Below, in pieces: positions 1-64,000 of a stretch of DNA of 64,000 bases. How positions within the stretch are numbered: position 1 is the first letter of the stretch; the number at the start of each line of letters is the position of its first letter. A model generated the notes under the pieces. It saw only the letters and a list, made by a program, of their open reading frames with translations. It searched no databases and was not told where the DNA came from. The DNA comes from Volvox africanus (Eukaryota; Chlorophyta; Chlorophyceae; Chlamydomonadales; Volvocaceae): assembly GCA_030268105.1 (NCBI GenBank), contig BSDZ01000117.1, positions 248,001 to 312,000 on the forward strand. Reading direction: 5' to 3'. Position numbers and translations under genes: made by a program.

Positions 1-728
1 GCGAGCAAACAGAGACAGCGGAAGACTTCAAGACGAAGAGAGATATAACTTACAGTCTTACAGATCGAAGCGGTGCAATGGACGCAATCGCCGTCAGCGC
101 CGGAAGCAAGCAATCATCACGTGGCGGTGAATAGCGAAGTTTAGGCTTAGCTCGGGCTAAGTAGAATAGCGTATAGCAATAATAATGTAGAACACACGAG
201 TGTTCTCCGGTGTCGAATATCTTGTCTTGCTTAGCCGTCCTCGCATCTGTTATACTCGCAGTATCGCAATGCCGTGCGATTCACACTAGGAGGCCGATCC
301 TAGATGTGACAATCCTACCGCGTTTAGGCGATGTCCAAGTATAACAACGTATAAGCCTTTCCGGCATTCGCATGATGCAAGGGTCCGGATAACGATATCC
401 GGTTGCAGGGCATGTATCGCGACGAGTGCGGCGCTCTCAACGTGTGCTTTAATGAAGTAATATTATATCAGATAATATTACTTATCGTTTCGTAGCACGA
501 GCATAATGCGCACTTCAATGCTTCGGGCTTTCATGCATGCTAGGCGGATTTGCCATGATGCGATGTCGCGATGGATAATGACAACATGCCAAATGCATAT
601 ATAAATGTACACGAATACATTTATATCATGCAGATTCATTCATATGCAATGTGTTCATCACAATAGCACTTCGCCTTGTAGGATCACATCGACCTACGCA
701 TCGGCGGGAAACTAACCGTAGCACAACA

Positions 729-1139
729 TTCCGCGGACATGGAGCACGAAGCGATACCCTAGGTTTGCGTAATAGAAGCCGACTTCTATCGCAAAGACAA
801 GAGTACAAAACGATTCGGTGAGCCTACTGACAGTACTCTTGAGAAGATTCAGTAAACTCAGCAAGTACTTGCCCAGCTGAGTCCTGATCTCCGTAGTTTG
901 GGCGATGAGGGTCGCCAACTGGTCCGGACGAAAGCCGGTCTCAGTCGCCGCGGCAAGCAATGCCGGTGCACTGAGATTACCTGCGACTCAGAGCGTACAC
1001 TTACACAACAAGTGCAGCAATCTAAGCAAAAGCAATTAAACAATTACAAACCGGAAGCGGCGGCGTCCAAAACGGCGCGGCCTAGGTCTTCGGCAAAAGT
1101 ATCTAGCGGTCCTCGTGGTTCGTCGCTGGAACTCGCCAT
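729..1139 (-). pseudogene. Truncated ORF0 (intron-containing), representative array copy
   Basis: On the minus strand an ATG at 1139 opens an 88-nt first exon (1139-1052) encoding MASSSDEPRGPLDTFAEDLG and onward. A 71-nt GT-AG intron follows (1051-981), then a second exon that matches ORF0 of element A (FRPDQLATLIAQTTEIR and the following helical stretch). The reading frame runs into the next LTR at 728, so the 3' end and all of Gag are missing. Unspliced, the frame stops two codons into the intron. The same arrangement recurs every 1302 bp in nine units. Plus-strand open frames of 150 codons in each unit are the antisense of this region. Confidence 0.75.
981..1051 (-). other. Spliceosomal intron in ORF0, array copy
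   Basis: This 71-nt segment starts GTTTGTAATTG and ends GAGTCGCAG on the minus strand. It is exactly absent from element A at the 12901/12902 junction, and matches introns of 72 nt in element B and 69 nt in element D at the same position. It is repeated in every array unit. Confidence 0.8.
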
Positions 1140-1206
1140 AGAAAGAACCTACTTCCGATTAGACAAAGAGAGACAGTTAGGCAACGAACCTGTCTCGATA
1201 CCAATT

Positions 1207-2030
1207 TGTTGTACCTCTCGTTCGCATTTGCTCATCAGTATCTGCACGTCTGAAGGCTTGCGACACCAATGTGCAAGCACTTGCAAGTACAGCAAGACAA
1301 GCGCGAGCAAACAGAGACAGCGGAAGACTTCAAGACGAAGAGAGATATAACTTACAGTCTTACAGATCGAAGCGGTGCAATGGACGCAATCGCCGTCAGC
1401 GCCGGAAGCAAGCAATCATCACGCGGCGGTGAATAGCGAAGTTTAGGCTTAGCTCGGGCTAAGTAGAATAGCGTATAGCAATAATAATGTAGAACACACG
1501 AGTGTTCTCCGGTGTCGAATATCTTGTCTTGCTTAGCCGTCCTCGCATCTGTTATACTCGCAGTATCGCAATGCCGTACGATTCACACTAGGAGGCCGAT
1601 CCTAGATGTGACAATCCTACCGCGTTTAGGCGATGTCCAAGTATAACAACGTATAAGCCTTTCCGGCATTCGCATGATGCAAGGGTCCGGATAACGATAT
1701 CCGGTTGCAGGGCATGTATCGCGACGAGTGCGGCGCTCTCGACGTGTGCTTTAATGAAGTAATATTATATCAGATAATATTACTTATCGTTTCGTAGCAC
1801 GAGCATAATGCGCACTTCAATGCTTCGGGCTTTCATGCATGCTAGGCGGATTTGCCATGATGCGATGTCGCGATGGATAATGACAACATGCCAAATGCAT
1901 ATATAAATGTACACGAATACATTTATATCATGCAGATTCATTCATATGCAATGTGTTCATCACAATAGCACTTCGCCTTGTAGGATCACATCGACCTACG
2001 CATCGGCGGGAAACTAACCGTAGCACAACA
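1207..2030 (-). repeat. Family-1 LTR, representative array copy
   Basis: The LTR is 824 bp and bounded by TGTTGT...ACAACA inverted termini. Equivalent full copies start at 2509, 3811, 5113, 6415, 7717, 9019 and 10321. It contains several hairpin-forming palindromes: a 10-bp stem at about 1759-1783, an 11-bp stem at about 1901-1928, and CCGGATA/TATCCGG at about 1687-1704. The 3' LTR of element A (18492-19323) is the same family. Confidence 0.9.
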
Positions 2031-5000
2031 TTCCGCGGACATGGAGCACGAAGCGATACCCTAGGTTTGCGTAATAGAAGCCGACTTCTATCGCAAAGAC
2101 AAGAGTACAAAACGATTCGGTGAGCCTACTGACAGTACTCTTGAGAAGATTCAGTAAACTCAGCAAGTACTTGCCCAGCTGAGTCCTGATCTCCGTAGTT
2201 TGGGCGATGAGGGTCGCCAACTGGTCCGGACGAAAGCCGGTCTCAGTCGCCGCGGCAAGCAATGCCGGTGCACTGAGATTACCTGCGACTCAGAGCGTAC
2301 ACTTACACAACAAGTGCAGCAATCTAAGCAAAAGCAATTAAACAATTACAAACCGGAAGCGGCGGCGTCCAAAACGGCGCGGCCTAGGTCTTCGGCAAAA
2401 GTATCTAGCGGTCCTCGTGGTTCGTCGCTGGAACTCGCCATAGAAAGAACCTACTTCCGATTAGACAAAGAGAGACAGTTAGGCAACGAACCTGTCTCGA
2501 TACCAATTTGTTGTACCTCTCGTTCGCATTTGCTCATCAGTATCTGCACGTCTGAAGGCTTGCGACACCAATGTGCAAGCACTTGCAAGTACAGCAAGAC
2601 AAGCGCGAGCAAACAGAGACAGCGGAAGACTTCAAGACGAAGAGAGATATAACTTACAGTCTTACAGATCGAAGCGGTGCAATGGACGCAATCGCCGTCA
2701 GCGCCGGAAGCAAGCAATCATCACGCGGCGGTGAATAGCGAAGTTTAGGCTTAGCTCGGGCTAAGTAGAATAGCGTATAGCAATAATAATGTAGAACACA
2801 CGAGTGTTCTCCGGTGTCGAATATCTTGTCTTGCTTAGCCGTCCTCGCATCTGTTATACTCGCAGTATCGCAATGCCGTACGATTCACACTAGGAGGCCG
2901 ATCCTAGATGTGACAATCCTACCGCGTTTAGGCGATGTCCAAGTATAACAACGTATAAGCCTTTCCGGCATTCGCATGATGCAAGGGTCCGGATAACGAT
3001 ATCCGGTTGCAGGGCATGTATCGCGACGAGTGCGGCGCTCTCAACGTGTGCTTTAATGAAGTAATATTATATCAGATAATATTACTTATCGTTTCGTAGC
3101 ACGAGCATAATGCGCACTTCAATGCTTCGGGCTTTCATGCATGCTAGGCGGATTTGCCATGATGCGATGTCGCGATGGATAATGACAACATGCCAAATGC
3201 ATATATAAATGTACACGAATACATTTATATCATGCAGATTCATTCATATGCAATGTGTTCATCACAATAGCACTTCGCCTTGTAGGATCACATCGACCTA
3301 CGCATCGGCGGGAAACTAACCGTAGCACAACATTCCGCGGACATGGAGCACGAAGCGATACCCTAGGTTTGCGTAATAGAAGCCGACTTCTATCGCAAAG
3401 ACAAGAGTACAAAACGATTCGGTGAGCCTACTGACAGTACTCTTGAGAAGATTCAGTAAACTCAGCAAGTACTTGCCCAGCTGAGTCCTGATCTCCGTAG
3501 TTTGGGCGATGAGGGTCGCCAACTGGTCCGGACGAAAGCCGGTCTCAGTCGCCGCGGCAAGCAATGCCGGTGCACTGAGATTACCTGCGACTCAGAGCGT
3601 ACACTTACACAACAAGTGCAGCAATCTAAGCAAAAGCAATTAAACAATTACAAACCGGAAGCGGCGGCGTCCAAAACGGCGCGGCCTAGGTCTTCGGCAA
3701 AAGTATCTAGCGGTCCTCGTGGTTCGTCGCTGGAACTCGCCATAGAAAGAACCTACTTCCGATTAGACAAAGAGAGACAGTTAGGCAACGAACCTGTCTC
3801 GATACCAATTTGTTGTACCTCTCGTTCGCGTTTGCTCATCAGTATCTGCACGTCTGAAGGCTTGCGACACCAATGTGCAAGCACTTGCAAGTACAGCAAG
3901 ACAAGCGCGAGCAAACAGAGACAGCGGAAGACTTCAAGACGAAGAGAGATATAACTTACAGTCTTACAGATCGAAGCGGTGCAATGGACGCAATCGCCGT
4001 CAGCGCCGGAAGCAAGCAATCATCACGTGGCGGTGAATAGCGAAGTTTAGGCTTAGCTCGGGCTAAGTAGAATAGCGTATAGCAATAATAATGTAGAACA
4101 CACAAGTGTTCTCCGGTGTCGAATATCTTGTCTTGCTTAGCCGTCCTCGCATCTGTTATACTCGCAGTATCGCAATGCCGTACGATTCACATTAGGAGGC
4201 CGATCCTAGATGTGACAATCCTACCGCGTTTAGGCGATGTCCAAGTATAACAACGTATAAGCCTTTCCGGCATTCGCATGATGCAAGGGTCCGGATAACG
4301 ATATCCGGTTGCAGGGCATGTATCGCGACGAGTGCGGCGCTCTCAACGTGTGCTTTAATGAAGTAATATTATATCAGATAATATTACTTATCGTTTCGTA
4401 GCACGAGCATAATGCGCACTTCAATGCTTCGGGCTTTCATGCATGCTAGGCGGATTTGCCATGATGCGATGTCGCGATGGATAATGACAACATGCCAAAT
4501 GCATATATAAATGTACACGAATACATTTATATCATGCAGATTCATTCATATGCAATGTGTTCATCACAATAGCACTTCGCCTTGTAGGATCACATCGACC
4601 TACGCATCGGCGGGAAACTAACCGTAGCACAACATTCCGCGGACATGGAGCACAAAGCGATACCCTAGGTTTGCGTAATAGAAGCCGACTTCTATCGCAA
4701 AGACAAGAGTACAAAACGATTCGGTGAGCCTACTGACAGTACTCTTGAGAAGATTCAGTAAACTCAGCAAGTACTTGCCCAGCTGAGTCCTGATCTCCGT
4801 AGTTTGGGCGATGAGGGTCGCCAACTGGTCCGGACGAAAGCCGGTCTCAGTCGCCGCGGCAAGCAATGCCGGTGCACTGAGATTACCTGCGACTCAGAGC
4901 GTACACTTACACAACAAGTGCAGCAATCTAAGCAAAAGCAATTAAACAATTACAAACCGGAAGCGGCGGCGTCCAAAACGGCGCGGCCTAGGTCTTCGGC

Positions 5001-8000
5001 AAAAGTATCTAGCGGTCCTCGTGGTTCGTCGCTGGAACTCGCCATAGAAAGAACCTACTTCCGATTAGACAAAGAGAGACAGTTAGGCAACGAACCTGTC
5101 TCGATACCAATTTGTTGTACCTCTCGTTCGCGTTTGCTCATCAGTATCTGCACGTCTGAAGGCTTGCGACACCAATGTGCAAGCACTTGCAAGTACAGCA
5201 AGACAAGCGCGAGCAAACAGAGACAGCGGAAGACTTCAAGACGAAGAGAGATATAACTTACAGTCTTACAGATCGAAGCGGTGCAATGGACGCAATCGCC
5301 GTCAGCGCCGGAAGCAAGCAATCATCACGTGGCGGTGAATAGCGAAGTTTAGGCTTAGCTCGGGCTAAGTAGAATAGCGTATAGCAATAATAATGTAGAA
5401 CACACGAGTGTTCTCCGGTGTCGAATATCTTGTCTTGCTTAGCCGTCCTCGCATCTGTTATACTTGCAGTATCGCAATGCCGTACGATTCACATTAGGAG
5501 GCCGATCCTAGATGTGACAATCCTACCGCGTTTAGGCGATGTCCAAGTATAACAACGTATAAGCCTTTCCGGCATTCGCATGATGCAAGGGTCCGGATAA
5601 CGATATCCGGTTGCAGGGCATGTATCGCGACGAGTGCGGCGCTCTCAACGTGTGCTTTAATGAAGTAATATTATATCAGATAATATTACTTATCGTTTCG
5701 TAGCACGAGCATAATGCGCACTTCAATGCTTCGGGCTTTCATGCATGCTAGGCGGATTTGCCATGATGCGATGTCGCGATGGATAATGACAACATGCCAA
5801 ATGCATATATAAATGTACACGAATACATTTATATCATGCAGATTCATTCATATGCAATGTGTTCATCACAATAGCACTTCGCCTTGTAGGATCACATCGA
5901 CCTACGCATCGGCGGGAAACTAACCGTAGCACAACATTCCGCGGACATGGAGCACGAAGCGATACCCTAGGTTTGCGTAATAGAAGCCGACTTCTATCGC
6001 AAAGACAAGAGTACAAAACGATTCGGTGAGCCTACTGACAGTACTCTTGAGAAGATTCAGTAAACTCAGCAAGTACTTGCCCAGCTGAGTCCTGATCTCC
6101 GTAGTTTGGGCGATGAGGGTCGCCAACTGGTCCGGACGAAAGCCGGTCTCAGTCGCCGCGGCAAGCAATGCCGGTGCACTGAGATTACCTGCGACTCAGA
6201 GCGTACACTTACACAACAAGTGCAGCAATCTAAGCAAAAGCAATTAAACAATTACAAACCGGAAGCGGCGGCGTCCAAAACGGCGCGGCCTAGGTCTTCG
6301 GCAAAAGTATCTAGCGGTCCTCGTGGTTCGTCGCTGGAACTCGCCATAGAAAGAACCTACTTCCGATTAGACAAAGAGAGACAGTTAGGCAACGAACCTG
6401 TCTCGATACCAATTTGTTGTACCTCTCGTTCGCGTTTGCTCATCAGTATCTGCACGTCTGAAGGCTTGCGACACCAATGTGCAAGCACTTGCAAGTACAG
6501 CAAGACAAGCGCGAGCAAACAGAGACAGCGGAAGACTTCAAGACGAAGAGAGATATAACTTACAGTCTTACAGATCGAAGCGGTGCAATGGACGCAATCG
6601 CCGTCAGCGCTGGAAGCAAGCAATCATCACGTGGCGGTGAATAGCGAAGTTTAGGCTTAGCTCGGGCTAAGTAGAATAGCGTATAGCAATAATAATGTAG
6701 AACACACGAGTGTTCTCCGGTGTCGAATATCTTGTCTTGCTTAGCCGTCCTCGCATCTGTTATACTTGCAGTATCGCAATGCCGTACGATTCACATTAGG
6801 AGGCCGATCCTAGATGTGACAATCCTACCGCGTTTAGGCGATGTCCAAGTATAACAACGTATAAGCCTTTCCGGCATTCGCATGATGCAAGGGTCCGGAT
6901 AACGATATCCGGTTGCAGGGCATGTATCGCGACGAGTGCGGCGCTCTCAACGTGTGCTTTAATGAAGTAATATTATATCAGATAATATTACTTATCGTTT
7001 CGTAGCACGAGCATAATGCGCACTTCAATGCTTCGGGCTTTCATGCATGCTAGGCGGATTTGCCATGATGCGATGTCGCGATGGATAATGACAACATGCC
7101 AAATGCATATATAAATGTACACGAATACATTTATATCATGCAGATTCATTCATATGCAATGTGTTCATCACAATAGCACTTCGCCTTGTAGGATCACATC
7201 GACCTACGCATCGGCGGGAAACTAACCGTAGCACAACATTCCGCGGACATGGAGCACGAAGCGATACCCTAGGTTTGCGTAATAGAAGCCGACTTCTATC
7301 GCAAAGACAAGAGTACAAAACGATTCGGTGAGCCTACTGACAGTACTCTTGAGAAGATTCAGTAAACTCAGCAAGTACTTGCCCAGCTGAGTCCTGATCT
7401 CCGTAGTTTGGGCGATGAGGGTCGCCAACTGGTCCGGACGAAAGCCGGTCTCAGTCGCCGCGGCAAGCAATGCCGGTGCACTGAGATTACCTGCGACTCA
7501 GAGCGTACACTTACACAACAAGTGCAGCAATCTAAGCAAAAGCAATTAAACAATTACAAACCGGAAGCGGCGGCGTCCAAAACGGCGCGGCCTAGGTCTT
7601 CGGCAAAAGTATCTAGCGGTCCTCGTGGTTCGTCGCTGGAACTCGCCATAGAAAGAACCTACTTCCGATTAGACAAAGAGAGACAGTTAGGCAACGAACC
7701 TGTCTCGATACCAATTTGTTGTACCTCTCGTTCGCGTTTGCTCATCAGTATCTGCACGTCTGAAGGCTTGCGACACCAATGTGCAAGCACTTGCAAGTAC
7801 AGCAAGACAAGCGCGAGCAAACAGAGACAGCGGAAGACTTCAAGACGAAGAGAGATATAACTTACAGTCTTACAGATCGAAGCGGTGCAATGGACGCAAT
7901 CGCCGTCAGCGCTGGAAGCAAGCAATCATCACGTGGCGGTGAATAGCGAAGTTTAGGCTTAGCTCGGGCTAAGTAGAATAGCGTATAGCAATAATAATGT

Positions 8001-11000
8001 AGAACACACGAGTGTTCTCCGGTGTCGAATATCTTGTCTTGCTTAGCCGTCCTCGCATCTGTTATACTCGCAGTATCGCAATGCCGTACGATTCACATTA
8101 GGAGGCCGATCCTAGATGTGACAATCCTACCGCGTTTAGGCGATGTCCAAGTATAACAACGTATAAGCCTTTCCGGCATTCGCATGATGCAAGGGTCCGG
8201 ATAACGATATCCGGTTGCAGGGCATGTATCGCGACGAGTGCGGCGCTCTCAACGTGTGCTTTAATGAAGTAATATTATATCAGATAATATTACTTATCGT
8301 TTCGTAGCACGAGCATAATGCGCACTTCAATGCTTCGGGCTTTCATGCATGCTAGGCGGATTTGCCATGATGCGATGTCGCGATGGATAATGACAACATG
8401 CCAAATGCATATATAAATGTACACGAATACATTTATATCATGCAGATTCATTCATATGCAATGTGTTCATCACAATAGCACTTCGCCTTGTAGGATCACA
8501 TCGACCTACGCATCGGCGGGAAACTAACCGTAGCACAACATTCCGCGGACATGGAGCACGAAGCGATACCCTAGGTTTGCGTAATAGAAGCCGACTTCTA
8601 TCGCAAAGACAAGAGTACAAAACGATTCGGTGAGCCTACTGACAGTACTCTTGAGAAGATTCAGTAAACTCAGCAAGTACTTGCCCAGCTGAGTCCTGAT
8701 CTCCGTAGTTTGGGCGATGAGGGTCGCCAACTGGTCCGGACGAAAGCCGGTCTCAGTCGCCGCGGCAAGCAATGCCGGTGCACTGAGATTACCTGCGACT
8801 CAGAGCGTACACTTACACAACAAGTGCAGCAATCTAAGCAAAAGCAATTAAACAATTACAAACCGGAAGCGGCGGCGTCCAAAACGGCGCGGCCTAGGTC
8901 TTCGGCAAAAGTATCTAGCGGTCCTCGTGGTTCGTCGCTGGAACTCGCCATAGAAAGAACCTACTTCCGATTAGACAAAGAGAGACAGTTAGGCAACGAA
9001 CCTGTCTCGATACCAATTTGTTGTACCTCTCGTTCGCATTTGCTCATCAGTATCTGCACGTCTGAAGGCTTGCGACACCAATGTGCAAGCACTTGCAAGT
9101 ACAGCAAGACAAGCGCGAGCAAACAGAGACAGCGGAAGACTTCAAGACGAAGAGAGATATAACTTACAGTCTTACAGATCGAAGCGGTGCAATGGACGCA
9201 ATCGCCGTCAGCGCCGGAAGCAAGCAATCATCACGTGGCGGTGAATAGCGAAGTTTAGGCTTAGCTCGGGCTAAGTAGAATAGCGTATAGCAATAATAAT
9301 GTAGAACACACGAGTGTTCTCCGGTGTCGAATATCTTGTCTTGCTTAGCCGTCCTCGCATCTGTTATACTCGCAGTATCGCAATGCCGTACGATTCACAC
9401 TAGGAGGCCGATCCTAGATGTGACAATCCTACCGCGTTTAGGCGATGTCCAAGTATAACAACGTATAAGCCTTTCCGGCATTCGCATGATGCAAGGGTCC
9501 GGATAACGATATCCGGTTGCAGGGCATGTATCGCGAAGAGTGCGGCGCTCTCAACGTGTGCTTTAATGAAGTAATATTATATCAGATAATATTACTTATC
9601 ATTTCGTAGCACGAGCATAATGCGCACTTCAATGCTTCGGGCTTTCATGCATGCTAGGCGGATTTGCCATGATGCGATGTCGCGATGGATAATGACAACA
9701 TGCCAAATGCATATATAAATGTACACGAATACATTTATATCATGCAGATTCATTCATATGCAATGTGTTCATCACAATAGCACTTCGCCTTGTAGGATCA
9801 CATCGACCTACGCATCGGCGGGAAACTAACCGTAGCACAACATTCCGCGGACATGGAGCACGAAGCGATACCCTAGGTTTGCGTAATAGAAGCCGACTTC
9901 TATCGCAAAGACAAGAGTACAAAACGATTCGGTGAGCCTACTGACAGTACTCTTGAGAAGATTCAGTAAACTCAGCAAGTACTTGCCCAGCTGAGTCCTG
10001 ATCTCCGTAGTTTGGGCGATGAGGGTCGCCAACTGGTCCGGACGAAAGCCGGTCTCAGTTGCCGCGGCAAGCAATGCCGGTGCACTGAGATTACCTGCGA
10101 CTCAGAGCGTACACTTACACAACAAGTGCAGCAATCTAAGCAAAAGCAATTAAACAATTACAAACCGGAAGCGGCGGCGTCCAAAACGGCGCGGCCTAGG
10201 TCTTCGGCAAAAGTATCTAGCGGTCCTCGTGGTTCGTCGCTGGAACTCGCCATAGAAAGAACCTACTTCCGATTAGACAAAGAGAGACAGTTAGGCAACG
10301 AACCTGTCTCGATACCAATTTGTTGTACCTCTCGTTCGCATTTGCTCATCAGTATCTGCACGTCTGAAGGCTTGCGACACCAATGTGCAAGCACTTGCAA
10401 GTACAGCAAGACAAGCGCGAGCAAACAGAGACAGCGGAAGACTTCAAGACGAAGAGAGATATAACTTACAGTCTTACAGATCGAAGCGGTGCAATGGACG
10501 CAATCGCCGTCAGCGCCGGAAGCAAGCAATCATCACGTGGCGGTGAATAGCGAAGTTTAGGCTTAGCTCGGGCTAAGTAGAATAGCGTATAGCAATAATA
10601 ATGTAGAACACACGAGTGTTCTCCGGTGTCGAATATCTTGTCTTGCTTAGCCGTCCTCGCATCTGTTATACTCGCAGTATCGCAATGCCGTACGATTCAC
10701 ACTAGGAGGCCGATCCTAGATGTGACAATCCTACCGCGTTTAGGCGATGTCCAAGTATAACAACGTATAAGCCTTTCCGGCATTCGCATGATGCAAGGGT
10801 CCGGATAACGATATCCGGTTGCAGGGCATGTATCGCGACGAGTGCGGCGCTCTCAACGTGTGCTTTAATGAAGTAATATTATATCAGATAATATTACTTA
10901 TCGTTTCGTAGCACGAGCATAATGCGCACTTCAATGCTTCGGGCTTTCATGCATGCTAGGCGGATTTGCCATGATGCGATGTCGCGATGGATAATGACAA

Positions 11001-12457
11001 CATGCCAAATGCATATATAAATGTACACGAATACATTTATATCATGCAGATTCATTCATATGCAATGTGTTCATCACAATAGCACTTCGCCTTGTAGGAT
11101 CACATCGACCTACGCATCGGCGGGAAACTAACCGTAGCACAACATTCCGCGGACATGGAGCACGAAGCGATACCCTAGGTTTGCGTAATAGAAGCCGACT
11201 TCTATCGCAAAGACAAGAGTACAAAACGATTCGGTGAGCCTACTGACAGTACTCTTGAGAAGATTCAGTAAACTCAGCAAGTACTTGCCCAGCTGAGTCC
11301 TGATCTCCGTAGTTTGGGCGATGAGGGTCGCCAACTGGTCCGGACGAAAGCCGGTCTCAGTCGCCGCGGCAAGCAATGCCGGTGCACTGAGATTACCTGC
11401 GACTCAGAGCGTACACTTACACAACAAGTGCAGCAATCTAAGCAAAAGCAATTAAACAATTACAAACCGGAAGCGGCGGCGTCCAAAATGGCGCGGCCTA
11501 GGTCTTCGGCAAAAGTATCTAGCGGTCCTCGTGGTTCGTCGCTGGAACTCGCCATAGAAAGAACCTACTTCCGATTAGACAAAGAGAGACAGTTAGGCAA
11601 CGAGCCTGTCTCGATACCAATTTGTTGTACCTCTCGTTCGCGTTTGCTCATCAGTATCTGCACGTCTGAAGGCTTGCGACACCAATGTGCAAGCACTTGC
11701 AAGTACAGCAAGACAAGCGCGAGCAAACAGAGACAGCGGAAGACTTCAAGACGAAGAGAGATATAACTTACAGTCTTACAGATCGAAGCGGTGCAATGGA
11801 CGCAATCGCCGTCAGCGCCGGAAGCAAGCAATCATCACGCGGCGGTGAATAGCGAAGTTTAGGCTTAGCTCGGGCTAAGTAGAATAGCGTATAGCAATAA
11901 TAATGTAGAACACACGAGTGTTCTCCGGTGTTGAATATCTTGTCTTGCTTAGCCGTCCTCGCATTTGTTATACTCGTAGCATCGCGATGCCGTACGATTC
12001 ACACTAGGAGGCCGATCCTAAGTGTGACAACCCTACTGCGTATAGGCGATGTCCAAGCATAACAACGTATAAGCCTTTCCGGCATTCGCATGATGCAAGG
12101 GTCCAAAAAACAATATTCGGTTGCAAGGCATGCATCGCGACGAGTGCGGCGCTCTCAACGTGTGCTTTAATGAAGTAATATTATATCAGATAATATTACT
12201 TATCGTTTCGTAGCACGAGCATAATGCGCATTTCAATGATTTGGGATTTCATGCATGCTAGGCGGATTTGCCATGATGCGATGTCGCGATGGATAATGGT
12301 GTCATGCCAAATGCATATATAAATATATACGAATACATTTATATCATGCAAGTTCATTCATATGCATTGATGGTTCATGCGTTCATCAAGATAGCACTTC
12401 GCCTCGTAGGGTCGCATCGACCTACGCATCGGCGGGAAACGAACCGTAGCACAACAT

Positions 12458-12746
12458 GTTCCACATTATTACTGCTAATCGCTATTCTACTTAGCCCGAG
12501 CTTAGCCTAAACTTCGCTTATCACCGCCGCGTGATGATTGCTTGCTTCCGGCACTGACGGAGATTTCTTCCATTGCATCGCTTCGATCTGTAAGACTGTG
12601 AGTTATATCTCTTCTTGTCTTGAAGTCTTCCGCTGTCTCTGTTTGCTCACGCTTGCCTTGCTGTACTTGCAAGTGCTCGGGCATCGGTGCCGAAAGCCTT
12701 CAGACGCGCAGATACTTATGAGCAAACACGAAGGAGAGGTACAACA
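12458..12746 (+). repeat. Element A 5' LTR, truncated (3' third only)
   Basis: From 12458 the sequence matches the last third of the family-1 LTR and ends at TACAACA. The upstream part is missing. Position 12457 is instead the terminal base of a minus-strand LTR of the array, giving a head-to-head fusion at ACAACA|TGTT. Confidence 0.85.
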
Positions 12747-12749
12747 AAT

Positions 12750-12768
12750 TGGTATTGAGACAGGTTCG
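12750..12768 (+). other. Primer-binding site of element A
   Basis: TGGTATTGAGACAGGTTCG begins three bases after the LTR. Its complement ends ATACCA and looks like a tRNA 3' arm. Other copies read TGGTATCGAGACAGGTTCG. The tRNA was not identified. Confidence 0.7.
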
Positions 12769-12813
12769 TTGCCTAACTGTCTCTTTGTGTCAAATCGGAA
12801 GTAGGTTCTCTCT

Positions 12814-13176
12814 ATGGGGAGTTCCAGCGACGAACCACGAGGACCGCTAGATACTTTCGCCGAAGACCTAGGCCGCGCCATATTGGACGCCGCTGCTTCC
12901 TGTAATCTCAGCGCTGCGGCATTGCTTGCTGCGACGGCTGAGGCCGGCTTTCGTCCGGACCAGTTGGCGACTCTCATCGCCCAAACTACGGAGATCAGAA
13001 CTCAGCTGGGCAAGTACTTGCTGAGTTTACTGAATCTTCTCAAGAGTACTGTCGATAGGATTACCGAATCGTTTTGTACTCTTGCCTTTGCGATAGAAGT
13101 CGACTTCTATTACGCAAACCTAGGGTATTGCTTCGTGTTCCATGTCCGCGGAACACGACAATACGCCGCACACTAG
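12814..13176 (+). CDS. ORF0, small helical protein upstream of Gag (element A)
   Basis: A 120-residue frame starts at the first ATG after the leader. I do not recognise it as a known family. It is rich in predicted amphipathic helix, with a leucine-rich segment around residues 50-80. Related frames sit at the same place in element B (after splicing), element C (22369) and, decayed, in D, H and P, so it is conserved and probably translated. The first 88 nt correspond to exon 1 of the intron-bearing copies, and the intron is exactly missing here. It overlaps the start of Gag by 35 nt in another frame. Function is unknown; a role with Gag assembly or leader control is speculation. Confidence 0.6.
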   Translation: MGSSSDEPRGPLDTFAEDLGRAILDAAASCNLSAAALLAATAEAGFRPDQLATLIAQTTEIRTQLGKYLLSLLNLLKSTVDRITESFCTLAFAIEVDFYYANLGYCFVFHVRGTRQYAAH

Positions 13177-14377
13177 CTTAGCTAGCCAACCCGATTTTGT
13201 TGTGGCTGCTAGAGCTCCGGATAGAGGTCTTGAGACTGTTGGCACGCGAGCCACTCAAGAGCCCCTTGTCCTTCAGACCCCTGCTCACATAATTGTGCCG
13301 CATTCAGCAGTTAATACGAATATGGACAACACTGCTGGACCACGGGTTCTGCCGTTACCTCAAGCGCGAAGGCACGACGCCATCCCTGAGGTGATGAGAT
13401 TGTCAATTCCCGTTCCTAGGCTTAATATCTCACTGACTGAAAAGACACCAGGCCCTAGCATAGCCGATGCAACTCATGCGTACGTGCGTGACGCTAAAAA
13501 GTATCTCCAGGCTGTTCATGGTGGTGATAATGATGGTATCAGGTGTCTCTTCGTTGGTAACACCCTTGAGGGCTCAGCGAAGGACTGGTATCGCAAATGG
13601 ACCACCGCCCGGGATGAATATACTTTTGACGAGATGATCGCCGCTCTGCTGGCACGGTTCGCTACTGAGGTGCAAGCAGGTGATGTGGAGGCTCGTAAGG
13701 TTTTGGCAGCCGGTAGCTACCACATGCGTCGGGGTGAAAATGTACCTGCGTACCAGTCACGCTTCGAAGCACTTGTGACCCCCATTGCTGACCTCACCGA
13801 GACCGAGCGTGTCTTTTGGTTTAAGCGAGGCCTGACGAAACTTTTGGCTAAATGGTGCGCTACTGACTTGTCTGGGGTGCCGATCAAGTCGTATGATGCC
13901 TTGGTCACATTTGCTAAGGGTACGGAGATACGACTACTTGCCGGTGAAGAAGAAGCCAAGTCCGCCCCTCGTGCAAATGCCGTGCAAGTGCAGGATCCGC
14001 TTGGGGAAGCTGTAGCTCTAGACCAGGAACTTGGAGCGACCCACCCCTCACCTACTGCCGCGACGCGACGCAGCAACCGGCAACACAAGGCGCGCGGGGG
14101 CGCTAGCTTGGGTGTCCGTGGGTCAGGAGGAGCAGGTCCGAGCTCGGACCCAGCTAAGAGCAGGAAGCGTGGTGGTGCGCCGTCATCGGCAGCCGCACAG
14201 CGCTCTGACCCCAATGCGAAGCGGACTCGCACGGATGACTCGTTTATGCCAAAATGGAATTGCAATCGTTCCGAGTTCGAGCGTCGGAAAGTGGCCAATG
14301 TTTGTCTACAGTGCGCGGAGAGCCATCCTACGAAGGATTGCCCATTGCTGCCGCCGTTTGTACCTCAGCCGAAATAG
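13142..14377 (+). CDS. gag: Gag (element A)
   Basis: This 411-residue structural protein would form the virus-like particle and bind the element RNA. A retrotransposon Gag core lies at about residues 114-275, from YVRDAKKYLQ through the conserved W and F positions to the KGTEIR region. A basic, low-complexity linker follows, then a zinc knuckle at residues 388-400 (CLQCAESHPTKDC). The knuckle spacing is C-X2-C-X3-H-X4-C, one residue shorter than the usual retroviral C-X2-C-X4-H-X4-C. The frame ends in UAG at 14375, and the same frame stays open beyond it into Pol. The chosen ATG lies within the end of ORF0; conservation with element B begins at this methionine (MSxxxD). Confidence 0.9.
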   Translation: MSAEHDNTPHTSLASQPDFVVAARAPDRGLETVGTRATQEPLVLQTPAHIIVPHSAVNTNMDNTAGPRVLPLPQARRHDAIPEVMRLSIPVPRLNISLTEKTPGPSIADATHAYVRDAKKYLQAVHGGDNDGIRCLFVGNTLEGSAKDWYRKWTTARDEYTFDEMIAALLARFATEVQAGDVEARKVLAAGSYHMRRGENVPAYQSRFEALVTPIADLTETERVFWFKRGLTKLLAKWCATDLSGVPIKSYDALVTFAKGTEIRLLAGEEEAKSAPRANAVQVQDPLGEAVALDQELGATHPSPTAATRRSNRQHKARGGASLGVRGSGGAGPSSDPAKSRKRGGAPSSAAAQRSDPNAKRTRTDDSFMPKWNCNRSEFERRKVANVCLQCAESHPTKDCPLLPPFVPQPK

Positions 14378-14416
14378 GGGTTTGCCCGGGTTCCTGCGGA
14401 GGGGGCACCGCCCGGG
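14375..14416 (+). promoter_or_regulatory. Putative Gag-Pol UAG readthrough signal (element A)
   Basis: The UAG at 14375-14377 is followed by a 7-nt spacer, then CCCGGG (14385-14390), a 20-nt loop and CCCGGG (14411-14416), which can pair as a 6-bp stem. Gag and Pol are in the same frame. The spacer, stem position and loop length are identical in elements B, C, H, L and P, while paired bases covary. Readthrough itself is inferred. Confidence 0.75.
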
Positions 14417-15421
14417 ATTTCTGAACTAACACGTGGTCGGTGGTCATCCTTACGGCCAGCCATGAAGGCATTGTTGCCTTGCGTACTTGGACACATCGAG
14501 CGAGTCATTGCGCGACGTATCACGCTTGACGGACGTACGGGACTTCTCTGCTTCGACCCGTTGTGTAATTTGTTTACACCTCGCCGTCCCCTGTCGTCTA
14601 TCGATCTGTCTAACCACGTGGTTTTGTTCATCCCCTCATCTCTGCGTGAGATGTCGGAACAGTTGGCCATATACAGGAGGTGTAGGCGTCAATATCCAGG
14701 CACCGCCGCATGTGTTTTACTCCCCGCTTTCTGTCGGCGCAAGGCAGAGGCATCGTTAAGGGGTATGCGGCATGTCCACCGGTTCGAGCCGGGCACCGTT
14801 TTGTTTAATGGTGTGGATCGGGAGGGTACGCTGGCTCCGTGGCCAAGCACATCCTACTCGGTTGACGTTTGGTACGAAGCTCCTGACGGGGGTGCCGTAG
14901 GTCACGGACCCGCCCTAAGTGCACTGACGTTGTCTGCTGGGCAGTCGCTCGTAGATAACCGTGTCCCTGTGGTTCAGATCGGTTTGAATGGCCGTACTCT
15001 GAAGGCACTTGTTGACACCGGTGCCAGCGACGACTTCATCTCTGTCGCAGAGGTGAATGCGCTGGGGTTGTCCCCAGAGTCGTCTGATTGTCCACAGGTT
15101 ACCCTTGCTGACGGGGGTAAGCATCCCATCGTGGGCAGGATTACCCTTAGCCTATCGATAGGCCCTTTGCGTGTTGTGACCCGGCCGTACGTGCTGCAGG
15201 GCTTAGCAGAGACTGCACCGTACATAATGGGGTCGTCGACATTACGGCAGTACCGCGCGGGCATCGACATGGAGACCGCAACCCTGCATATGTGCAAGGG
15301 TACTCTGTCGATTAAGGTACCTTTCCTGTCGTTCAAACATGTCACACCAAAGGAGGGCGAAACTGAGGCGGTGCCTATGGTTAATTTCGCTGTGACCGCA
15401 ATGGCCGCGAACCAGAGCTAG
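14378..15421 (+). pseudogene. pol: Pol N-terminal part: pre-protease domain and aspartic protease (element A)
   Basis: The frame continues from Gag through the UAG. The first ATG (14462) opens a domain of about 120 residues present in every family here: LDGRTGL, FDPLCNLF, VVLFIPSS, AACVLLP, a GT-LFNGVD motif and YSVDVWYEAP. Its order of motifs recalls degenerate N6-adenine methyltransferase-like modules, but the catalytic N/D-PP-F/Y motif reads IPSS, so activity is unlikely. A retropepsin follows with LVDTGASDDFI (catalytic D-T-G) and a later flap-like region. A 7-bp deletion after 15409, relative to the copy at 59159, shifts the frame and causes the stop at 15419-15421. Confidence 0.8.
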
Positions 15422-17937
15422 TCGGGCGTAAGGAGGCCGTCCGTTTGTTACGGAAGGGTGCCCACGGACTGCTTTTAAGGCCGCGGGTGAGCTGTTGTGT
15501 CACCACTGCGCAGATTTCTGCGGATGCTGAGGTTGAGGCCCTACTGTCGCAGTATGAGGACGTCTTTAAAGATATCCCTGGCCTACCACCTATGCGTCCT
15601 GTTGATCACACAATCCCTCTCGTGCCTGGAGCGCAGCCTACGGCCCGGCCAATGTACAGGTTGAGTCCATTGGAGCTGGACGAGGTGAAGCGCCAGGTGA
15701 CGGATTAGCTTGCGAAGGGTATGATACGCCCCAGCACATCCCCGTATTCTGCACCGATTTTGTTTGTCGGTAAGAAGGATGGGACCTTGCGCATGTGCAT
15801 CGATTACCGGGGGTTAAATGCGAGTACGGTGAAAAATCGCTACCCTTTGCCACGCGTCGACGACCTGTTGGATAAGCTGAAGGGCTCGGCTTATTTTTCC
15901 TCAATTGACTTACAACAGGGCTACAATCAGATTCGCATCGCTGCCTCTGATATCCCAAAATCCGCTTTTCGGACGCCCTTCGGTCACTTTGAGTATACGG
16001 TCCTATCGTTTGGTTTGACTAATGCCCCTGCGACGTTTCAGGCGGTTATGGACCGAATGTTTAGGCCGTTTATCGACAGGTTCATTGTTTGCTACCTGGA
16101 TGACATCTTGGTATATTCTAAGACGCACGAGGAGCACTTGGAGCATCTTCGGCTCGTGCTCGACGTTATGAGGCGGGAGCAATTGTTTGCTAAACGCGCC
16201 AAATGCTTTTGGGCGCAGCCTCAGGTGGAATATTTGGGCCACATTGTGTCGGCCACTGGTGTGAAGATGGACCCACGGAAGGTCGCCGTGCTTCGTGATT
16301 GGTCCGCGCCTCGGAACCTCACGGAGCTGCGTAAGTTCCTTGGCTTGACCAATTATTTCCGAAAGTTCATTGAAAAATATTCCATCATTGCGGCCCCGCT
16401 TACTAACTTAACTCGCAAAGGCGTTTTCGTTTCGCTCGAGTCATGGACATCGCAATGCCAGCGGGCATTCGAAGAGCTCAAACGAATCGTTGCCGAAGAT
16501 GTCACCCTTGCATTCCCTGATTACTCGTTGCCATTTCGTGTTGAGGTAGTGTCTGATGCCTCAATACTTGGAAGCGGCGCTGTATTGTTACAGGAAGGGC
16601 GACCGATCGCCTTCACGAGTAAGAAGTTTTCTGGTGCGGAGATTCGCTACACCACCGGGGAACAGGAGCTTCTGGCCGTGCTGCATGCTTTAAAGGAATG
16701 GCACTGTTACCTCGAGGGACGCCCGTTTACTTTAAAGACTGACCATAAGCCCCTAACGTTTTTGCAAAGCGTTCCGACGTTGAACCGCCGTCAGGCTAGG
16801 TGGATGGAATACCTAGCTAGGTTCGACTGCACCTGGGAGTATATTTCTGGTAAATTGAATATTGCCGATGCTCTCAGTCGACATCCGTCGCTACACACTG
16901 CAATTTTGGCAGCGCCCGTCGTGCGGCCGCGTAGCGAGGAGGTACCGATCGCGACGGACCTCGCGGAGCGGTTGAAGGTTGCCTACAACGCAGACGCCTG
17001 GTTCGCGGACCCGGCTAATGTAGAAAACCTTCGCAAGCAGAATGGCCTTTGGCTACGGACGGAGGGTGCAGCTACGCAAATCGTCGTTCCGAACGACGAC
17101 GCGCTACGCTACGACATCCTTGCGCGGTTCCACGAGGACCCGTTAGCAGGACACCCTGGTAGCAAGCGATTGATCGATTTGGTGCAACGTTCCTTTTGGT
17201 GGCCTCGTTTGGCTAAGGATGCAGCGAACTTCGTCCAGACATGCAGTCTGTGCCAGCGCAATAAGGCTTTGTCCGGTAAGGGCCATGGGTTGTTGCAACC
17301 GTTGCCTGTCCCGGATGCGCCTTGGGAAAGTGTTTCCATGGACTTCGTAGTCGCGCTGCCCAAAACTGAGGGGGGATATGATGCGGTGTTCGTAATGGTC
17401 GATCGTCTGACTAAGATGGTTCACCTAGCACCATGCACATCATCCTGCACGGCTGAGCAAACCGCACGCTTGTTTTTCGACAATGTGGTTCGGTTGCACG
17501 GGGTTCCCAAAATCGTGATTTCGGACCGCGTTGGACAATTCACGTCTAAGTTTTGGGAAGCGCTCTGCAAGCTAGTTGGCATGCGTGTCAACCTGAGCAC
17601 GGCGTATCACCCGCAGACTGATGGTCAAACCGAACGCACAAACCGCACGTTGGGTGATATGTTGCGCAATTATGCTGGTCGCACACCACTTGTTTGGGAT
17701 ACATATTTGACTGCGGCAGAATTCGCGCTTAACAACACTGTTAACCGCTCTACAGGCAAAAGTCCGTTCTTTCTTAACTACGGGTTTCATCCCGCGCTAC
17801 CCGTGTGGCGTGAGTTGGAAGTGAACGTGCCTGCTGCTAAGATCTTTGCCAAGTCTTTTATGTCCCGTATCACAGACGCGAAGGCATGTTTGGACGCGGT
17901 GCAGCAACGAACGACGGAATACTACAACAAATCCTAG
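15422..17937 (+). pseudogene. pol: Pol: reverse transcriptase, RNase H and integrase (element A)
   Basis: After the frameshift the frame continues through the linker (MRPVDHTIPLVPGA) to an in-frame UAG at 15706, where homologues have Leu. The 738-residue frame from 15721 then runs to a UAG at 17935, where homologues have Lys. RT motifs: [10 protein letters not shown] with the first catalytic Asp at residue 63, [11 protein letters not shown], and YLDD at 125-128. RNase [41 protein letters not shown]. Integrase: zinc-binding H-H-C-C (GHPGSKR ... CSLCQ), catalytic SMDF, ISDR and the E of [10 protein letters not shown]. The ISDR motif is followed by V, whereas the duplicate copy has G. Lesions are few, so decay is recent. 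Confidence 0.9.
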
Positions 17938-18432
17938 CAGGATGTGACGTTTTCGGAAGGGCAACTCGTGTTGCTAAGCACCAAGAACTTGCGTTCCTTG
18001 GCCGACGGATCCCGAAAACTCTTACCCCGCTGGATTGGTCCGTATCCTGTCGTGCGCATGGTTGGGAATGTGGCTGTGGAGCTTGCATTGCCCGCTGATA
18101 TGACCATTCACCCCACGTTTCACGTATCGCTTGTCCGTCCTTATCGTGGTACAGAACCCGTCCCTGAGCCTGCTAACGCCCCTGCAGCGATCGAACCAAT
18201 TCCTGAGACCTGGATTGCTGGCAAACAGAAGTTTTACGATGTGGAGCGGGTGTTAGATTATCGCGCGCGTCGTGTGGGCCGACACCGACGTAAGCGGACA
18301 GTACACGAGTACTTGGTCAAGTGGACAGGGTATACCAGTGAGCACAACTCGTGGGAACTGGCACGCAACTTCTCGCAGGACATGAAGCCCCTGCTCGAAG
18401 AAGCCCGCAAACGTGCCACGCAAGCCCAATGA
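17938..18432 (+). pseudogene. pol: Pol C-terminus: integrase GPY/F module and chromodomain (element A)
   Basis: This segment continues the integrase frame after the UAG at 17935. It holds a GPY/F module (RWIGPYPVV, then HPTFHVSLVRPYRG). A C-terminal chromodomain follows at about 18234-18380 (YDVERVLDY ... YLVKWTGY ... HNSWELARNF). The three aromatic positions that form the methyl-lysine cage in HP1-type chromodomains (Y, W, Y) are present. A basic stretch rich in R/K/H lies between the first strand and YLVKW and is longer than in HP1. Such domains are known to steer chromovirus integration to heterochromatin. The frame ends in UGA, as do the pol frames of B, C and I. Confidence 0.85.
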
Positions 18433-18475
18433 CCCCTGCAGTCGATGCTGTATGAAGCAGCGAGGACGCTGCATA

Positions 18476-18491
18476 CGGGAGGGGGGATAAT
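18476..18491 (+). other. Polypurine tract of element A
   Basis: A purine run (CGGGAGGGGGGATAAT region) directly precedes the 3' LTR start TGTTGT. The same motif precedes LTRs in B, I, L, P and the duplicate of A. Confidence 0.8.
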
Positions 18492-19323
18492 TGTTGTGCT
18501 ACGGTTCGTTTTCCGCCGATGCGTAGGTCGATGCGACCCTACGAGGTGAAGTGCTATCTTGATGAACGCATGAACGATCAATGCATATGAACGAATCTGC
18601 ATGATATAAATGTATTCGTATATATTTATATATGCATTTGGCATGTCACCATTATCCATCGCGACATCGCATCATGGCAAATCCGCCTAGCATGCATGAA
18701 ATCCCAAATCATTGAAGTGCGCATTATGCTCGTGCTACGAAACGATGAGTAATATTATTTGATATAATATTACTTCATTACAGCACACGTTGAGAGCGCC
18801 GCACCCGTCGCGATACATGCCTTGCAACCGAATATCGTTATTCGGACCCTTGCATCATGCAAATGCCGGAAAGGCTTATACATTGTTATGCTTGGACATC
18901 GCCTATACGCAGTAGGGTTGTCACACTTAGGATCGGCCTCCTAGTGTGAACCGTACGACATCGTGATGCTGTGAGTATAACAGATGCGAGGACGGCTAAG
19001 CAAGATAAGACTTTTGATACCGGAGAACACTCGTGTGTTCTACACTATTATCACTATACGCTATTCTACTTAGCCCGAGCTAAGCCTAAACTTCGCTTAT
19101 CACCGCCGCGTGATGATTGCTTGCTTCCGGCGCTGACGGCGATTTCGTCCATTGTTGCTTCGATCTGTAAGACTGTAAGTTATATCTCTTCTTGTCTTAA
19201 AGTCTTCCGCTGTCTCTGTTTGCTCGCGCTTGCCTTGCTGTACTTGCAAGTGCTCGCGCATCGGTGTCGAAAGCCTTCAGACGCGCAGATACTTATGAGC
19301 AAACATGAAGGAGAGGTACAACA
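18492..19323 (+). repeat. Element A 3' LTR (family 1)
   Basis: The LTR is 832 bp, TGTTGTGCTACGG to TACAACA. It matches the array LTRs read on the opposite strand. AT-rich palindromes with TATATATTTATATATG at about 18620-18636 could include a promoter TATA element, which is unproven. It abuts the broken gag of element D at 19324. Confidence 0.9.
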
Positions 19324-20249
19324 TCCTCCGTGCGCATCCGCTTTGCACGGGGGTGGGAGTTTTGCACTGCAGCCGCCGACGGCGCACCTCCCCGCTTTTT
19401 GCTCTTGTCTGGACCAGAGCTTGGGCCTGCACCCGCTGATCCACGGGCCCCGGTGCCTGAACCACCATGAGCACCGCGGCGCCGCTCTGTGCGCATGACC
19501 GTCGCAGCCGACGTAGGGCGCGCAGCACCAAGGTCATGATCGTTGGTTACAACTTCATCAGTCGGATCCTGTGCTTGCACAGCATTTGCACGTGGGGTAG
19601 GTTTAGGATCATCCTGACCAGCGAGGAAACATACCTCAGTTCCCCGAGCGAATTTTACCAAGGCATCGTACGTCTGGAACGGTTCTCCAGATAAATCAGC
19701 AGCACACCATTTTGACAGAGTCTTCGTCAGGCCGTGATGAAACCAAAAGATGTGATCATCCTCGGAGAAGTTCGCAATGGGTGTCACTAGTGCTTCGAAG
19801 CGTGACTGGTACGCAGGTACATTTTCATGTGCACGCATGTAATATGTGCCTTGCGCCAATGCCTTACGGGCCTCAACATTACGTGCATGTACCTCCGTAG
19901 CAAATCGTGCAAGCAATGCAGCAATTCATCGAGCGTGAAGTCATTCCGTGCAGTGGTCCACTCGTCATACCAGTCTTTCGCCGCGCCCGAGAGGGTGTTG
20001 CCGACGAAGAGACATTTAATACCATCATTTCCACCACCATGGACCGCCTGCAGGTACTTGTTAGTATCGCGCACATATGCACGAGGTGCATCAGCAACAC
20101 TACGTCCGGGGGTCCTAGGCTTCTCATCATACGCAATATGAAGCACAGGGATCGTGAGTTTCATCACCTCAGGAATACTGGCGTGGTCCTGTATTTGAGG
20201 CGACAGCAGACCCCGTTGATCCACAGCTCCATCCATAGTCGTAGTGGTG
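19324..20249 (-). pseudogene. gag: Gag fragment of element D (family 2)
   Basis: The minus strand encodes a Gag core (YVRDTNKYLQAVHGGG, CLFVGNTLSGAAKDWYDEW, then MRAHENVPAYQSRFEALV, CAADLSGEPF) and the basic linker with SKKRGGAPSAAAVQN. A frameshift near 19905 splits the core. The frame is cut at 19324 by the LTR of element A, before the zinc knuckle, and the rest of D is not found. The N-terminus is shortened: ORF0 sequence runs nearly straight into the MDGAVDQRG segment. Confidence 0.85.
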
Positions 20250-20577
20250 ACAGTACTCTTCAGGATTGCGAGGAAGTATAGTGAATACGTGCTAAGCTGG
20301 TTCCAATCTTAGTAGTCCGTGCGATCAAAGTCTCCACTGGTCAGAATGTAACCAGTAACCAGAATGTAACAAGGTTATAACCAGGAAATATCGCAAGCAG
20401 TGCCGGACAGCTAAATTCACCTGCAACTCAGAGCACAAGCTCCCACAACAAATGCAGGCAACTAGAAAAGAACAGCAACAATCACAAACCAGAAGCAACG
20501 GTGTCCAAAATGGCACGTCCAAGTTCTTTGGCAAAGATGTCTAGAGGGCTACGTCGACCATCGTCGACATCCACCAA
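20250..20577 (-). pseudogene. ORF0 remnant of element D, with intron
   Basis: The minus strand matches ORF0 exon 1 (20577-20490, 88 nt, as in B and the array), intron 20489-20421 and part of exon 2. The codon at the position of the ATG reads TTG. The exon 2 segment is decayed. Confidence 0.6.
20421..20489 (-). other. Spliceosomal intron in ORF0 of element D
   Basis: A 69-nt segment begins GTTTGTGATTG and ends GAGTTGCAG on the minus strand, at the same place as in the array (71 nt) and element B (72 nt). Confidence 0.7.
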
Positions 20578-20645
20578 AGCAAGAACTTACTTCCGATTTA
20601 GCACCATGAGACAGTCAGGCAACGAACCTGTCTCGATACCGAATT

Positions 20646-21460
20646 TGTTGTATCCTTCCTTCTTCAATCATGCACTGAATCTGCACGTCTGAGCGTTAGC
20701 TACACGTGCATGGTGCTTACGAACAGCAAGACACTTCAGTGCGAGCAACATGACAGCGGAAGACTTAAAGATAAGGAAAGATTCAACTTACAATGATCTT
20801 CAGTTGCAAATTAGAAGTCTGCCGTCAGACCCCGCGGGAAATGCTCATCATCCGGCTGAAGATGCTATGCTGGAATAGCTCAGGCCGATAATAAATGAGT
20901 AAAACATATATATGGGAATTAGACTGAGTTAAGTACGTGAGTACTTAATTTAAAGTAGCGTCGAGCCGACTTTGGTCTCTAGGCGGCCGTCCTCGCACCT
21001 ACCATGTCGTGATACCGATGTGCAGTACAGGTCTCACTGGATTCCGATCTCAAGTGTGAGTACCTTCGTAGCACTATTCTAAATACCGCGTAATCCGTGA
21101 TATTAATGAATGCAACGCATGCAATATGCGAAGGTCCGAATATTGATATTCGGTTGCCGACCCAACCATCGAGATCGTCGCATTCTCGCATACGCGTATG
21201 GTTTATGACACAGATGAGGTAATAACATTTAAAGTATTATTACGTGGAATATTATGCCAACGGATAGATCGCGCATTAAATATCAGCATCGAGTCAAACA
21301 TGTTGACCGACAGCGCGATGTCGTAGATGATAATGCGACATGCCTGATTAGCTAGATATACTCGAATATATCATTCTAATATGATTATATCATGCTTCAT
21401 AATGCTCGAATACAATGCGGTCTACTTCGGTGCAAGTGGGGATCGAACCCGCGTACAACA
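20646..21460 (-). repeat. Element D 5' LTR (family 2)
   Basis: An 815-bp LTR runs on the minus strand from TGTTGTACGCGGG to GGATACAACA, with a primer-binding site next to it at about 20627-20642. It sits inside the RT region of element H, whose sequence resumes at 21461. Confidence 0.85.
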
Positions 21461-21795
21461 GTTGAAGGTCAATCGAGGAAAAATAAGCTGAGCTTGTCAG
21501 CTTAAAGAACAGGTCATTGACTCATGGCAATGGGTAGCAATTTTTATCATAGTCGCATTCAACCCCCGATAATCAATGCACATACGCAGCGTCCCATCCT
21601 TCTTACCGACGAACAATGTCGGTGCAGAATATGGCGATGTGCTGGGCCAAATCATACCCTTTGCGAGCAGATCCTCACTCGCCGCTTCATCCGCTCAACG
21701 GGCTCAACGGGCTTAACCTGTACATAGGTTGTGAAACGGGTTGAGCTCGGGCACAAGAGGGATCGTATGGTCAGCAGATAACATAGGTGGGAGCC
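21461..21795 (-). pseudogene. pol: RT fragment of element H
   Basis: The minus strand encodes the start of RT and the preceding linker: YNQ-proximal residues, the NRYPLP and MCIDYRGLN regions, and the upstream MIRP and P-rich segment, with several lesions. It is bounded on the left by element D and on the right by element C, whose insertion left a GAGCC duplication at 21791-21795. The matching continuation is at 27627. Confidence 0.8.
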
Positions 21796-22217
21796 TGTTG
21801 TATCCTTAATGCATTTTGGTAATTCATTAAGTATAATAATTATCTGTTTGTTATCTTATGATATAATATGTTTAATTATCAGATTAACTGTTTCATGTTC
21901 CCATCTGGCATTCAATTTGTGGATTTGGTCTCGGCTGTCGACGACCAATACTAACCGATTTCCTGAAACATCCGAACCTGTCGGTTACTCCATAACCTGT
22001 ATGGAATGGGCCATTTACCGCCTGAATGGTAAATGGTGGAACATCTGGTTCCTGGTTCACTGAATCTCCGGTTGTAGTGGTGACTTCTGAAGGTCACGCA
22101 CGGTTCGAGGCCTTATGGTCTCTCAAGTACGACCTAGTCGGCGGCTCTACTTAATCAGGCTCTGGCACAACAACCGGTATCTTTTGATACCACCCTTCGT
22201 GGGTACCATATACAACA
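21796..22217 (+). repeat. Element C 5' LTR
   Basis: The LTR is 422 bp, TGTTGTATCC to TATACAACA, about half the length of family 1 and 2 LTRs. It has a 10-bp stretch near 21938 missing from the 3' LTR. Confidence 0.95.
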
Positions 22218-22220
22218 AGC

Positions 22221-22232
22221 TGGTATCGAGAC
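22221..22232 (+). other. Primer-binding site of element C
   Basis: TGGTATCGAGAC starts three bases after the 5' LTR and equals the core of the site in families 1 and 2. It diverges after 12 bases. Confidence 0.7.
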
Positions 22233-22368
22233 TGTTCCTCCCTGGGACGTCTCGTCAAGTCTTCCGAAAGCTGAAATCGTTCAAGCCTTCTCAAGTCTTT
22301 CTGTGGTAACTGCTCAAGCCACTCTAACCGCGCAACGCGCTCAAACCACTCAAGCTGCCCTTTTATAA

Positions 22369-22713
22369 ATGGACATCGACCATGATCTTCCTCCTGCCGA
22401 CATCCCTCTGGACATGGAGACATTGCCTGAGGAGCTGAGCGCCGCGATTTTCGCTGCGGCTACCACCGTGTCAACACCTCAGACCCGTCGGAGCGGCACT
22501 TCTGCCCAGTCACTCCGATCTATCGCAAATCAACTTCACGCGCGGACTTCAAAATTTTTGAAGTTCATCGAAGGCATCCAAGCGTTGGTGTCAAACCATT
22601 TGACACCTGTGCCGTGGATATTCCTGGATGGCTCCCGCTGCTGCCGCAACAACTTGTGCTGCTGTTGCGGGCACCTCTTCCAGGCCACCTGGGCCTCCTC
22701 ATACTGGACATGA
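22369..22713 (+). CDS. ORF0 of element C
   Basis: A 114-residue frame follows the leader at the position of ORF0 in the other elements. It shares the pattern of an acidic N-terminus, an EEL/AAIFAAA helix, and a later helix with repeated hydrophobics, but little direct identity. No intron is visible. The last 25 or so residues overlap the Gag frame and may lie beyond a deletion breakpoint near 22620. Function unknown. Confidence 0.5.
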   Translation: MDIDHDLPPADIPLDMETLPEELSAAIFAAATTVSTPQTRRSGTSAQSLRSIANQLHARTSKFLKFIEGIQALVSNHLTPVPWIFLDGSRCCRNNLCCCCGHLFQATWASSYWT

Positions 22714-23083
22714 GGACGAGGACATGGCCTGCGACGACCCTGACGAGGAGACCCCGGCGCCCCCGACCAAAAAACCGCGGGCTGCATCCGTTCGTCCAGG
22801 CATCACCGGGCACGAGGATCAGCCGCGGCAGGTTAAGGGCGCCGGTAAGTCTAAGAGGGGCGGCGGACAGCAGGGGAGGCACTTGGCCCCAAAAGGGGGC
22901 CACGTGCAGAAGAAGGGGCCTAAGCAGAACCTGGCGGAGTATCTAACCACATTCAAATGTACTAGACGGGAGTTCCATTTTCGTAAACAACATGGAATGT
23001 GCCTCCGTTGCGGTTCCGACCAACATAGGGTCAGCTCCTGCCCAATGCTGGGGGCGGAGAAAAATAAGGGTAAGGACCACTAG
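22628..23083 (+). pseudogene. gag: Gag C-terminal part, core deleted (element C)
   Basis: The frame encodes only the acidic/basic linker (HEDEDMACDDPDEE; SKRGGGQQG) and a zinc knuckle CLRCGSDQHRVSSC, spaced C-X2-C-X4-H-X4-C as in most retroelements and unlike family 1 and 2. The Gag core seen in A, B and M (YVRD ... PAYQSRFEAL) is absent, so several hundred bases were probably lost between ORF0 and here. Without the core the element could not make its own particle. The frame ends in UAG at 23081 and is in frame with what follows. Confidence 0.75.
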
Positions 23084-23122
23084 GAACTTGCCCAGGCTGG
23101 TATAGAGGGATCACCACCTGGG
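23081..23122 (+). promoter_or_regulatory. Putative Gag-Pol UAG readthrough signal (element C)
   Basis: UAG, a 7-nt spacer, CCCAGG (23091-23096), a 20-nt loop and CCTGGG (23117-23122). Relative to CCCGGG/CCCGGG in element A, the fourth pair has changed from G-C to A-U on both sides, which keeps the stem. Confidence 0.75.
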
Positions 23123-23510
23123 GTCTTTGCTGTGGGCCAGATGGTAGCAAAGTGCCGTGCAGTACGGGCTCTTTTGCCCTCTGTTTTAAACCAAGTGGAG
23201 CAGGTGATAGGGAGACGTTTTTCTTTTGATGCACGAACTGTCCGTGCCGGCTTTGAAGGCTTTTGTAATCTGTTTGAGCCTCAAGGTCGCCCCCTATCCT
23301 CCGCTAACTTGGGTGGGCATACTATCTTGTTCACTCCCTCTTCACTCTGCGAGCTACAGAAGCAATTAGCTCACTTTAGGGCATGCAAACGTCAACACCC
23401 TGATACCTCAGCATGCATCTTGCTGCCTGAGTATGTGTCCCGACGCAACCCTTCTTTTCTGTCGGTAATGCAGGTTTAATCCAGGGACGGCTCTTTTCCA
23501 TAGCCTTGAT
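23084..23510 (+). pseudogene. pol: Pre-protease domain (element C)
   Basis: In frame with Gag, this matches the domain before protease in A, B and L: ALLPSVLNQVEQVIGRRFSF, GFCNLFEPQGRPLSS, HTILFTPSS, TSACILLPEYV. The frame ends at 23479 and the next Pol frame begins in another phase, so an indel lies at about 23470-23510. Homology to methyltransferase-like modules is inferred only. Confidence 0.6.
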
Positions 23511-25760
23511 ATGGCAGGTGAGGTCGTTCAGCTCCCTGGAAGCCCATACTCTGTTGACGTCTGGTTTGCTGCTCCTAAACCGGTTCAGGAGGGCTTGCCT
23601 GAGACTAAACCCTGTATTTCAGTTCTCTGCTTGCCTAAAGCTGCTGCCCTGATAGGTGCTGGCGTACCTCTGATCACCGTAAGTACGGCAGGTCGTACGT
23701 TCACCGCCCTAGCCGACTCTGGAGCCAGTGATGATTTCATTCCGGCATCAGTGGTTACGCAGCTTGGCCTGAAACCTAGCCCATGCTCCTGGTCAGAAGT
23801 TACCCTTGCTGATGGGGGTAAGCAGGCTATCTTGGGGCAGGTTAATCTTCGTCTATCTGCAGGTCCTTTAAGGTTAAATGTCCGCCCATACGTGTTGCCT
23901 GAGCTAACTGACGCTGCCACGTATATCTTGGGTTCTTCCACGCTAGCACAGTATGGGGCTGTCCTTGACTATGGGTCTAAATCTTTGCGCCTGCGCAAGG
24001 GGAATCTAGTCTGCAAGGTACCCTTTACTACTGCTGGACAGCCACCAGATCAGATGACACCTGCGCCTTGCTTTAATTATGCAACCACTGCTATCTGTCA
24101 GCACACTGAACCTGAAGTTGTTGGCAGAAAAGCAGCAGTTCGCATGATTCGCAAGGGGGCCCATGCTTTACTAGTGTGGCCCAAGTTGCACCTGAATGCA
24201 ACTTCTATCCCAGCTGATGCCACTGACCCTGAGCTTGAGGCCCTGTTACAGGAATATGCAGATATATTCCAGGAGGTCCCTGGTAAGCCTCCAATGCGGC
24301 CTGTGGATCACACCATACCTTTGGTGCCTGGTGCAGTACCCGTTTCCCGCCCCATGTATCGGCTAAGCCCCTTGGAGCTGGACGAGGTCAAACGACAGGT
24401 TACTGAGCTGCTGAAAAAAGGTATGATACGGCCAATCACATCCCCATACTCCGCCCCTATTCTGTTTGTGGGAAAGAATGGGACTCTGAGAATGTGCATT
24501 GACTATAGGGGGTTAAATGCCGCAACGGTTAAGAACCGTTACCCCCTCCCACGTGTCAATGATCTGCTGGATAAGCTAAAAGATTCTGCATTCTTTAGCT
24601 CTATTGACCTCCAGCAGGGGTATAATCAGATTCGTATAGCAGAATCTGACATCCCTAAAACGGCTTTCCGTACGCCGTTTGGCCATTTTGAATATACCGT
24701 CCTTAGTTTCGGAGTGACGAACGCTCCTGCAACGTTCCAAGCCGTCATGGACCGCATCTTCAGGCCATACATCGACAAATTCGTCATCTGTTATCTGGAC
24801 GATATCCTGGTGTTTTCAAAGACCCGTGAGGAGCACATACAACACCTCTGCCTGGTCTTTGAGGTTCTGCGGCGTGAGCAGCTGTATGCTAAGCGTTCTA
24901 AGTGCCACTGGGCACAACCACAGGTGGAGTATCTGGGGCATATAGTGTCTCAGGGTGGTATACGGATGGACCCCCGGAAAACTGCTGTTGTTCGGGATTG
25001 GCCAGTGCCCTCCAACCTTCAGGAACTGCGTAAGTTTTTGGGCCTGACCAACTACTTTCATAAGTTCATAGAGCGCTACTCAGTCATTGCTGCACCGCTA
25101 ACAAACCTCACACGTAAGGGAGCCTTCTCTTCACCTGAGGCCTGGACCCCCGCATGCCAAGAAGCTTTTGATGCTTTGAAGCGTGCTATCTCTGATGATA
25201 TTATCCTGCACTTCCCTGACTACTCATTGCCGTTCCGTGTAGAGGTCATAACTGATGCATCTATACATGGGACGGGGGCAGTTCTGTTGCAGCAGGGACG
25301 CCCCATTGCATACACAAGTAAGAAGTTTTCGGGGGCTGAAATCCGTTATACCACTGGGGAACAGGAATTTCTGGCGGTCCTACATGCCTTGAAGGAATGG
25401 CGATGTTACCTTGAGGGCCGGCCTTTTGCCCTCAAGACTGATCACAAACCCCTTACGTTTCTGCAAGGTGTGCCCTCCCTTAACCGACGCCAGGCCCGCT
25501 GGATGGAATACCTGGCACGGTTTAACTTTGATTGGGAGTACCTGAGCGGCTCACTTAACATAGCTGATGCTCTCAGTAGGCACCCCTCACTGCATGCAGC
25601 CATTCTGGCGGTAAGCACACGGAGTAGGTCTCAGGCAAAACCTAACTTCGTGCCCTCCGATTTTACCAAGCGCTTGAAACAGGCTTATGCAGCCGACCCG
25701 TGGTTCACAATTCACAACAACACGGGGCACTTGGTACAGGAGCATGGCTTATGGATCTGA
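23511..25760 (+). CDS. pol: Pol: protease, reverse transcriptase and RNase H (element C)
   Basis: A 749-residue open frame. Protease catalytic D-S-G is at residues 69-71 (LADSGASDDFI). RT covers about residues 290-470, with [21 protein letters not shown] and the catalytic YLDD at 428-431. RNase H follows ([39 protein letters not shown]). It ends at a single UGA (25758-25760); the same frame stays open to the chromodomain at 27140. This is the most intact enzyme set in the window. The ATG at 23511 is only the first in frame; the natural product would be cleaved from Gag-Pol. Confidence 0.9.
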   Translation: MAGEVVQLPGSPYSVDVWFAAPKPVQEGLPETKPCISVLCLPKAAALIGAGVPLITVSTAGRTFTALADSGASDDFIPASVVTQLGLKPSPCSWSEVTLADGGKQAILGQVNLRLSAGPLRLNVRPYVLPELTDAATYILGSSTLAQYGAVLDYGSKSLRLRKGNLVCKVPFTTAGQPPDQMTPAPCFNYATTAICQHTEPEVVGRKAAVRMIRKGAHALLVWPKLHLNATSIPADATDPELEALLQEYADIFQEVPGKPPMRPVDHTIPLVPGAVPVSRPMYRLSPLELDEVKRQVTELLKKGMIRPITSPYSAPILFVGKNGTLRMCIDYRGLNAATVKNRYPLPRVNDLLDKLKDSAFFSSIDLQQGYNQIRIAESDIPKTAFRTPFGHFEYTVLSFGVTNAPATFQAVMDRIFRPYIDKFVICYLDDILVFSKTREEHIQHLCLVFEVLRREQLYAKRSKCHWAQPQVEYLGHIVSQGGIRMDPRKTAVVRDWPVPSNLQELRKFLGLTNYFHKFIERYSVIAAPLTNLTRKGAFSSPEAWTPACQEAFDALKRAISDDIILHFPDYSLPFRVEVITDASIHGTGAVLLQQGRPIAYTSKKFSGAEIRYTTGEQEFLAVLHALKEWRCYLEGRPFALKTDHKPLTFLQGVPSLNRRQARWMEYLARFNFDWEYLSGSLNIADALSRHPSLHAAILAVSTRSRSQAKPNFVPSDFTKRLKQAYAADPWFTIHNNTGHLVQEHGLWI

Positions 25761-27140
25761 TCGGAAGGATCCCACCGTCAGATTGTCGTACCTAACGACG
25801 ATTCATTACGTCGTGAACTTCTCTCACGTTTTCATGACGGCCCTCTTGCTGGGCATCCTGGCTGCACGCGGTTACTGGAGCTTTTGCGGCGTCAATTCTG
25901 GTGGCCCCGCATGGCTAAGGATACCGAAAATTATGTCCTATGTTGTGACCTGTGCCAGCGCAATAAGGCCCAGTCTGGTAAATCACATGGGCATCTCCAA
26001 CCTCTTCCTATTCCTGACGCTCCGTGGGAAAGCGTTTCTATGGACTTTATTGTTGCGCTGCCCAAAACTGAGGGAGGATACGACGCCATGCTGGTCCTGG
26101 TCGACCGTTTCACTAAGATGGTCCACCTGGCCCCCACGACATCATCCTGCACAGCTGAGCAAACGGCCCGTCTATTCTTTGACAATGTGGTACGTTTGCA
26201 TGGGGTCCCCAAGTCCATGGTATCTGACCGCGGCACTCAATTTGCAAGTAAGTTTTGGCGCGCCCTGGGGACTCTGGTAGGAATGCGGGTGAACCTGTCC
26301 ACCGCCTACCACCCCCAATCTGATGGGCAAACAGAGCGTGTTAACCATGTCCTGGGTGATATGCTCCGTTACTTTGCAGGACGCACCCCTACTGCATGGG
26401 ATACCTACCTAACCGCTGCTGAGTTTGCCATTAATAATGCTACTAACCGGTCCGTTGGTAATAGTCCGTTTTTCCTGAATTACGGTTTTAACCCTGCTTT
26501 GCCTGTTTGGCGGGAAATGGACGTAAATGTCCCAGCTGCAAAAACGTTTGCTAAGTCTTTCGTGTCCCGTCTAACTGACGCTAAAGCTTGCCTGGAAGCT
26601 GCACAGCAACGGGCTATGGACTATTATAACAAGTCCAAAAAGGACGTCACGTTCACTAAGGGCCAGCTGGTTATGTTGAGCACAAAAAACCTTCGTTCCC
26701 TGGCTAATGGGTCTCGCAAGTTATTACCGTGCTTTGTGGGGCCTTATCCTGTCGTATGCATGGTAGGGTCGGTGGCTGTAGAGTTACAACTCCCATCTGA
26801 CCTACGCATTCATCCCACATTTCATGTATCTCTCGTACGTCCATATCGGGGTACTCTGCCTGAGGCTAACGATAGCATCCCTCCTGTTACGGAAGCTAAT
26901 CCCTCTACCTGGTTATCGGGTAAGCAGACCCTGTATGCTGTCGAACGTATCTTGGATTACCGTGCACGACGTGTTGGCAAGGGCAGGCATAAGCGTAACG
27001 TACATGAGTACCTGGTTAAGTGGTCTGGGTATTCGTCTGAGCACAATAGCTGGGAACCGGCACGTAACTTCACCCCTGACATGAAACCCCTGCTTGATGA
27101 AGCTAGGCTGCGGGCACAGTCTAAGGACGGACCTCTCTGA
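25761..27140 (+). CDS. pol: Pol: integrase and chromodomain, downstream of one stop (element C)
   Basis: The frame continues directly after the UGA. It has the zinc-binding H-H-C-C (GHPGCTR ... CDLCQRNKA), catalytic SMDF, VSDR and the E in SDGQTERVNH, then GPYPVV, HPTFHVSLVRPYRG, and a chromodomain (YAVERILDY ... YLVKWSGY ... HNSWEPARNF). The aromatic cage residues are present. It ends in UGA 69 bases before the 3' LTR. First internal ATG at 25884. Only the UGA at 25758 separates it from RT. Confidence 0.9.
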   Translation, partial: SEGSHRQIVVPNDDSLRRELLSRFHDGPLAGHPGCTRLLELLRRQFWWPRMAKDTENYVLCCDLCQRNKAQSGKSHGHLQPLPIPDAPWESVSMDFIVALPKTEGGYDAMLVLVDRFTKMVHLAPTTSSCTAEQTARLFFDNVVRLHGVPKSMVSDRGTQFASKFWRALGTLVGMRVNLSTAYHPQSDGQTERVNHVLGDMLRYFAGRTPTAWDTYLTAAEFAINNATNRSVGNSPFFLNYGFNPALPVWREMDVNVPAAKTFAKSFVSRLTDAKACLEAAQQRAMDYYNKSKKDVTFTKGQLVMLSTKNLRSLANGSRKLLPCFVGPYPVVCMVGSVAVELQLPSDLRIHPTFHVSLVRPYRGTLPEANDSIPPVTEANPSTWLSGKQTLYAVERILDYRARRVGKGRHKRNVHEYLVKWSGYSSEHNSWEPARNFTPDMKPLLDEARLRAQSKDGPL

Positions 27141-27193
27141 CGCTGTCCTACCTCAACCTGTCTGCTCTCGTTTCATGCATCGGGACGCTGCAT

Positions 27194-27209
27194 CTAGAGG
27201 GGGAACAAT
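27194..27209 (+). other. Polypurine tract of element C
   Basis: The AGAGGGGGAA run precedes the 3' LTR. It differs in detail from the GGGAGGGGGGATA tract of families 1 and 2. Confidence 0.7.
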
Positions 27210-27621
27210 TGTTGTATCCTTAATGCATTTTGGTAATTCATTAAGTATAATAATTATCTGTTTATTATTTTATGATATAATATATTTAATTATCAGATTA
27301 ACTGTTTCATGTTCCCATCTGGTATTCGATTTGTGGATTTGGTCTCGACCAGTACTAACCGATTTCCTGAAACATCCGAACCTGTTGGTTACTCCATAAC
27401 CTGTATGGAATGGGCCATTTACCGCCTGAATGGTAAATGGTGGAACATCTGGTTCCTGGTTCACTGAATCTCCGGTTGTAGTGGTGACTTCTGAAGGTCA
27501 CGCACGGTTCGAGGCCTTATGGTCTCTCAAGTACGACCTAGTCGGCGGCTCTACTTAATCAGGCTCTGGCACAACAACCGGTATCTTTTGATACCACCCT
27601 TCGTGGGTACCATATACAACA
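27210..27621 (+). repeat. Element C 3' LTR
   Basis: A 412-bp copy of the 5' LTR, with a 10-bp deletion and several C/T or G/A differences. GAGCC follows at 27622-27626. Confidence 0.95.
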
Positions 27622-27626
27622 GAGCC

Positions 27627-28720
27627 CCAGGATGACAAATGCATCGGTATAATTTTGGCAATAGGGGGCTGCGACCTCAGAACCTTTCACAAGAGACTGC
27701 ACGGTGGTAGCAATCGATTGCACCCAAGGCCTCACAAGCAATTCATGGGCGTCTCCCATATCATTTGATAGGCTTCTTTCACACCCTTCAAGCTTGGGTT
27801 CTTGATTTCGGCGGACGAACGCCGCTCAAGCGAAATCAACCTTAGGCTCCGCAACAGTTCCGCCCTCCTCTGGTGTGACATCTTGGTACGACAGACAAGG
27901 TACCTTAGGCGATAGGTTCCCTTTTGCACAATGGCCAATTGTGCTGGACTCCATATCGATGCGCACGCGGTACTGTCGTTATGTCACGGCACCCAATGTC
28001 CATGTAGTGCTGTCTCCAAGAGACCTTGTTGCACTCATTGGGCCCTAACACACAGAGGGTCCTTCGTCGACTAAGGGTGATCCTGCCCACGATGGGATGC
28101 TTACCCTCATCAACGAGGGTAACCTGTCACAATCAGACGACTGTGGGGTCGACCCCAACACATTCACCTCCTTTGCTGAGATGAAGTCGTCACTGGCACT
28201 AGTATCCTCAAGTGCCTTCATCATTCGACCAGCGAGGCCGACTTCAATAACGGAAACACAATAACCTGTCAGAGTCGACTCCACAGATAACAAAAGTGAT
28301 TCCAGGGCGGGCTCAAAATTAACAAAACCCGCTACAGGAGCTTCATACCAGACATCAAAGGCATAGGACAACTCCGGCAACAGAACTGCGGATCCCGCCA
28401 CGTTCACATCATCAATCAATACAGTGCCTGACTTGAATCAGCGGACACGTTGCATACTGTTTAACAAAGCGGTAGCCCTACGCTGGCTGTGAAATGGTAG
28501 CAACAAACATGCGGGAGTGTCTGGACATTGATGTCTACATCTCCTGTACCTGACCAACTGTTCAAACGGCTCACTTTGAGATGAGGGGATGAATAAAACG
28601 ACATGTTCTCAAGAACTAAAAGCAACGATGCTTCACAGTTGGACGTACGAATGACCACCGACCATGCATTTGTTCAGCTGTCCCGGATGGAGTCAACTCC
28701 GCATCAATCCAGGCATCCCC
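27627..28720 (-). pseudogene. pol: Element H: linker, protease and pre-protease remnants
   Basis: The minus strand carries the RT-protease linker (27627-28044), a decayed protease (ALEDTSASDDFISAKEVN, with catalytic D-T-G changed to D-T-S) and the YAFDVWYEAP end of the pre-protease domain (28045-28419). Shortened pieces of the rest follow. Frames are broken in several places. The copy in element P (48484-49577) shares most of these lesions. Confidence 0.75.
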
Positions 28721-28723
28721 CTA
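28682..28723 (-). promoter_or_regulatory. Putative UAG readthrough signal (element H)
   Basis: On the minus strand: UAG (28723-28721), a 7-nt spacer, CCTGGA (28713-28708), a 20-nt loop, TCCGGG (28687-28682). The stem pairs with one G-U. Two pairs differ from element A yet remain paired. Confidence 0.6.
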
Positions 28724-29575
28724 CTTTGACCGTGGGGCCAAAGGCGGCAACAATGGCAATCCCTCATGAGATGACCCACCGCACATCTCCAACAGAGAGT
28801 GATCGCCTTCCAACGCACAAGCTTGGATTGCATGCACTCCCATTTTGTCAGTCATGAGTCCTGCGCTTGCATGGCAGTCACATGACGCACAAATCTCAAA
28901 GCATTTTCTGTAGCTAAAATACATATCTCAGCTCTTGGGACAAATGGCATCACAAGAGCCTCAAAACGTGATTGGTAGGCAGTTACAGTTTCATTCAGAA
29001 ACATGAAAAAGGAGCCGAAGGCTAATATACAGCGTGCCTCAATATCACGTGACTTGTGGGGTAAAGTGTGCAAGTAGGGCGACAATCAACTCATCAAACG
29101 TGATGTTTTCCCGTGCAGTGATCCATTGATCATACCATGTCTTTGCTATACCCTCAAGGGTATTCCCAACAAAGAGACACCTCACCTCATCGTGTTCACC
29201 GCCACGGACCAACTGCAGGTACCTCCAAATATCACGTAGATAGGAACGAGTTGCATTCACAATGTCACATTCAACATTCATATCATGCAAGATAAACAAT
29301 TTCGGTGCCGGGATAGTAAACCACTTCACCTCATTACCATCGGCGCGGTCTTGTATTTGAGGCGACAGCAAATCCCGTTGATCAGCAGTTCCATCTGTAA
29401 CCGTCATGACTGCCGAGCATGGCGTAGTAAGATGGATAGGGGCCTGAAACACAAGAGGATCTTGAGCAGTAATTGTGTCAATAGTCTCAGGATTCCTATC
29501 AAACGTTCTAGGAACGGTACCTGGCTCAGGTTGACATGCCAAGCCTACAAACGACAGGTTGTCACGTCCCGCCAT
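28724..29575 (-). pseudogene. gag: Gag of element H, decayed
   Basis: The N-terminal 177 residues (29575-29045) hold MAGRDNLSF, the IPAPKLFI segment and the Gag core start (YLRDIWRYLQLVRGGEHDEV, CLFVGNTLEGIAKTWYDQW). The second half of the core (AYQSRFEALV) is in another frame (29085-28852). The linker is largely deleted, and the zinc knuckle has lost its cysteine pattern, leaving PLLPPLAPRSK before the UAG. Confidence 0.8.
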
Positions 29576-29663
29576 CCTGGAGCACTGACCAATATATTCA
29601 AATTGCGTGACAATAAACGATGCATATAATTCTAAAGCAAGTGTGCAAGCAATTCACACGAAT

Positions 29664-30001
29664 CTAGCACAAGAGTACAAGCAAATCGGTCAGCACACCG
29701 ATGATACTCTTGCAGACTTCGAGTAGATATGGCAGATACGTATTCAGTTGGTTCCTGTAGTCCGCGCGATCAAAGCCTCCAGCTGATTAGAACGCAAGTT
29801 GTAACCAGGAGCTATCGCAAGCAGTGCCGGACCACTAGTTTCACCTGCAACTCAGAGCGAAGGCTCACACCACAATTGCAGTAAACTACAAAGGTATAAA
29901 AGCAATCACAATTTGGTAGCAACAGTATCTAATACGGTGTGGACAAGTTCTTCGGCGATAATGTCTAGTGGGCTACGTCGCCCAATGTCGACAGTCGTCC
30001 T
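29664..30001 (-). pseudogene. ORF0 remnant of element H
   Basis: The minus strand aligns with ORF0. The intron position is recognisable (3' end GAGTTGCAG at about 29845), but the 5' GT is lost and the start codon reads AGG. An indel breaks exon 2. Confidence 0.5.
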
Positions 30002-30069
30002 AGAAAGAACTTACTTCCGATCAAGCATCATTAGGCAGTCAGGCAACGAACCTGTCTCGATACCAAATT

Positions 30070-30866
30070 TGTTGTATCCTTCCTTCTTCAATCATGCACT
30101 GAATCTGCACGTCTGAGTATTAGCTACACGTGCATGACGCTTACGAACAGCAAGACACTTCAGTGCAAGCAACGTGACAGCGGAAGACTTATAAATAAGG
30201 AAAGATTCAACTTACAATGATCTTCAGTTGCAAATTAGGAGTCTGCCGTCAGACCCCGCGGGAAATGCTCATCATCCGGCTGGAAATGCTATGCTGGAAT
30301 AGCTCAGGCCGATAATAAATGAGTAAAACATATATATGGGAATTAGACTGAGTTAAGTACGTGAGTACTTAATTTAAAGTAGCGTCGAGCCGACTTTGGT
30401 CTCTAGGCGGCCGTCCTCGCACCTACCATGTCGTGATACCATGTGCAGTACAGGTCTCACTGGATTCCGATCTCAAGTGTGAGTACCTTCGTAGCACTAT
30501 TCTAAATACCGCGTAATCCGTGATATTAATGAATGCAACGCATGCAATATGCGAAGGTCCGAATATTGATATTCGGTTGCCGACCCAACCATCGAGATCG
30601 TCGCATTCTCGCATACGCGTATGGTTTATGACACAGATGAGGTAATAACATTTAAAGTATTATTACGTGGAATATTATGCCAACGGATAGATCGCGCATT
30701 AAATATCAGCATCGAGTCAAACATGTTGACCGACAGCGCGATGTCGTAGATGGTAATGCGACATGCCTGATTAGCTAGATATACTCGAATATATCATGCT
30801 AATATAATTATACCATGCTTCATAATGCTCGAATGGATTGCGGTCTACTTTGGTGCCAACGGCGAT
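30070..30866 (-). repeat. Element H 5' LTR, truncated
   Basis: A family-2 LTR on the minus strand, very close to the LTR of element D. Its outer end is cut at 30863-30866, where a CGAT microhomology joins it to plus-strand integrase of element I. Confidence 0.85.
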
Positions 30867-31943
30867 AGATTGACCAAAATGGTGCACTTAGCCCCCTGCA
30901 CCTCGTCTTGCACCTCTGAGCAAACAGCACGATTATTTTTTGATAACGTGGTTCGATTGCATGGCGTTCCTAAAAATGTGATATCGGACCGTGGCGGTCA
31001 ATTCACGTCTGAGTTTTGGGAAGCGCTGTGTCAACTGGTCGGTATGCGCGTTCATTTGAGCACAGCATATCATCCACAATCCGATGGGCAAACCAAACAC
31101 ACAAATCGCACGTTGGGCGATATGTTAAGAAATTTCGCGGGACGCACACCCTCTGTTTGGGATACGTTTCTGACTTCGGCAGGATTTGCGATTAACAACG
31201 CTGTTAACCGCTCTACATGTCAAAGCCCCTTCTTTCTGAATTATGGATTTCATCCCACACTACCCATGTGGTGAGAATTGGAGATAAATATCCCGGCGGC
31301 TAAAACCTTTGCCAAGTCGTTCCTATCCCGCATGACAGACGCAAAGGCATGTTTGGACGCGGCACAACAATGGACGATGGACTACTATAATAAATCCAAA
31401 CGAGATGTAACATTTTTGTGGGACAAATGGTTTTACTGAGCACTAAGAACTTACATTCGCTTGCCGACGGTTCCTGAAAACTGTTACCTCACTGGATTGG
31501 TCCATATCCCGTTGTACGCATGGTAGGAAATGTAGCTGTGGAGCTATCCCTACCCTCTGACATGAATATTCACCCCACATTTCATGTTTCTCTCATCCGT
31601 CCTTATCGCGGTGCAGTACCTGTTATAAACGACACCAATGCCCCTGCAGTAATGGACCCCGGTCCCGAGACCTGGATCGCAGGCAAGCAAAAGGTGTACG
31701 ATGTGGAACGGATACTGGATTATCGAGTTCGCCGTATAGGTCGACAGCAACGAAAGCGGAAGGTGCACGAGTATCTGGTCAAATGGACTGGCTATCCTAG
31801 CGAGCACAACTCTTGGGAGCCGGCGCGTAATTTCTCGCCAGAGATGAAGCCCCTATTGGAGGAAGCTCGTCTACGTGTCACGCAGACCCAATGACCTCTG
31901 CAGTCAATGCTGTCCAATGCAGCGAGGACGCTGCATACGGGAG
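30867..31943 (+). pseudogene. pol: Element I: integrase and chromodomain fragment
   Basis: The plus strand starts inside integrase at [16 protein letters not shown] and includes the second and third catalytic motifs (ISDRGGQF, SDGQTKHTNR; the E of QTER reads K). A UGA follows at 31272 and frameshifts near 31420-31480. The open frame at 31520-31894 holds HPTFHVSLIRPYRG and an intact chromodomain (YDVERILDY ... YLVKWTGY ... HNSWEPARNF). Everything upstream of integrase is missing. Confidence 0.85.
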
Positions 31944-31951
31944 GGGGGATA

Positions 31952-32572
31952 GTTGTACGCCGGTTCGATCACCGCTTGCACCGAAGTAGACCGCAATACA
32001 TTCGATCATTATGAAGCATGATATAATCATATTAGCATGATATATTCGAGTATATCTAGCTAATCAGGCACGTTGCATTATCATCTACGACATCGCGCTG
32101 TCGGTCAACATGTTTGACTCGAGGCTGATATTAATGCGCGACCTATCTATTGGCATAATATTCCACGTAATAATACTTTAAATGTTATTACCTCATCTGT
32201 GTCATAAACCATATGCGTATGCGAGAATGCGATGATCGCGATGGTTGGGTCAGCAACCGAATATAGATATTCGGACCTTCGCATATTGCATGCGTTGCAT
32301 CCATTAATATAACGGATTACGCAATATTCAGAACAGTGCTAAGAAGGTACTCACACTTGAGATCGGAATCCAGTGAGACCTGTACTGCACATTGGTATCG
32401 CGATGTGATAGGTGCGAGGACGGCCGCCTAGAGACCGAAGTCGGCTCGACGCTACTTTGGATTAAGTACCCGTGTAATTAACTGAACCTAATTCTCATAC
32501 ATACGATATACTCATATATATTCGGCCTGAGCTATTCTAGCATTACCATTTCCAGCCGGATGATGAACACAG
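31952..32572 (+). repeat. Element I 3' LTR, first part
   Basis: A family-2 LTR follows the polypurine tract (GGGAGGGGGGATAG); three bases of the LTR start are missing. It is interrupted at 32572 by LTR J, and its continuation is at 33387-33475. Confidence 0.8.
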
Positions 32573-33386
32573 TGTTGTAACCTTCCTTCTTCAATCATGC
32601 ACTGAATCTGCACGTCTGAGTGTTAGCTACATGTGCATGGTGCTTATGAACAGCAAGACACTTCAGTGCGAGCAACATGACAGCGGAAGACTTAAAGATA
32701 AGGAAAGATTCAACTTACAATGATCTTCAGTTGCAAATTAGAAGTCTGCCATCAGGCCACGCGGGCAATGTTCATCATCCGGCTGAAGATGCTATGCTAG
32801 AATAGCTCAGGCCGAATATAGATGCATACAACGTATGTATACAAATTTGATTGAGTTAAGTACTCGGTACTTAATCCAAAGTAGCGTCGAGCCGACTTCA
32901 GTCTCTAGGCGGCCGTCCTCGCACCTACCATGTCGTGATACCGATGTGCAGTACAGGTCTCACTGGATTCCGATCTCAAGTGTGAGTACCTTCGTAGCAC
33001 TATTCTAAATACCGCGTAATCCGTGATATTAATGAATGCAACGCATGCAATATGCGAAGGTCCGAATATCGATATTGGGTTGCCGACCCAACCGTCGCGA
33101 TCGTCGCATTCTTGCATACGCGTATGGTTTATGACACAGATGAGGTAATAATATTCAAAGCAATTTTACGCGGAATATTATGCCGACGGATAGATCGTGC
33201 ATTAATTATCAGCATCGAGTCAAACATGTTGACCGACAGCGCGATGTCGTAGATGATAATGCGACATGCCTGATTAGCTAGATATACTGAAATATATCAT
33301 GCTAATATGATTATATCATGCTTCGTAATGCTCGAATACAATGTGGTCTACTTCGGTGCAAGTGGGGATCGAATCCGTGTACAACA
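32573..33386 (-). repeat. Solo LTR J (family 2)
   Basis: A complete 814-bp minus-strand LTR (TGTTGT...ACAACA) lies inside the LTR of element I in opposite orientation, with no internal region. A clean 5-bp duplication is not visible at its ends (CACAG versus CATAC), so flanks have mutated or it arose by recombination. Confidence 0.85.
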
Positions 33387-33475
33387 CATACCTTACGGGG
33401 TCTGACGGCAGACTTCTATTCTGTAATCGAAGATCATTGTAAGTTGAAGCTTTCGTTGTTGTTTTCCACTGTCAC
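33387..33475 (+). repeat. Element I 3' LTR, second part
   Basis: This matches the CGGGGTCTGACGG region and the sequence after it in the 3' part of the family-2 LTR. It resumes where 32572 stopped and ends before the LTR terminus. Confidence 0.65.
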
Positions 33476-33550
33476 ATTGGTCGCACGAGAACCTACTCTC
33501 CTACAATGACAATGAGACAGCCGTGAGTCGAACCGTCTCGCTACCAAATT
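33476..33550 (-). other. Leader and primer-binding site next to LTR K
   Basis: The minus strand reads LTR end, TGGTAGCGAGACGGTTCG-like site, and the leader GGTTCTCG. It lies downstream of LTR K, whose other side carries a polypurine tract. Confidence 0.6.
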
Positions 33551-34361
33551 TGTTGTTTCCTTCCTTCTTCAATCATGCACTAATTCTGCACGTCTGGGCG
33601 TTAGCTTCACATGTATCGTGCTTATGAACAGCAAGACGATTCAATGTGAGTAATTTGACAATGGAAGACTCAGCAACAGGGAAAGATCCAACTTACAATA
33701 GTCTTTGATTACAGAATGGTAGTCTGCCAACCCCGCAGGCAATGTTCATCATCCGGCTGGAGATGGTATCCTAGAATAGCTCAGGCCGAATACAAATGAG
33801 TAAAACGTATGTATGAGAATTAGATTGAGTAAAGTATGTGGGTACTTAATCCAAAGTAGCGTCAAGCCGACTTCGGTCTCTAGGCGGCCGTCCTCACACC
33901 TATCACGTTCGCGATACCAATGTGCAGTACAGGTCTCACTGGATTCCGATCTCATGTGTGAGTACTTTCATAGCACTGCTCTAAATATCGTGTAATCCGT
34001 GATATTAATGGATGCAACGTATGCAATATGCAAAGGTCCAAATATCGATATTCGGTTGCCGACCCAACCATCGCGATTGTCGCGTTCCCGCATACGCGTA
34101 TGGCTTATGACACGGATGAGGTAATAATATTTGAAATATTATTACGTGATATATTATGCCAATTGTGGGTTCGCGCATTGATATCAGCCTCGAGTCAAAC
34201 ATCTCGACCGACAGTGTGATGTCGTAGATGATAATGCGATGTGCTTGGTTAGCTCGATATACTCAAATATACCATGCTAATATGATTATATCATGCTCAG
34301 TAGTGCTCGGATGGATTGCAGCCTACTTCGGCATAAACGGTGGTCGAACCGGCGTACAACA
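33551..34361 (-). repeat. LTR K, 3' LTR of element L (family 2)
   Basis: An 811-bp minus-strand LTR. On its right is the reverse complement of GGGAGGGGGGATAGT, so it is the 3' LTR of element L; on its left is a primer-binding site and leader. It includes a near-perfect 25-nt palindrome at about 34122-34146. Confidence 0.85.
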
Positions 34362-35910
34362 ACTATCCCCCCTCCCGTATGCAGCATCCTCACTGCATCG
34401 TACCGCATCGACTGCAGAGATCATTGGGTCTGTGTGGCACGTAGACGAGCTTCCTCTTATAGGGGCTTCATTTCTGGCGAGAAATTACACGACGGCTCCC
34501 AAGAGTTGTGCTTGCTAGAACAGCCATTCCATTTGACCAGGTACTCGTGCACCATCCACTTACATTGCTGTCGGCCTACACGTCGAACCCGACAATCCAG
34601 TATCCGTTCCACATCGTACACCTTTTGCTTTCCTGTGATCCAGGTCTCGGGACCGGGGTCCATTACTGCAGGGGCATCAATGTCATTTGTAACGGGTGCT
34701 GTAACACAATAAGGGCGAATGAGAGATATATGAAACGTGGGGTGAATATTCATGTCAGAGGGTAGTGATAGTTCCACAGCTACATTTCCTACCATGCGTA
34801 CAACGGGATATGGACCGATCCAGCGACGTAATAGTTTTCGGGACCCGTCAGGGGCTTTGACCTGTAGAGCGGTTAACAGCATTGTTAAGCTCAAATTCTG
34901 CCGAAGTCAGAAACGTATCCCAGACGGAGGGTGTGCATCCCGCAAAATTTCGTAACATATCGCCCAACGTGCGATTTGTGCGTTCGGTTTGCCCATCGGA
35001 TTGTGGATGATATGCTGTACTCAAATGAACGCACGTGCCGACAACTTCACATAGCACTTCCCAAAATTTAGACGTGAATTGACCGCTGCGATCGGATATC
35101 ACATTGTTAGGAACGCCATGCAATCATACTACGTTATCGAAAAATAATTTTGCTGTTTGCTCAGCGGTGCAAGACGAGGTGCAGGGGGCTAAGTGGACCA
35201 TTTTGGTCAAGCGATCGACCATAACGAACACCGAGTCATATCCCCCCTCAGTTTTGGGCAGCGCGACTACGAAGTCTATTGAAACACTTTCCCAAGGGGC
35301 ATTAACGAAGTTTTCCGCATCCTTCACCATGCGCGGCCACCAAAACGAGCATCGCACTAGCTCTGCCAAACACGTGCTGCCAGGATGTCCTGCTAACGGG
35401 TCCTCGTGAAACCGAGCAAGAATATTGTAGCGCAATGCGTCATCGTTGGGCATGATGATTTGCGTAGTCGAGCCATCCATCCGCAACCATAGGTCGTTGC
35501 GCTTTTGTAGATGTTCCACATTACTGGGTGTAGCGAACCACGGATCTGCTTCATACGCCACCTTGAGTCGCTGCGTAAGGTCCGACACTATCGGCACCTC
35601 CTGGCTGCGTGAACGGGTAATCGGTGCTGCTAGGATTGCAGCGTGTAACGACGGATGTCGACTGAGGGTGTAAGCAATATTAATTTTGCCGGCGATGTAC
35701 TCCCATGTACAGTCGAAGCGAGATAGATATTCCATCCACCGGGCTTGTCGTCGGTTGAATGTAGGGACACTTTGTAAAAATGTCAGCGGTTTGTGGTCGG
35801 TCTTCAGTGTAAAAGAACGGCCTTCGAGGTAACAGCGCCATTCCTTCAAAGCATGTGGAACTGCCAACAGCTCCTGATCTCCGGTCGTGTATCGGGTCTC
35901 CGCACCCAAG
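34362..35910 (-). pseudogene. pol: Element L: chromodomain, integrase and RNase H end
   Basis: The minus strand encodes the chromodomain (34457-34650; one cage Tyr now Cys in KWNGC), the GPY/F module, integrase pieces and the C-terminal RNase H (TDHKPLTFL, then NIAYTLSRHP). Two internal deletions are visible. One joins NNAVNRS to the DGSRKL segment near 34860. The other removes the zinc-finger C-X2-C region near 35308, so that DAENF runs into APWESVS. The element could not integrate itself. Confidence 0.8.
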
Positions 35911-36846
35911 AATTACTTCCTCGTGAAGGTCATCCTTCCTGCAACAATACAGTGCCGCTCCCATGTAGGGACACATCCGATATTACTTCTACATGAAACG
36001 GCAACGAGTAATCAGGAAAAGAAAGGGTGACGTCGTCGGCGATGATACGCTTGAGCGCTTCGAATGCCCGCTGACACTTGGGTGTCCAAGCTTCGAGAGA
36101 AGCGAAGCCTCCTTTCCTCGTCAAGTTTGTAAGCGGGGCCGCAATAATGGAGTATTTGTTAATAAACTTACGGAAGTAGTTGGTCAAGCCCAGGAACTGA
36201 CGTAGTTCCGTGAGGTTCTGAGGTGCGGGCCATTCGCGAACCACAGCTACCTTCCGCGGGTCAATTCTTATCCCAGTGGCCGACACGATGTGGCCCAAAT
36301 ACTCCACCTGAGGCTGCGCCCAAGAACATTTGGCGCGTTTAGCAAACAATTGCTCCCGCTTCATCACCTCAAGCATGAGCTCGAGATGCTTCAAGTGCTC
36401 CTCGCGTGTCTTGGAATATATTAAAATATCATCCAAATAACAAACGACGAACCTGTCGATATACGGTCTGAACATGCGATCCATCACTGCTTGAAATGTG
36501 GCGGGCGCATTAGTAAGTCCAAACGACAAGACCATGTACTCAGAGTGACCAAAGGGGGTCCGGAAAGCGGTTTTCGGAATATCAGAAGCAGCAATGCGTA
36601 TCTGATTATACCCCTGTTGGAGGTCAATCGAGGAAAAATAAGCTGAGCCTTTCAACTTATTGAGCAGGTCATCAACGCACGGCAAAGGGTAGCGATTTTA
36701 ACCGTAGTCGCATTCAAGCCCTGGTAATCAATGCACATACGCAGCGTCCCATCCTTCTTACCGACAAACAATATCGGTGCGGAGTGTGGCGATGTGCTGG
36801 GCCGAATCATACCCTTTGCAAGCAGATCCCTCACTTGCCGCTTCAT
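35911..36846 (-). pseudogene. pol: Element L: reverse transcriptase
   Basis: The minus strand encodes RT in two frames (36846-36652 and 36685-35930). It has [21 protein letters not shown] and [10 protein letters not shown] intact, then the RT-RNase H connection. A frameshift lies near 36690, at NRYPLP, and another near 35930. Confidence 0.85.
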
Positions 36847-38150
36847 CCGCTCAACTTTGGCAGCTTAACCTGTACATAGGTTGTGAAACGGGTTGTGCTC
36901 GAGCACACAAGGGATCGTATAGTCAGCAGGTTGCATAGGTGGGAGCCCTGGGATGTCGCCAAAGACATCAGCATATTTATGCAGGAGGGCTTCGACCTCA
37001 AGATCCTTCACGGTGGACTGCGCGGTGGTAGCATTCGATTGCACCCGTGGCCTCACAAGCAACACATGGGCGCCTTTCCGTATCATCCAATCGGTTTCTT
37101 TGCGCCCAATTAGCTTGGGTTCTTCATTTCGGCGGACTAACGCCGCTAGAGCAAAATTAACCTCAGGCTCCGCAACAGTTCCGCCCTCCTCTGGTGTGAC
37201 ATCTTGGTACGACAGGAAAGGTTAGGCGATAGGTTCCCTTTGCAAAAACTAAGTGTGGTGGACGCCATATGGATGCGCGCGCGGTACTGCCGTAATGTCA
37301 CGGCACCCAGAATGTACTGTGCCGTCTCCGAGAGACCTTGTAGCACATACGGTTGGGCCCTAACACACAGAGGGCCTATCGATAGGCTCATGGTGATCCT
37401 GCCCACGATGGGATGCTTACCTCCATCAGCGAGGGTAACCTGTGCACAATCAGACGACTGAGGGGTCAGCCCCAATGCGTTCACCTCCTTTGCCGAGATG
37501 AAGTCGTCGCTGGCGCCGGTATCCACGAGCGCCTTCATCAGTCGGCCACCGAGGCTGATTTCGATAATAGGGACACGATTTCCTGTTAGAGTCGACTCCG
37601 TGGAAAGTAGAAGTGATCCTAGAGCAGGCTCGAACCTGGTAGAATCCAATAGGGGGGCCTCAAACCAAACTTCAGCAGCATAAGATAATTTGGGCAGTTC
37701 TGTCGGTTTCCCTGTCACATCCACACCGTTGAACAGAACAGTATCCGACTCGAATCGGAGAACACATTGCATACCTTCCAGCAGCGCCGCAGCTTTGTGC
37801 TGACTGTAAGAGGGAATTAGTATGCAAGCTGCAGTGTCCGGATTTTGACGACGATACCTTTTATACCTGGTGAGCTGTTCGCACAACTCACGAAAAGACG
37901 AAGGGATAAACAAAGTAACGTGGCCGGACAAATTGAGGGACGAAAGCGGTGCGAACAAGTTACAAAGCGAGTCAAAATGTGTCAGTCCCGTGCGACCATC
38001 AAGCAAAAAGCGTTGCTTGATAGCGCGCTCAATTTGTTCGAAAATAGAGGGTAAAAGAGCCTTCATTGCCGGTCATAACAATAGCCAGCGGCCACGTACA
38101 AGTCCTTCAGTCCCGGGAGGAGTCCCTTTCTCCGTAACCCGGGCAATTTC
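36847..38150 (-). pseudogene. pol: Element L: linker, protease and pre-protease domain
   Basis: Minus-strand frame 38066-37146 holds the pre-protease domain (LLDGRTGL, FDSLCNLFAP, HVTLFIPSS, AACILIPSYS, DTVLFNGVD) and a protease with intact LVDTGASDDFI. The linker region 37086-36865 is frameshifted. A UGA just upstream of 38066 interrupts the path from Gag. This is one of the best preserved copies of the pre-protease domain. Confidence 0.8.
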
Positions 38151-38153
38151 CTA
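38112..38153 (-). promoter_or_regulatory. Putative UAG readthrough signal (element L)
   Basis: On the minus strand: UAG (38153-38151), a 7-nt spacer, CCCGGG (38143-38138), a 20-nt loop, CCCGGG (38117-38112). Layout is identical to elements A, B and C. Confidence 0.7.
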
Positions 38154-38261
38154 AGTCGTCTTGGGCACAAAAGGCGGCAAAAGAGGACACTCACGAGTGG
38201 GATGCTCCCCTGCACACCTCAGGCAGAGATTAGCGAACTTCCGACGGTCAAACTCCGAATG
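38154..38261 (-). pseudogene. gag: Element L: Gag C-terminus with zinc knuckle
   Basis: The minus strand encodes the segment KFANLCLRC...ECPLL followed by the Pro-rich tail, with the C-X2-C-X3-H-X4-C knuckle. It is cut at 38262 by a family-1 LTR fragment. Confidence 0.75.
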
Positions 38262-38596
38262 TTGGGCATGTATCGTGACGGGTGCGGCGCTCGCAACGTG
38301 TGCTGTAATGAAGTAATATTTTTTGATATAATATTACGTATCGTTTCATAGCACGAGCATAGTGCACTTCTCGATCGTTCAAGATTTCATGCATGCTAGG
38401 CAGATTTGCCATGATGCGATGTCGCGATGCATAATGGTGACATGCCAAATACACATATAAATGTATATGAATACATTTATATCATGCAAGTTCATTCATA
38501 TGCATTGATCGTCCATGCGTTCATAAAGATAGCACTTCGCCCCGTAGTGTCGCATCGACCTACACATCGGCGGGAAACGAACCGTGGCACAACACG
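38262..38596 (-). repeat. Family-1 LTR fragment inside gag of element L
   Basis: The first 335 bp or so of a family-1 LTR on the minus strand, including the TGTTGTGCC start and the AT-rich hairpins. About 280 bp of gag linker expected here is missing. Confidence 0.8.
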
Positions 38597-38908
38597 AAGG
38601 CGGTTCCTGCGCTCACATCACGTGTACGCGAGGATGGATTTGTTTAGCACCTCTAGTAAAAGTTACTAAAGCATCGTAAGATTGAAACGGTATTCCATTA
38701 AGGTCCGTTGCACACAATCACACTCTGGACTCGGTAAGGCCGCGGTGAAACCAAAAGATACGATTTTCCTCAGGAAAGTTAACGATAGGGGTTACCAGTG
38801 CCTCAAAGCGTGACTGGTAAGCAGGAACGGTTTCGTTTGGACGCATATGGTACATGCCTTGTGCCAGTACCTTACGAGCCTCGTAACTGCACGAGCGGAC
38901 TTCGGTAG
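38597..38908 (-). pseudogene. gag: Element L: Gag core fragment
   Basis: The minus strand encodes EARKVLAQGMYHMRPNETVP, AYQSRFEALVTPIVNFPEE and the YDALVTFTRG region. It is cut on the right by the LTR of element M at 38909. Confidence 0.75.
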
Positions 38909-39696
38909 TGTTGTACATGGGTTCGATCGCCATTTACACCGAAGTAGACCGCAATCCATTTGAGCATTACGAAGCATGATATAATTATATTAGCATGATA
39001 TATTCGAGTATATCTAGCTAATCAGGCATGTCGCATTATCATCTACGACATCACGCTGTCGGTCAACATGTTTAACTCGAGGCTGATCATTAATGCGCGA
39101 TCTATCCGTTGGCATAATATCTCACGTAATAATACTTTAAATATTATTACCTCATCCGTGTCATAAACCATACGCGTATGGTTGGGTCGGCAACCGAATA
39201 TCGATATTCGGACCTTCGCATATTGCATACGTTGCATCCATTAATATCACAGATTACGCGATATTTAGGATAGTGCTACGAAGGTACTCACACTTGAGAT
39301 CAGAATCCAGTGAGACCTGTACTGCACATCGGTATCACGACGTGATAGGTGTGAGGACGGCCGCCTAGAGACGTTGGCTCGATGCTACTTTGGACTAAGT
39401 ACTCGTGTACTTAACTCTATCTAATTCGCATACATACGATATACTCATTTATATTCGGCCTGAGCTATTCCAGCACAGCATCTCCAGCCGGATGATGAAC
39501 ATTGCCCGCGGGGTCTGACGGCCGACTACCCATTTGTAAACGAAGACTATTGTAAGTTGGATCTTTCCTTATTGTTGAGTCTTCCGCTGTCACTTACTTG
39601 CATTGAATTGTCTTGCTGTTCGTAAGCTTGGTGTGCACTTAGCTAACATCCAGACGTGCAGATTCAGTGCATGGTTGAAGAAGGAAGGACACAACA
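38909..39696 (+). repeat. Element M 5' LTR (family 2)
   Basis: A 788-bp LTR, TGTTGTACATGG to GACACAACA, followed by primer-binding site TGGTAGTGAGAC at 39701. It was inserted into the gag of element L. Confidence 0.85.
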
Positions 39697-40136
39697 AATT
39701 TGGTAGTGAGACCAGATTCGACTCACGGTTGTCTCGTCATTACTGTTGGGGAGTAGATTCTCGCACGAGCAAACGGCAGCGAGTGATATCACGGGATAAC
39801 CTCGTTGGAAAGCCGGTATTGTACTATCCTCTTCCCGAACTTTTGATATCATATCTGTCCTTAAATACTGATCATACTTTCGCTACCCGTAAGGTCTTAA
39901 ATCCACAGAAGGAATTCCATCGCCGTCATACTTGGAATCGCTTCCCCAATGAGATGAACATTTGACAGGACCAGCTACTAAGGATATATCAATTTGAAGG
40001 TGACAACGCATTGGTGGGTTACATTATCGTTTGCGTCGAAGATTACTCGTGCATGAACGATACACGTGAGAAAATTTCGAAGGTATAGACCTATCCTTAT
40101 CTCTCTGTCCTTGTAAGGTACTAATTAGAATACACG
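39697..40136 (+). other. Element M leader, no recognisable ORF0
   Basis: Between the primer-binding site and Gag. A 120-codon frame at 39603-39965 starts inside the LTR and does not resemble ORF0. I see no other feature. Confidence 0.5.
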
Positions 40137-41435
40137 TTGTATAATCAGTATCTACCAACTACAGGGGAAAGTGAACAGGCTAATATTAGTGTCCACGATG
40201 AGGGACCGGAGGCCGCACCGAACGTTGATAACTTACATATTCCCCAAGCAAATGCCCCCCAGTCGAACTACCCTTACCCAGCTCAGGATCCTCCTGAGAC
40301 ACCAGATTCTGTGAGGCCCACCGAGGCAGAGCAGAACCCAGTGATGGTATCGCTGCAGCAACTTATGGATGAAGGCGGGGTTCCCGGTTTCGTCGTCCCA
40401 ACACCTCGACTCCATATTCATCACGACACCGAACCCAAGGTTATCGCAAGCGCCACCCGCTCCTATGTCCGTGATGCTAAGAGGTATCTGAAGTTGGTAA
40501 GGGGAGGTGATCGCGACGAAGTGAAGTGTCTATTCATTGGAGCCACACTAAGCGGCGTCACAAGGGAATGGTATGATCATTGGACCACTGTGCAGGAGCA
40601 CTTTACATTCGAAGAGCTAATTAATGCGCTTCTCACTCATTTCTCTCCCGGAAATCAGTCGCAAGTGGCTGCCATGTATCGAGAATTACACGCAGGCACT
40701 TATCGAATGCGACCTAACGAGTCCGTGGAGGACTACCGGTTGCGTTTTGAGGGACTGACAGCACCCATGATTGGCTTTTCAGAAGGAGACTACATTTATT
40801 GGTTTCAACGCGGTCTCTCGCTTCAGTTAGCCCGAGCGAGTACTACGGACCTGACACTGGAAGGGACAAGGTTGTACACGCGATGGGTTCAGATCGTTCG
40901 TGACGTCGAAGCTCGCCTTAGAACGGGACAAGAACGCCCGACATCTTTAGCACCGCTATCAGTTGACACGACGCAAGATATCACTAACGAGACTGATCCA
41001 GCACCTGAGACTACTGGTATTCCCCTACCGCCGGCTCCTATGCGCCATGGTGGCATCCCTCTGATCAATCACGTTCATACTCTTAGTACCCAAGAATTAA
41101 TTCCAAGGCATTCTCAGATGACTTGGAGTATACGGAAGAGGAAGGATGTGCTACAAAATACCGCCGAGTCACGCGGAGCTGCATCAGAATTGAAGCGGTC
41201 AAGAACACAAAATCGATGGCTTACCAAGTGGGGATGTACGCAAACGGAGTTTGCGCAGCGACGACAATTGGGAGTTTGCCTTCGGTGCGCATCAAATCAT
41301 CCTACAAGGAACTGTCCGCTTTTACCCCCGTTAGCCGTAGGACTACGTTCGACGGACGAAGCACCTGACACGACTTCCTTTGATATTGTCGGAGCACCCA
41401 GTTCGTACGTACTGAGTTGGGTTAATCTTGATTGA
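40137..41435 (+). CDS. gag: Gag of element M, diverged and intact
   Basis: An open frame of 432 residues. An acidic, Pro-rich N-terminus precedes a Gag core at about residues 108-270 (YVRDAKRYLKLVRGGDRDEV, CLFIGATLSGVTREWYDHW, YRMRPNESVEDYRLRFEGLT). A basic region and a zinc knuckle CLRCASNHPTRNC follow, spaced C-X2-C-X3-H-X4-C. It is clearly diverged from the other Gags yet fully open, while the downstream Pol is decayed. The tail reads on past the usual UAG position to a UGA. It could be a domesticated or trans-acting Gag, or simply a recently inserted mosaic. Confidence 0.85.
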   Translation: MYNQYLPTTGESEQANISVHDEGPEAAPNVDNLHIPQANAPQSNYPYPAQDPPETPDSVRPTEAEQNPVMVSLQQLMDEGGVPGFVVPTPRLHIHHDTEPKVIASATRSYVRDAKRYLKLVRGGDRDEVKCLFIGATLSGVTREWYDHWTTVQEHFTFEELINALLTHFSPGNQSQVAAMYRELHAGTYRMRPNESVEDYRLRFEGLTAPMIGFSEGDYIYWFQRGLSLQLARASTTDLTLEGTRLYTRWVQIVRDVEARLRTGQERPTSLAPLSVDTTQDITNETDPAPETTGIPLPPAPMRHGGIPLINHVHTLSTQELIPRHSQMTWSIRKRKDVLQNTAESRGAASELKRSRTQNRWLTKWGCTQTEFAQRRQLGVCLRCASNHPTRNCPLLPPLAVGLRSTDEAPDTTSFDIVGAPSSYVLSWVNLD

Positions 41436-42304
41436 ATCTAGCAATGTTGGTATGAGGAGACTCTTCGCTACCTTTGGCTAGATAACTCGATGATTAGTAA
41501 TTATGTGTCTCTAACGAATCCTTTTCTGCTGAGCATCATGGATCGTAGGGATGATGCGGAGGTACACCACGTTTGACTCCTTTGGATGGCAACGAAGTCG
41601 ATTTTGTTCACCGGAATTTCGGAACAACTATGTGCCACAGGTGTCACTGACAACCTTATCTCAAAGAAGTGATAAGCATGATGGGGTTGACCCCATAATC
41701 GTCTAATCGTTCAGGTTACCCTCGTTGATGAGGGTAAGCATCCCATCGTGGGCAGAATCACCCTTAGTCGATGTGAGACCCTTTGTGTGTTAGGGCCGAA
41801 TGAGTGCAACAAGGTCTCTGGGAGACAGCACTACATGCACATTGGGCGCCGCGACATAACAACAGTACTGTGCACGCATCGATATGGAGTCCAGCACAAT
41901 TGGCCATTGTGCAAAAGGGAACCTATTGCCTAAGGTACCTCGTCTGTCGTACTAAGATGTCACACCAGAGGAGGGCGGAACTGTGTGGAGCCTGCGGTTA
42001 ATTTCGTTTAGCGGCGTTCACCCGCCGAAATAAAGAACCCAAGCTTGAAGGGTGTAAGACAAGCTTATCAAATGATAAGGAAAAACATCCATGAATTGCT
42101 TGTGAGGCCTTGGGTGCAATCGATTGCTACCACCGTGCAGTCTCTTGTGAAAGATTCTGAGGTCGCAGCCCCCTTCTATTGCCAAATTATACTGATGCAT
42201 TTGTCATCCTGGGGCTCCCACCTATGCTACCTGCTGACTATACGATCCCTCTTGTGCTCGAGCACAACCCGTTTCACAACCTATGTACAGGTTAAGCTGC
42301 CAAA
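41436..42304 (+). pseudogene. pol: Element M: protease and linker remnants
   Basis: A decayed region. The pre-protease domain is missing. The protease active site reads A-T-G in place of D-T-G, and the following segment has stops. From about 41718 it matches the linker of elements H and P, including the odd HYMHIGRRD-like frame. Confidence 0.65.
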
Positions 42305-43630
42305 GTGGAGCGGATGAAGCGGCTAATGGGGGATCTGCTCGCAAAGGGTATGATTCGGCCCAGCACATCGCCATATTCTGCGCCGATATTGTTTGTCGGT
42401 AAGAAGGATGGGACGTTGTGTATGTGCATTAATTATCGGGGCTTGAATGCGACCACGATTAAAAATCGCTACCCTTTGCCGCGCGTCAATGACCTGCTCG
42501 ATAAGTTGAGGGGCTCAGCTTATTTTTCCTCGATTGACCTTCAACAGGGGTATAATCAGATACGCATCGCTGCTTCTGATATTCCGAAAACTGCTTTTCG
42601 GACCCCCTTTGGTCACTTCGAGTACACGGTCTTGTCGTGTGGACATACTAATGCGCCCGCCACATTCCAAGCAGTGATGGATTGCATGTTCAGACCGTAT
42701 ATCGACAGGTTCGTCGTTTGCTATTTGGATGATATTTTAATATATTCCAAGACGCACGAGGAGCACCTGAAGCATCTCGAGCTCGTGCTTGAGGTGATGA
42801 AGCGGGAGCAATTGTTTGCTAAACGCGCCAAGAGTTTTTGGGCGCAGCCTCAAGTGGAGTATTTGGGCCACATCGTGTCGGCCACTGGAATAAGGATGGA
42901 CCCACGGAAGGTAGCTGTGGTTCACGAGTGGCCCGCGCCTCAGAACCTCATTGAACTACGCCAGTTCTTAGGTTTGACCAACTACTTCCGTAAGTTTATT
43001 AAGAAATACTCCATTATTGCGGCCCCGCTTACAAATCTGATAAAGAAAGGAGGTTTCGCTTCTCTCGAGGCCTGGACACCCGCATGTCAGCGGGCATTCA
43101 AAGAGCTCAAGCGAATCGTCGCCGACGACGTTATCCTCTCTTTCCCTGATTACTTGTTGCCATTTCGTGTTGAAGTTGTATCGGATGCTTCCTTGCATGG
43201 AAGCGGCGCTGTATTGTTGCAGGAAGGGCGACCGATCGCCTTCACGAGTAAGAAATTCTCGGGTGCGGAGACCCAATACATGACCGGAGAGCAGGAGCTG
43301 TTGGCAGTTCTACATGCTTTGAAGGAATGGCGTTGTTACCTCGAAGGCCGCCCTTTTACACTGAAGACAGATCACAAACCGCTGACATTCTTACAGAGTG
43401 TCCCCACGCTCAACCGACGACAAGCCCTGTGGATGGAGTACCTATCTCGTTTCGACTGTACATGGGAATATATCGCTGGCAGAATTAATATTGCTGACGC
43501 CCTCAGTCGACATCCATCATTACACGCTGCGATTTTGGCAGCGCTGGTTACTCGTTCGCGCAGTCAGGAGGTGCCGATAGCATTGGACCTTGCGCAGCGA
43601 CTCAAGATGGCGTATGAAGTGGATCCATGA
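42305..43630 (+). pseudogene. pol: Element M: reverse transcriptase and RNase H
   Basis: A 441-residue frame with [17 protein letters not shown] (preceded by CGHT where others have FGLT) and [10 protein letters not shown], then RNase H with [30 protein letters not shown] and [10 protein letters not shown]. It ends at a UGA (43628) where others encode Trp (DPWFA). Confidence 0.85.
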
Positions 43631-44325
43631 TTTGCTTCACCAAGTAATGTGGAACATTTGCACAAGCGCAACGATTTGTGGCTACGGATGGATGGCTCGA
43701 CCACACAAATCATCGTGCCCAACGATGACGCATTGCGCTAAAATATTCTTGCTCGGTTTCACAAGGACCCGTTAGCAGGACATCCTGGCAGCACGTGTTT
43801 GGCAGAGCTAGTGCGATGCTCGTTTTGGTGGCCGCGCATGGTGAAGGATGCGGAAAACTTCGTGCAAAGGTGCAGTTTATGTCAGCGCAATAAAGCACTA
43901 TCCGGTAAGGGCCAGGGTTTATTACAACCTTTACCTATACCAGATGCCCCTTGGGAAAGTGTTTCTATGGACTTCGTAGTCGCGCTGCCCAAAACTGAGG
44001 GGGGATACGACTCGGTGTTCGTTATGGTTTTGGGAAGCGCTCTGTCAACTTGTCGGCATGCGCGTTCATTTAAGCACAGCATATCATCCACAATCTGATG
44101 GGCAAACCGAACGAACGCACAAATCGCACGTTGGGCGATATGCTACGAAATTTTGTGGGACGCACACCCTCCGTCTGGGATACGTTTCTGACTTCGGCAG
44201 AATTTGCGCTTAACAATGCTGTTAACCGCTCGACAGGTCAAAGCCCCTTCTTTCTGAATTATGGATTCCATCCAACGCTACCCGTGTGGCGAGAGTTGGA
44301 GATAAATCTCCCGGCGGCTAAAACC
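43631..44325 (+). pseudogene. pol: Element M: integrase fragments
   Basis: It includes the zinc-binding region ([16 protein letters not shown]) and [16 protein letters not shown]. An internal deletion at about 44028 then joins VFVMV to the WEALCQLVGM segment, removing the second catalytic motif. The integrase is cut at 44325 by the LTR of element P. Confidence 0.8.
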
Positions 44326-45574
44326 TGTTGTATCCTTCCTTCTTCAATCATGCACTGAATCTGCACGTCTGAGTATTAGCTACACGTGCATGGTGCTTAC
44401 GAACAGCAAGACACTTCAGTGCAAGCAACGTGACAACGGAAGACTCATAAATAAGGAAAGATTCAACTTACAATGATCTTCAGTTGCAAATTAGGAGTCT
44501 GCCGTCAGATCCCGCGGGCAGCATTCATCATCCGGCTGGGAATGCTATGCTGGAATAGCTCAGGCCGATAATAAATGAGTAAAACGTATATATCAGAATC
44601 AGACTGAGTTAAGTACACGAATACTTGACCCAAAATAGCGTCAAGCCGACTTCGGTCTCTAGGCGGCCGTCCTCGCACCTATCACGTCGCGATACCCATG
44701 TGCAGTACAGGTCTCACTGGATTCCGATCTCAAGTGTGAGTACCTTTGTAGCACTATTCTAAATACCGCGTAATCCGTGATATTAATGAATGCAATGCAT
44801 GCAATATGCGAAGGTCCGAATATTGATATTCAGTTGCCGACCCAACCATTGTGATCGTCGCATTCTTGCATACGCGTATGGTTTATGACACAGATGAGGT
44901 AATAATATTCAAAGCATTATTACGTGGAATATTATGCCAACGGATAGATCGTGCATTAATTCTCAGCCTCGAGTCAAACATATTGACCAGCCTCGAGTCA
45001 AACATATGTCGATGGACGGTGACGACCCCAATTAAAGTGACCTGCGAGCTGACCAGTAGCGGAGTTGACGCCTTAGTTGATTCGGCAGATTCCGCTGGAT
45101 GCTGGTGGTGGGTGCTGAACCTGGGAAAACCACTGATTTCGGAGAAGTCGGCATGGGAGACTGGATGAGGGTGCCCCGAAACACCGGGGAAGTTAGGGAC
45201 TGCCAGGTTAGTGGCCACGGGTGATGTACCCCCCTATCCTACACACATATTGACCGACAGCGCGATGTCGTAGATGATAATGCGACATGCCTGATTAGCT
45301 AGATATAATCGAATATATCATGCTAATATGATTATATCATGCTTCGTAATGCTGATCATGATATAATATGCCAATGGATAGATCGCACGTGAATTACCAG
45401 CCTTGAGTCAAACATGTTGACCGACAGCGTGATGTCGTAGATGATAATGCGACATGCCTGATTAGCTAGATATACTCGAATATATCATGCTAATGTGATT
45501 ATATCATGCTTTGTAATGTTCGAATGGATTGTGGTCTACATCAGTGTAAACTGCGATCGAACCCGCGTACAACA
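44326..45574 (-). repeat. Element P 3' LTR, enlarged
   Basis: A family-2 LTR on the minus strand, 1249 bp because it holds a foreign insert (44989-45246) and a partial internal duplication of about 200 bp (repeated from about 45366). The reverse complement of the polypurine tract follows at 45575. Confidence 0.8.
44989..45246. other. Foreign insert in the 3' LTR of element P
   Basis: A 258-bp sequence not found in other LTRs here, flanked by ATATTGACC at 44980-44988 and 45247-45255, which may be a 9-bp target duplication. Its first 18 bases repeat the adjoining LTR. No terminal inverted repeat or recognisable coding content. Confidence 0.5.
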
Positions 45575-46877
45575 ACTATCCCCCCTCCCGTATGCAGCGT
45601 CCTCGCTGCATCGGACAGCATCGACTGCAGAGATCATTGGGTCTGCGTGGCATGTAGGCGAGCTTCCTCCAATAGGGGCTTCATTTCCGGCAAGAAGTGA
45701 CGCATCGGCTCCCACGAATTATGCTCGCTAGAATAACCAGTTCACTTGACCAGATATTCGTGCACTTTCCTCTTTCGTCGTTGTGGATCTATACGACAAA
45801 CACGATAATCCAATATTCGCTCCACATCATACACTTTTTGCTTGCCTGCGATCCAGGTCTCGGGACCGGGGTCCATTACTGCAGGGGCATGGGTGTCGTT
45901 TGTAACGGCGTCGTGCCGTGATAAGGGCGGATGAGAGAAATATGAAATGTGGGATGGATATTCATGTCAGAGGGTAGGGATAGCTCCACAGCTACATTCC
46001 CTACCATGCGAGTAACGGGATATGGACCAACCCAGCGAGGTAGCAATTTACAGGAATCATCGGCAAGCGAACGCAAGTTCTTAGTGCTCAATAATATCAT
46101 TTGTCCCACCGAAAATGTTACATCTCATTTGGATTTATTGTAATAGTCCGTCGTCCATTGTTGTGCCGCGTCCAAGCATGCCTTCACGTCTGTCATGCAG
46201 GATAGAAACGACTTGGCAAAGGTTTTAGCTGCCAGGATATTTATCTCCAACTCTCACCACACGGGTAGCGCAGGATGGAATCCATAATTCAGAAAGAAAG
46301 GGCTTTGACCTGTAGAGCGGTTAACAGCGTTGTTAAGGGCGAATTCTGCCGAAGTCAGAAATGTATCCCAAACAGAGGGTGTGTGTCCCGCGAAATTCCT
46401 TAACATATCGCCCAACATGCGATTTGTGCGTTCGGTTTGCCCATCAGATTGTGGATGATATGCTGTGCTCAAATGAACACGCATACCGACGAGTTGACAT
46501 AGCGCTTCCCAAAACTTAGACGTGAATTGACTGCCGCGATCGGATATCACATTGTTAGGAACACCATGCAATCGTACCACATTATAAAAAAATAATCGTG
46601 CTGTTTGCTCAGCGGTGCAAGACGAGGTGCAGGGGGCTAAGTGAACCATTTTGGTCAAGCGATCGACCATAACGAACACCGAGTCATATCCCCCCTCAGT
46701 TTTGGGCAGCGCGACTACGAAGTCCATAGAAACACTTTCCCAAGGGGCATCTGGTATAGGTAAGGGTTGTAATAAACCCTGGCCCTTACCGGATAGTGCT
46801 TTATTGCACAGACATAAACTGCACCTTTACACGAAGTTTTCCGCATCCTTCACCATGTGCGGCCACCAGAACGAGCG
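45575..46877 (-). pseudogene. pol: Element P: chromodomain and integrase
   Basis: The minus strand carries a broken chromodomain (about 45690-45900), the GPY/F module (46109-45876) and an integrase core (46727-46254) with SMDF-equivalent [18 protein letters not shown] and [10 protein letters not shown] motifs intact. Zinc-finger residues near 46800 are partly changed. Frameshifts separate the pieces. Confidence 0.8.
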
Positions 46878-48381
46878 TCATACGAGCTCTGCCAGACGTG
46901 TACTTCCAGGATGTCCTGCTAACGGGTCCTCGTGGAACCAAGCAAGAATATCGTAGCGTAAAGCGTCGTCGTTCGGCACGACGATTTGTGTGGTCGAGCC
47001 ATCCCTCCGTAGCCACAAATCGTTGCACTTGTGCAAATGTTCCACATTACTTGGCGAAGCAAACCATGGATCCACTTCATACGCCATCTTGAGTCGCTGC
47101 ACAAGGTCCAATGCTATCGGCACCTCCTGACTGCGTGAACGAGTAACCGGTGCTGCCAGAATCGCAGCATGCAATGATGGATGTCGACTGAGGGCGTCAG
47201 CAATATTAATTCTGCCGGCGATATACTCCCACGTATAGTCGAAACGAGATAGATACTCCATCCACCGGGCTTGTTGTCAGTTAAGTGTGGGGACACTCTG
47301 CAAGAATGTCAGCGGTTTGTGATTGGTCTTCAGCGTTAAAGAACTGCCTTCGAGATAACAGCGCCATTCCTTCAAAGCATGTAGAACTGCCAACAGCTCC
47401 TGCTCTCCGGTTGTATATCGGGTCTCTGCACCCGAGAACTTCTTACTCGTGAAGGTGATCGGTCACCCTTCCTGCAACAATACAGTGCCACTTCCATGCA
47501 AGTAAGCATCCGATACAACTTCAACACGGAATGGCAACGAGTAATCAGGGAAAGAGAGGGTAACGTCGTCGGCAACGATTCGCTTGAGCTCTTTGAATGC
47601 CCGCTGACACGCGGGTGTCCAGGCTTCGAGAGAAACGAATCCTCCTTTCCTCGTCACATTCGTAAGCGGGGCCGCAATAATGGAGTATTTATTGATAAAC
47701 TTATGAAAGTAGTTGGTCAAACCCAAGAACTGGCGTAGTTCAATGAGGTTCTGCGGCGCGGGCCATTCGCGAACCACAGCTAGCTTCCGTGGGTCCATCC
47801 TTATTCCAGTGGCCGACACGATGTGGCCCAAATACTCCACCTGAGGCTGCGCCCAAAAAGCACTTGGCGCGTTTAGCAAGCAATTGCTCCCGCTTCATCA
47901 CCTCAAGCACCAGCTCGAGATGCTTCAGGTGCTCCTTGCGCGTCTTGGAATATATTAAAATATCATCCAAATAACAAACGACGAACCTGTCGATATACGG
48001 TCTGAACATGCGATCCATCACTGCTTGAAATGTGGCGGGCGCATTAGTAAGTCCAAACGACAAGACCGTGTACTCGAAGTGACCAAAGGGGGTCCGGAAA
48101 GCGGTTTTCGGAACATCAGAGGCAGCAATGCGTATCTGATTATACCCTTGTTGAAGGTCCATCGAGGAAAAATAAGCTGAGCCTTTTAGCTTATCGAACA
48201 GGTCATTGACGCGCGGCAAAGGGTAGCGATTTTTAATCGTGGTCGCATTCAAGCCCTGGTAATCAATGCACATACGCAACGTCCCATCCTTCTTACCGAC
48301 AAACAATATCGGTGCGGAGTGTGGCGATGTGCTGGGCCGAATCATACCCTTTGCAAGCAGATCCCTCACTTGCCGCTTCAT
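46878..48381 (-). pseudogene. pol: Element P: reverse transcriptase and RNase H
   Basis: The minus strand encodes RT (48381-47740, with [10 protein letters not shown] intact and [10 protein letters not shown] in place of SIDLQQ), the connection and RNase H start (47879-47463), and the RNase H end (47261-46878, [10 protein letters not shown]). At least three frameshifts are present, one near 47870. Confidence 0.85.
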
Positions 48382-49577
48382 CTGCTCAACCTTGGCAGCT
48401 TAACCTGTACATAGGTTGTGAAACGGGTTGTGCTCGAGCACACAAGGGATCGTATAGTCAGCAGGTTGCATAGGTGGGAGCCCTGGGATGTCGCCAAAGA
48501 CATCAGCATATTTATGCAGGAGGGCTTCGACCTCAAGATCCTTCACGGTGGACTGCGCGGTGGTAGCATTCGATTGCACCCAAGGCCTCACAAGCAACAC
48601 ATGGGCGCCTTTCCGTATCATCAAATCGGTTTCTTTGTGCCCAATTAGCTTGGGTTCTTGATTTCCGCTGACGATCGCCGCCAAAGCGAAATTAACCTTA
48701 GGCTCCGCAACAGTTCCGCCCTCCTCTGGTGTGACATCTTGGTACGACAGACAAGGTACCTTAGGCGATAGGTTCCCTTTTGCACAACGGCCAATTGTGC
48801 TGGACTCCATATCGATGCGCACGCGGTACTGTCGTTATGTCGCGGCACCCAATGTCCATGTAGTGCTGTCTCCAAGAGACCTTGTTGCACTCATTGGGCC
48901 CTAACACACAGAGGGTCCTTCGACGACTAAGGGTGATCCTGCCCACGATGGGATGCTTACCTCCATCAACGAGGGTAACCTGTCACAATCAGACGACTGT
49001 GGGGTCGACCCCAACACATTCACCTCCTTTGCTGAGATGAAGTCGTCACTGGCATTAGTATCCTCAAGTGCCTTCATCATTCGACCAGCGAGGCCGACTT
49101 CAATAACGGAAACACAATAACCTGTCAGAGTCGACTCCACAGATAATAAAAATGATACCAGGGTGGGCTCAAAATTAACAAAACCCGCTACAGGAGCTTC
49201 ATACCAGACATCAAAGGCATAGGACAACTCCGGCAACAGAACTGCGGATCCCGCCACGTTCACATCATCAATCAATACAATGCCTGACTTGAATCAGCGG
49301 ACACGTTGCATACTGTTTAACAAAGCGGTAGCCCTACGCTGGCTGTGAAATGGTAGCAACAAACATGCAGGAGTGTCCGGACATTGTGTCCGGACATCTC
49401 ATGTACCTGACCAACTGTTCGAACGACTCACTTTGAGATGAGGGGATGAACAAAACGACATGTTCTCAAGAACTAAAAGCAACGATGCTTCACAGTTGGA
49501 CATACGAATGACCACTGACCATGCATTTGTTCAGCTGTCCTGGATGGAGTCAACTCCGCATCAATACAGGCATCCCC
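48382..49577 (-). pseudogene. pol: Element P: linker, protease and pre-protease remnants
   Basis: Very similar to element H. Protease reads ALEDTNASDDFI, so catalytic D-T-G has become D-T-N. The YAFDVWYEAP motif is retained, and the pre-protease domain is shortened and broken. The linker (48822-48400) ends in NPFHNLCTG before a stop, also found in element L. Confidence 0.75.
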
Positions 49578-49580
49578 CTA
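49539..49580 (-). promoter_or_regulatory. Putative UAG readthrough signal (element P)
   Basis: On the minus strand: UAG (49580-49578), a 7-nt spacer, CCTGTA (49570-49565), a 20-nt loop, TCCAGG (49544-49539). Five of six pairs form. The H copy reads CCTGGA/TCCGGG, so CCTGGA/TCCAGG may be ancestral. Confidence 0.55.
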
Positions 49581-50794
49581 CTTTGACCGTGGGGCCAAAG
49601 GCGGCAACAATGGCAATCCCTCATGAGATGACCCACCACACATCTCCAACAGAGAGTGATCTCCTTCCAACGCACAAGCTTGGATTGCATACACTCCCAT
49701 TTTGTCAGTCATGAGTCCTGCTGTAGCAGTCCCCTTCAGTATGCTACTAGATTTGTGCGGAAGCGTAGCTTTTGTAGATTTAGAGATAGCTCGCAAGTAA
49801 GTTAGTGTCGCGAAATTGTACATCTATTGGGAATAATTGGTGACAGTGGAGTCTTGAACTCCGAACAATTAGTAGCGTAATACTAAAATGTCAGGCCTTA
49901 GCTCTTCACCAGGGTGACTTTAATATTGGCTCACCTAGCCAAGATGTACGGCAATCTTCTTTGCCAATCGCGAAGTTTACTCGTAGTTAGTTTTCGGTTA
50001 GGCATCATGCTTATTGCATGATTGCCTACCGCTTTATCTGGGCCTATTTCTCTAAGGTAAATGTAGTTTCCTACACCTGCACTTGCATGGCAGTCACATG
50101 AGGCACAAATCTTAAAGCATTTTCTCTAGCTAAAATACGCATCTCAGCTCTTAGGACGAATGGCATCACAAGAGCCTCAAAACGTGATTGGTAGGCAGTT
50201 ACAGTTTCATTCAGAAACATGAAAAAGGAGCCGAAGGCTAATATACAGCGTGCCTCAATATCACGTGACTTGTGGGGTAAAGTGTGCAAGTAGGGCGACA
50301 ATCAACTCATCAAACGTGATGTTTTCCCGTGCAGTGATCCATTGATCATACCATGTCTTTGCTATACCCTCAAGGGTATTCCCAACAAAGAGACACCTCA
50401 CCTCATCGTGTTCACCGCCACGGACCAACTGCAGGTACCTCCAAATATCACGTAGATAGGAACGAGTTGCATTCACAATGTCACATTCAACATTCATATC
50501 ATGCAAGATAAACAATTTCGGTGCCGGGATAGTAAACCACTTCACCTCATTACCATCAGCGCGGTCTTGTATTTGAGGCGACAGCAAATCCCGTTGATCA
50601 GCAGTTCCATCTGTAACCGTCATGACTGCCGAGCGTGGCGTAGTAAGATGGATAAGGGCCTGAAACACAAGAGGATCTTGGGCAGTAATTGTGTCAATAG
50701 TCTCAGGATCCCTATCAAACGTTCTAGGAACGGTACCTGGCTCAGGTTGACATGCCAAGCCTACAAACGACAGGTCGTCACGTCCCGCCATCAT
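49581..50794 (-). pseudogene. gag: Gag of element P, interrupted by a solo LTR
   Basis: Near-identical to the Gag of element H. The N-terminal frame (50794-50261) has IPAPKLFI, YLRDIWRYLQLVRGGEHDEV and CLFVGNTLEG. The second core half is in another frame (50301-50071). A foreign solo LTR (49722-50075) splits the linker, and the tail ends PLLPPLAPRSK before the UAG. The zinc-knuckle pattern is lost. Confidence 0.8.
49717..50080. mobile_element. Solo LTR of an unrelated family with 5-bp TSD
   Basis: A 354-bp insert (49722-50075) has TGTAG...CTACA ends and is flanked by CCTGC on both sides (49717-49721 and 50076-50080). The corresponding site in element H (about 28857) is empty and reads CCTGC once. 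The sequence shares nothing with the other LTRs here. Confidence 0.75.
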
Positions 50795-50879
50795 GGAACA
50801 CTGACCAATATATTCAAATTGCGTGACAATAAATGATGCATATAATTCTAAAGCAAGTGTGCAAGCAATTCACACGAAT

Positions 50880-51217
50880 CTAGCACAAGAGTACAAGCAA
50901 ATCGGTCAGCACACCGATGATACTCTTGCAGACTTCGAGTAGATATGGCAGATACGTATTCAGTTGGTTCCTGTAGTCCGCGCGATCAAAGCCTCCAGCT
51001 GATTAGAACGCAAGTTGTAACCAGAAGCTATCGCAAACGGTGCCAGACCACTAGTTTCACCTGCAACTCAGAGCGAAGGCTCACACCACAATTGCAGTAA
51101 ACTACAAAGGTATAAAAGCAATCACAATTTGGTAGCAACAGTATCTAATACAGCGTGGACAAGTTCTTCGGCGATAATGTCTAGTGGGCTACGTCGCCCA
51201 ATGTCGACAGTCGTCCT
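50880..51217 (-). pseudogene. ORF0 remnant of element P
   Basis: This matches the ORF0 remnant of element H, including the ruined start codon and 5' splice site and the exon 2 indel. Confidence 0.5.
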
Positions 51218-51285
51218 AGAAAGAACTTACTTCCGATCAAGCATCATAAGGCAGTCAGGCAACGAACCTGTCTCGATACCAAATT

Positions 51286-52327
51286 TGTTGAATCCTTCCT
51301 TCTTCAATCATGCACTGAATCTGCACGTCTGAGTATTAGCTACACGTGCATGGTGCTTACGAACAGCAAGACACTTCAGTGCAAGCAACGTGACAATGGA
51401 AGACTCATAAATAAGGAAAGATTCAACTTACAATGATCTTCAGTTGCAAATTAGGAGTCTGCCGTCAGACCCCGCGGGCAGCATTCATCATCCGGCTGGG
51501 AATGCTATGCTGGAATAGCTCAGGCCGATAATAAATGAGTAAAACGTATATATCAGAATCAGACCGAGTTAAGTACACGAGTACTTGACCCAAAATAGCG
51601 TCAAGCCGACTTCGGTCTCTAGGCGGCCGTCCTCGCACCTATCACGTCGCGATACCGATGCGCAGTACAGGTCTCACTGGATTCCGATCTCAAGTGTGAG
51701 TACCTTTGTAGCACTGTTCTAAATACCGCGTAATCCGTGATATTAATGAATGCAATGCATGCAATATGCGAAGGTCCGAATATCGATATTCGGTTGCCGA
51801 CCCAACCATTGCGATTGTTGGGTTCTTCCGGCTTGGCTGTGTAAGGGTGTGCTTTCCTGCTGGTGTTTCTCCTCTGAGGGGATCTGTGTGTGTCTGTCAG
51901 GCTCTTGCCAGGTCAGTTTCGGGTTAGAGGAGAGGTTTCCCCGTCCCTTGAGCAGCTAGGTGTCCCCCGTTTTCTGTTGGGCCTTTCTGTGGTTTCTTGG
52001 TGGCCCTGAGTGCTCTGTGAGTGGCCAGGCAAAAGCCTGTGAGGGCTCGCTGGCCCTAGTGAGAGGGGGAGCACGTGGCAGGACAGACAGACAAAGCCAC
52101 GTGTTCCTCCCCTGCGCTGTGGCTCAGTCGGGTCAGGACCCCCGGTGCTCATCTTTGAAGGGTGAGTCGCCCACAGTGTAACACCCAAAATATTGACCGA
52201 CAGCGCGATGTCGTAGATGATAATGCGACATGCCTGATTAGCTAGATATACTCGAATATATCATGCTAATATGATTATATCATGCTTCGAAATGCTCGAA
52301 TGGATTGCGGTCTACTTCGGTGTAAAC
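51286..52327 (-). repeat. Element P 5' LTR, with insert, cut at the outer end
   Basis: A family-2 LTR on the minus strand, next to a primer-binding site. A foreign insert lies at 51821-52189. The last 22 bp or so are missing at 52328, where element B begins. Confidence 0.8.
51821..52189. other. Foreign insert in the 5' LTR of element P
   Basis: A 369-bp sequence of different composition (rich in TG, CTG and GGG) replaces about 120 bp of LTR. It rejoins the LTR at ATATTGACC, the same base where the 3' LTR insert ends. It is unlike that insert. No convincing coding sequence; origin unknown. Confidence 0.55.
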
Positions 52328-53139
52328 TGTTGTACGCCGGTTCAATTACCGGTTGCACCGAAATAGGCCGCAATGCATCTGAACATCACGAAGCATAATA
52401 CAATCATATTAGCATGATATACTCGAGTATATTTAGCTAATCAGGCATGTCGCATTATCATCCACGACATCACGCTGTCTGTCAACATGTTTGACTCGAG
52501 ACTGGTAATTAATGTACATCTATCCATTGGCATATTATATCACGTAATAATACTTTAAATGTTATTACCTCATTTACGTCATAAACCATACGCGTATGCG
52601 AGAAGGCGACGATCGCGATGGTTGGGTCGGCAACCGAATATCGATATTCGGACCTTTGCATATTGCATGTGTTGCATCCAATAATATCACGGATGACACG
52701 ATATTTAGAGCAGTGTTACCAAGGTACTCACACTTGAGATTGGAATCCAGTGAGACCTGTACTGCGCATCGGTATCACGACGTGATAGGTGCGAGGACGG
52801 CCGCCTAGAGACCGAAGTCGGCTTGTGCTACTTTGGACCAAGTACCTGCGTACTTAACTCAACCTAATTCGCATACATACGATATAATCATATATATTCG
52901 GCCTGGGCTATTCTAGCATTCCATCTGCAGCCGAGTGATGAACATTGCCCACGGGGTCTGACGGTGATCTACTGATTTGTAAACGAGGATTATTGTAAGT
53001 TGAATCTTTCCTTAATCTTGAGTCTTCCGCTGTCACTTTACTCGCATTGGATCGCCTTGCTGTTCGTAAGCACGGTGCGCACTAGCTAACATTCAGACGT
53101 GCAGATTCAGTGCATGGTTGAAGAAGGAAGGATACAACA
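52328..53139 (+). repeat. Element B 5' LTR (family 2)
   Basis: A complete 812-bp LTR, TGTTGTACGCCGG to GGATACAACA, inserted near the end of the 5' LTR of element P. Primer-binding site TGGTATCGAGAC is at 53144-53155. Confidence 0.9.
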
Positions 53140-53206
53140 AATTTGGTATCGAGACGGGTAAATTCACGACTGTCTCATTGTCCCTCATCGGAAGTAGGTT
53201 CTCGCG

Positions 53207-53569
53207 ATGGCGAGCGACGACGACACGCGCCTCAGCCCTTTAGACACCTTCACTGAGGATCTTGGCCGCACCGTCTTGGACGCCGCCGCTTCCGGTTTGT
53301 AATCTTAGATATCTGTTGGTAACTAGTTGCTGTATTCTCGTTGCGAGCTTGTATTGTGAGCCGCAGGTGAACGTACGCCAACATTAAACGCTGTGTTGGC
53401 TGGACAATACTTAAAGCCAGATCAGATTAAAGCTTTGATCCAGAAGACCACTGAGGTAAGAGACGGCCTGACGGATTACGTCGCTTTTCTTCTCGAGCTA
53501 CTCAGGAGTTCTGTCGGTACGCGAGTAATCGAAAATTCCTCTTGCGTTACCTGTCTACAGATCTTCTAG
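53207..53569 (+). CDS. ORF0 of element B, two exons
   Basis: Exon 1 is 53207-53294 (88 nt, MASDDDTRLSPLDTFTEDLG and onward), the intron 53295-53366, and exon 2 53367-53569, ending in UAG. Joining the exons gives one open frame of about 97 residues whose second part aligns with ORF0 of element A (KPDQIKALIQKTTEVRDGL, then a Leu-rich helix). Without splicing the frame stops two codons into the intron. Gag starts 34 bases after the stop. Function unknown; this is the only intron-bearing copy with both exons open. Confidence 0.7.
53295..53366 (+). other. Spliceosomal intron in ORF0 of element B
   Basis: A 72-nt segment, GTTTGTAATC to GAGCCGCAG, phase 1, after an 88-nt exon as in the array and in element D. 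Element A lacks it. Confidence 0.85.
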
Positions 53570-53603
53570 CAAATTCCTGTTCACCAGTAGAAGTTCGTAC
53601 CTT

Positions 53604-54847
53604 ATGTCGGGACGCGAAGATAGTTCCTATCTGGGCACCGCTAGCCAACCCGATAGCGGCCTTGCCGCTAGACCTGTTTTTGCCGATCCCGATACTGTCG
53701 GGACTCGTATCATGTCTGACCCCATTGTTCTTCAGACCCCTTCACATTTAATTGCACCCCTTCACATTTAGCAGCGGCTACAACAAGTGAAGGAGTTGGA
53801 GCACAATGGGCTCCGGTAATACCCGCGGTTCAAGAACCCGTCGGAATACCGGAGGTAATGAAGTTGACCATCCCCGTGCCCAAGCTCAATATTTCCGCTG
53901 ACGAAAAGGCAAAGAATTCAGGGCATAGCGTCGCGGATAGGACCAGGGCTTATGTTCGTGATGCTAGGCAATATCTGCAAGCGGTGCACGGCGGGGGATG
54001 CGACTCCATTAAATGCCTGTTTGTGGGAAATACCCTCGAGGGTGCCGCAAAGGATTGGTATGACGAATGGACCACTGCTAGAGGCAAGTACACGTTTGAT
54101 AACCTGATTGATGCTCTCCTCGTCCGCTTTGCTACGGAAGTTCGCTCGCGTAGCAACGAGGCTTGTAAGACGCTGGCACAAGGCACGTACCATATGCGTC
54201 CACACGAGACCGTCCCTGCTTATCAGTCCCGTTTTGAGGCCCTGATAACCCCTATTGTTAACTTTCCTGAGGAGGATCGTATCTTCTGGTTTCATCAAGG
54301 TCTCACGGAATCCCTTGCGCAGTGGTGTGCCACTGATCTCAGTGGAATTCCATTCTCATCTTATGATGCTTTAGTAACTTTTGCTAGAGGTGCAGAAGTT
54401 CGAAATTTGGCTGGAAAAGACGCTAAGCAAATCAATCCTCGTATTCACGCGATGCGAGCGCAGGAACCACCTTCGGAGTCGACACCGAAGGACCAGGGTT
54501 CCGATCGTCAATGCTCCGCGGCGGCCGCGCATACCGTTCGAAAGGAAAGACGGTATGATAATCGCGGACGCCAAAGCCCAAGTAATCGTGGGTCTGCGGG
54601 AGCTGGGCCGAGTTCCGGCCATGTGAAAGGAAAGCGAAGAGAGAGCGCACCGTCTGTAGCTGCAATGCAGAACGCGGCTCCTAGTGTTAAGAAGCCCCGG
54701 ACAGACGATCCTTATATGCAAAAGTGGGAGTGCCGACGTTCGGAGTTTGACCGTCGGAAGTTCGCTAATCTTTGCTTGAGGTGTGCGGGAGAGCACCCTA
54801 CTCGTGAATGCCCTCTTTTACTACCTTTCGTACCCAAGACGACTTAG
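53604..54847 (+). pseudogene. gag: Gag of element B, one frameshift
   Basis: The frame opens at 53604 (MSGRED, compare MSAEHD in A). It is shifted by a 20-bp local duplication around 53730-53770 (CCCCTTCACATTTA repeated) and is then open from 53858. The Gag core (YVRDARQYLQAVHGGG, CLFVGNTLEGAAKDWYDEW, PAYQSRFEALI) and the knuckle CLRCAGEHPTREC, with C-X2-C-X3-H-X4-C spacing, are intact. It ends in UAG at 54845, in frame with Pol. Confidence 0.88.
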
Positions 54848-54886
54848 GAAGTTGCCCGGGATGTGGAGGAAGGGACTTCTCCTGGG
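54845..54886 (+). promoter_or_regulatory. Putative Gag-Pol UAG readthrough signal (element B)
   Basis: UAG, a 7-nt spacer, CCCGGGA (54855-54861), TCCTGGG (54880-54886). Seven pairs form with one G-U, and the Pol frame continues open. Confidence 0.75.
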
Positions 54887-56161
54887 ATTGAAGAGAGTGA
54901 ATGTGGCCGCTGGCCATCGTTGCGTCCGGCTGTAAGGGCCCTTTTACCTTCTGTTTTTGGACAAATTGAGCGGGCTATCGAGCAACGTTTTTCGCTCGAC
55001 GGGCGCACGGGACTAAACCATTTCGACCCGCTGTGTAATTTGTTTGCACCGCGTTGCCCTCTTTCTTCCCTCGATTTATCTGGCCACGTTACTCTATCTA
55101 TCCCTTCATCTTCCCATGAGCTGTGCGAGCAGCTCACCAGATACAAGAGGTATCGCCGTCGAAATCCGGACACTGCAGCTTGTATATTAATTCCCTCTTT
55201 TAGCCAACGTAAAGTGGCATCTTTGTTGGAAGGTATGCAATGTGTCCTCCGATTCGAGTCGGGCACCGCTTTGTTTAACGGTGTGGATGTGGCGGGTAAA
55301 CCGACGATGCTGCCTAAACTACCTTATGCTGCTGAAGTTTGGTTTGAGGCCCCTCTTTTAAATCCTACCAGGTTCGAGCCTGCCATAGGATCCCTTTTAC
55401 TTTCCGCGGAGTCGACTCCGACAGGGAATCGTGTCCCTATTATCGAGATCGGCCTCGGAGGTTGACTGATGAAGGCGCTCGTGGATACCGGCGCCAGCGA
55501 CGACTTCATCTCGGCAAAGGAGGTGAATGCTTTGGGGTTGACCCCTCAGTCGTCTGATTGTGCACAGGTTACCCTCTCTGATGGAGGTAAGCATCCCATC
55601 GTGGGCAGGATCATCCTGAGCCTATCGATAGGCCCTCTGCGTGTTAGGGCCCGGCCGTATGTGCAACAAGGTCTCTCGGAGACGGCACAGTACATTTTGG
55701 GTGCCGTGACATTATGGCAGTACCGCGCACGCATCGATATGGAGTCCACCACACTTAGTTTGTGCAAAGGGAACCTATCGACTAAGGTACCTTTCCTGTC
55801 GTACCAAGATGTCACACCAGAGGAGGGCGGAACTGTTGCGGAGCCTGAGGTTAATTTCGCTTTGGCGGCGATCGTCAGCGGATGTCAAGAACCCAAGCTA
55901 ATTGGGCGCAAGGAAACCGATCGGATGATATGGAAAGGCGCCCATGTGTTGCTTGTGAGGCCACGGGTGCAATCGAATGCTACCACCGTGCAGTCCACCG
56001 TGAAGGATCTTGAGGTTGAAGCCCTCCTGCATAAATATGCTGATGTCTTTGGCGACATCCCAGGGCTCCCACCTATGCGACCTGTTGACCATACGATCCC
56101 TCTTGTGCCCGGAGCACAACCCGTTTCACGACCTATGTACAGGTTAAGCTACCGAGATTGA
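54848..56161 (+). pseudogene. pol: Element B: pre-protease domain, protease and linker
   Basis: In frame with Gag. The pre-protease domain has LDGRTGL, FDPLCNLFAP, HVTLSIPSS, AACILIPSFS, GTALFNGVD and YAAEVWFEAP. A UGA at 55463 replaces an Arg codon (CGA to TGA) just before protease MKALVDTGASDDFI. The linker (MRPVDHTIPLVPGA) runs to about 56145, where a local rearrangement shifts the frame before RT. Confidence 0.85.
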
Positions 56162-56165
56162 GCAT

Positions 56166-57632
56166 ATGAAGCGGCAAGTGGGGGATCTGCTCGCAAAGGG
56201 TATGATTCGGCCCAGCACATCGCCATATTCTGCGCCGATATTGTTTGTCGGTAAGAAGGATGGGACGCTGCGTATGTGCATTGATTACCAGGGCTTGAAT
56301 GCGACCACGATTAAAAATCGCTACCCTTTGCCGCGCGTCGATGACCTGCTCGATAAGTTGAGGGGCTCAGCTTATTTTTTCTTGATTGATCTTCAACAAG
56401 GGTATAATCAGGTACGCATTGCTGCCTCTGATATTCCGAAAACTGCTTTCCGGACCCCCTTTGGTCACTTCGAGTACATGGTCTTGTCGTTTGGACTTAC
56501 TAATGCGCCCGCCACATTTCAAGCAGTGATGGATCGCATGTTCAGACCGTATATCGACAGGTTCGTCGTTTGCTATTTGGATGATATTTTGATATATTCC
56601 AAGACGCGCGAGGAGCACCTGAAGCATCTCGAGCTCATGCTTGAGGTGATGAAGCGGGAGCAATTGTTTGCTAAACGCGCCAAGAGTTTTTGGGCGCAGC
56701 CTCAAGTGGAGTATTTGGGCCACATCGTGTCGGCCACTGGAATAAGGATGGACCCACGGAAAGTAGCTGTGGTTCGCGAGTGGCCTGCGCCTCAGAACCT
56801 CACCGAACTACGCCAGTTCTTAGGTTTGACCAACTACTTCCGTAAGTTTATCAATAAATACTCCATTATTGCGGCCCCGCTTATGAATCTGACGAGGAAA
56901 GGAGGGTTCGTTTCTCTCGAGGCCTGGACACCCGCGTGTCAGCGGGCATTCGAAGAGCTCAAGCGAATCGTCGCCGATGACGTTACCCTCTCTTTCCCTG
57001 ATTACTCGTTGCCATTCCATGTTGAAGTTGTATCGGATGCTTCCTTGCATGGAAGCGGCGCTGTATTGTTGCAGGAAGGACAACCGATCGCCTTCACGAG
57101 TAGGAAGTTCTCGGGTGCGGAGACCCGATATACAACCGGAGAGCAGGAGCTGTTGGCAATTCTACATGCTTTGAAGGAATGGCGCTGTTACCTCGAAGGC
57201 CGCCCTTTTACGCTAAAGACTGACCACAAACCGCTGACATTCTTGCAGAGTGTCCCCATGCTTAATCGACGACAAGCCCGGTGGATGGAATATCTATCTC
57301 ATTTCGACTGTACTTGGGAATATATCGCTGGCAGAATTAATATTGCTGACGCCCTCAGTCGACATCCATCATTACATGCTGCAATTTTGGCAGCACCAGT
57401 TACTCGTTTGCGCAGTCAGGAGGTGCCGATAGCAGCGGATCTCGCAAAACGACTCAAGATGGCATATCAGACCGATCCATGGTTTGCTTCACCGAGTAAT
57501 GTGGAGCATCTGCACAAGCGCAATGATTTGTGGCTACGGAGGGATGGCTCGACCACACAAATCGTCGTGCCGAACGACAACGCTTTACGCTACAATATTC
57601 TTGCTAGGTTCCATGAGGACCCGTTAGCATGA
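56166..57632 (+). pseudogene. pol: Element B: reverse transcriptase and RNase H
   Basis: A 488-residue frame. RT motifs [10 protein letters not shown] (Ser to Leu before the catalytic Asp), [11 protein letters not shown] and [10 protein letters not shown]; RNase H with [30 protein letters not shown] and [10 protein letters not shown]. It ends at UGA 57630, where others encode Gly in AGHPGS. Confidence 0.9.
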
Positions 57633-58913
57633 CATCCTGGAAGTACACAATTGGCAGAGCTAGTATGACGCTCGTTCTGGTGGCCGTGCATGGTGAAGGA
57701 TGTGGAAAGCTTCGTGCAAAGGTGCAGTTTATGTCAGCGCAATAAAGCATTATCCGGTAAGGGCCAGGGTTTATTACAACCTTTACCTATACCAGATGCC
57801 CCTTGGGAAAGTGTTTCAATGGACTTTGTAGTCGCGCTGCCTAAAACTGAGGGGGGATACGACTTGGTGTTCGTTATGGTCGATCGGTTGACCAAGATGG
57901 TTCACTTAGCCCCCTGCACCTCGTCTTGCACCGCTGAGCAAACAGCACGATTATTTTTCAATAACGTAGTCCGATTGCATGGGATTCCTAAAAATGTGAT
58001 ATCTGATCGCGGCAGTCAATTCACGTCTAAGTTTTGGGAAGCGCTATGTCAACTCGTCGGTATGCATGTTCATTTGAGCACAGCATATCATCCACAATCC
58101 GATGGGCAAACCGAACGCACAAATCGCACACTGGGCGACATGTTGAGGAATTTCGCGGGGTGCACACCCTCTGTTTCGGATACATTTCTGACTTCGGCAG
58201 AATTTGCGCTTAACAACGCTGTTAATCGCTCTACAGGTCAAAGCCCTTTCTTTCTGAATTATGGATTCCATCCTGCGCTACCCGTGTGGCAAGAGTTGGA
58301 GACAAATATCCCAGCGGCTAAAACCTTTGCCAAGTCGTTCCTATCCCGCATGACAGACGATGAGGCATGCTTGGACGTGGCACAACAACGGACGACGGAC
58401 TATTATAATAAATCCAAACGAGACATAACATTTTCGGTGGGACAAATGGTATCATTGAGCACTAAGAACTTGCGTTCGCTCGCCGATGGTTCCCATAAAT
58501 TGTTACCTCGCTGGATTGGTCCATATCCCGTTGTTCGTATGGTAGGAAACGTAGCTGTGGAGCTATCCCTACCTTCTGACATGAATATCCACCCCACGTT
58601 TCATATTTCACTCGTTCGTCCTTATCGTGGCACGGAGCCCGTTATGAACAACACCGATGCCCCTGCAGTAATGGACCCCGGTCCCGAGACCTGGATCGCA
58701 GGCAAGCAAAAAGTGTATGATGTGGAGCGAATATTGGATTATTGGGTTCATCGTATAGGTCGACAACGACGAAAGCGTAAGGTGCACGAATATCTGGTCA
58801 AGTGGACTGGCTATTCCAGCGAGCATAATTCGTGGGAGCCGATGCGTAACTTCTCGCCGGAAATGAAGCCCCTATTTGAGGAAGCTCGCCTACGTGCCAC
58901 GCAGACCCAATGA
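57633..58913 (+). pseudogene. pol: Element B: integrase and chromodomain
   Basis: Same frame as RT, with a second UGA at 57666 (an Arg codon in homologues), then open for 407 residues from 57690. Zinc-binding CSLCQ, catalytic SMDF, ISDRGSQF and the E of [30 protein letters not shown], and a chromodomain (YDVERILDYW ... YLVKWTGY ... HNSWEPMRNF). Ends in UGA. Confidence 0.9.
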
Positions 58914-58957
58914 TCTTTGCAGTCGATGCTGTTCGATGCCGCGAGGACGCTGCATAC

Positions 58958-58972
58958 GGGAGGGGGGATAGT
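58958..58972 (+). other. Polypurine tract of element B
   Basis: GGGAGGGGGGATAGT directly precedes LTR start TGTTGTATGCC at 58973. Confidence 0.8.
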
Positions 58973-59050
58973 TGTTGTATGCCGGTTCGATTACCAGCCG
59001 CAATGCATCTGAACATCACGAAGCATAATACAATCATATTAGCATGATAT
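58973..59050 (+). repeat. Element B 3' LTR, truncated
   Basis: Only about 78 bp of family-2 LTR remain. It joins the duplicated A segment at a shared TACTC. Confidence 0.8.
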
Positions 59051-61689
59051 ACTCTGTCGATTAAGGTACCTTTCCTGTCGTTCAAACATGTCACACCAAA
59101 GGAGGGCGAAACTGAGGCGGTGCCTATGGTTAATTTCGCTGTGACCGCAATGGCCGCGCGAATCGAACCAGAGCTAGTCGGGCGTAAGGAGGCCGTCCGT
59201 TTGTTACGGAAGGGTGCCCACGGACTGCTTTTAAGGCCGCGGGTGAGCTGTTGTGTCACCACTGCGCAGATTTCTGCGGATCCTGAGGTTGAGGCCCTAC
59301 TGTCGCAGTATGAGGACGTCTTTAAAGATATCCCTGGCCTACCACCTATGCGTCCTGTTGATCACACAATCCCTCTCGTGCCTGGAGCGCAGCCTACGGC
59401 CCGGCCAATGTACAGGTTGAGTCCATTGGAGCTGGACGAGGTGAAGCGCCAGGTGACGGATTAGCTTGCGAAGGGTATGATACGCCCCAGCACATCCCCG
59501 TATTCTGCACCCATTTTGTTTGTCGGTAAGAAGGATGGGACCTTGCGCATGTGCATCGATTACCGGGGGTTAAATGCGAATACGGTGAAAAATCGCTACC
59601 CTTTGCCACGCGTCGACGACCTGTTGGATAAGCTGAAGGGCTCGGCTTATTTTTCCTCAATTGACTTACAACAGGGCTACAATCAGATTCGCATCGCTGC
59701 CTCTGATATCCCAAAATCCGCTTTTCGGACGCCCTTCGGTCACTTTGAGTATACGGTCCTATCGTTTGGTTTGACTAATGCCCCTGCGACGTTTCAGGCG
59801 GTTATGGACCGAATGTTTAGGCCGTTTATCGACAGGTTCATTGTTTGCTACCTGGATGACATCTTGGTATATTCTAAGACGCACGAGGAGCACTTGGAGC
59901 ATCTTCGGCTCGTGCTCGACGTTATGAGGCGGGAGCAATTGTTTGCTAAACGCGCCAAATGCTTTTGGGCGCAGCCTCAGGTGGAATATTTGGGCCACAT
60001 TGTGTCGGCCACTGGTGTGAAGATGGACCCACGGAAGGTCGCCGTGCTTCGTGATTGGTCCGCGCCTCGGAACCTCACGGAGCTGCGTAAGTTCCTTGGC
60101 TTGACCAATTATTTCCGAAAGTTCATTGAAAAATATTCCATCATTGCGGCCCCGCTTACTAACTTAACTCGCAAAGGCGTTTTCGTTTCGCTCGAGTCGT
60201 GGACGTCGCAGTGCCAGCGGGCATTCGAAGAGCTCAAACGAATCGTTGCCGAAGATGTCACCCTTGCATTCCCTGATTACTCGTTGCCATTTCGTGTTGA
60301 GGTAGTGTCTGATGCCTCAATATTTGGAAGCGGCGCTGTATTGTTACAGGAAGGGCGACCGATCGCCTTCACGAGTAAGAAGTTTTCTGGTGCGGAGATT
60401 CGCTACACCACCGGGGAACAGGAGCTTCTGGCCGTGCTGCATGCTTTAAAGGAATGGCACTGTTACCTCGAGGGACGCCCGTTTACTTTAAAGACTGACC
60501 ATAAGCCCCTAACGTTTTTGCAAAGCGTTCCGACGTTGAACCGCCGTCAGGCTAGGTGGATGGAATACCTAGCTAGGTTCGACTGCACCTGGGAGTATAT
60601 TTCTGGTAAATTGAATATTGCCGATGCTCTCAGTCGACATCCGTCGCTACACACTGCAATTTTGGCAGCGCCCGTCGTGCGGCCGTGTAGCGAGGAGGTA
60701 CCGATCGCGACGGACCTCGCGGAGCGGTTGAAGGTTGCCTACAACGCAGACGCCTGGTTCGCGGACCCGGCTAATGTAGAAAACCTTCGCAAGCAGAATG
60801 GCCTTTGGCTACGGACGGAGGGTGCAGCTACGCAAATCGTCATTCCGAACGACGACGCGCTACGCTACGACATCCTTGCGCGGTTCCACGAGGACCCGTT
60901 AGCAGGACACCCTGGTAGCAAGCGATTGATCGATTTGGTGCAACGTTCCTTTTGGTGGCCTCGTTTGGCTAAGGATGCAGCGAACTTCGTCCAGACATGC
61001 AGTCTGTGCATAATAAGGCTTTGTCCGGTAAGGGCCATGGGTTGTTGCAACCGTTGCCTGTCCCGGATGCGCCTTGGGAAAGTGTTTCCATGGACTTCGT
61101 AGTCGCGCTGCCCAAAACTGAGGGGGGATATGATGCGGTGTTCGTAATGGTCGATCGTCTGACTAAGATGGTTCACCTAGCACCATGCACATCATCCTGC
61201 ACGGCTGAGCAAACCGCACGCTTGTTTTTCGACAATGTGGTTCGGTTGCACGGGGTTCCCAAAATCGTGATCTCGGACCGCGGTGGACAATTCACGTCTA
61301 AGTTTTGGGAAGCGCTCTGCAAGCTAGTTGGCATGCGTGTCAACCTGAGCACGGCGTATCACCCGCAGACTGATGGTCAAACCGAACGCACAAACCGCAC
61401 GTTGGGTGATATGTTGCGCAATTATGCTGGTCGCACACCACTTGTTTGGGATACATATTTGACTGCGGCAGAATTCGCGCTTAACAACGCTGTTAACCGC
61501 TCTACAGGCAAAAGTCCGTTCTTTCTTAACTACGGGTTTCATCCCGCGCTACCCGTGTGGCGTGAGTTGGAAGTGAACGTGCCTGCTGCTAAGATCTTTG
61601 CCAAGTCTTTTATGTCCCGTATCACAGACGCGAAGGCATGTTTGGACGCGGCGCAGCAACGAACGACGGAATACTACAACAAATCCTAG
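59051..61689 (+). pseudogene. pol: Element A duplicate: protease end, RT, RNase H and integrase
   Basis: This matches 15302-17937. It keeps the seven bases missing in the first copy, so the linker frame runs on to the same in-frame UAG (59462). RT has YLDD and RNase H is intact. A 4-bp deletion near 61010 in the integrase zinc finger shifts the frame to a stop at 61100; the remainder is open from 60997 to the shared UAG at 61687. ISDRGGQF is intact here. Confidence 0.9.
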
Positions 61690-62184
61690 CAGGATGTGAC
61701 GTTTTCGGAAGGGCAACTCGTGTTGCTAAGCACCAAGAACTTGCGTTCCTTGGCCGACAGATCCCGAAAACTCTTACCCCGCTGGATTGGTCCGTATCCT
61801 GTCGTGCGCATGGTTGGGAATGTGGCTGTGGAGCTTGCATTGCCCGCTGATATGACCATTCACCCCACGTTTCACGTATCGCTTGTCCGTCCTTATCGTG
61901 GTACAGAACCCGTCCCTGAGCCTGCTAACGCCCCCGCAGCGATCGAACCAATTCCTGAGACCTGGATTGCTGGCAAACAGAAGTTTTACGATGTGGAGCG
62001 GGTGTTAGATTATCGCGCGCGTCGTGTGGGCCGACACCGACGTAAGCGGACAGTACACGAGTACTTGGTCAAGTGGACAGGGTATACCAGTGAGCACAAC
62101 TCGTGGGAACTGGCACGCAACTTCTCGCAGGACATGAAGCCCCTGCTCGAAGAAGCCCGCAAACGTGCCACGCAAGCCCAATGA
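61690..62184 (+). pseudogene. pol: Element A duplicate: GPY/F module and chromodomain
   Basis: Same as 17938-18432 with one or two substitutions (for example D-R-S in place of D-G-S near 61758). GPYPVV and the chromodomain cage residues are retained. Ends in UGA. Confidence 0.85.
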
Positions 62185-62243
62185 CCCCTGCAGTCGATGC
62201 TGTATGAAGCAGCGAGGACGCTGCATACGGGAGGGGGGATAAT

Positions 62244-63075
62244 TGTTGTGCTACGGTTCGTTTTCCGCCGATGCGTAGGTCGATGCGACCCTACGAGGTG
62301 AAGTGCTATCTTGATGAACGCATGAACGATCAATGCATATGAACGAATCTGCATGATATAAATGTATTCGTATATATTTATATATGCATTTGGCATGTCA
62401 CCATTATCCATCGCGACATCGCATCATGGCAAATCCGCCTAGCATGCATGAAATCCCAAATCATTGAAGTGCACATTATGCTCGTGCTACGAAACGATGA
62501 GTAATATTATTTGATATAATATTACTTCATTACAGCACACGTTGAGAGCGCCGCACCCGTCGCGATACATGCCTTGCAACCGAATATCGTTATTCGGACC
62601 CTTGCATCATGCAAATGCCGGAAAGGCTTATACATTGTTATGCTTGGACATCGCCTATACGCAGTAGGGTTGTCACACTTAGGATCGGCCTCCTAGTGTG
62701 AACCGTACGACATCGTGATGCTGTGAGTATAACAGATGCGAGGACGGCTAAGCAAGATAAGACTTTTGATACCGGAGAACACTCGTGTGTTCTACACTAT
62801 TATCACTATACGCTATTCTACTTAGCCCGAGCTAAGCCTAAACTTCGCTTATCACCGCCGCGTGATGATTGCTTGCTTCCGGCGCTGACGGCGATTTCGT
62901 CCATTGTTGCTTCGATCTGTAAGACTGTAAGTTATATCTCTTCTTGTCTTAAAGTCTTCCGCTGTCTCTGTTTGCTCGCGCTTGCCTTGCTGTACTTGCA
63001 AGTGCTCGCGCATCGGTGTCGAAAGCCTTCAGACGCGCAGATACTTATGAGCAAACATGAAGGAGAGGTACAACA
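62244..63075 (+). repeat. Element A duplicate: 3' LTR (family 1)
   Basis: An 832-bp LTR, near-identical to 18492-19323, preceded by the same polypurine tract. Confidence 0.9.
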
Positions 63076-64000
63076 TCCTCCGTGCGCATCCGCTTTGCAC
63101 GGGGGTGGGAGTTTTGCACTGCAGCCGCCGACGGCGCACCTCCCCGCTTTTTGCTCTTGTCTGGACCAGAGCTTGGGCCTGCACCCGCTGATCCACGGGC
63201 CCCGGTGCCTGAACCACCATGAGCACCGCGGCGCCGCTCTGTGCGCATGACCGTCGCAGCCGACGTAGGGCGCGCAGCACCAAGGTCATGATCGTTGGTT
63301 ACAACTTCATCAGTCGGATCCTGTGCTTGCACAGCATTTGCACGTGGGGTAGGTTTAGGATCATCCTGACCAGCGAGGAAACATACCTCAGTTCCCCGAG
63401 CGAATTTTACCAAGGCATCGTACGTCTGGAACGGTTCTCCAGATAAATCAGCAGCACACCATTTTGACAGAGTCTTCGTCAGGCCGTGATGAAACCAAAA
63501 GATGTGATCATCCTCGGAGAAGTTCGCAATGGGTGTCACTAGTGCTTCGAAGCGTGACTGGTACGCAGGTACATTTTCATGTGCACGCATGTAATATGTG
63601 CCTTGCGCCAATGCCTTACGGGCCTCAACATTACGTGCATGTACCTCCGTAGCAAATCGTGCAAGCAATGCAGCAATTCATCGAGCGTGAAGTCATTCCG
63701 TGCAGTGGTCCACTCGTCATACCAGTCTTTCGCCGCGCCCGAGAGGGTGTTGCCGACGAAGAGACATTTAATACCATCATTTCCACCACCATGGACCGCC
63801 TGCAGGTACTTGTTAGTATCGCGCACATATGCACGAGGTGCATCAGCAACACTACGTCCGGGGGTCCTAGGCTTCTCATCATACGCAATATGAAGCACAG
63901 GGATCGTGAGTTTCATCACCTCAGGAATACTGGCGTGGTCCTGTATTTGAGGCGACAGCAGACCCCGTTGATCCACAGCTCCATCCATAGTCGTAGTGGT
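63076..64000 (-). pseudogene. gag: Gag fragment of element D, duplicate copy
   Basis: Identical in layout to 19324-20248, including the frameshift in the Gag core and the cut at the LTR. It runs off the window. Confidence 0.85.

Follow-up and report, generated by a model that had tools for sequence, protein, structure and literature searches.

How an LTR retrotransposon would make Pol when its Gag frame closes with a stop codon, and Pol carries on in the same frame directly behind it, is the question raised by element A of Volvox africanus. The element lies in a window of 64,000 nucleotides (contig BSDZ01000117.1, positions 248,001 to 312,000, forward strand), in which further elements have the same arrangement. 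The initial annotation proposed that the UAG between Gag and Pol is read through with the help of a hairpin 7 nt downstream. We followed this proposal through the window, through copies of the junction in the rest of the genome and through the evolution of the hairpin arms.

Elements and junctions in the window

Elements A, B and C encode Ty3/gypsy proteins: a capsid-like Gag, protease, reverse transcriptase, RNase H and integrase. In A, Gag has a capsid-like domain and its translation shows a CX2CX4HX4C knuckle near the end. The chromovirus order of protease, reverse transcriptase, RNase H, integrase and chromodomain is found by Pfam in C. In B the same order is recovered by Pfam in separate pieces, with the protease not scored there; in A, Pfam covers protease to integrase, and the integrase end and chromodomain are recognised by tblastn similarity to B and C.

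Six junctions in the window (A, B, C, H, L and P) had been described as TAG, 7 nt, a 6-nt arm, 20 nt and a second 6-nt arm, and this description held at every site, in strand and in bases (Table 1). The window sequence gives arms of CCCGGG/CCCGGG in A and L, CCCAGG/CCTGGG in C, CCTGGA/TCCGGG in H and CCTGTA/TCCAGG, with one U-C mismatch, in P. The window copy of B has CCCGGG/CCTGGG, of which CCTGGG is a minority form, most B copies having CCCGGG/CCCGGG. All six sites are real, but they represent about four families (A; B with L; C; H with P) and not six independent cases. Most rows of A, B and H have a seventh pair at columns 17-36, which shortens the loop to 18 nt. The first arm covers codons for Ala and Arg/Gln/Trp, the latter being Arg in A, and the first base of the next codon, and the second arm covers Pro-Gly. 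A single Gag-UAG-Pol frame was confirmed for A and B, in which Pol is open from the codon after UAG, but the window copy of C (L039) is damaged: its Pol frame closes 132 codons past UAG and its Gag frame 160 codons before UAG. Other C copies are open.

Table 1. Coordinates of the junctions and neighbouring coding features within the window.
Feature	Position	Strand	Basis or remark
Element A Gag frame, stop to stop, 417 codons	13124..14374	+	Pfam Ty3_capsid E 3.5e-05, under curated cut-off
Element A UAG, Gag and Pol in the same frame	14375..14377	+	sequence
Element A 7-nt spacer, first base G	14378..14384	+	sequence
Element A hairpin arm 1	14385..14390	+	sequence, resampling
Element A 20-nt loop	14391..14410	+	outermost bases are the seventh pair in the majority of A, B and H rows; inner stem differs between families
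Element A hairpin arm 2	14411..14416	+	sequence, resampling
Element A Pol start, open from the codon after UAG	14378..15421	+	~190 residues without Pfam family, then aspartic protease ~14972-15250
Element A reverse transcriptase, RNase H, integrase	15709..17937	+	Pfam
Element B Gag frame	53720..54844	+	Pfam Retrotrans_gag E 1.7e-06
Element B UAG	54845..54847	+	sequence
Element B arm 1	54855..54860	+	sequence
Element B arm 2	54881..54886	+	sequence
Element B integrase end with chromodomain	57669..58913	+	Pfam Chromo E 4.2e-11
Element C UAG, copy damaged on both sides	23081..23083	+	sequence
Element C arm 1 (CCCAGG)	23091..23096	+	sequence
Element C arm 2 (CCTGGG)	23117..23122	+	sequence
Element C integrase with chromodomain	25761..27140	+	Pfam Chromo E 4.3e-13
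Element H UAG	28721..28723	-	sequence
Element H arm 1 (CCTGGA)	28708..28713	-	sequence
Element H arm 2 (TCCGGG)	28682..28687	-	sequence
Element L (B relative) UAG	38151..38153	-	sequence
Element L arm 1	38138..38143	-	sequence
Element L arm 2	38112..38117	-	sequence
Element P (H relative) UAG	49578..49580	-	sequence
Element P arm 1, one mismatch	49565..49570	-	sequence
Element P arm 2	49539..49544	-	sequence

The first ~190 residues of Pol (14378-14971 of the window, and homologues), which ribosomes would reach only by readthrough, have no counterpart in Pfam even at E 10. Their structural model is weak, with a mean pLDDT of 55 and values of ~70-86 over residues 81-140. Its best Foldseek matches are mostly adenine-N6 methyltransferases (RlmJ, PCIF1, M1.HpyAVI, CcrM, MTA1), the best at E 0.011 and none at or below 0.001. 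The sequence IPSS/TPSS stands roughly at what we take to be the expected position of an NPPY-type motif, and the domain may be an inactive methyltransferase-like domain.

The window contains other element-related sequence. Positions 1-11718 hold nine tandem, near-identical units of 1302 bp that are at least 99.6% alike. The array looks like an LTR-derived satellite, since the unit matches 18492-19227 (-) at 90% over its bases 1-728 and its remaining parts resemble sequence that adjoins other copies of the elements. Two Gag-like stretches, 18492-20266 (-) and 62244-63994 (-), have 63.7% identity to A Gag over 201 residues; they end before the junction, continue into sequence shared with the 1302-bp unit and are possibly Gag-only, non-autonomous elements. 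Elsewhere in the genome, matches recur at equal spacing on contig C113 (166743, 170730 and 174717, 3987 bases apart) and on contig C25 (1202270, 1213082, 1223894 and 1234706, 10812 bases apart), which suggests tandem arrays of whole retrotransposon pieces. An Rfam search of the window gave no match.

Junction copies across the genome

Copies were collected from the same genome (141 Mb, 126 contigs) with DNA queries, namely the A, B, C and H junctions and two diverged copies, and with a protease family search. The resulting rows are ranked best matches (40 DNA matches per query; the best 150 of 1762 protease candidates) and not a random sample. A homologous junction was present in 203 of the 208 stretches fetched and absent from five (L089, L125, L130, L167 and L168). 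By coordinates L036 and L122 are one copy, which leaves 202 distinct copies, 199 of them with UAG.

The identity of the stop is not random. Among these 203 best-match junctions UAG stands in 200, UUG in two and AAG in one, and UAA and UGA in none. The base that follows, +4, is G in all 203, and positions +4 to +6 read GAA in 118 and GGG in 85; the 7-nt spacer as a whole is not purine-only, having xUU or GAU in its middle. The second codon after UAG, which lies outside the helix, varies, though its third base is T in 203/203; a requirement of the spacer is the only explanation we can offer. The helix has all six pairs in 184 junctions, five in 16 and four in three. At the arms the Ala codon is GCC in 197/203 and the Gly codon GGG in 193/203, although in the flanking frames of the families GCC accounts for 16-27% of Ala codons and GGG for 16-30% of Gly codons. 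Within the first 13 Pol codons, residues A3, E8, G9, P12 and G13 are invariant, so that conservation begins three codons after the stop. Elsewhere the families have diverged strongly at synonymous sites (dS over codons 33-90 of 1.36 for A-B, 2.2 for A-C and 3.45 for B-C).

Open frames were checked in 68 copies with long flanks (30 C, 30 B and 8 A). No in-frame stop besides UAG was present in ten of the 30 C copies over 496 codons upstream and in one of the 30 B copies over 437 codons, in each case with ~541 codons downstream, to the end of the fetched stretch; none of the eight A copies among these loci was fully open. Of the best 150 of 1762 protease matches, 33 lie in an open frame of exactly 1353 amino acids and four in one of 1356, and open A copies appear among those with the 1353-residue frame. 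The junction was read in 14 of the 33, and each of these has UAG preceded by 101 open codons. The expectation that intact copies always keep UAG is thus borne out by copies open on both sides but fails for L137, in which UUG stands within an open frame of 1793 amino acids.

Both UUG copies belong to B and have intact arms. They lie on contig C20, L137 near 448.7 kb and L096, with a 1217-residue frame around the protease, near 2078 kb. In a gapped comparison they are 99.0% alike and no UAG copy is more than 98.0% alike to either; being closest relatives of each other, they did not arise independently, as an ungapped comparison had indicated. Because the two are closely related and the L137 frame extends over 1793 amino acids, a form without the stop has arisen and may since have been copied a single time, by moving or by duplication. 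Its existence argues against UAG being absolutely required in cis.

Pairing, protein coding and folding

Since the arms lie in coding sequence, any pairing has to be judged against the protein. Synonymous resampling of A, B, C and H, with protein and family codon usage fixed, was applied to the first 78 nt. The reported helix is the sole 6-bp helix common to the four families in this stretch and, with its sub-helices, the sole one of 4 or 5 bp; no second shared helix of at least 4 bp is present there. A shared helix of 5 or 6 bp arose in 0/3000 resamplings and one of 4 bp in 11/3000. The exact 6-bp helix is expected by chance in 0.7% (A), 1.1% (B), 6.1% (C) and 4.3% (H) of cases, and all four families carry it. 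Pairs of families shared a 6-bp helix anywhere in the 78 nt by chance in 29 to 185 of 2000 resamplings, and the triplets B-C-H and A-C-H in 0/2000. This null treats families as independent, so the odds are somewhat too small, notably for A with B (codons shared at conserved residues downstream: A-B 24/57, A-C 11/40). A control on real sequence keeps relatedness: a codon alignment of open A, B and C copies (2178 columns, 340 codons downstream and 370 upstream) contains three other shared 6-bp helices with a span of up to 60, none of them less than 566 nt from the stop. Judged by these comparisons of sequence, the pairing is in excess of what the protein requires.

On a tree of 157 distinct rows, the arms took 7 changes on internal and 27 on terminal branches, against 67 and 69 changes for loop and flank together (Fisher p 0.003; arms against loop alone, p 0.012). 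Because changes are fewer on internal branches and not on terminal ones, the arms were constrained while the elements replicated and are free to decay once inserted. Part of this constraint comes from the protein encoded by the arm codons. Pairing was kept in 5/7 internal and 11/27 terminal arm changes, a difference that is not significant (p 0.21).

The initial annotation called the hairpin covarying. At the level of families the changes are consistent, in pairs 4, 6 and 7: at columns 14-39, A and B have G-C where C has A-U; at 16-37, A, B and C have G-C where H has A-U; and at 17-36 most rows of A and H have U-A and most of B have A-U. Column shuffles, a control that ignores relatedness, reached the observed covariation score in 0/500. 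In a tree-aware test with our own null, modelled on R-scape, no helix pair was significant, the best of them standing at rank 22 of 1275 with E ~19; the leading pair among all 54 columns lies outside the helix and has E 4.5. With arms that hardly change and no pair anywhere below E 4.5, the power of the test was low. The consistent family-level changes therefore stand, but statistical covariation under a tree-aware null does not. The annotation had itself named a lack of significant covariation in a large alignment as grounds for its refutation, and such covariation was not obtained in this low-power test.

Minimum free energy z-scores of the 60-nt stretch range from -1.6 to +1.6 in 13 representatives, energies no different from shuffles. 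Folding predicts the helix with high probability for B, H, A3 and most L-type representatives and less surely for three of the 13 (A2, C1 and C2), in which some pairs have a probability near or below 0.58 (~0.5 in A2 and C1). The folds include a family-specific inner stem, GGAG with CUCC or CUUC, and UGGU with ACCA in C. A pseudoknot partner 3' of the hairpin, which had been suggested as worth seeking, did not emerge: loop-to-3' duplex energies in the 13 representatives fall within the shuffled range (best rank 21 of 200). A partner confined to single families or lying farther away may exist. The likeness drawn to gammaretroviruses therefore extends to UAG and a downstream structure at similar distance, and not to a demonstrated pseudoknot.

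Proposed readthrough, its alternatives and related systems

Programmed readthrough is the best-supported reading of the junction, given the in-frame layout, the retention of UAG and the +4 G, pairing beyond the needs of the protein and the lack of a shared AUG for Pol. We propose that the UAG is very probably a programmed leaky Gag terminator, with a hairpin-containing 3' signal, in chromodomain Ty3/gypsy LTR retrotransposons. Most ribosomes would stop at UAG and release Gag; a minority would insert an amino acid there via a near-cognate tRNA and continue in the same frame into Pol, yielding a little Gag-Pol. The leak would be set by the 3' signal, that is the G after the stop, the conserved 7-nt spacer and a compact stem-loop, which would be positioned at the mRNA entrance of the ribosome when UAG is in the A site. 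We infer readthrough itself, its stimulation by the hairpin and the decoding tRNA from sequence. Unexceptional folding energies, covariation short of significance, the two UUG copies and the case of the similarly arranged Tca2 of Candida, described below, count against the proposal.

Some of the evidence would also fit other explanations. The arms might be kept only through the conserved Ala-Arg/Gln/Trp and Pro-Gly residues, leaving the hairpin incidental; the first 13 Pol codons do hold conserved A, E-G and P-x-G, and the arms coincide with some of these residues, but this explanation is improbable when the exact helix has a chance of 0.7-6.1% per family and yet occurs in all four, and when triplets gave 0/2000. 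That UAG is no stop in this host, and Gag-Pol one ordinary frame, is scarcely credible. A search of the genome for eRF1 gave partial, exon-like pieces, among them a fragment with TASNIKS and YLCDNKF. These motifs are typical of standard-code eRF1; they, together with the lack of a second UAG in roughly a thousand codons of eleven long open copies, disfavour reassignment. Production of Pol by re-initiation, from an internal start or from a separate transcript has a precedent of sorts in Tca2, a similar layout for which reporter tests showed translation starting from an AUG within the loop (PMC2194720). We regard it as very improbable here, because conserved Pol residues start three codons after the stop and no AUG is common across families: the earliest in-frame AUG of most A rows is codon 29 or 92, that of C is codon 20 and that of most B rows is codon 130 or not seen, and the hairpins of the listed family representatives contain none.

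A further explanation accepts readthrough and gives the inverted repeat another role, in RNA packaging or dimerisation or as a DNA-binding site, with the +4 G and spacer alone making the stop leaky. The ordinary folding energy and non-significant covariation speak for it, as do spacer bases that are likewise strongly kept (+4 G and T at position 3 of codon +2, 203/203) and the report that the local structure of Tca2 gave no readthrough in S. cerevisiae (PMC2194720). Against it, the helix begins 7 nt past a recoded stop, near the 8-nt spacer described for murine leukaemia virus (PMC4178896), and is the only 6-bp helix common to the four families in the first 78 nt. We consider a separate role for the repeat unlikely.

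Readthrough at this junction would have relatives among viruses and retrotransposons. Type III viral readthrough is described as UAG with a 3' G or purine-rich octanucleotide and a 3' RNA structure, in gammaretroviruses, epsilonretroviruses and Tombusviridae (PMC3542737). The Volvox elements share the UAG and adjoining G, and a 3' RNA structure on comparative evidence only; their Gag-Pol layout is as in gammaretroviruses. UAG-GGG in A and H resembles the UAG-GGR given for Tombusviridae, whereas B and C have UAG-GAA. The signal of murine leukaemia virus is described as a pseudoknot behind an 8-nt spacer (PMC4178896); here the spacer is 7 nt and no pseudoknot was found within 78 nt. The carriers also differ, being viruses in the one case and LTR retrotransposons without evidence of an envelope in the other.

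Among retrotransposons, Tj1, Tosmo1-3 and Tcry1 of fission yeasts are described as Tf1/sushi-type Ty3/gypsy elements with an in-frame UGA between Gag and Pol; in Tj1, Pol has no AUG, the stop is needed for transposition and an 8-base context, GAA TGA CT, is conserved (PMC4600332, PMC10085805). Both groups belong to the Ty3/gypsy chromovirus branch and have an in-frame Gag-Pol stop. That context is absent from the Volvox elements, which have UAG then G in all families, and, unlike for Volvox, the accessible parts of these reports mention no downstream hairpin (PMC4600332, PMC10085805). Tca2 of Candida albicans is given as a Ty1/copia element with an in-frame UGA, an 8-nt purine-rich spacer and a predicted pseudoknot downstream; in S. 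cerevisiae its local sequence failed to bring about readthrough (PMC2194720). It is like the Volvox elements in its in-frame stop, short spacer and predicted structure and unlike them in UGA, pseudoknot and copia class. Tca2 serves as a warning, being a similar layout without locally directed readthrough in S. cerevisiae. In related chromodomain retrotransposons, frameshifts, single frames or UGA stops are reported (PMC10085805). In titles and the opening parts of abstracts, outside subscription journals and the survey of Gao and others (2003), we found no UAG-plus-hairpin signal in chromodomain elements. Stop-separated gag-pol being already known there with UGA, the version with UAG and a hairpin is best read as a new example of a known device, for which we do not claim priority.

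A narrower proposal is that Gag-Pol output in several chromovirus families of this one genome is set by a compact stem-loop of 6-7 bp that has no pseudoknot and stands at a fixed distance of 7 nt behind UAG-G. From the sequences at hand we judge this evenly balanced. If it is true, the full viral type III arrangement exists in LTR retrotransposons, and the UUG copies are a natural stop-less control. If readthrough is right, a retrovirus-like UAG readthrough signal with a defined structure would be placed in chromodomain retrotransposons, and their hundreds of natural copies, including UUG and broken-arm forms, would be ready variants for asking what a minimal readthrough stimulator needs.
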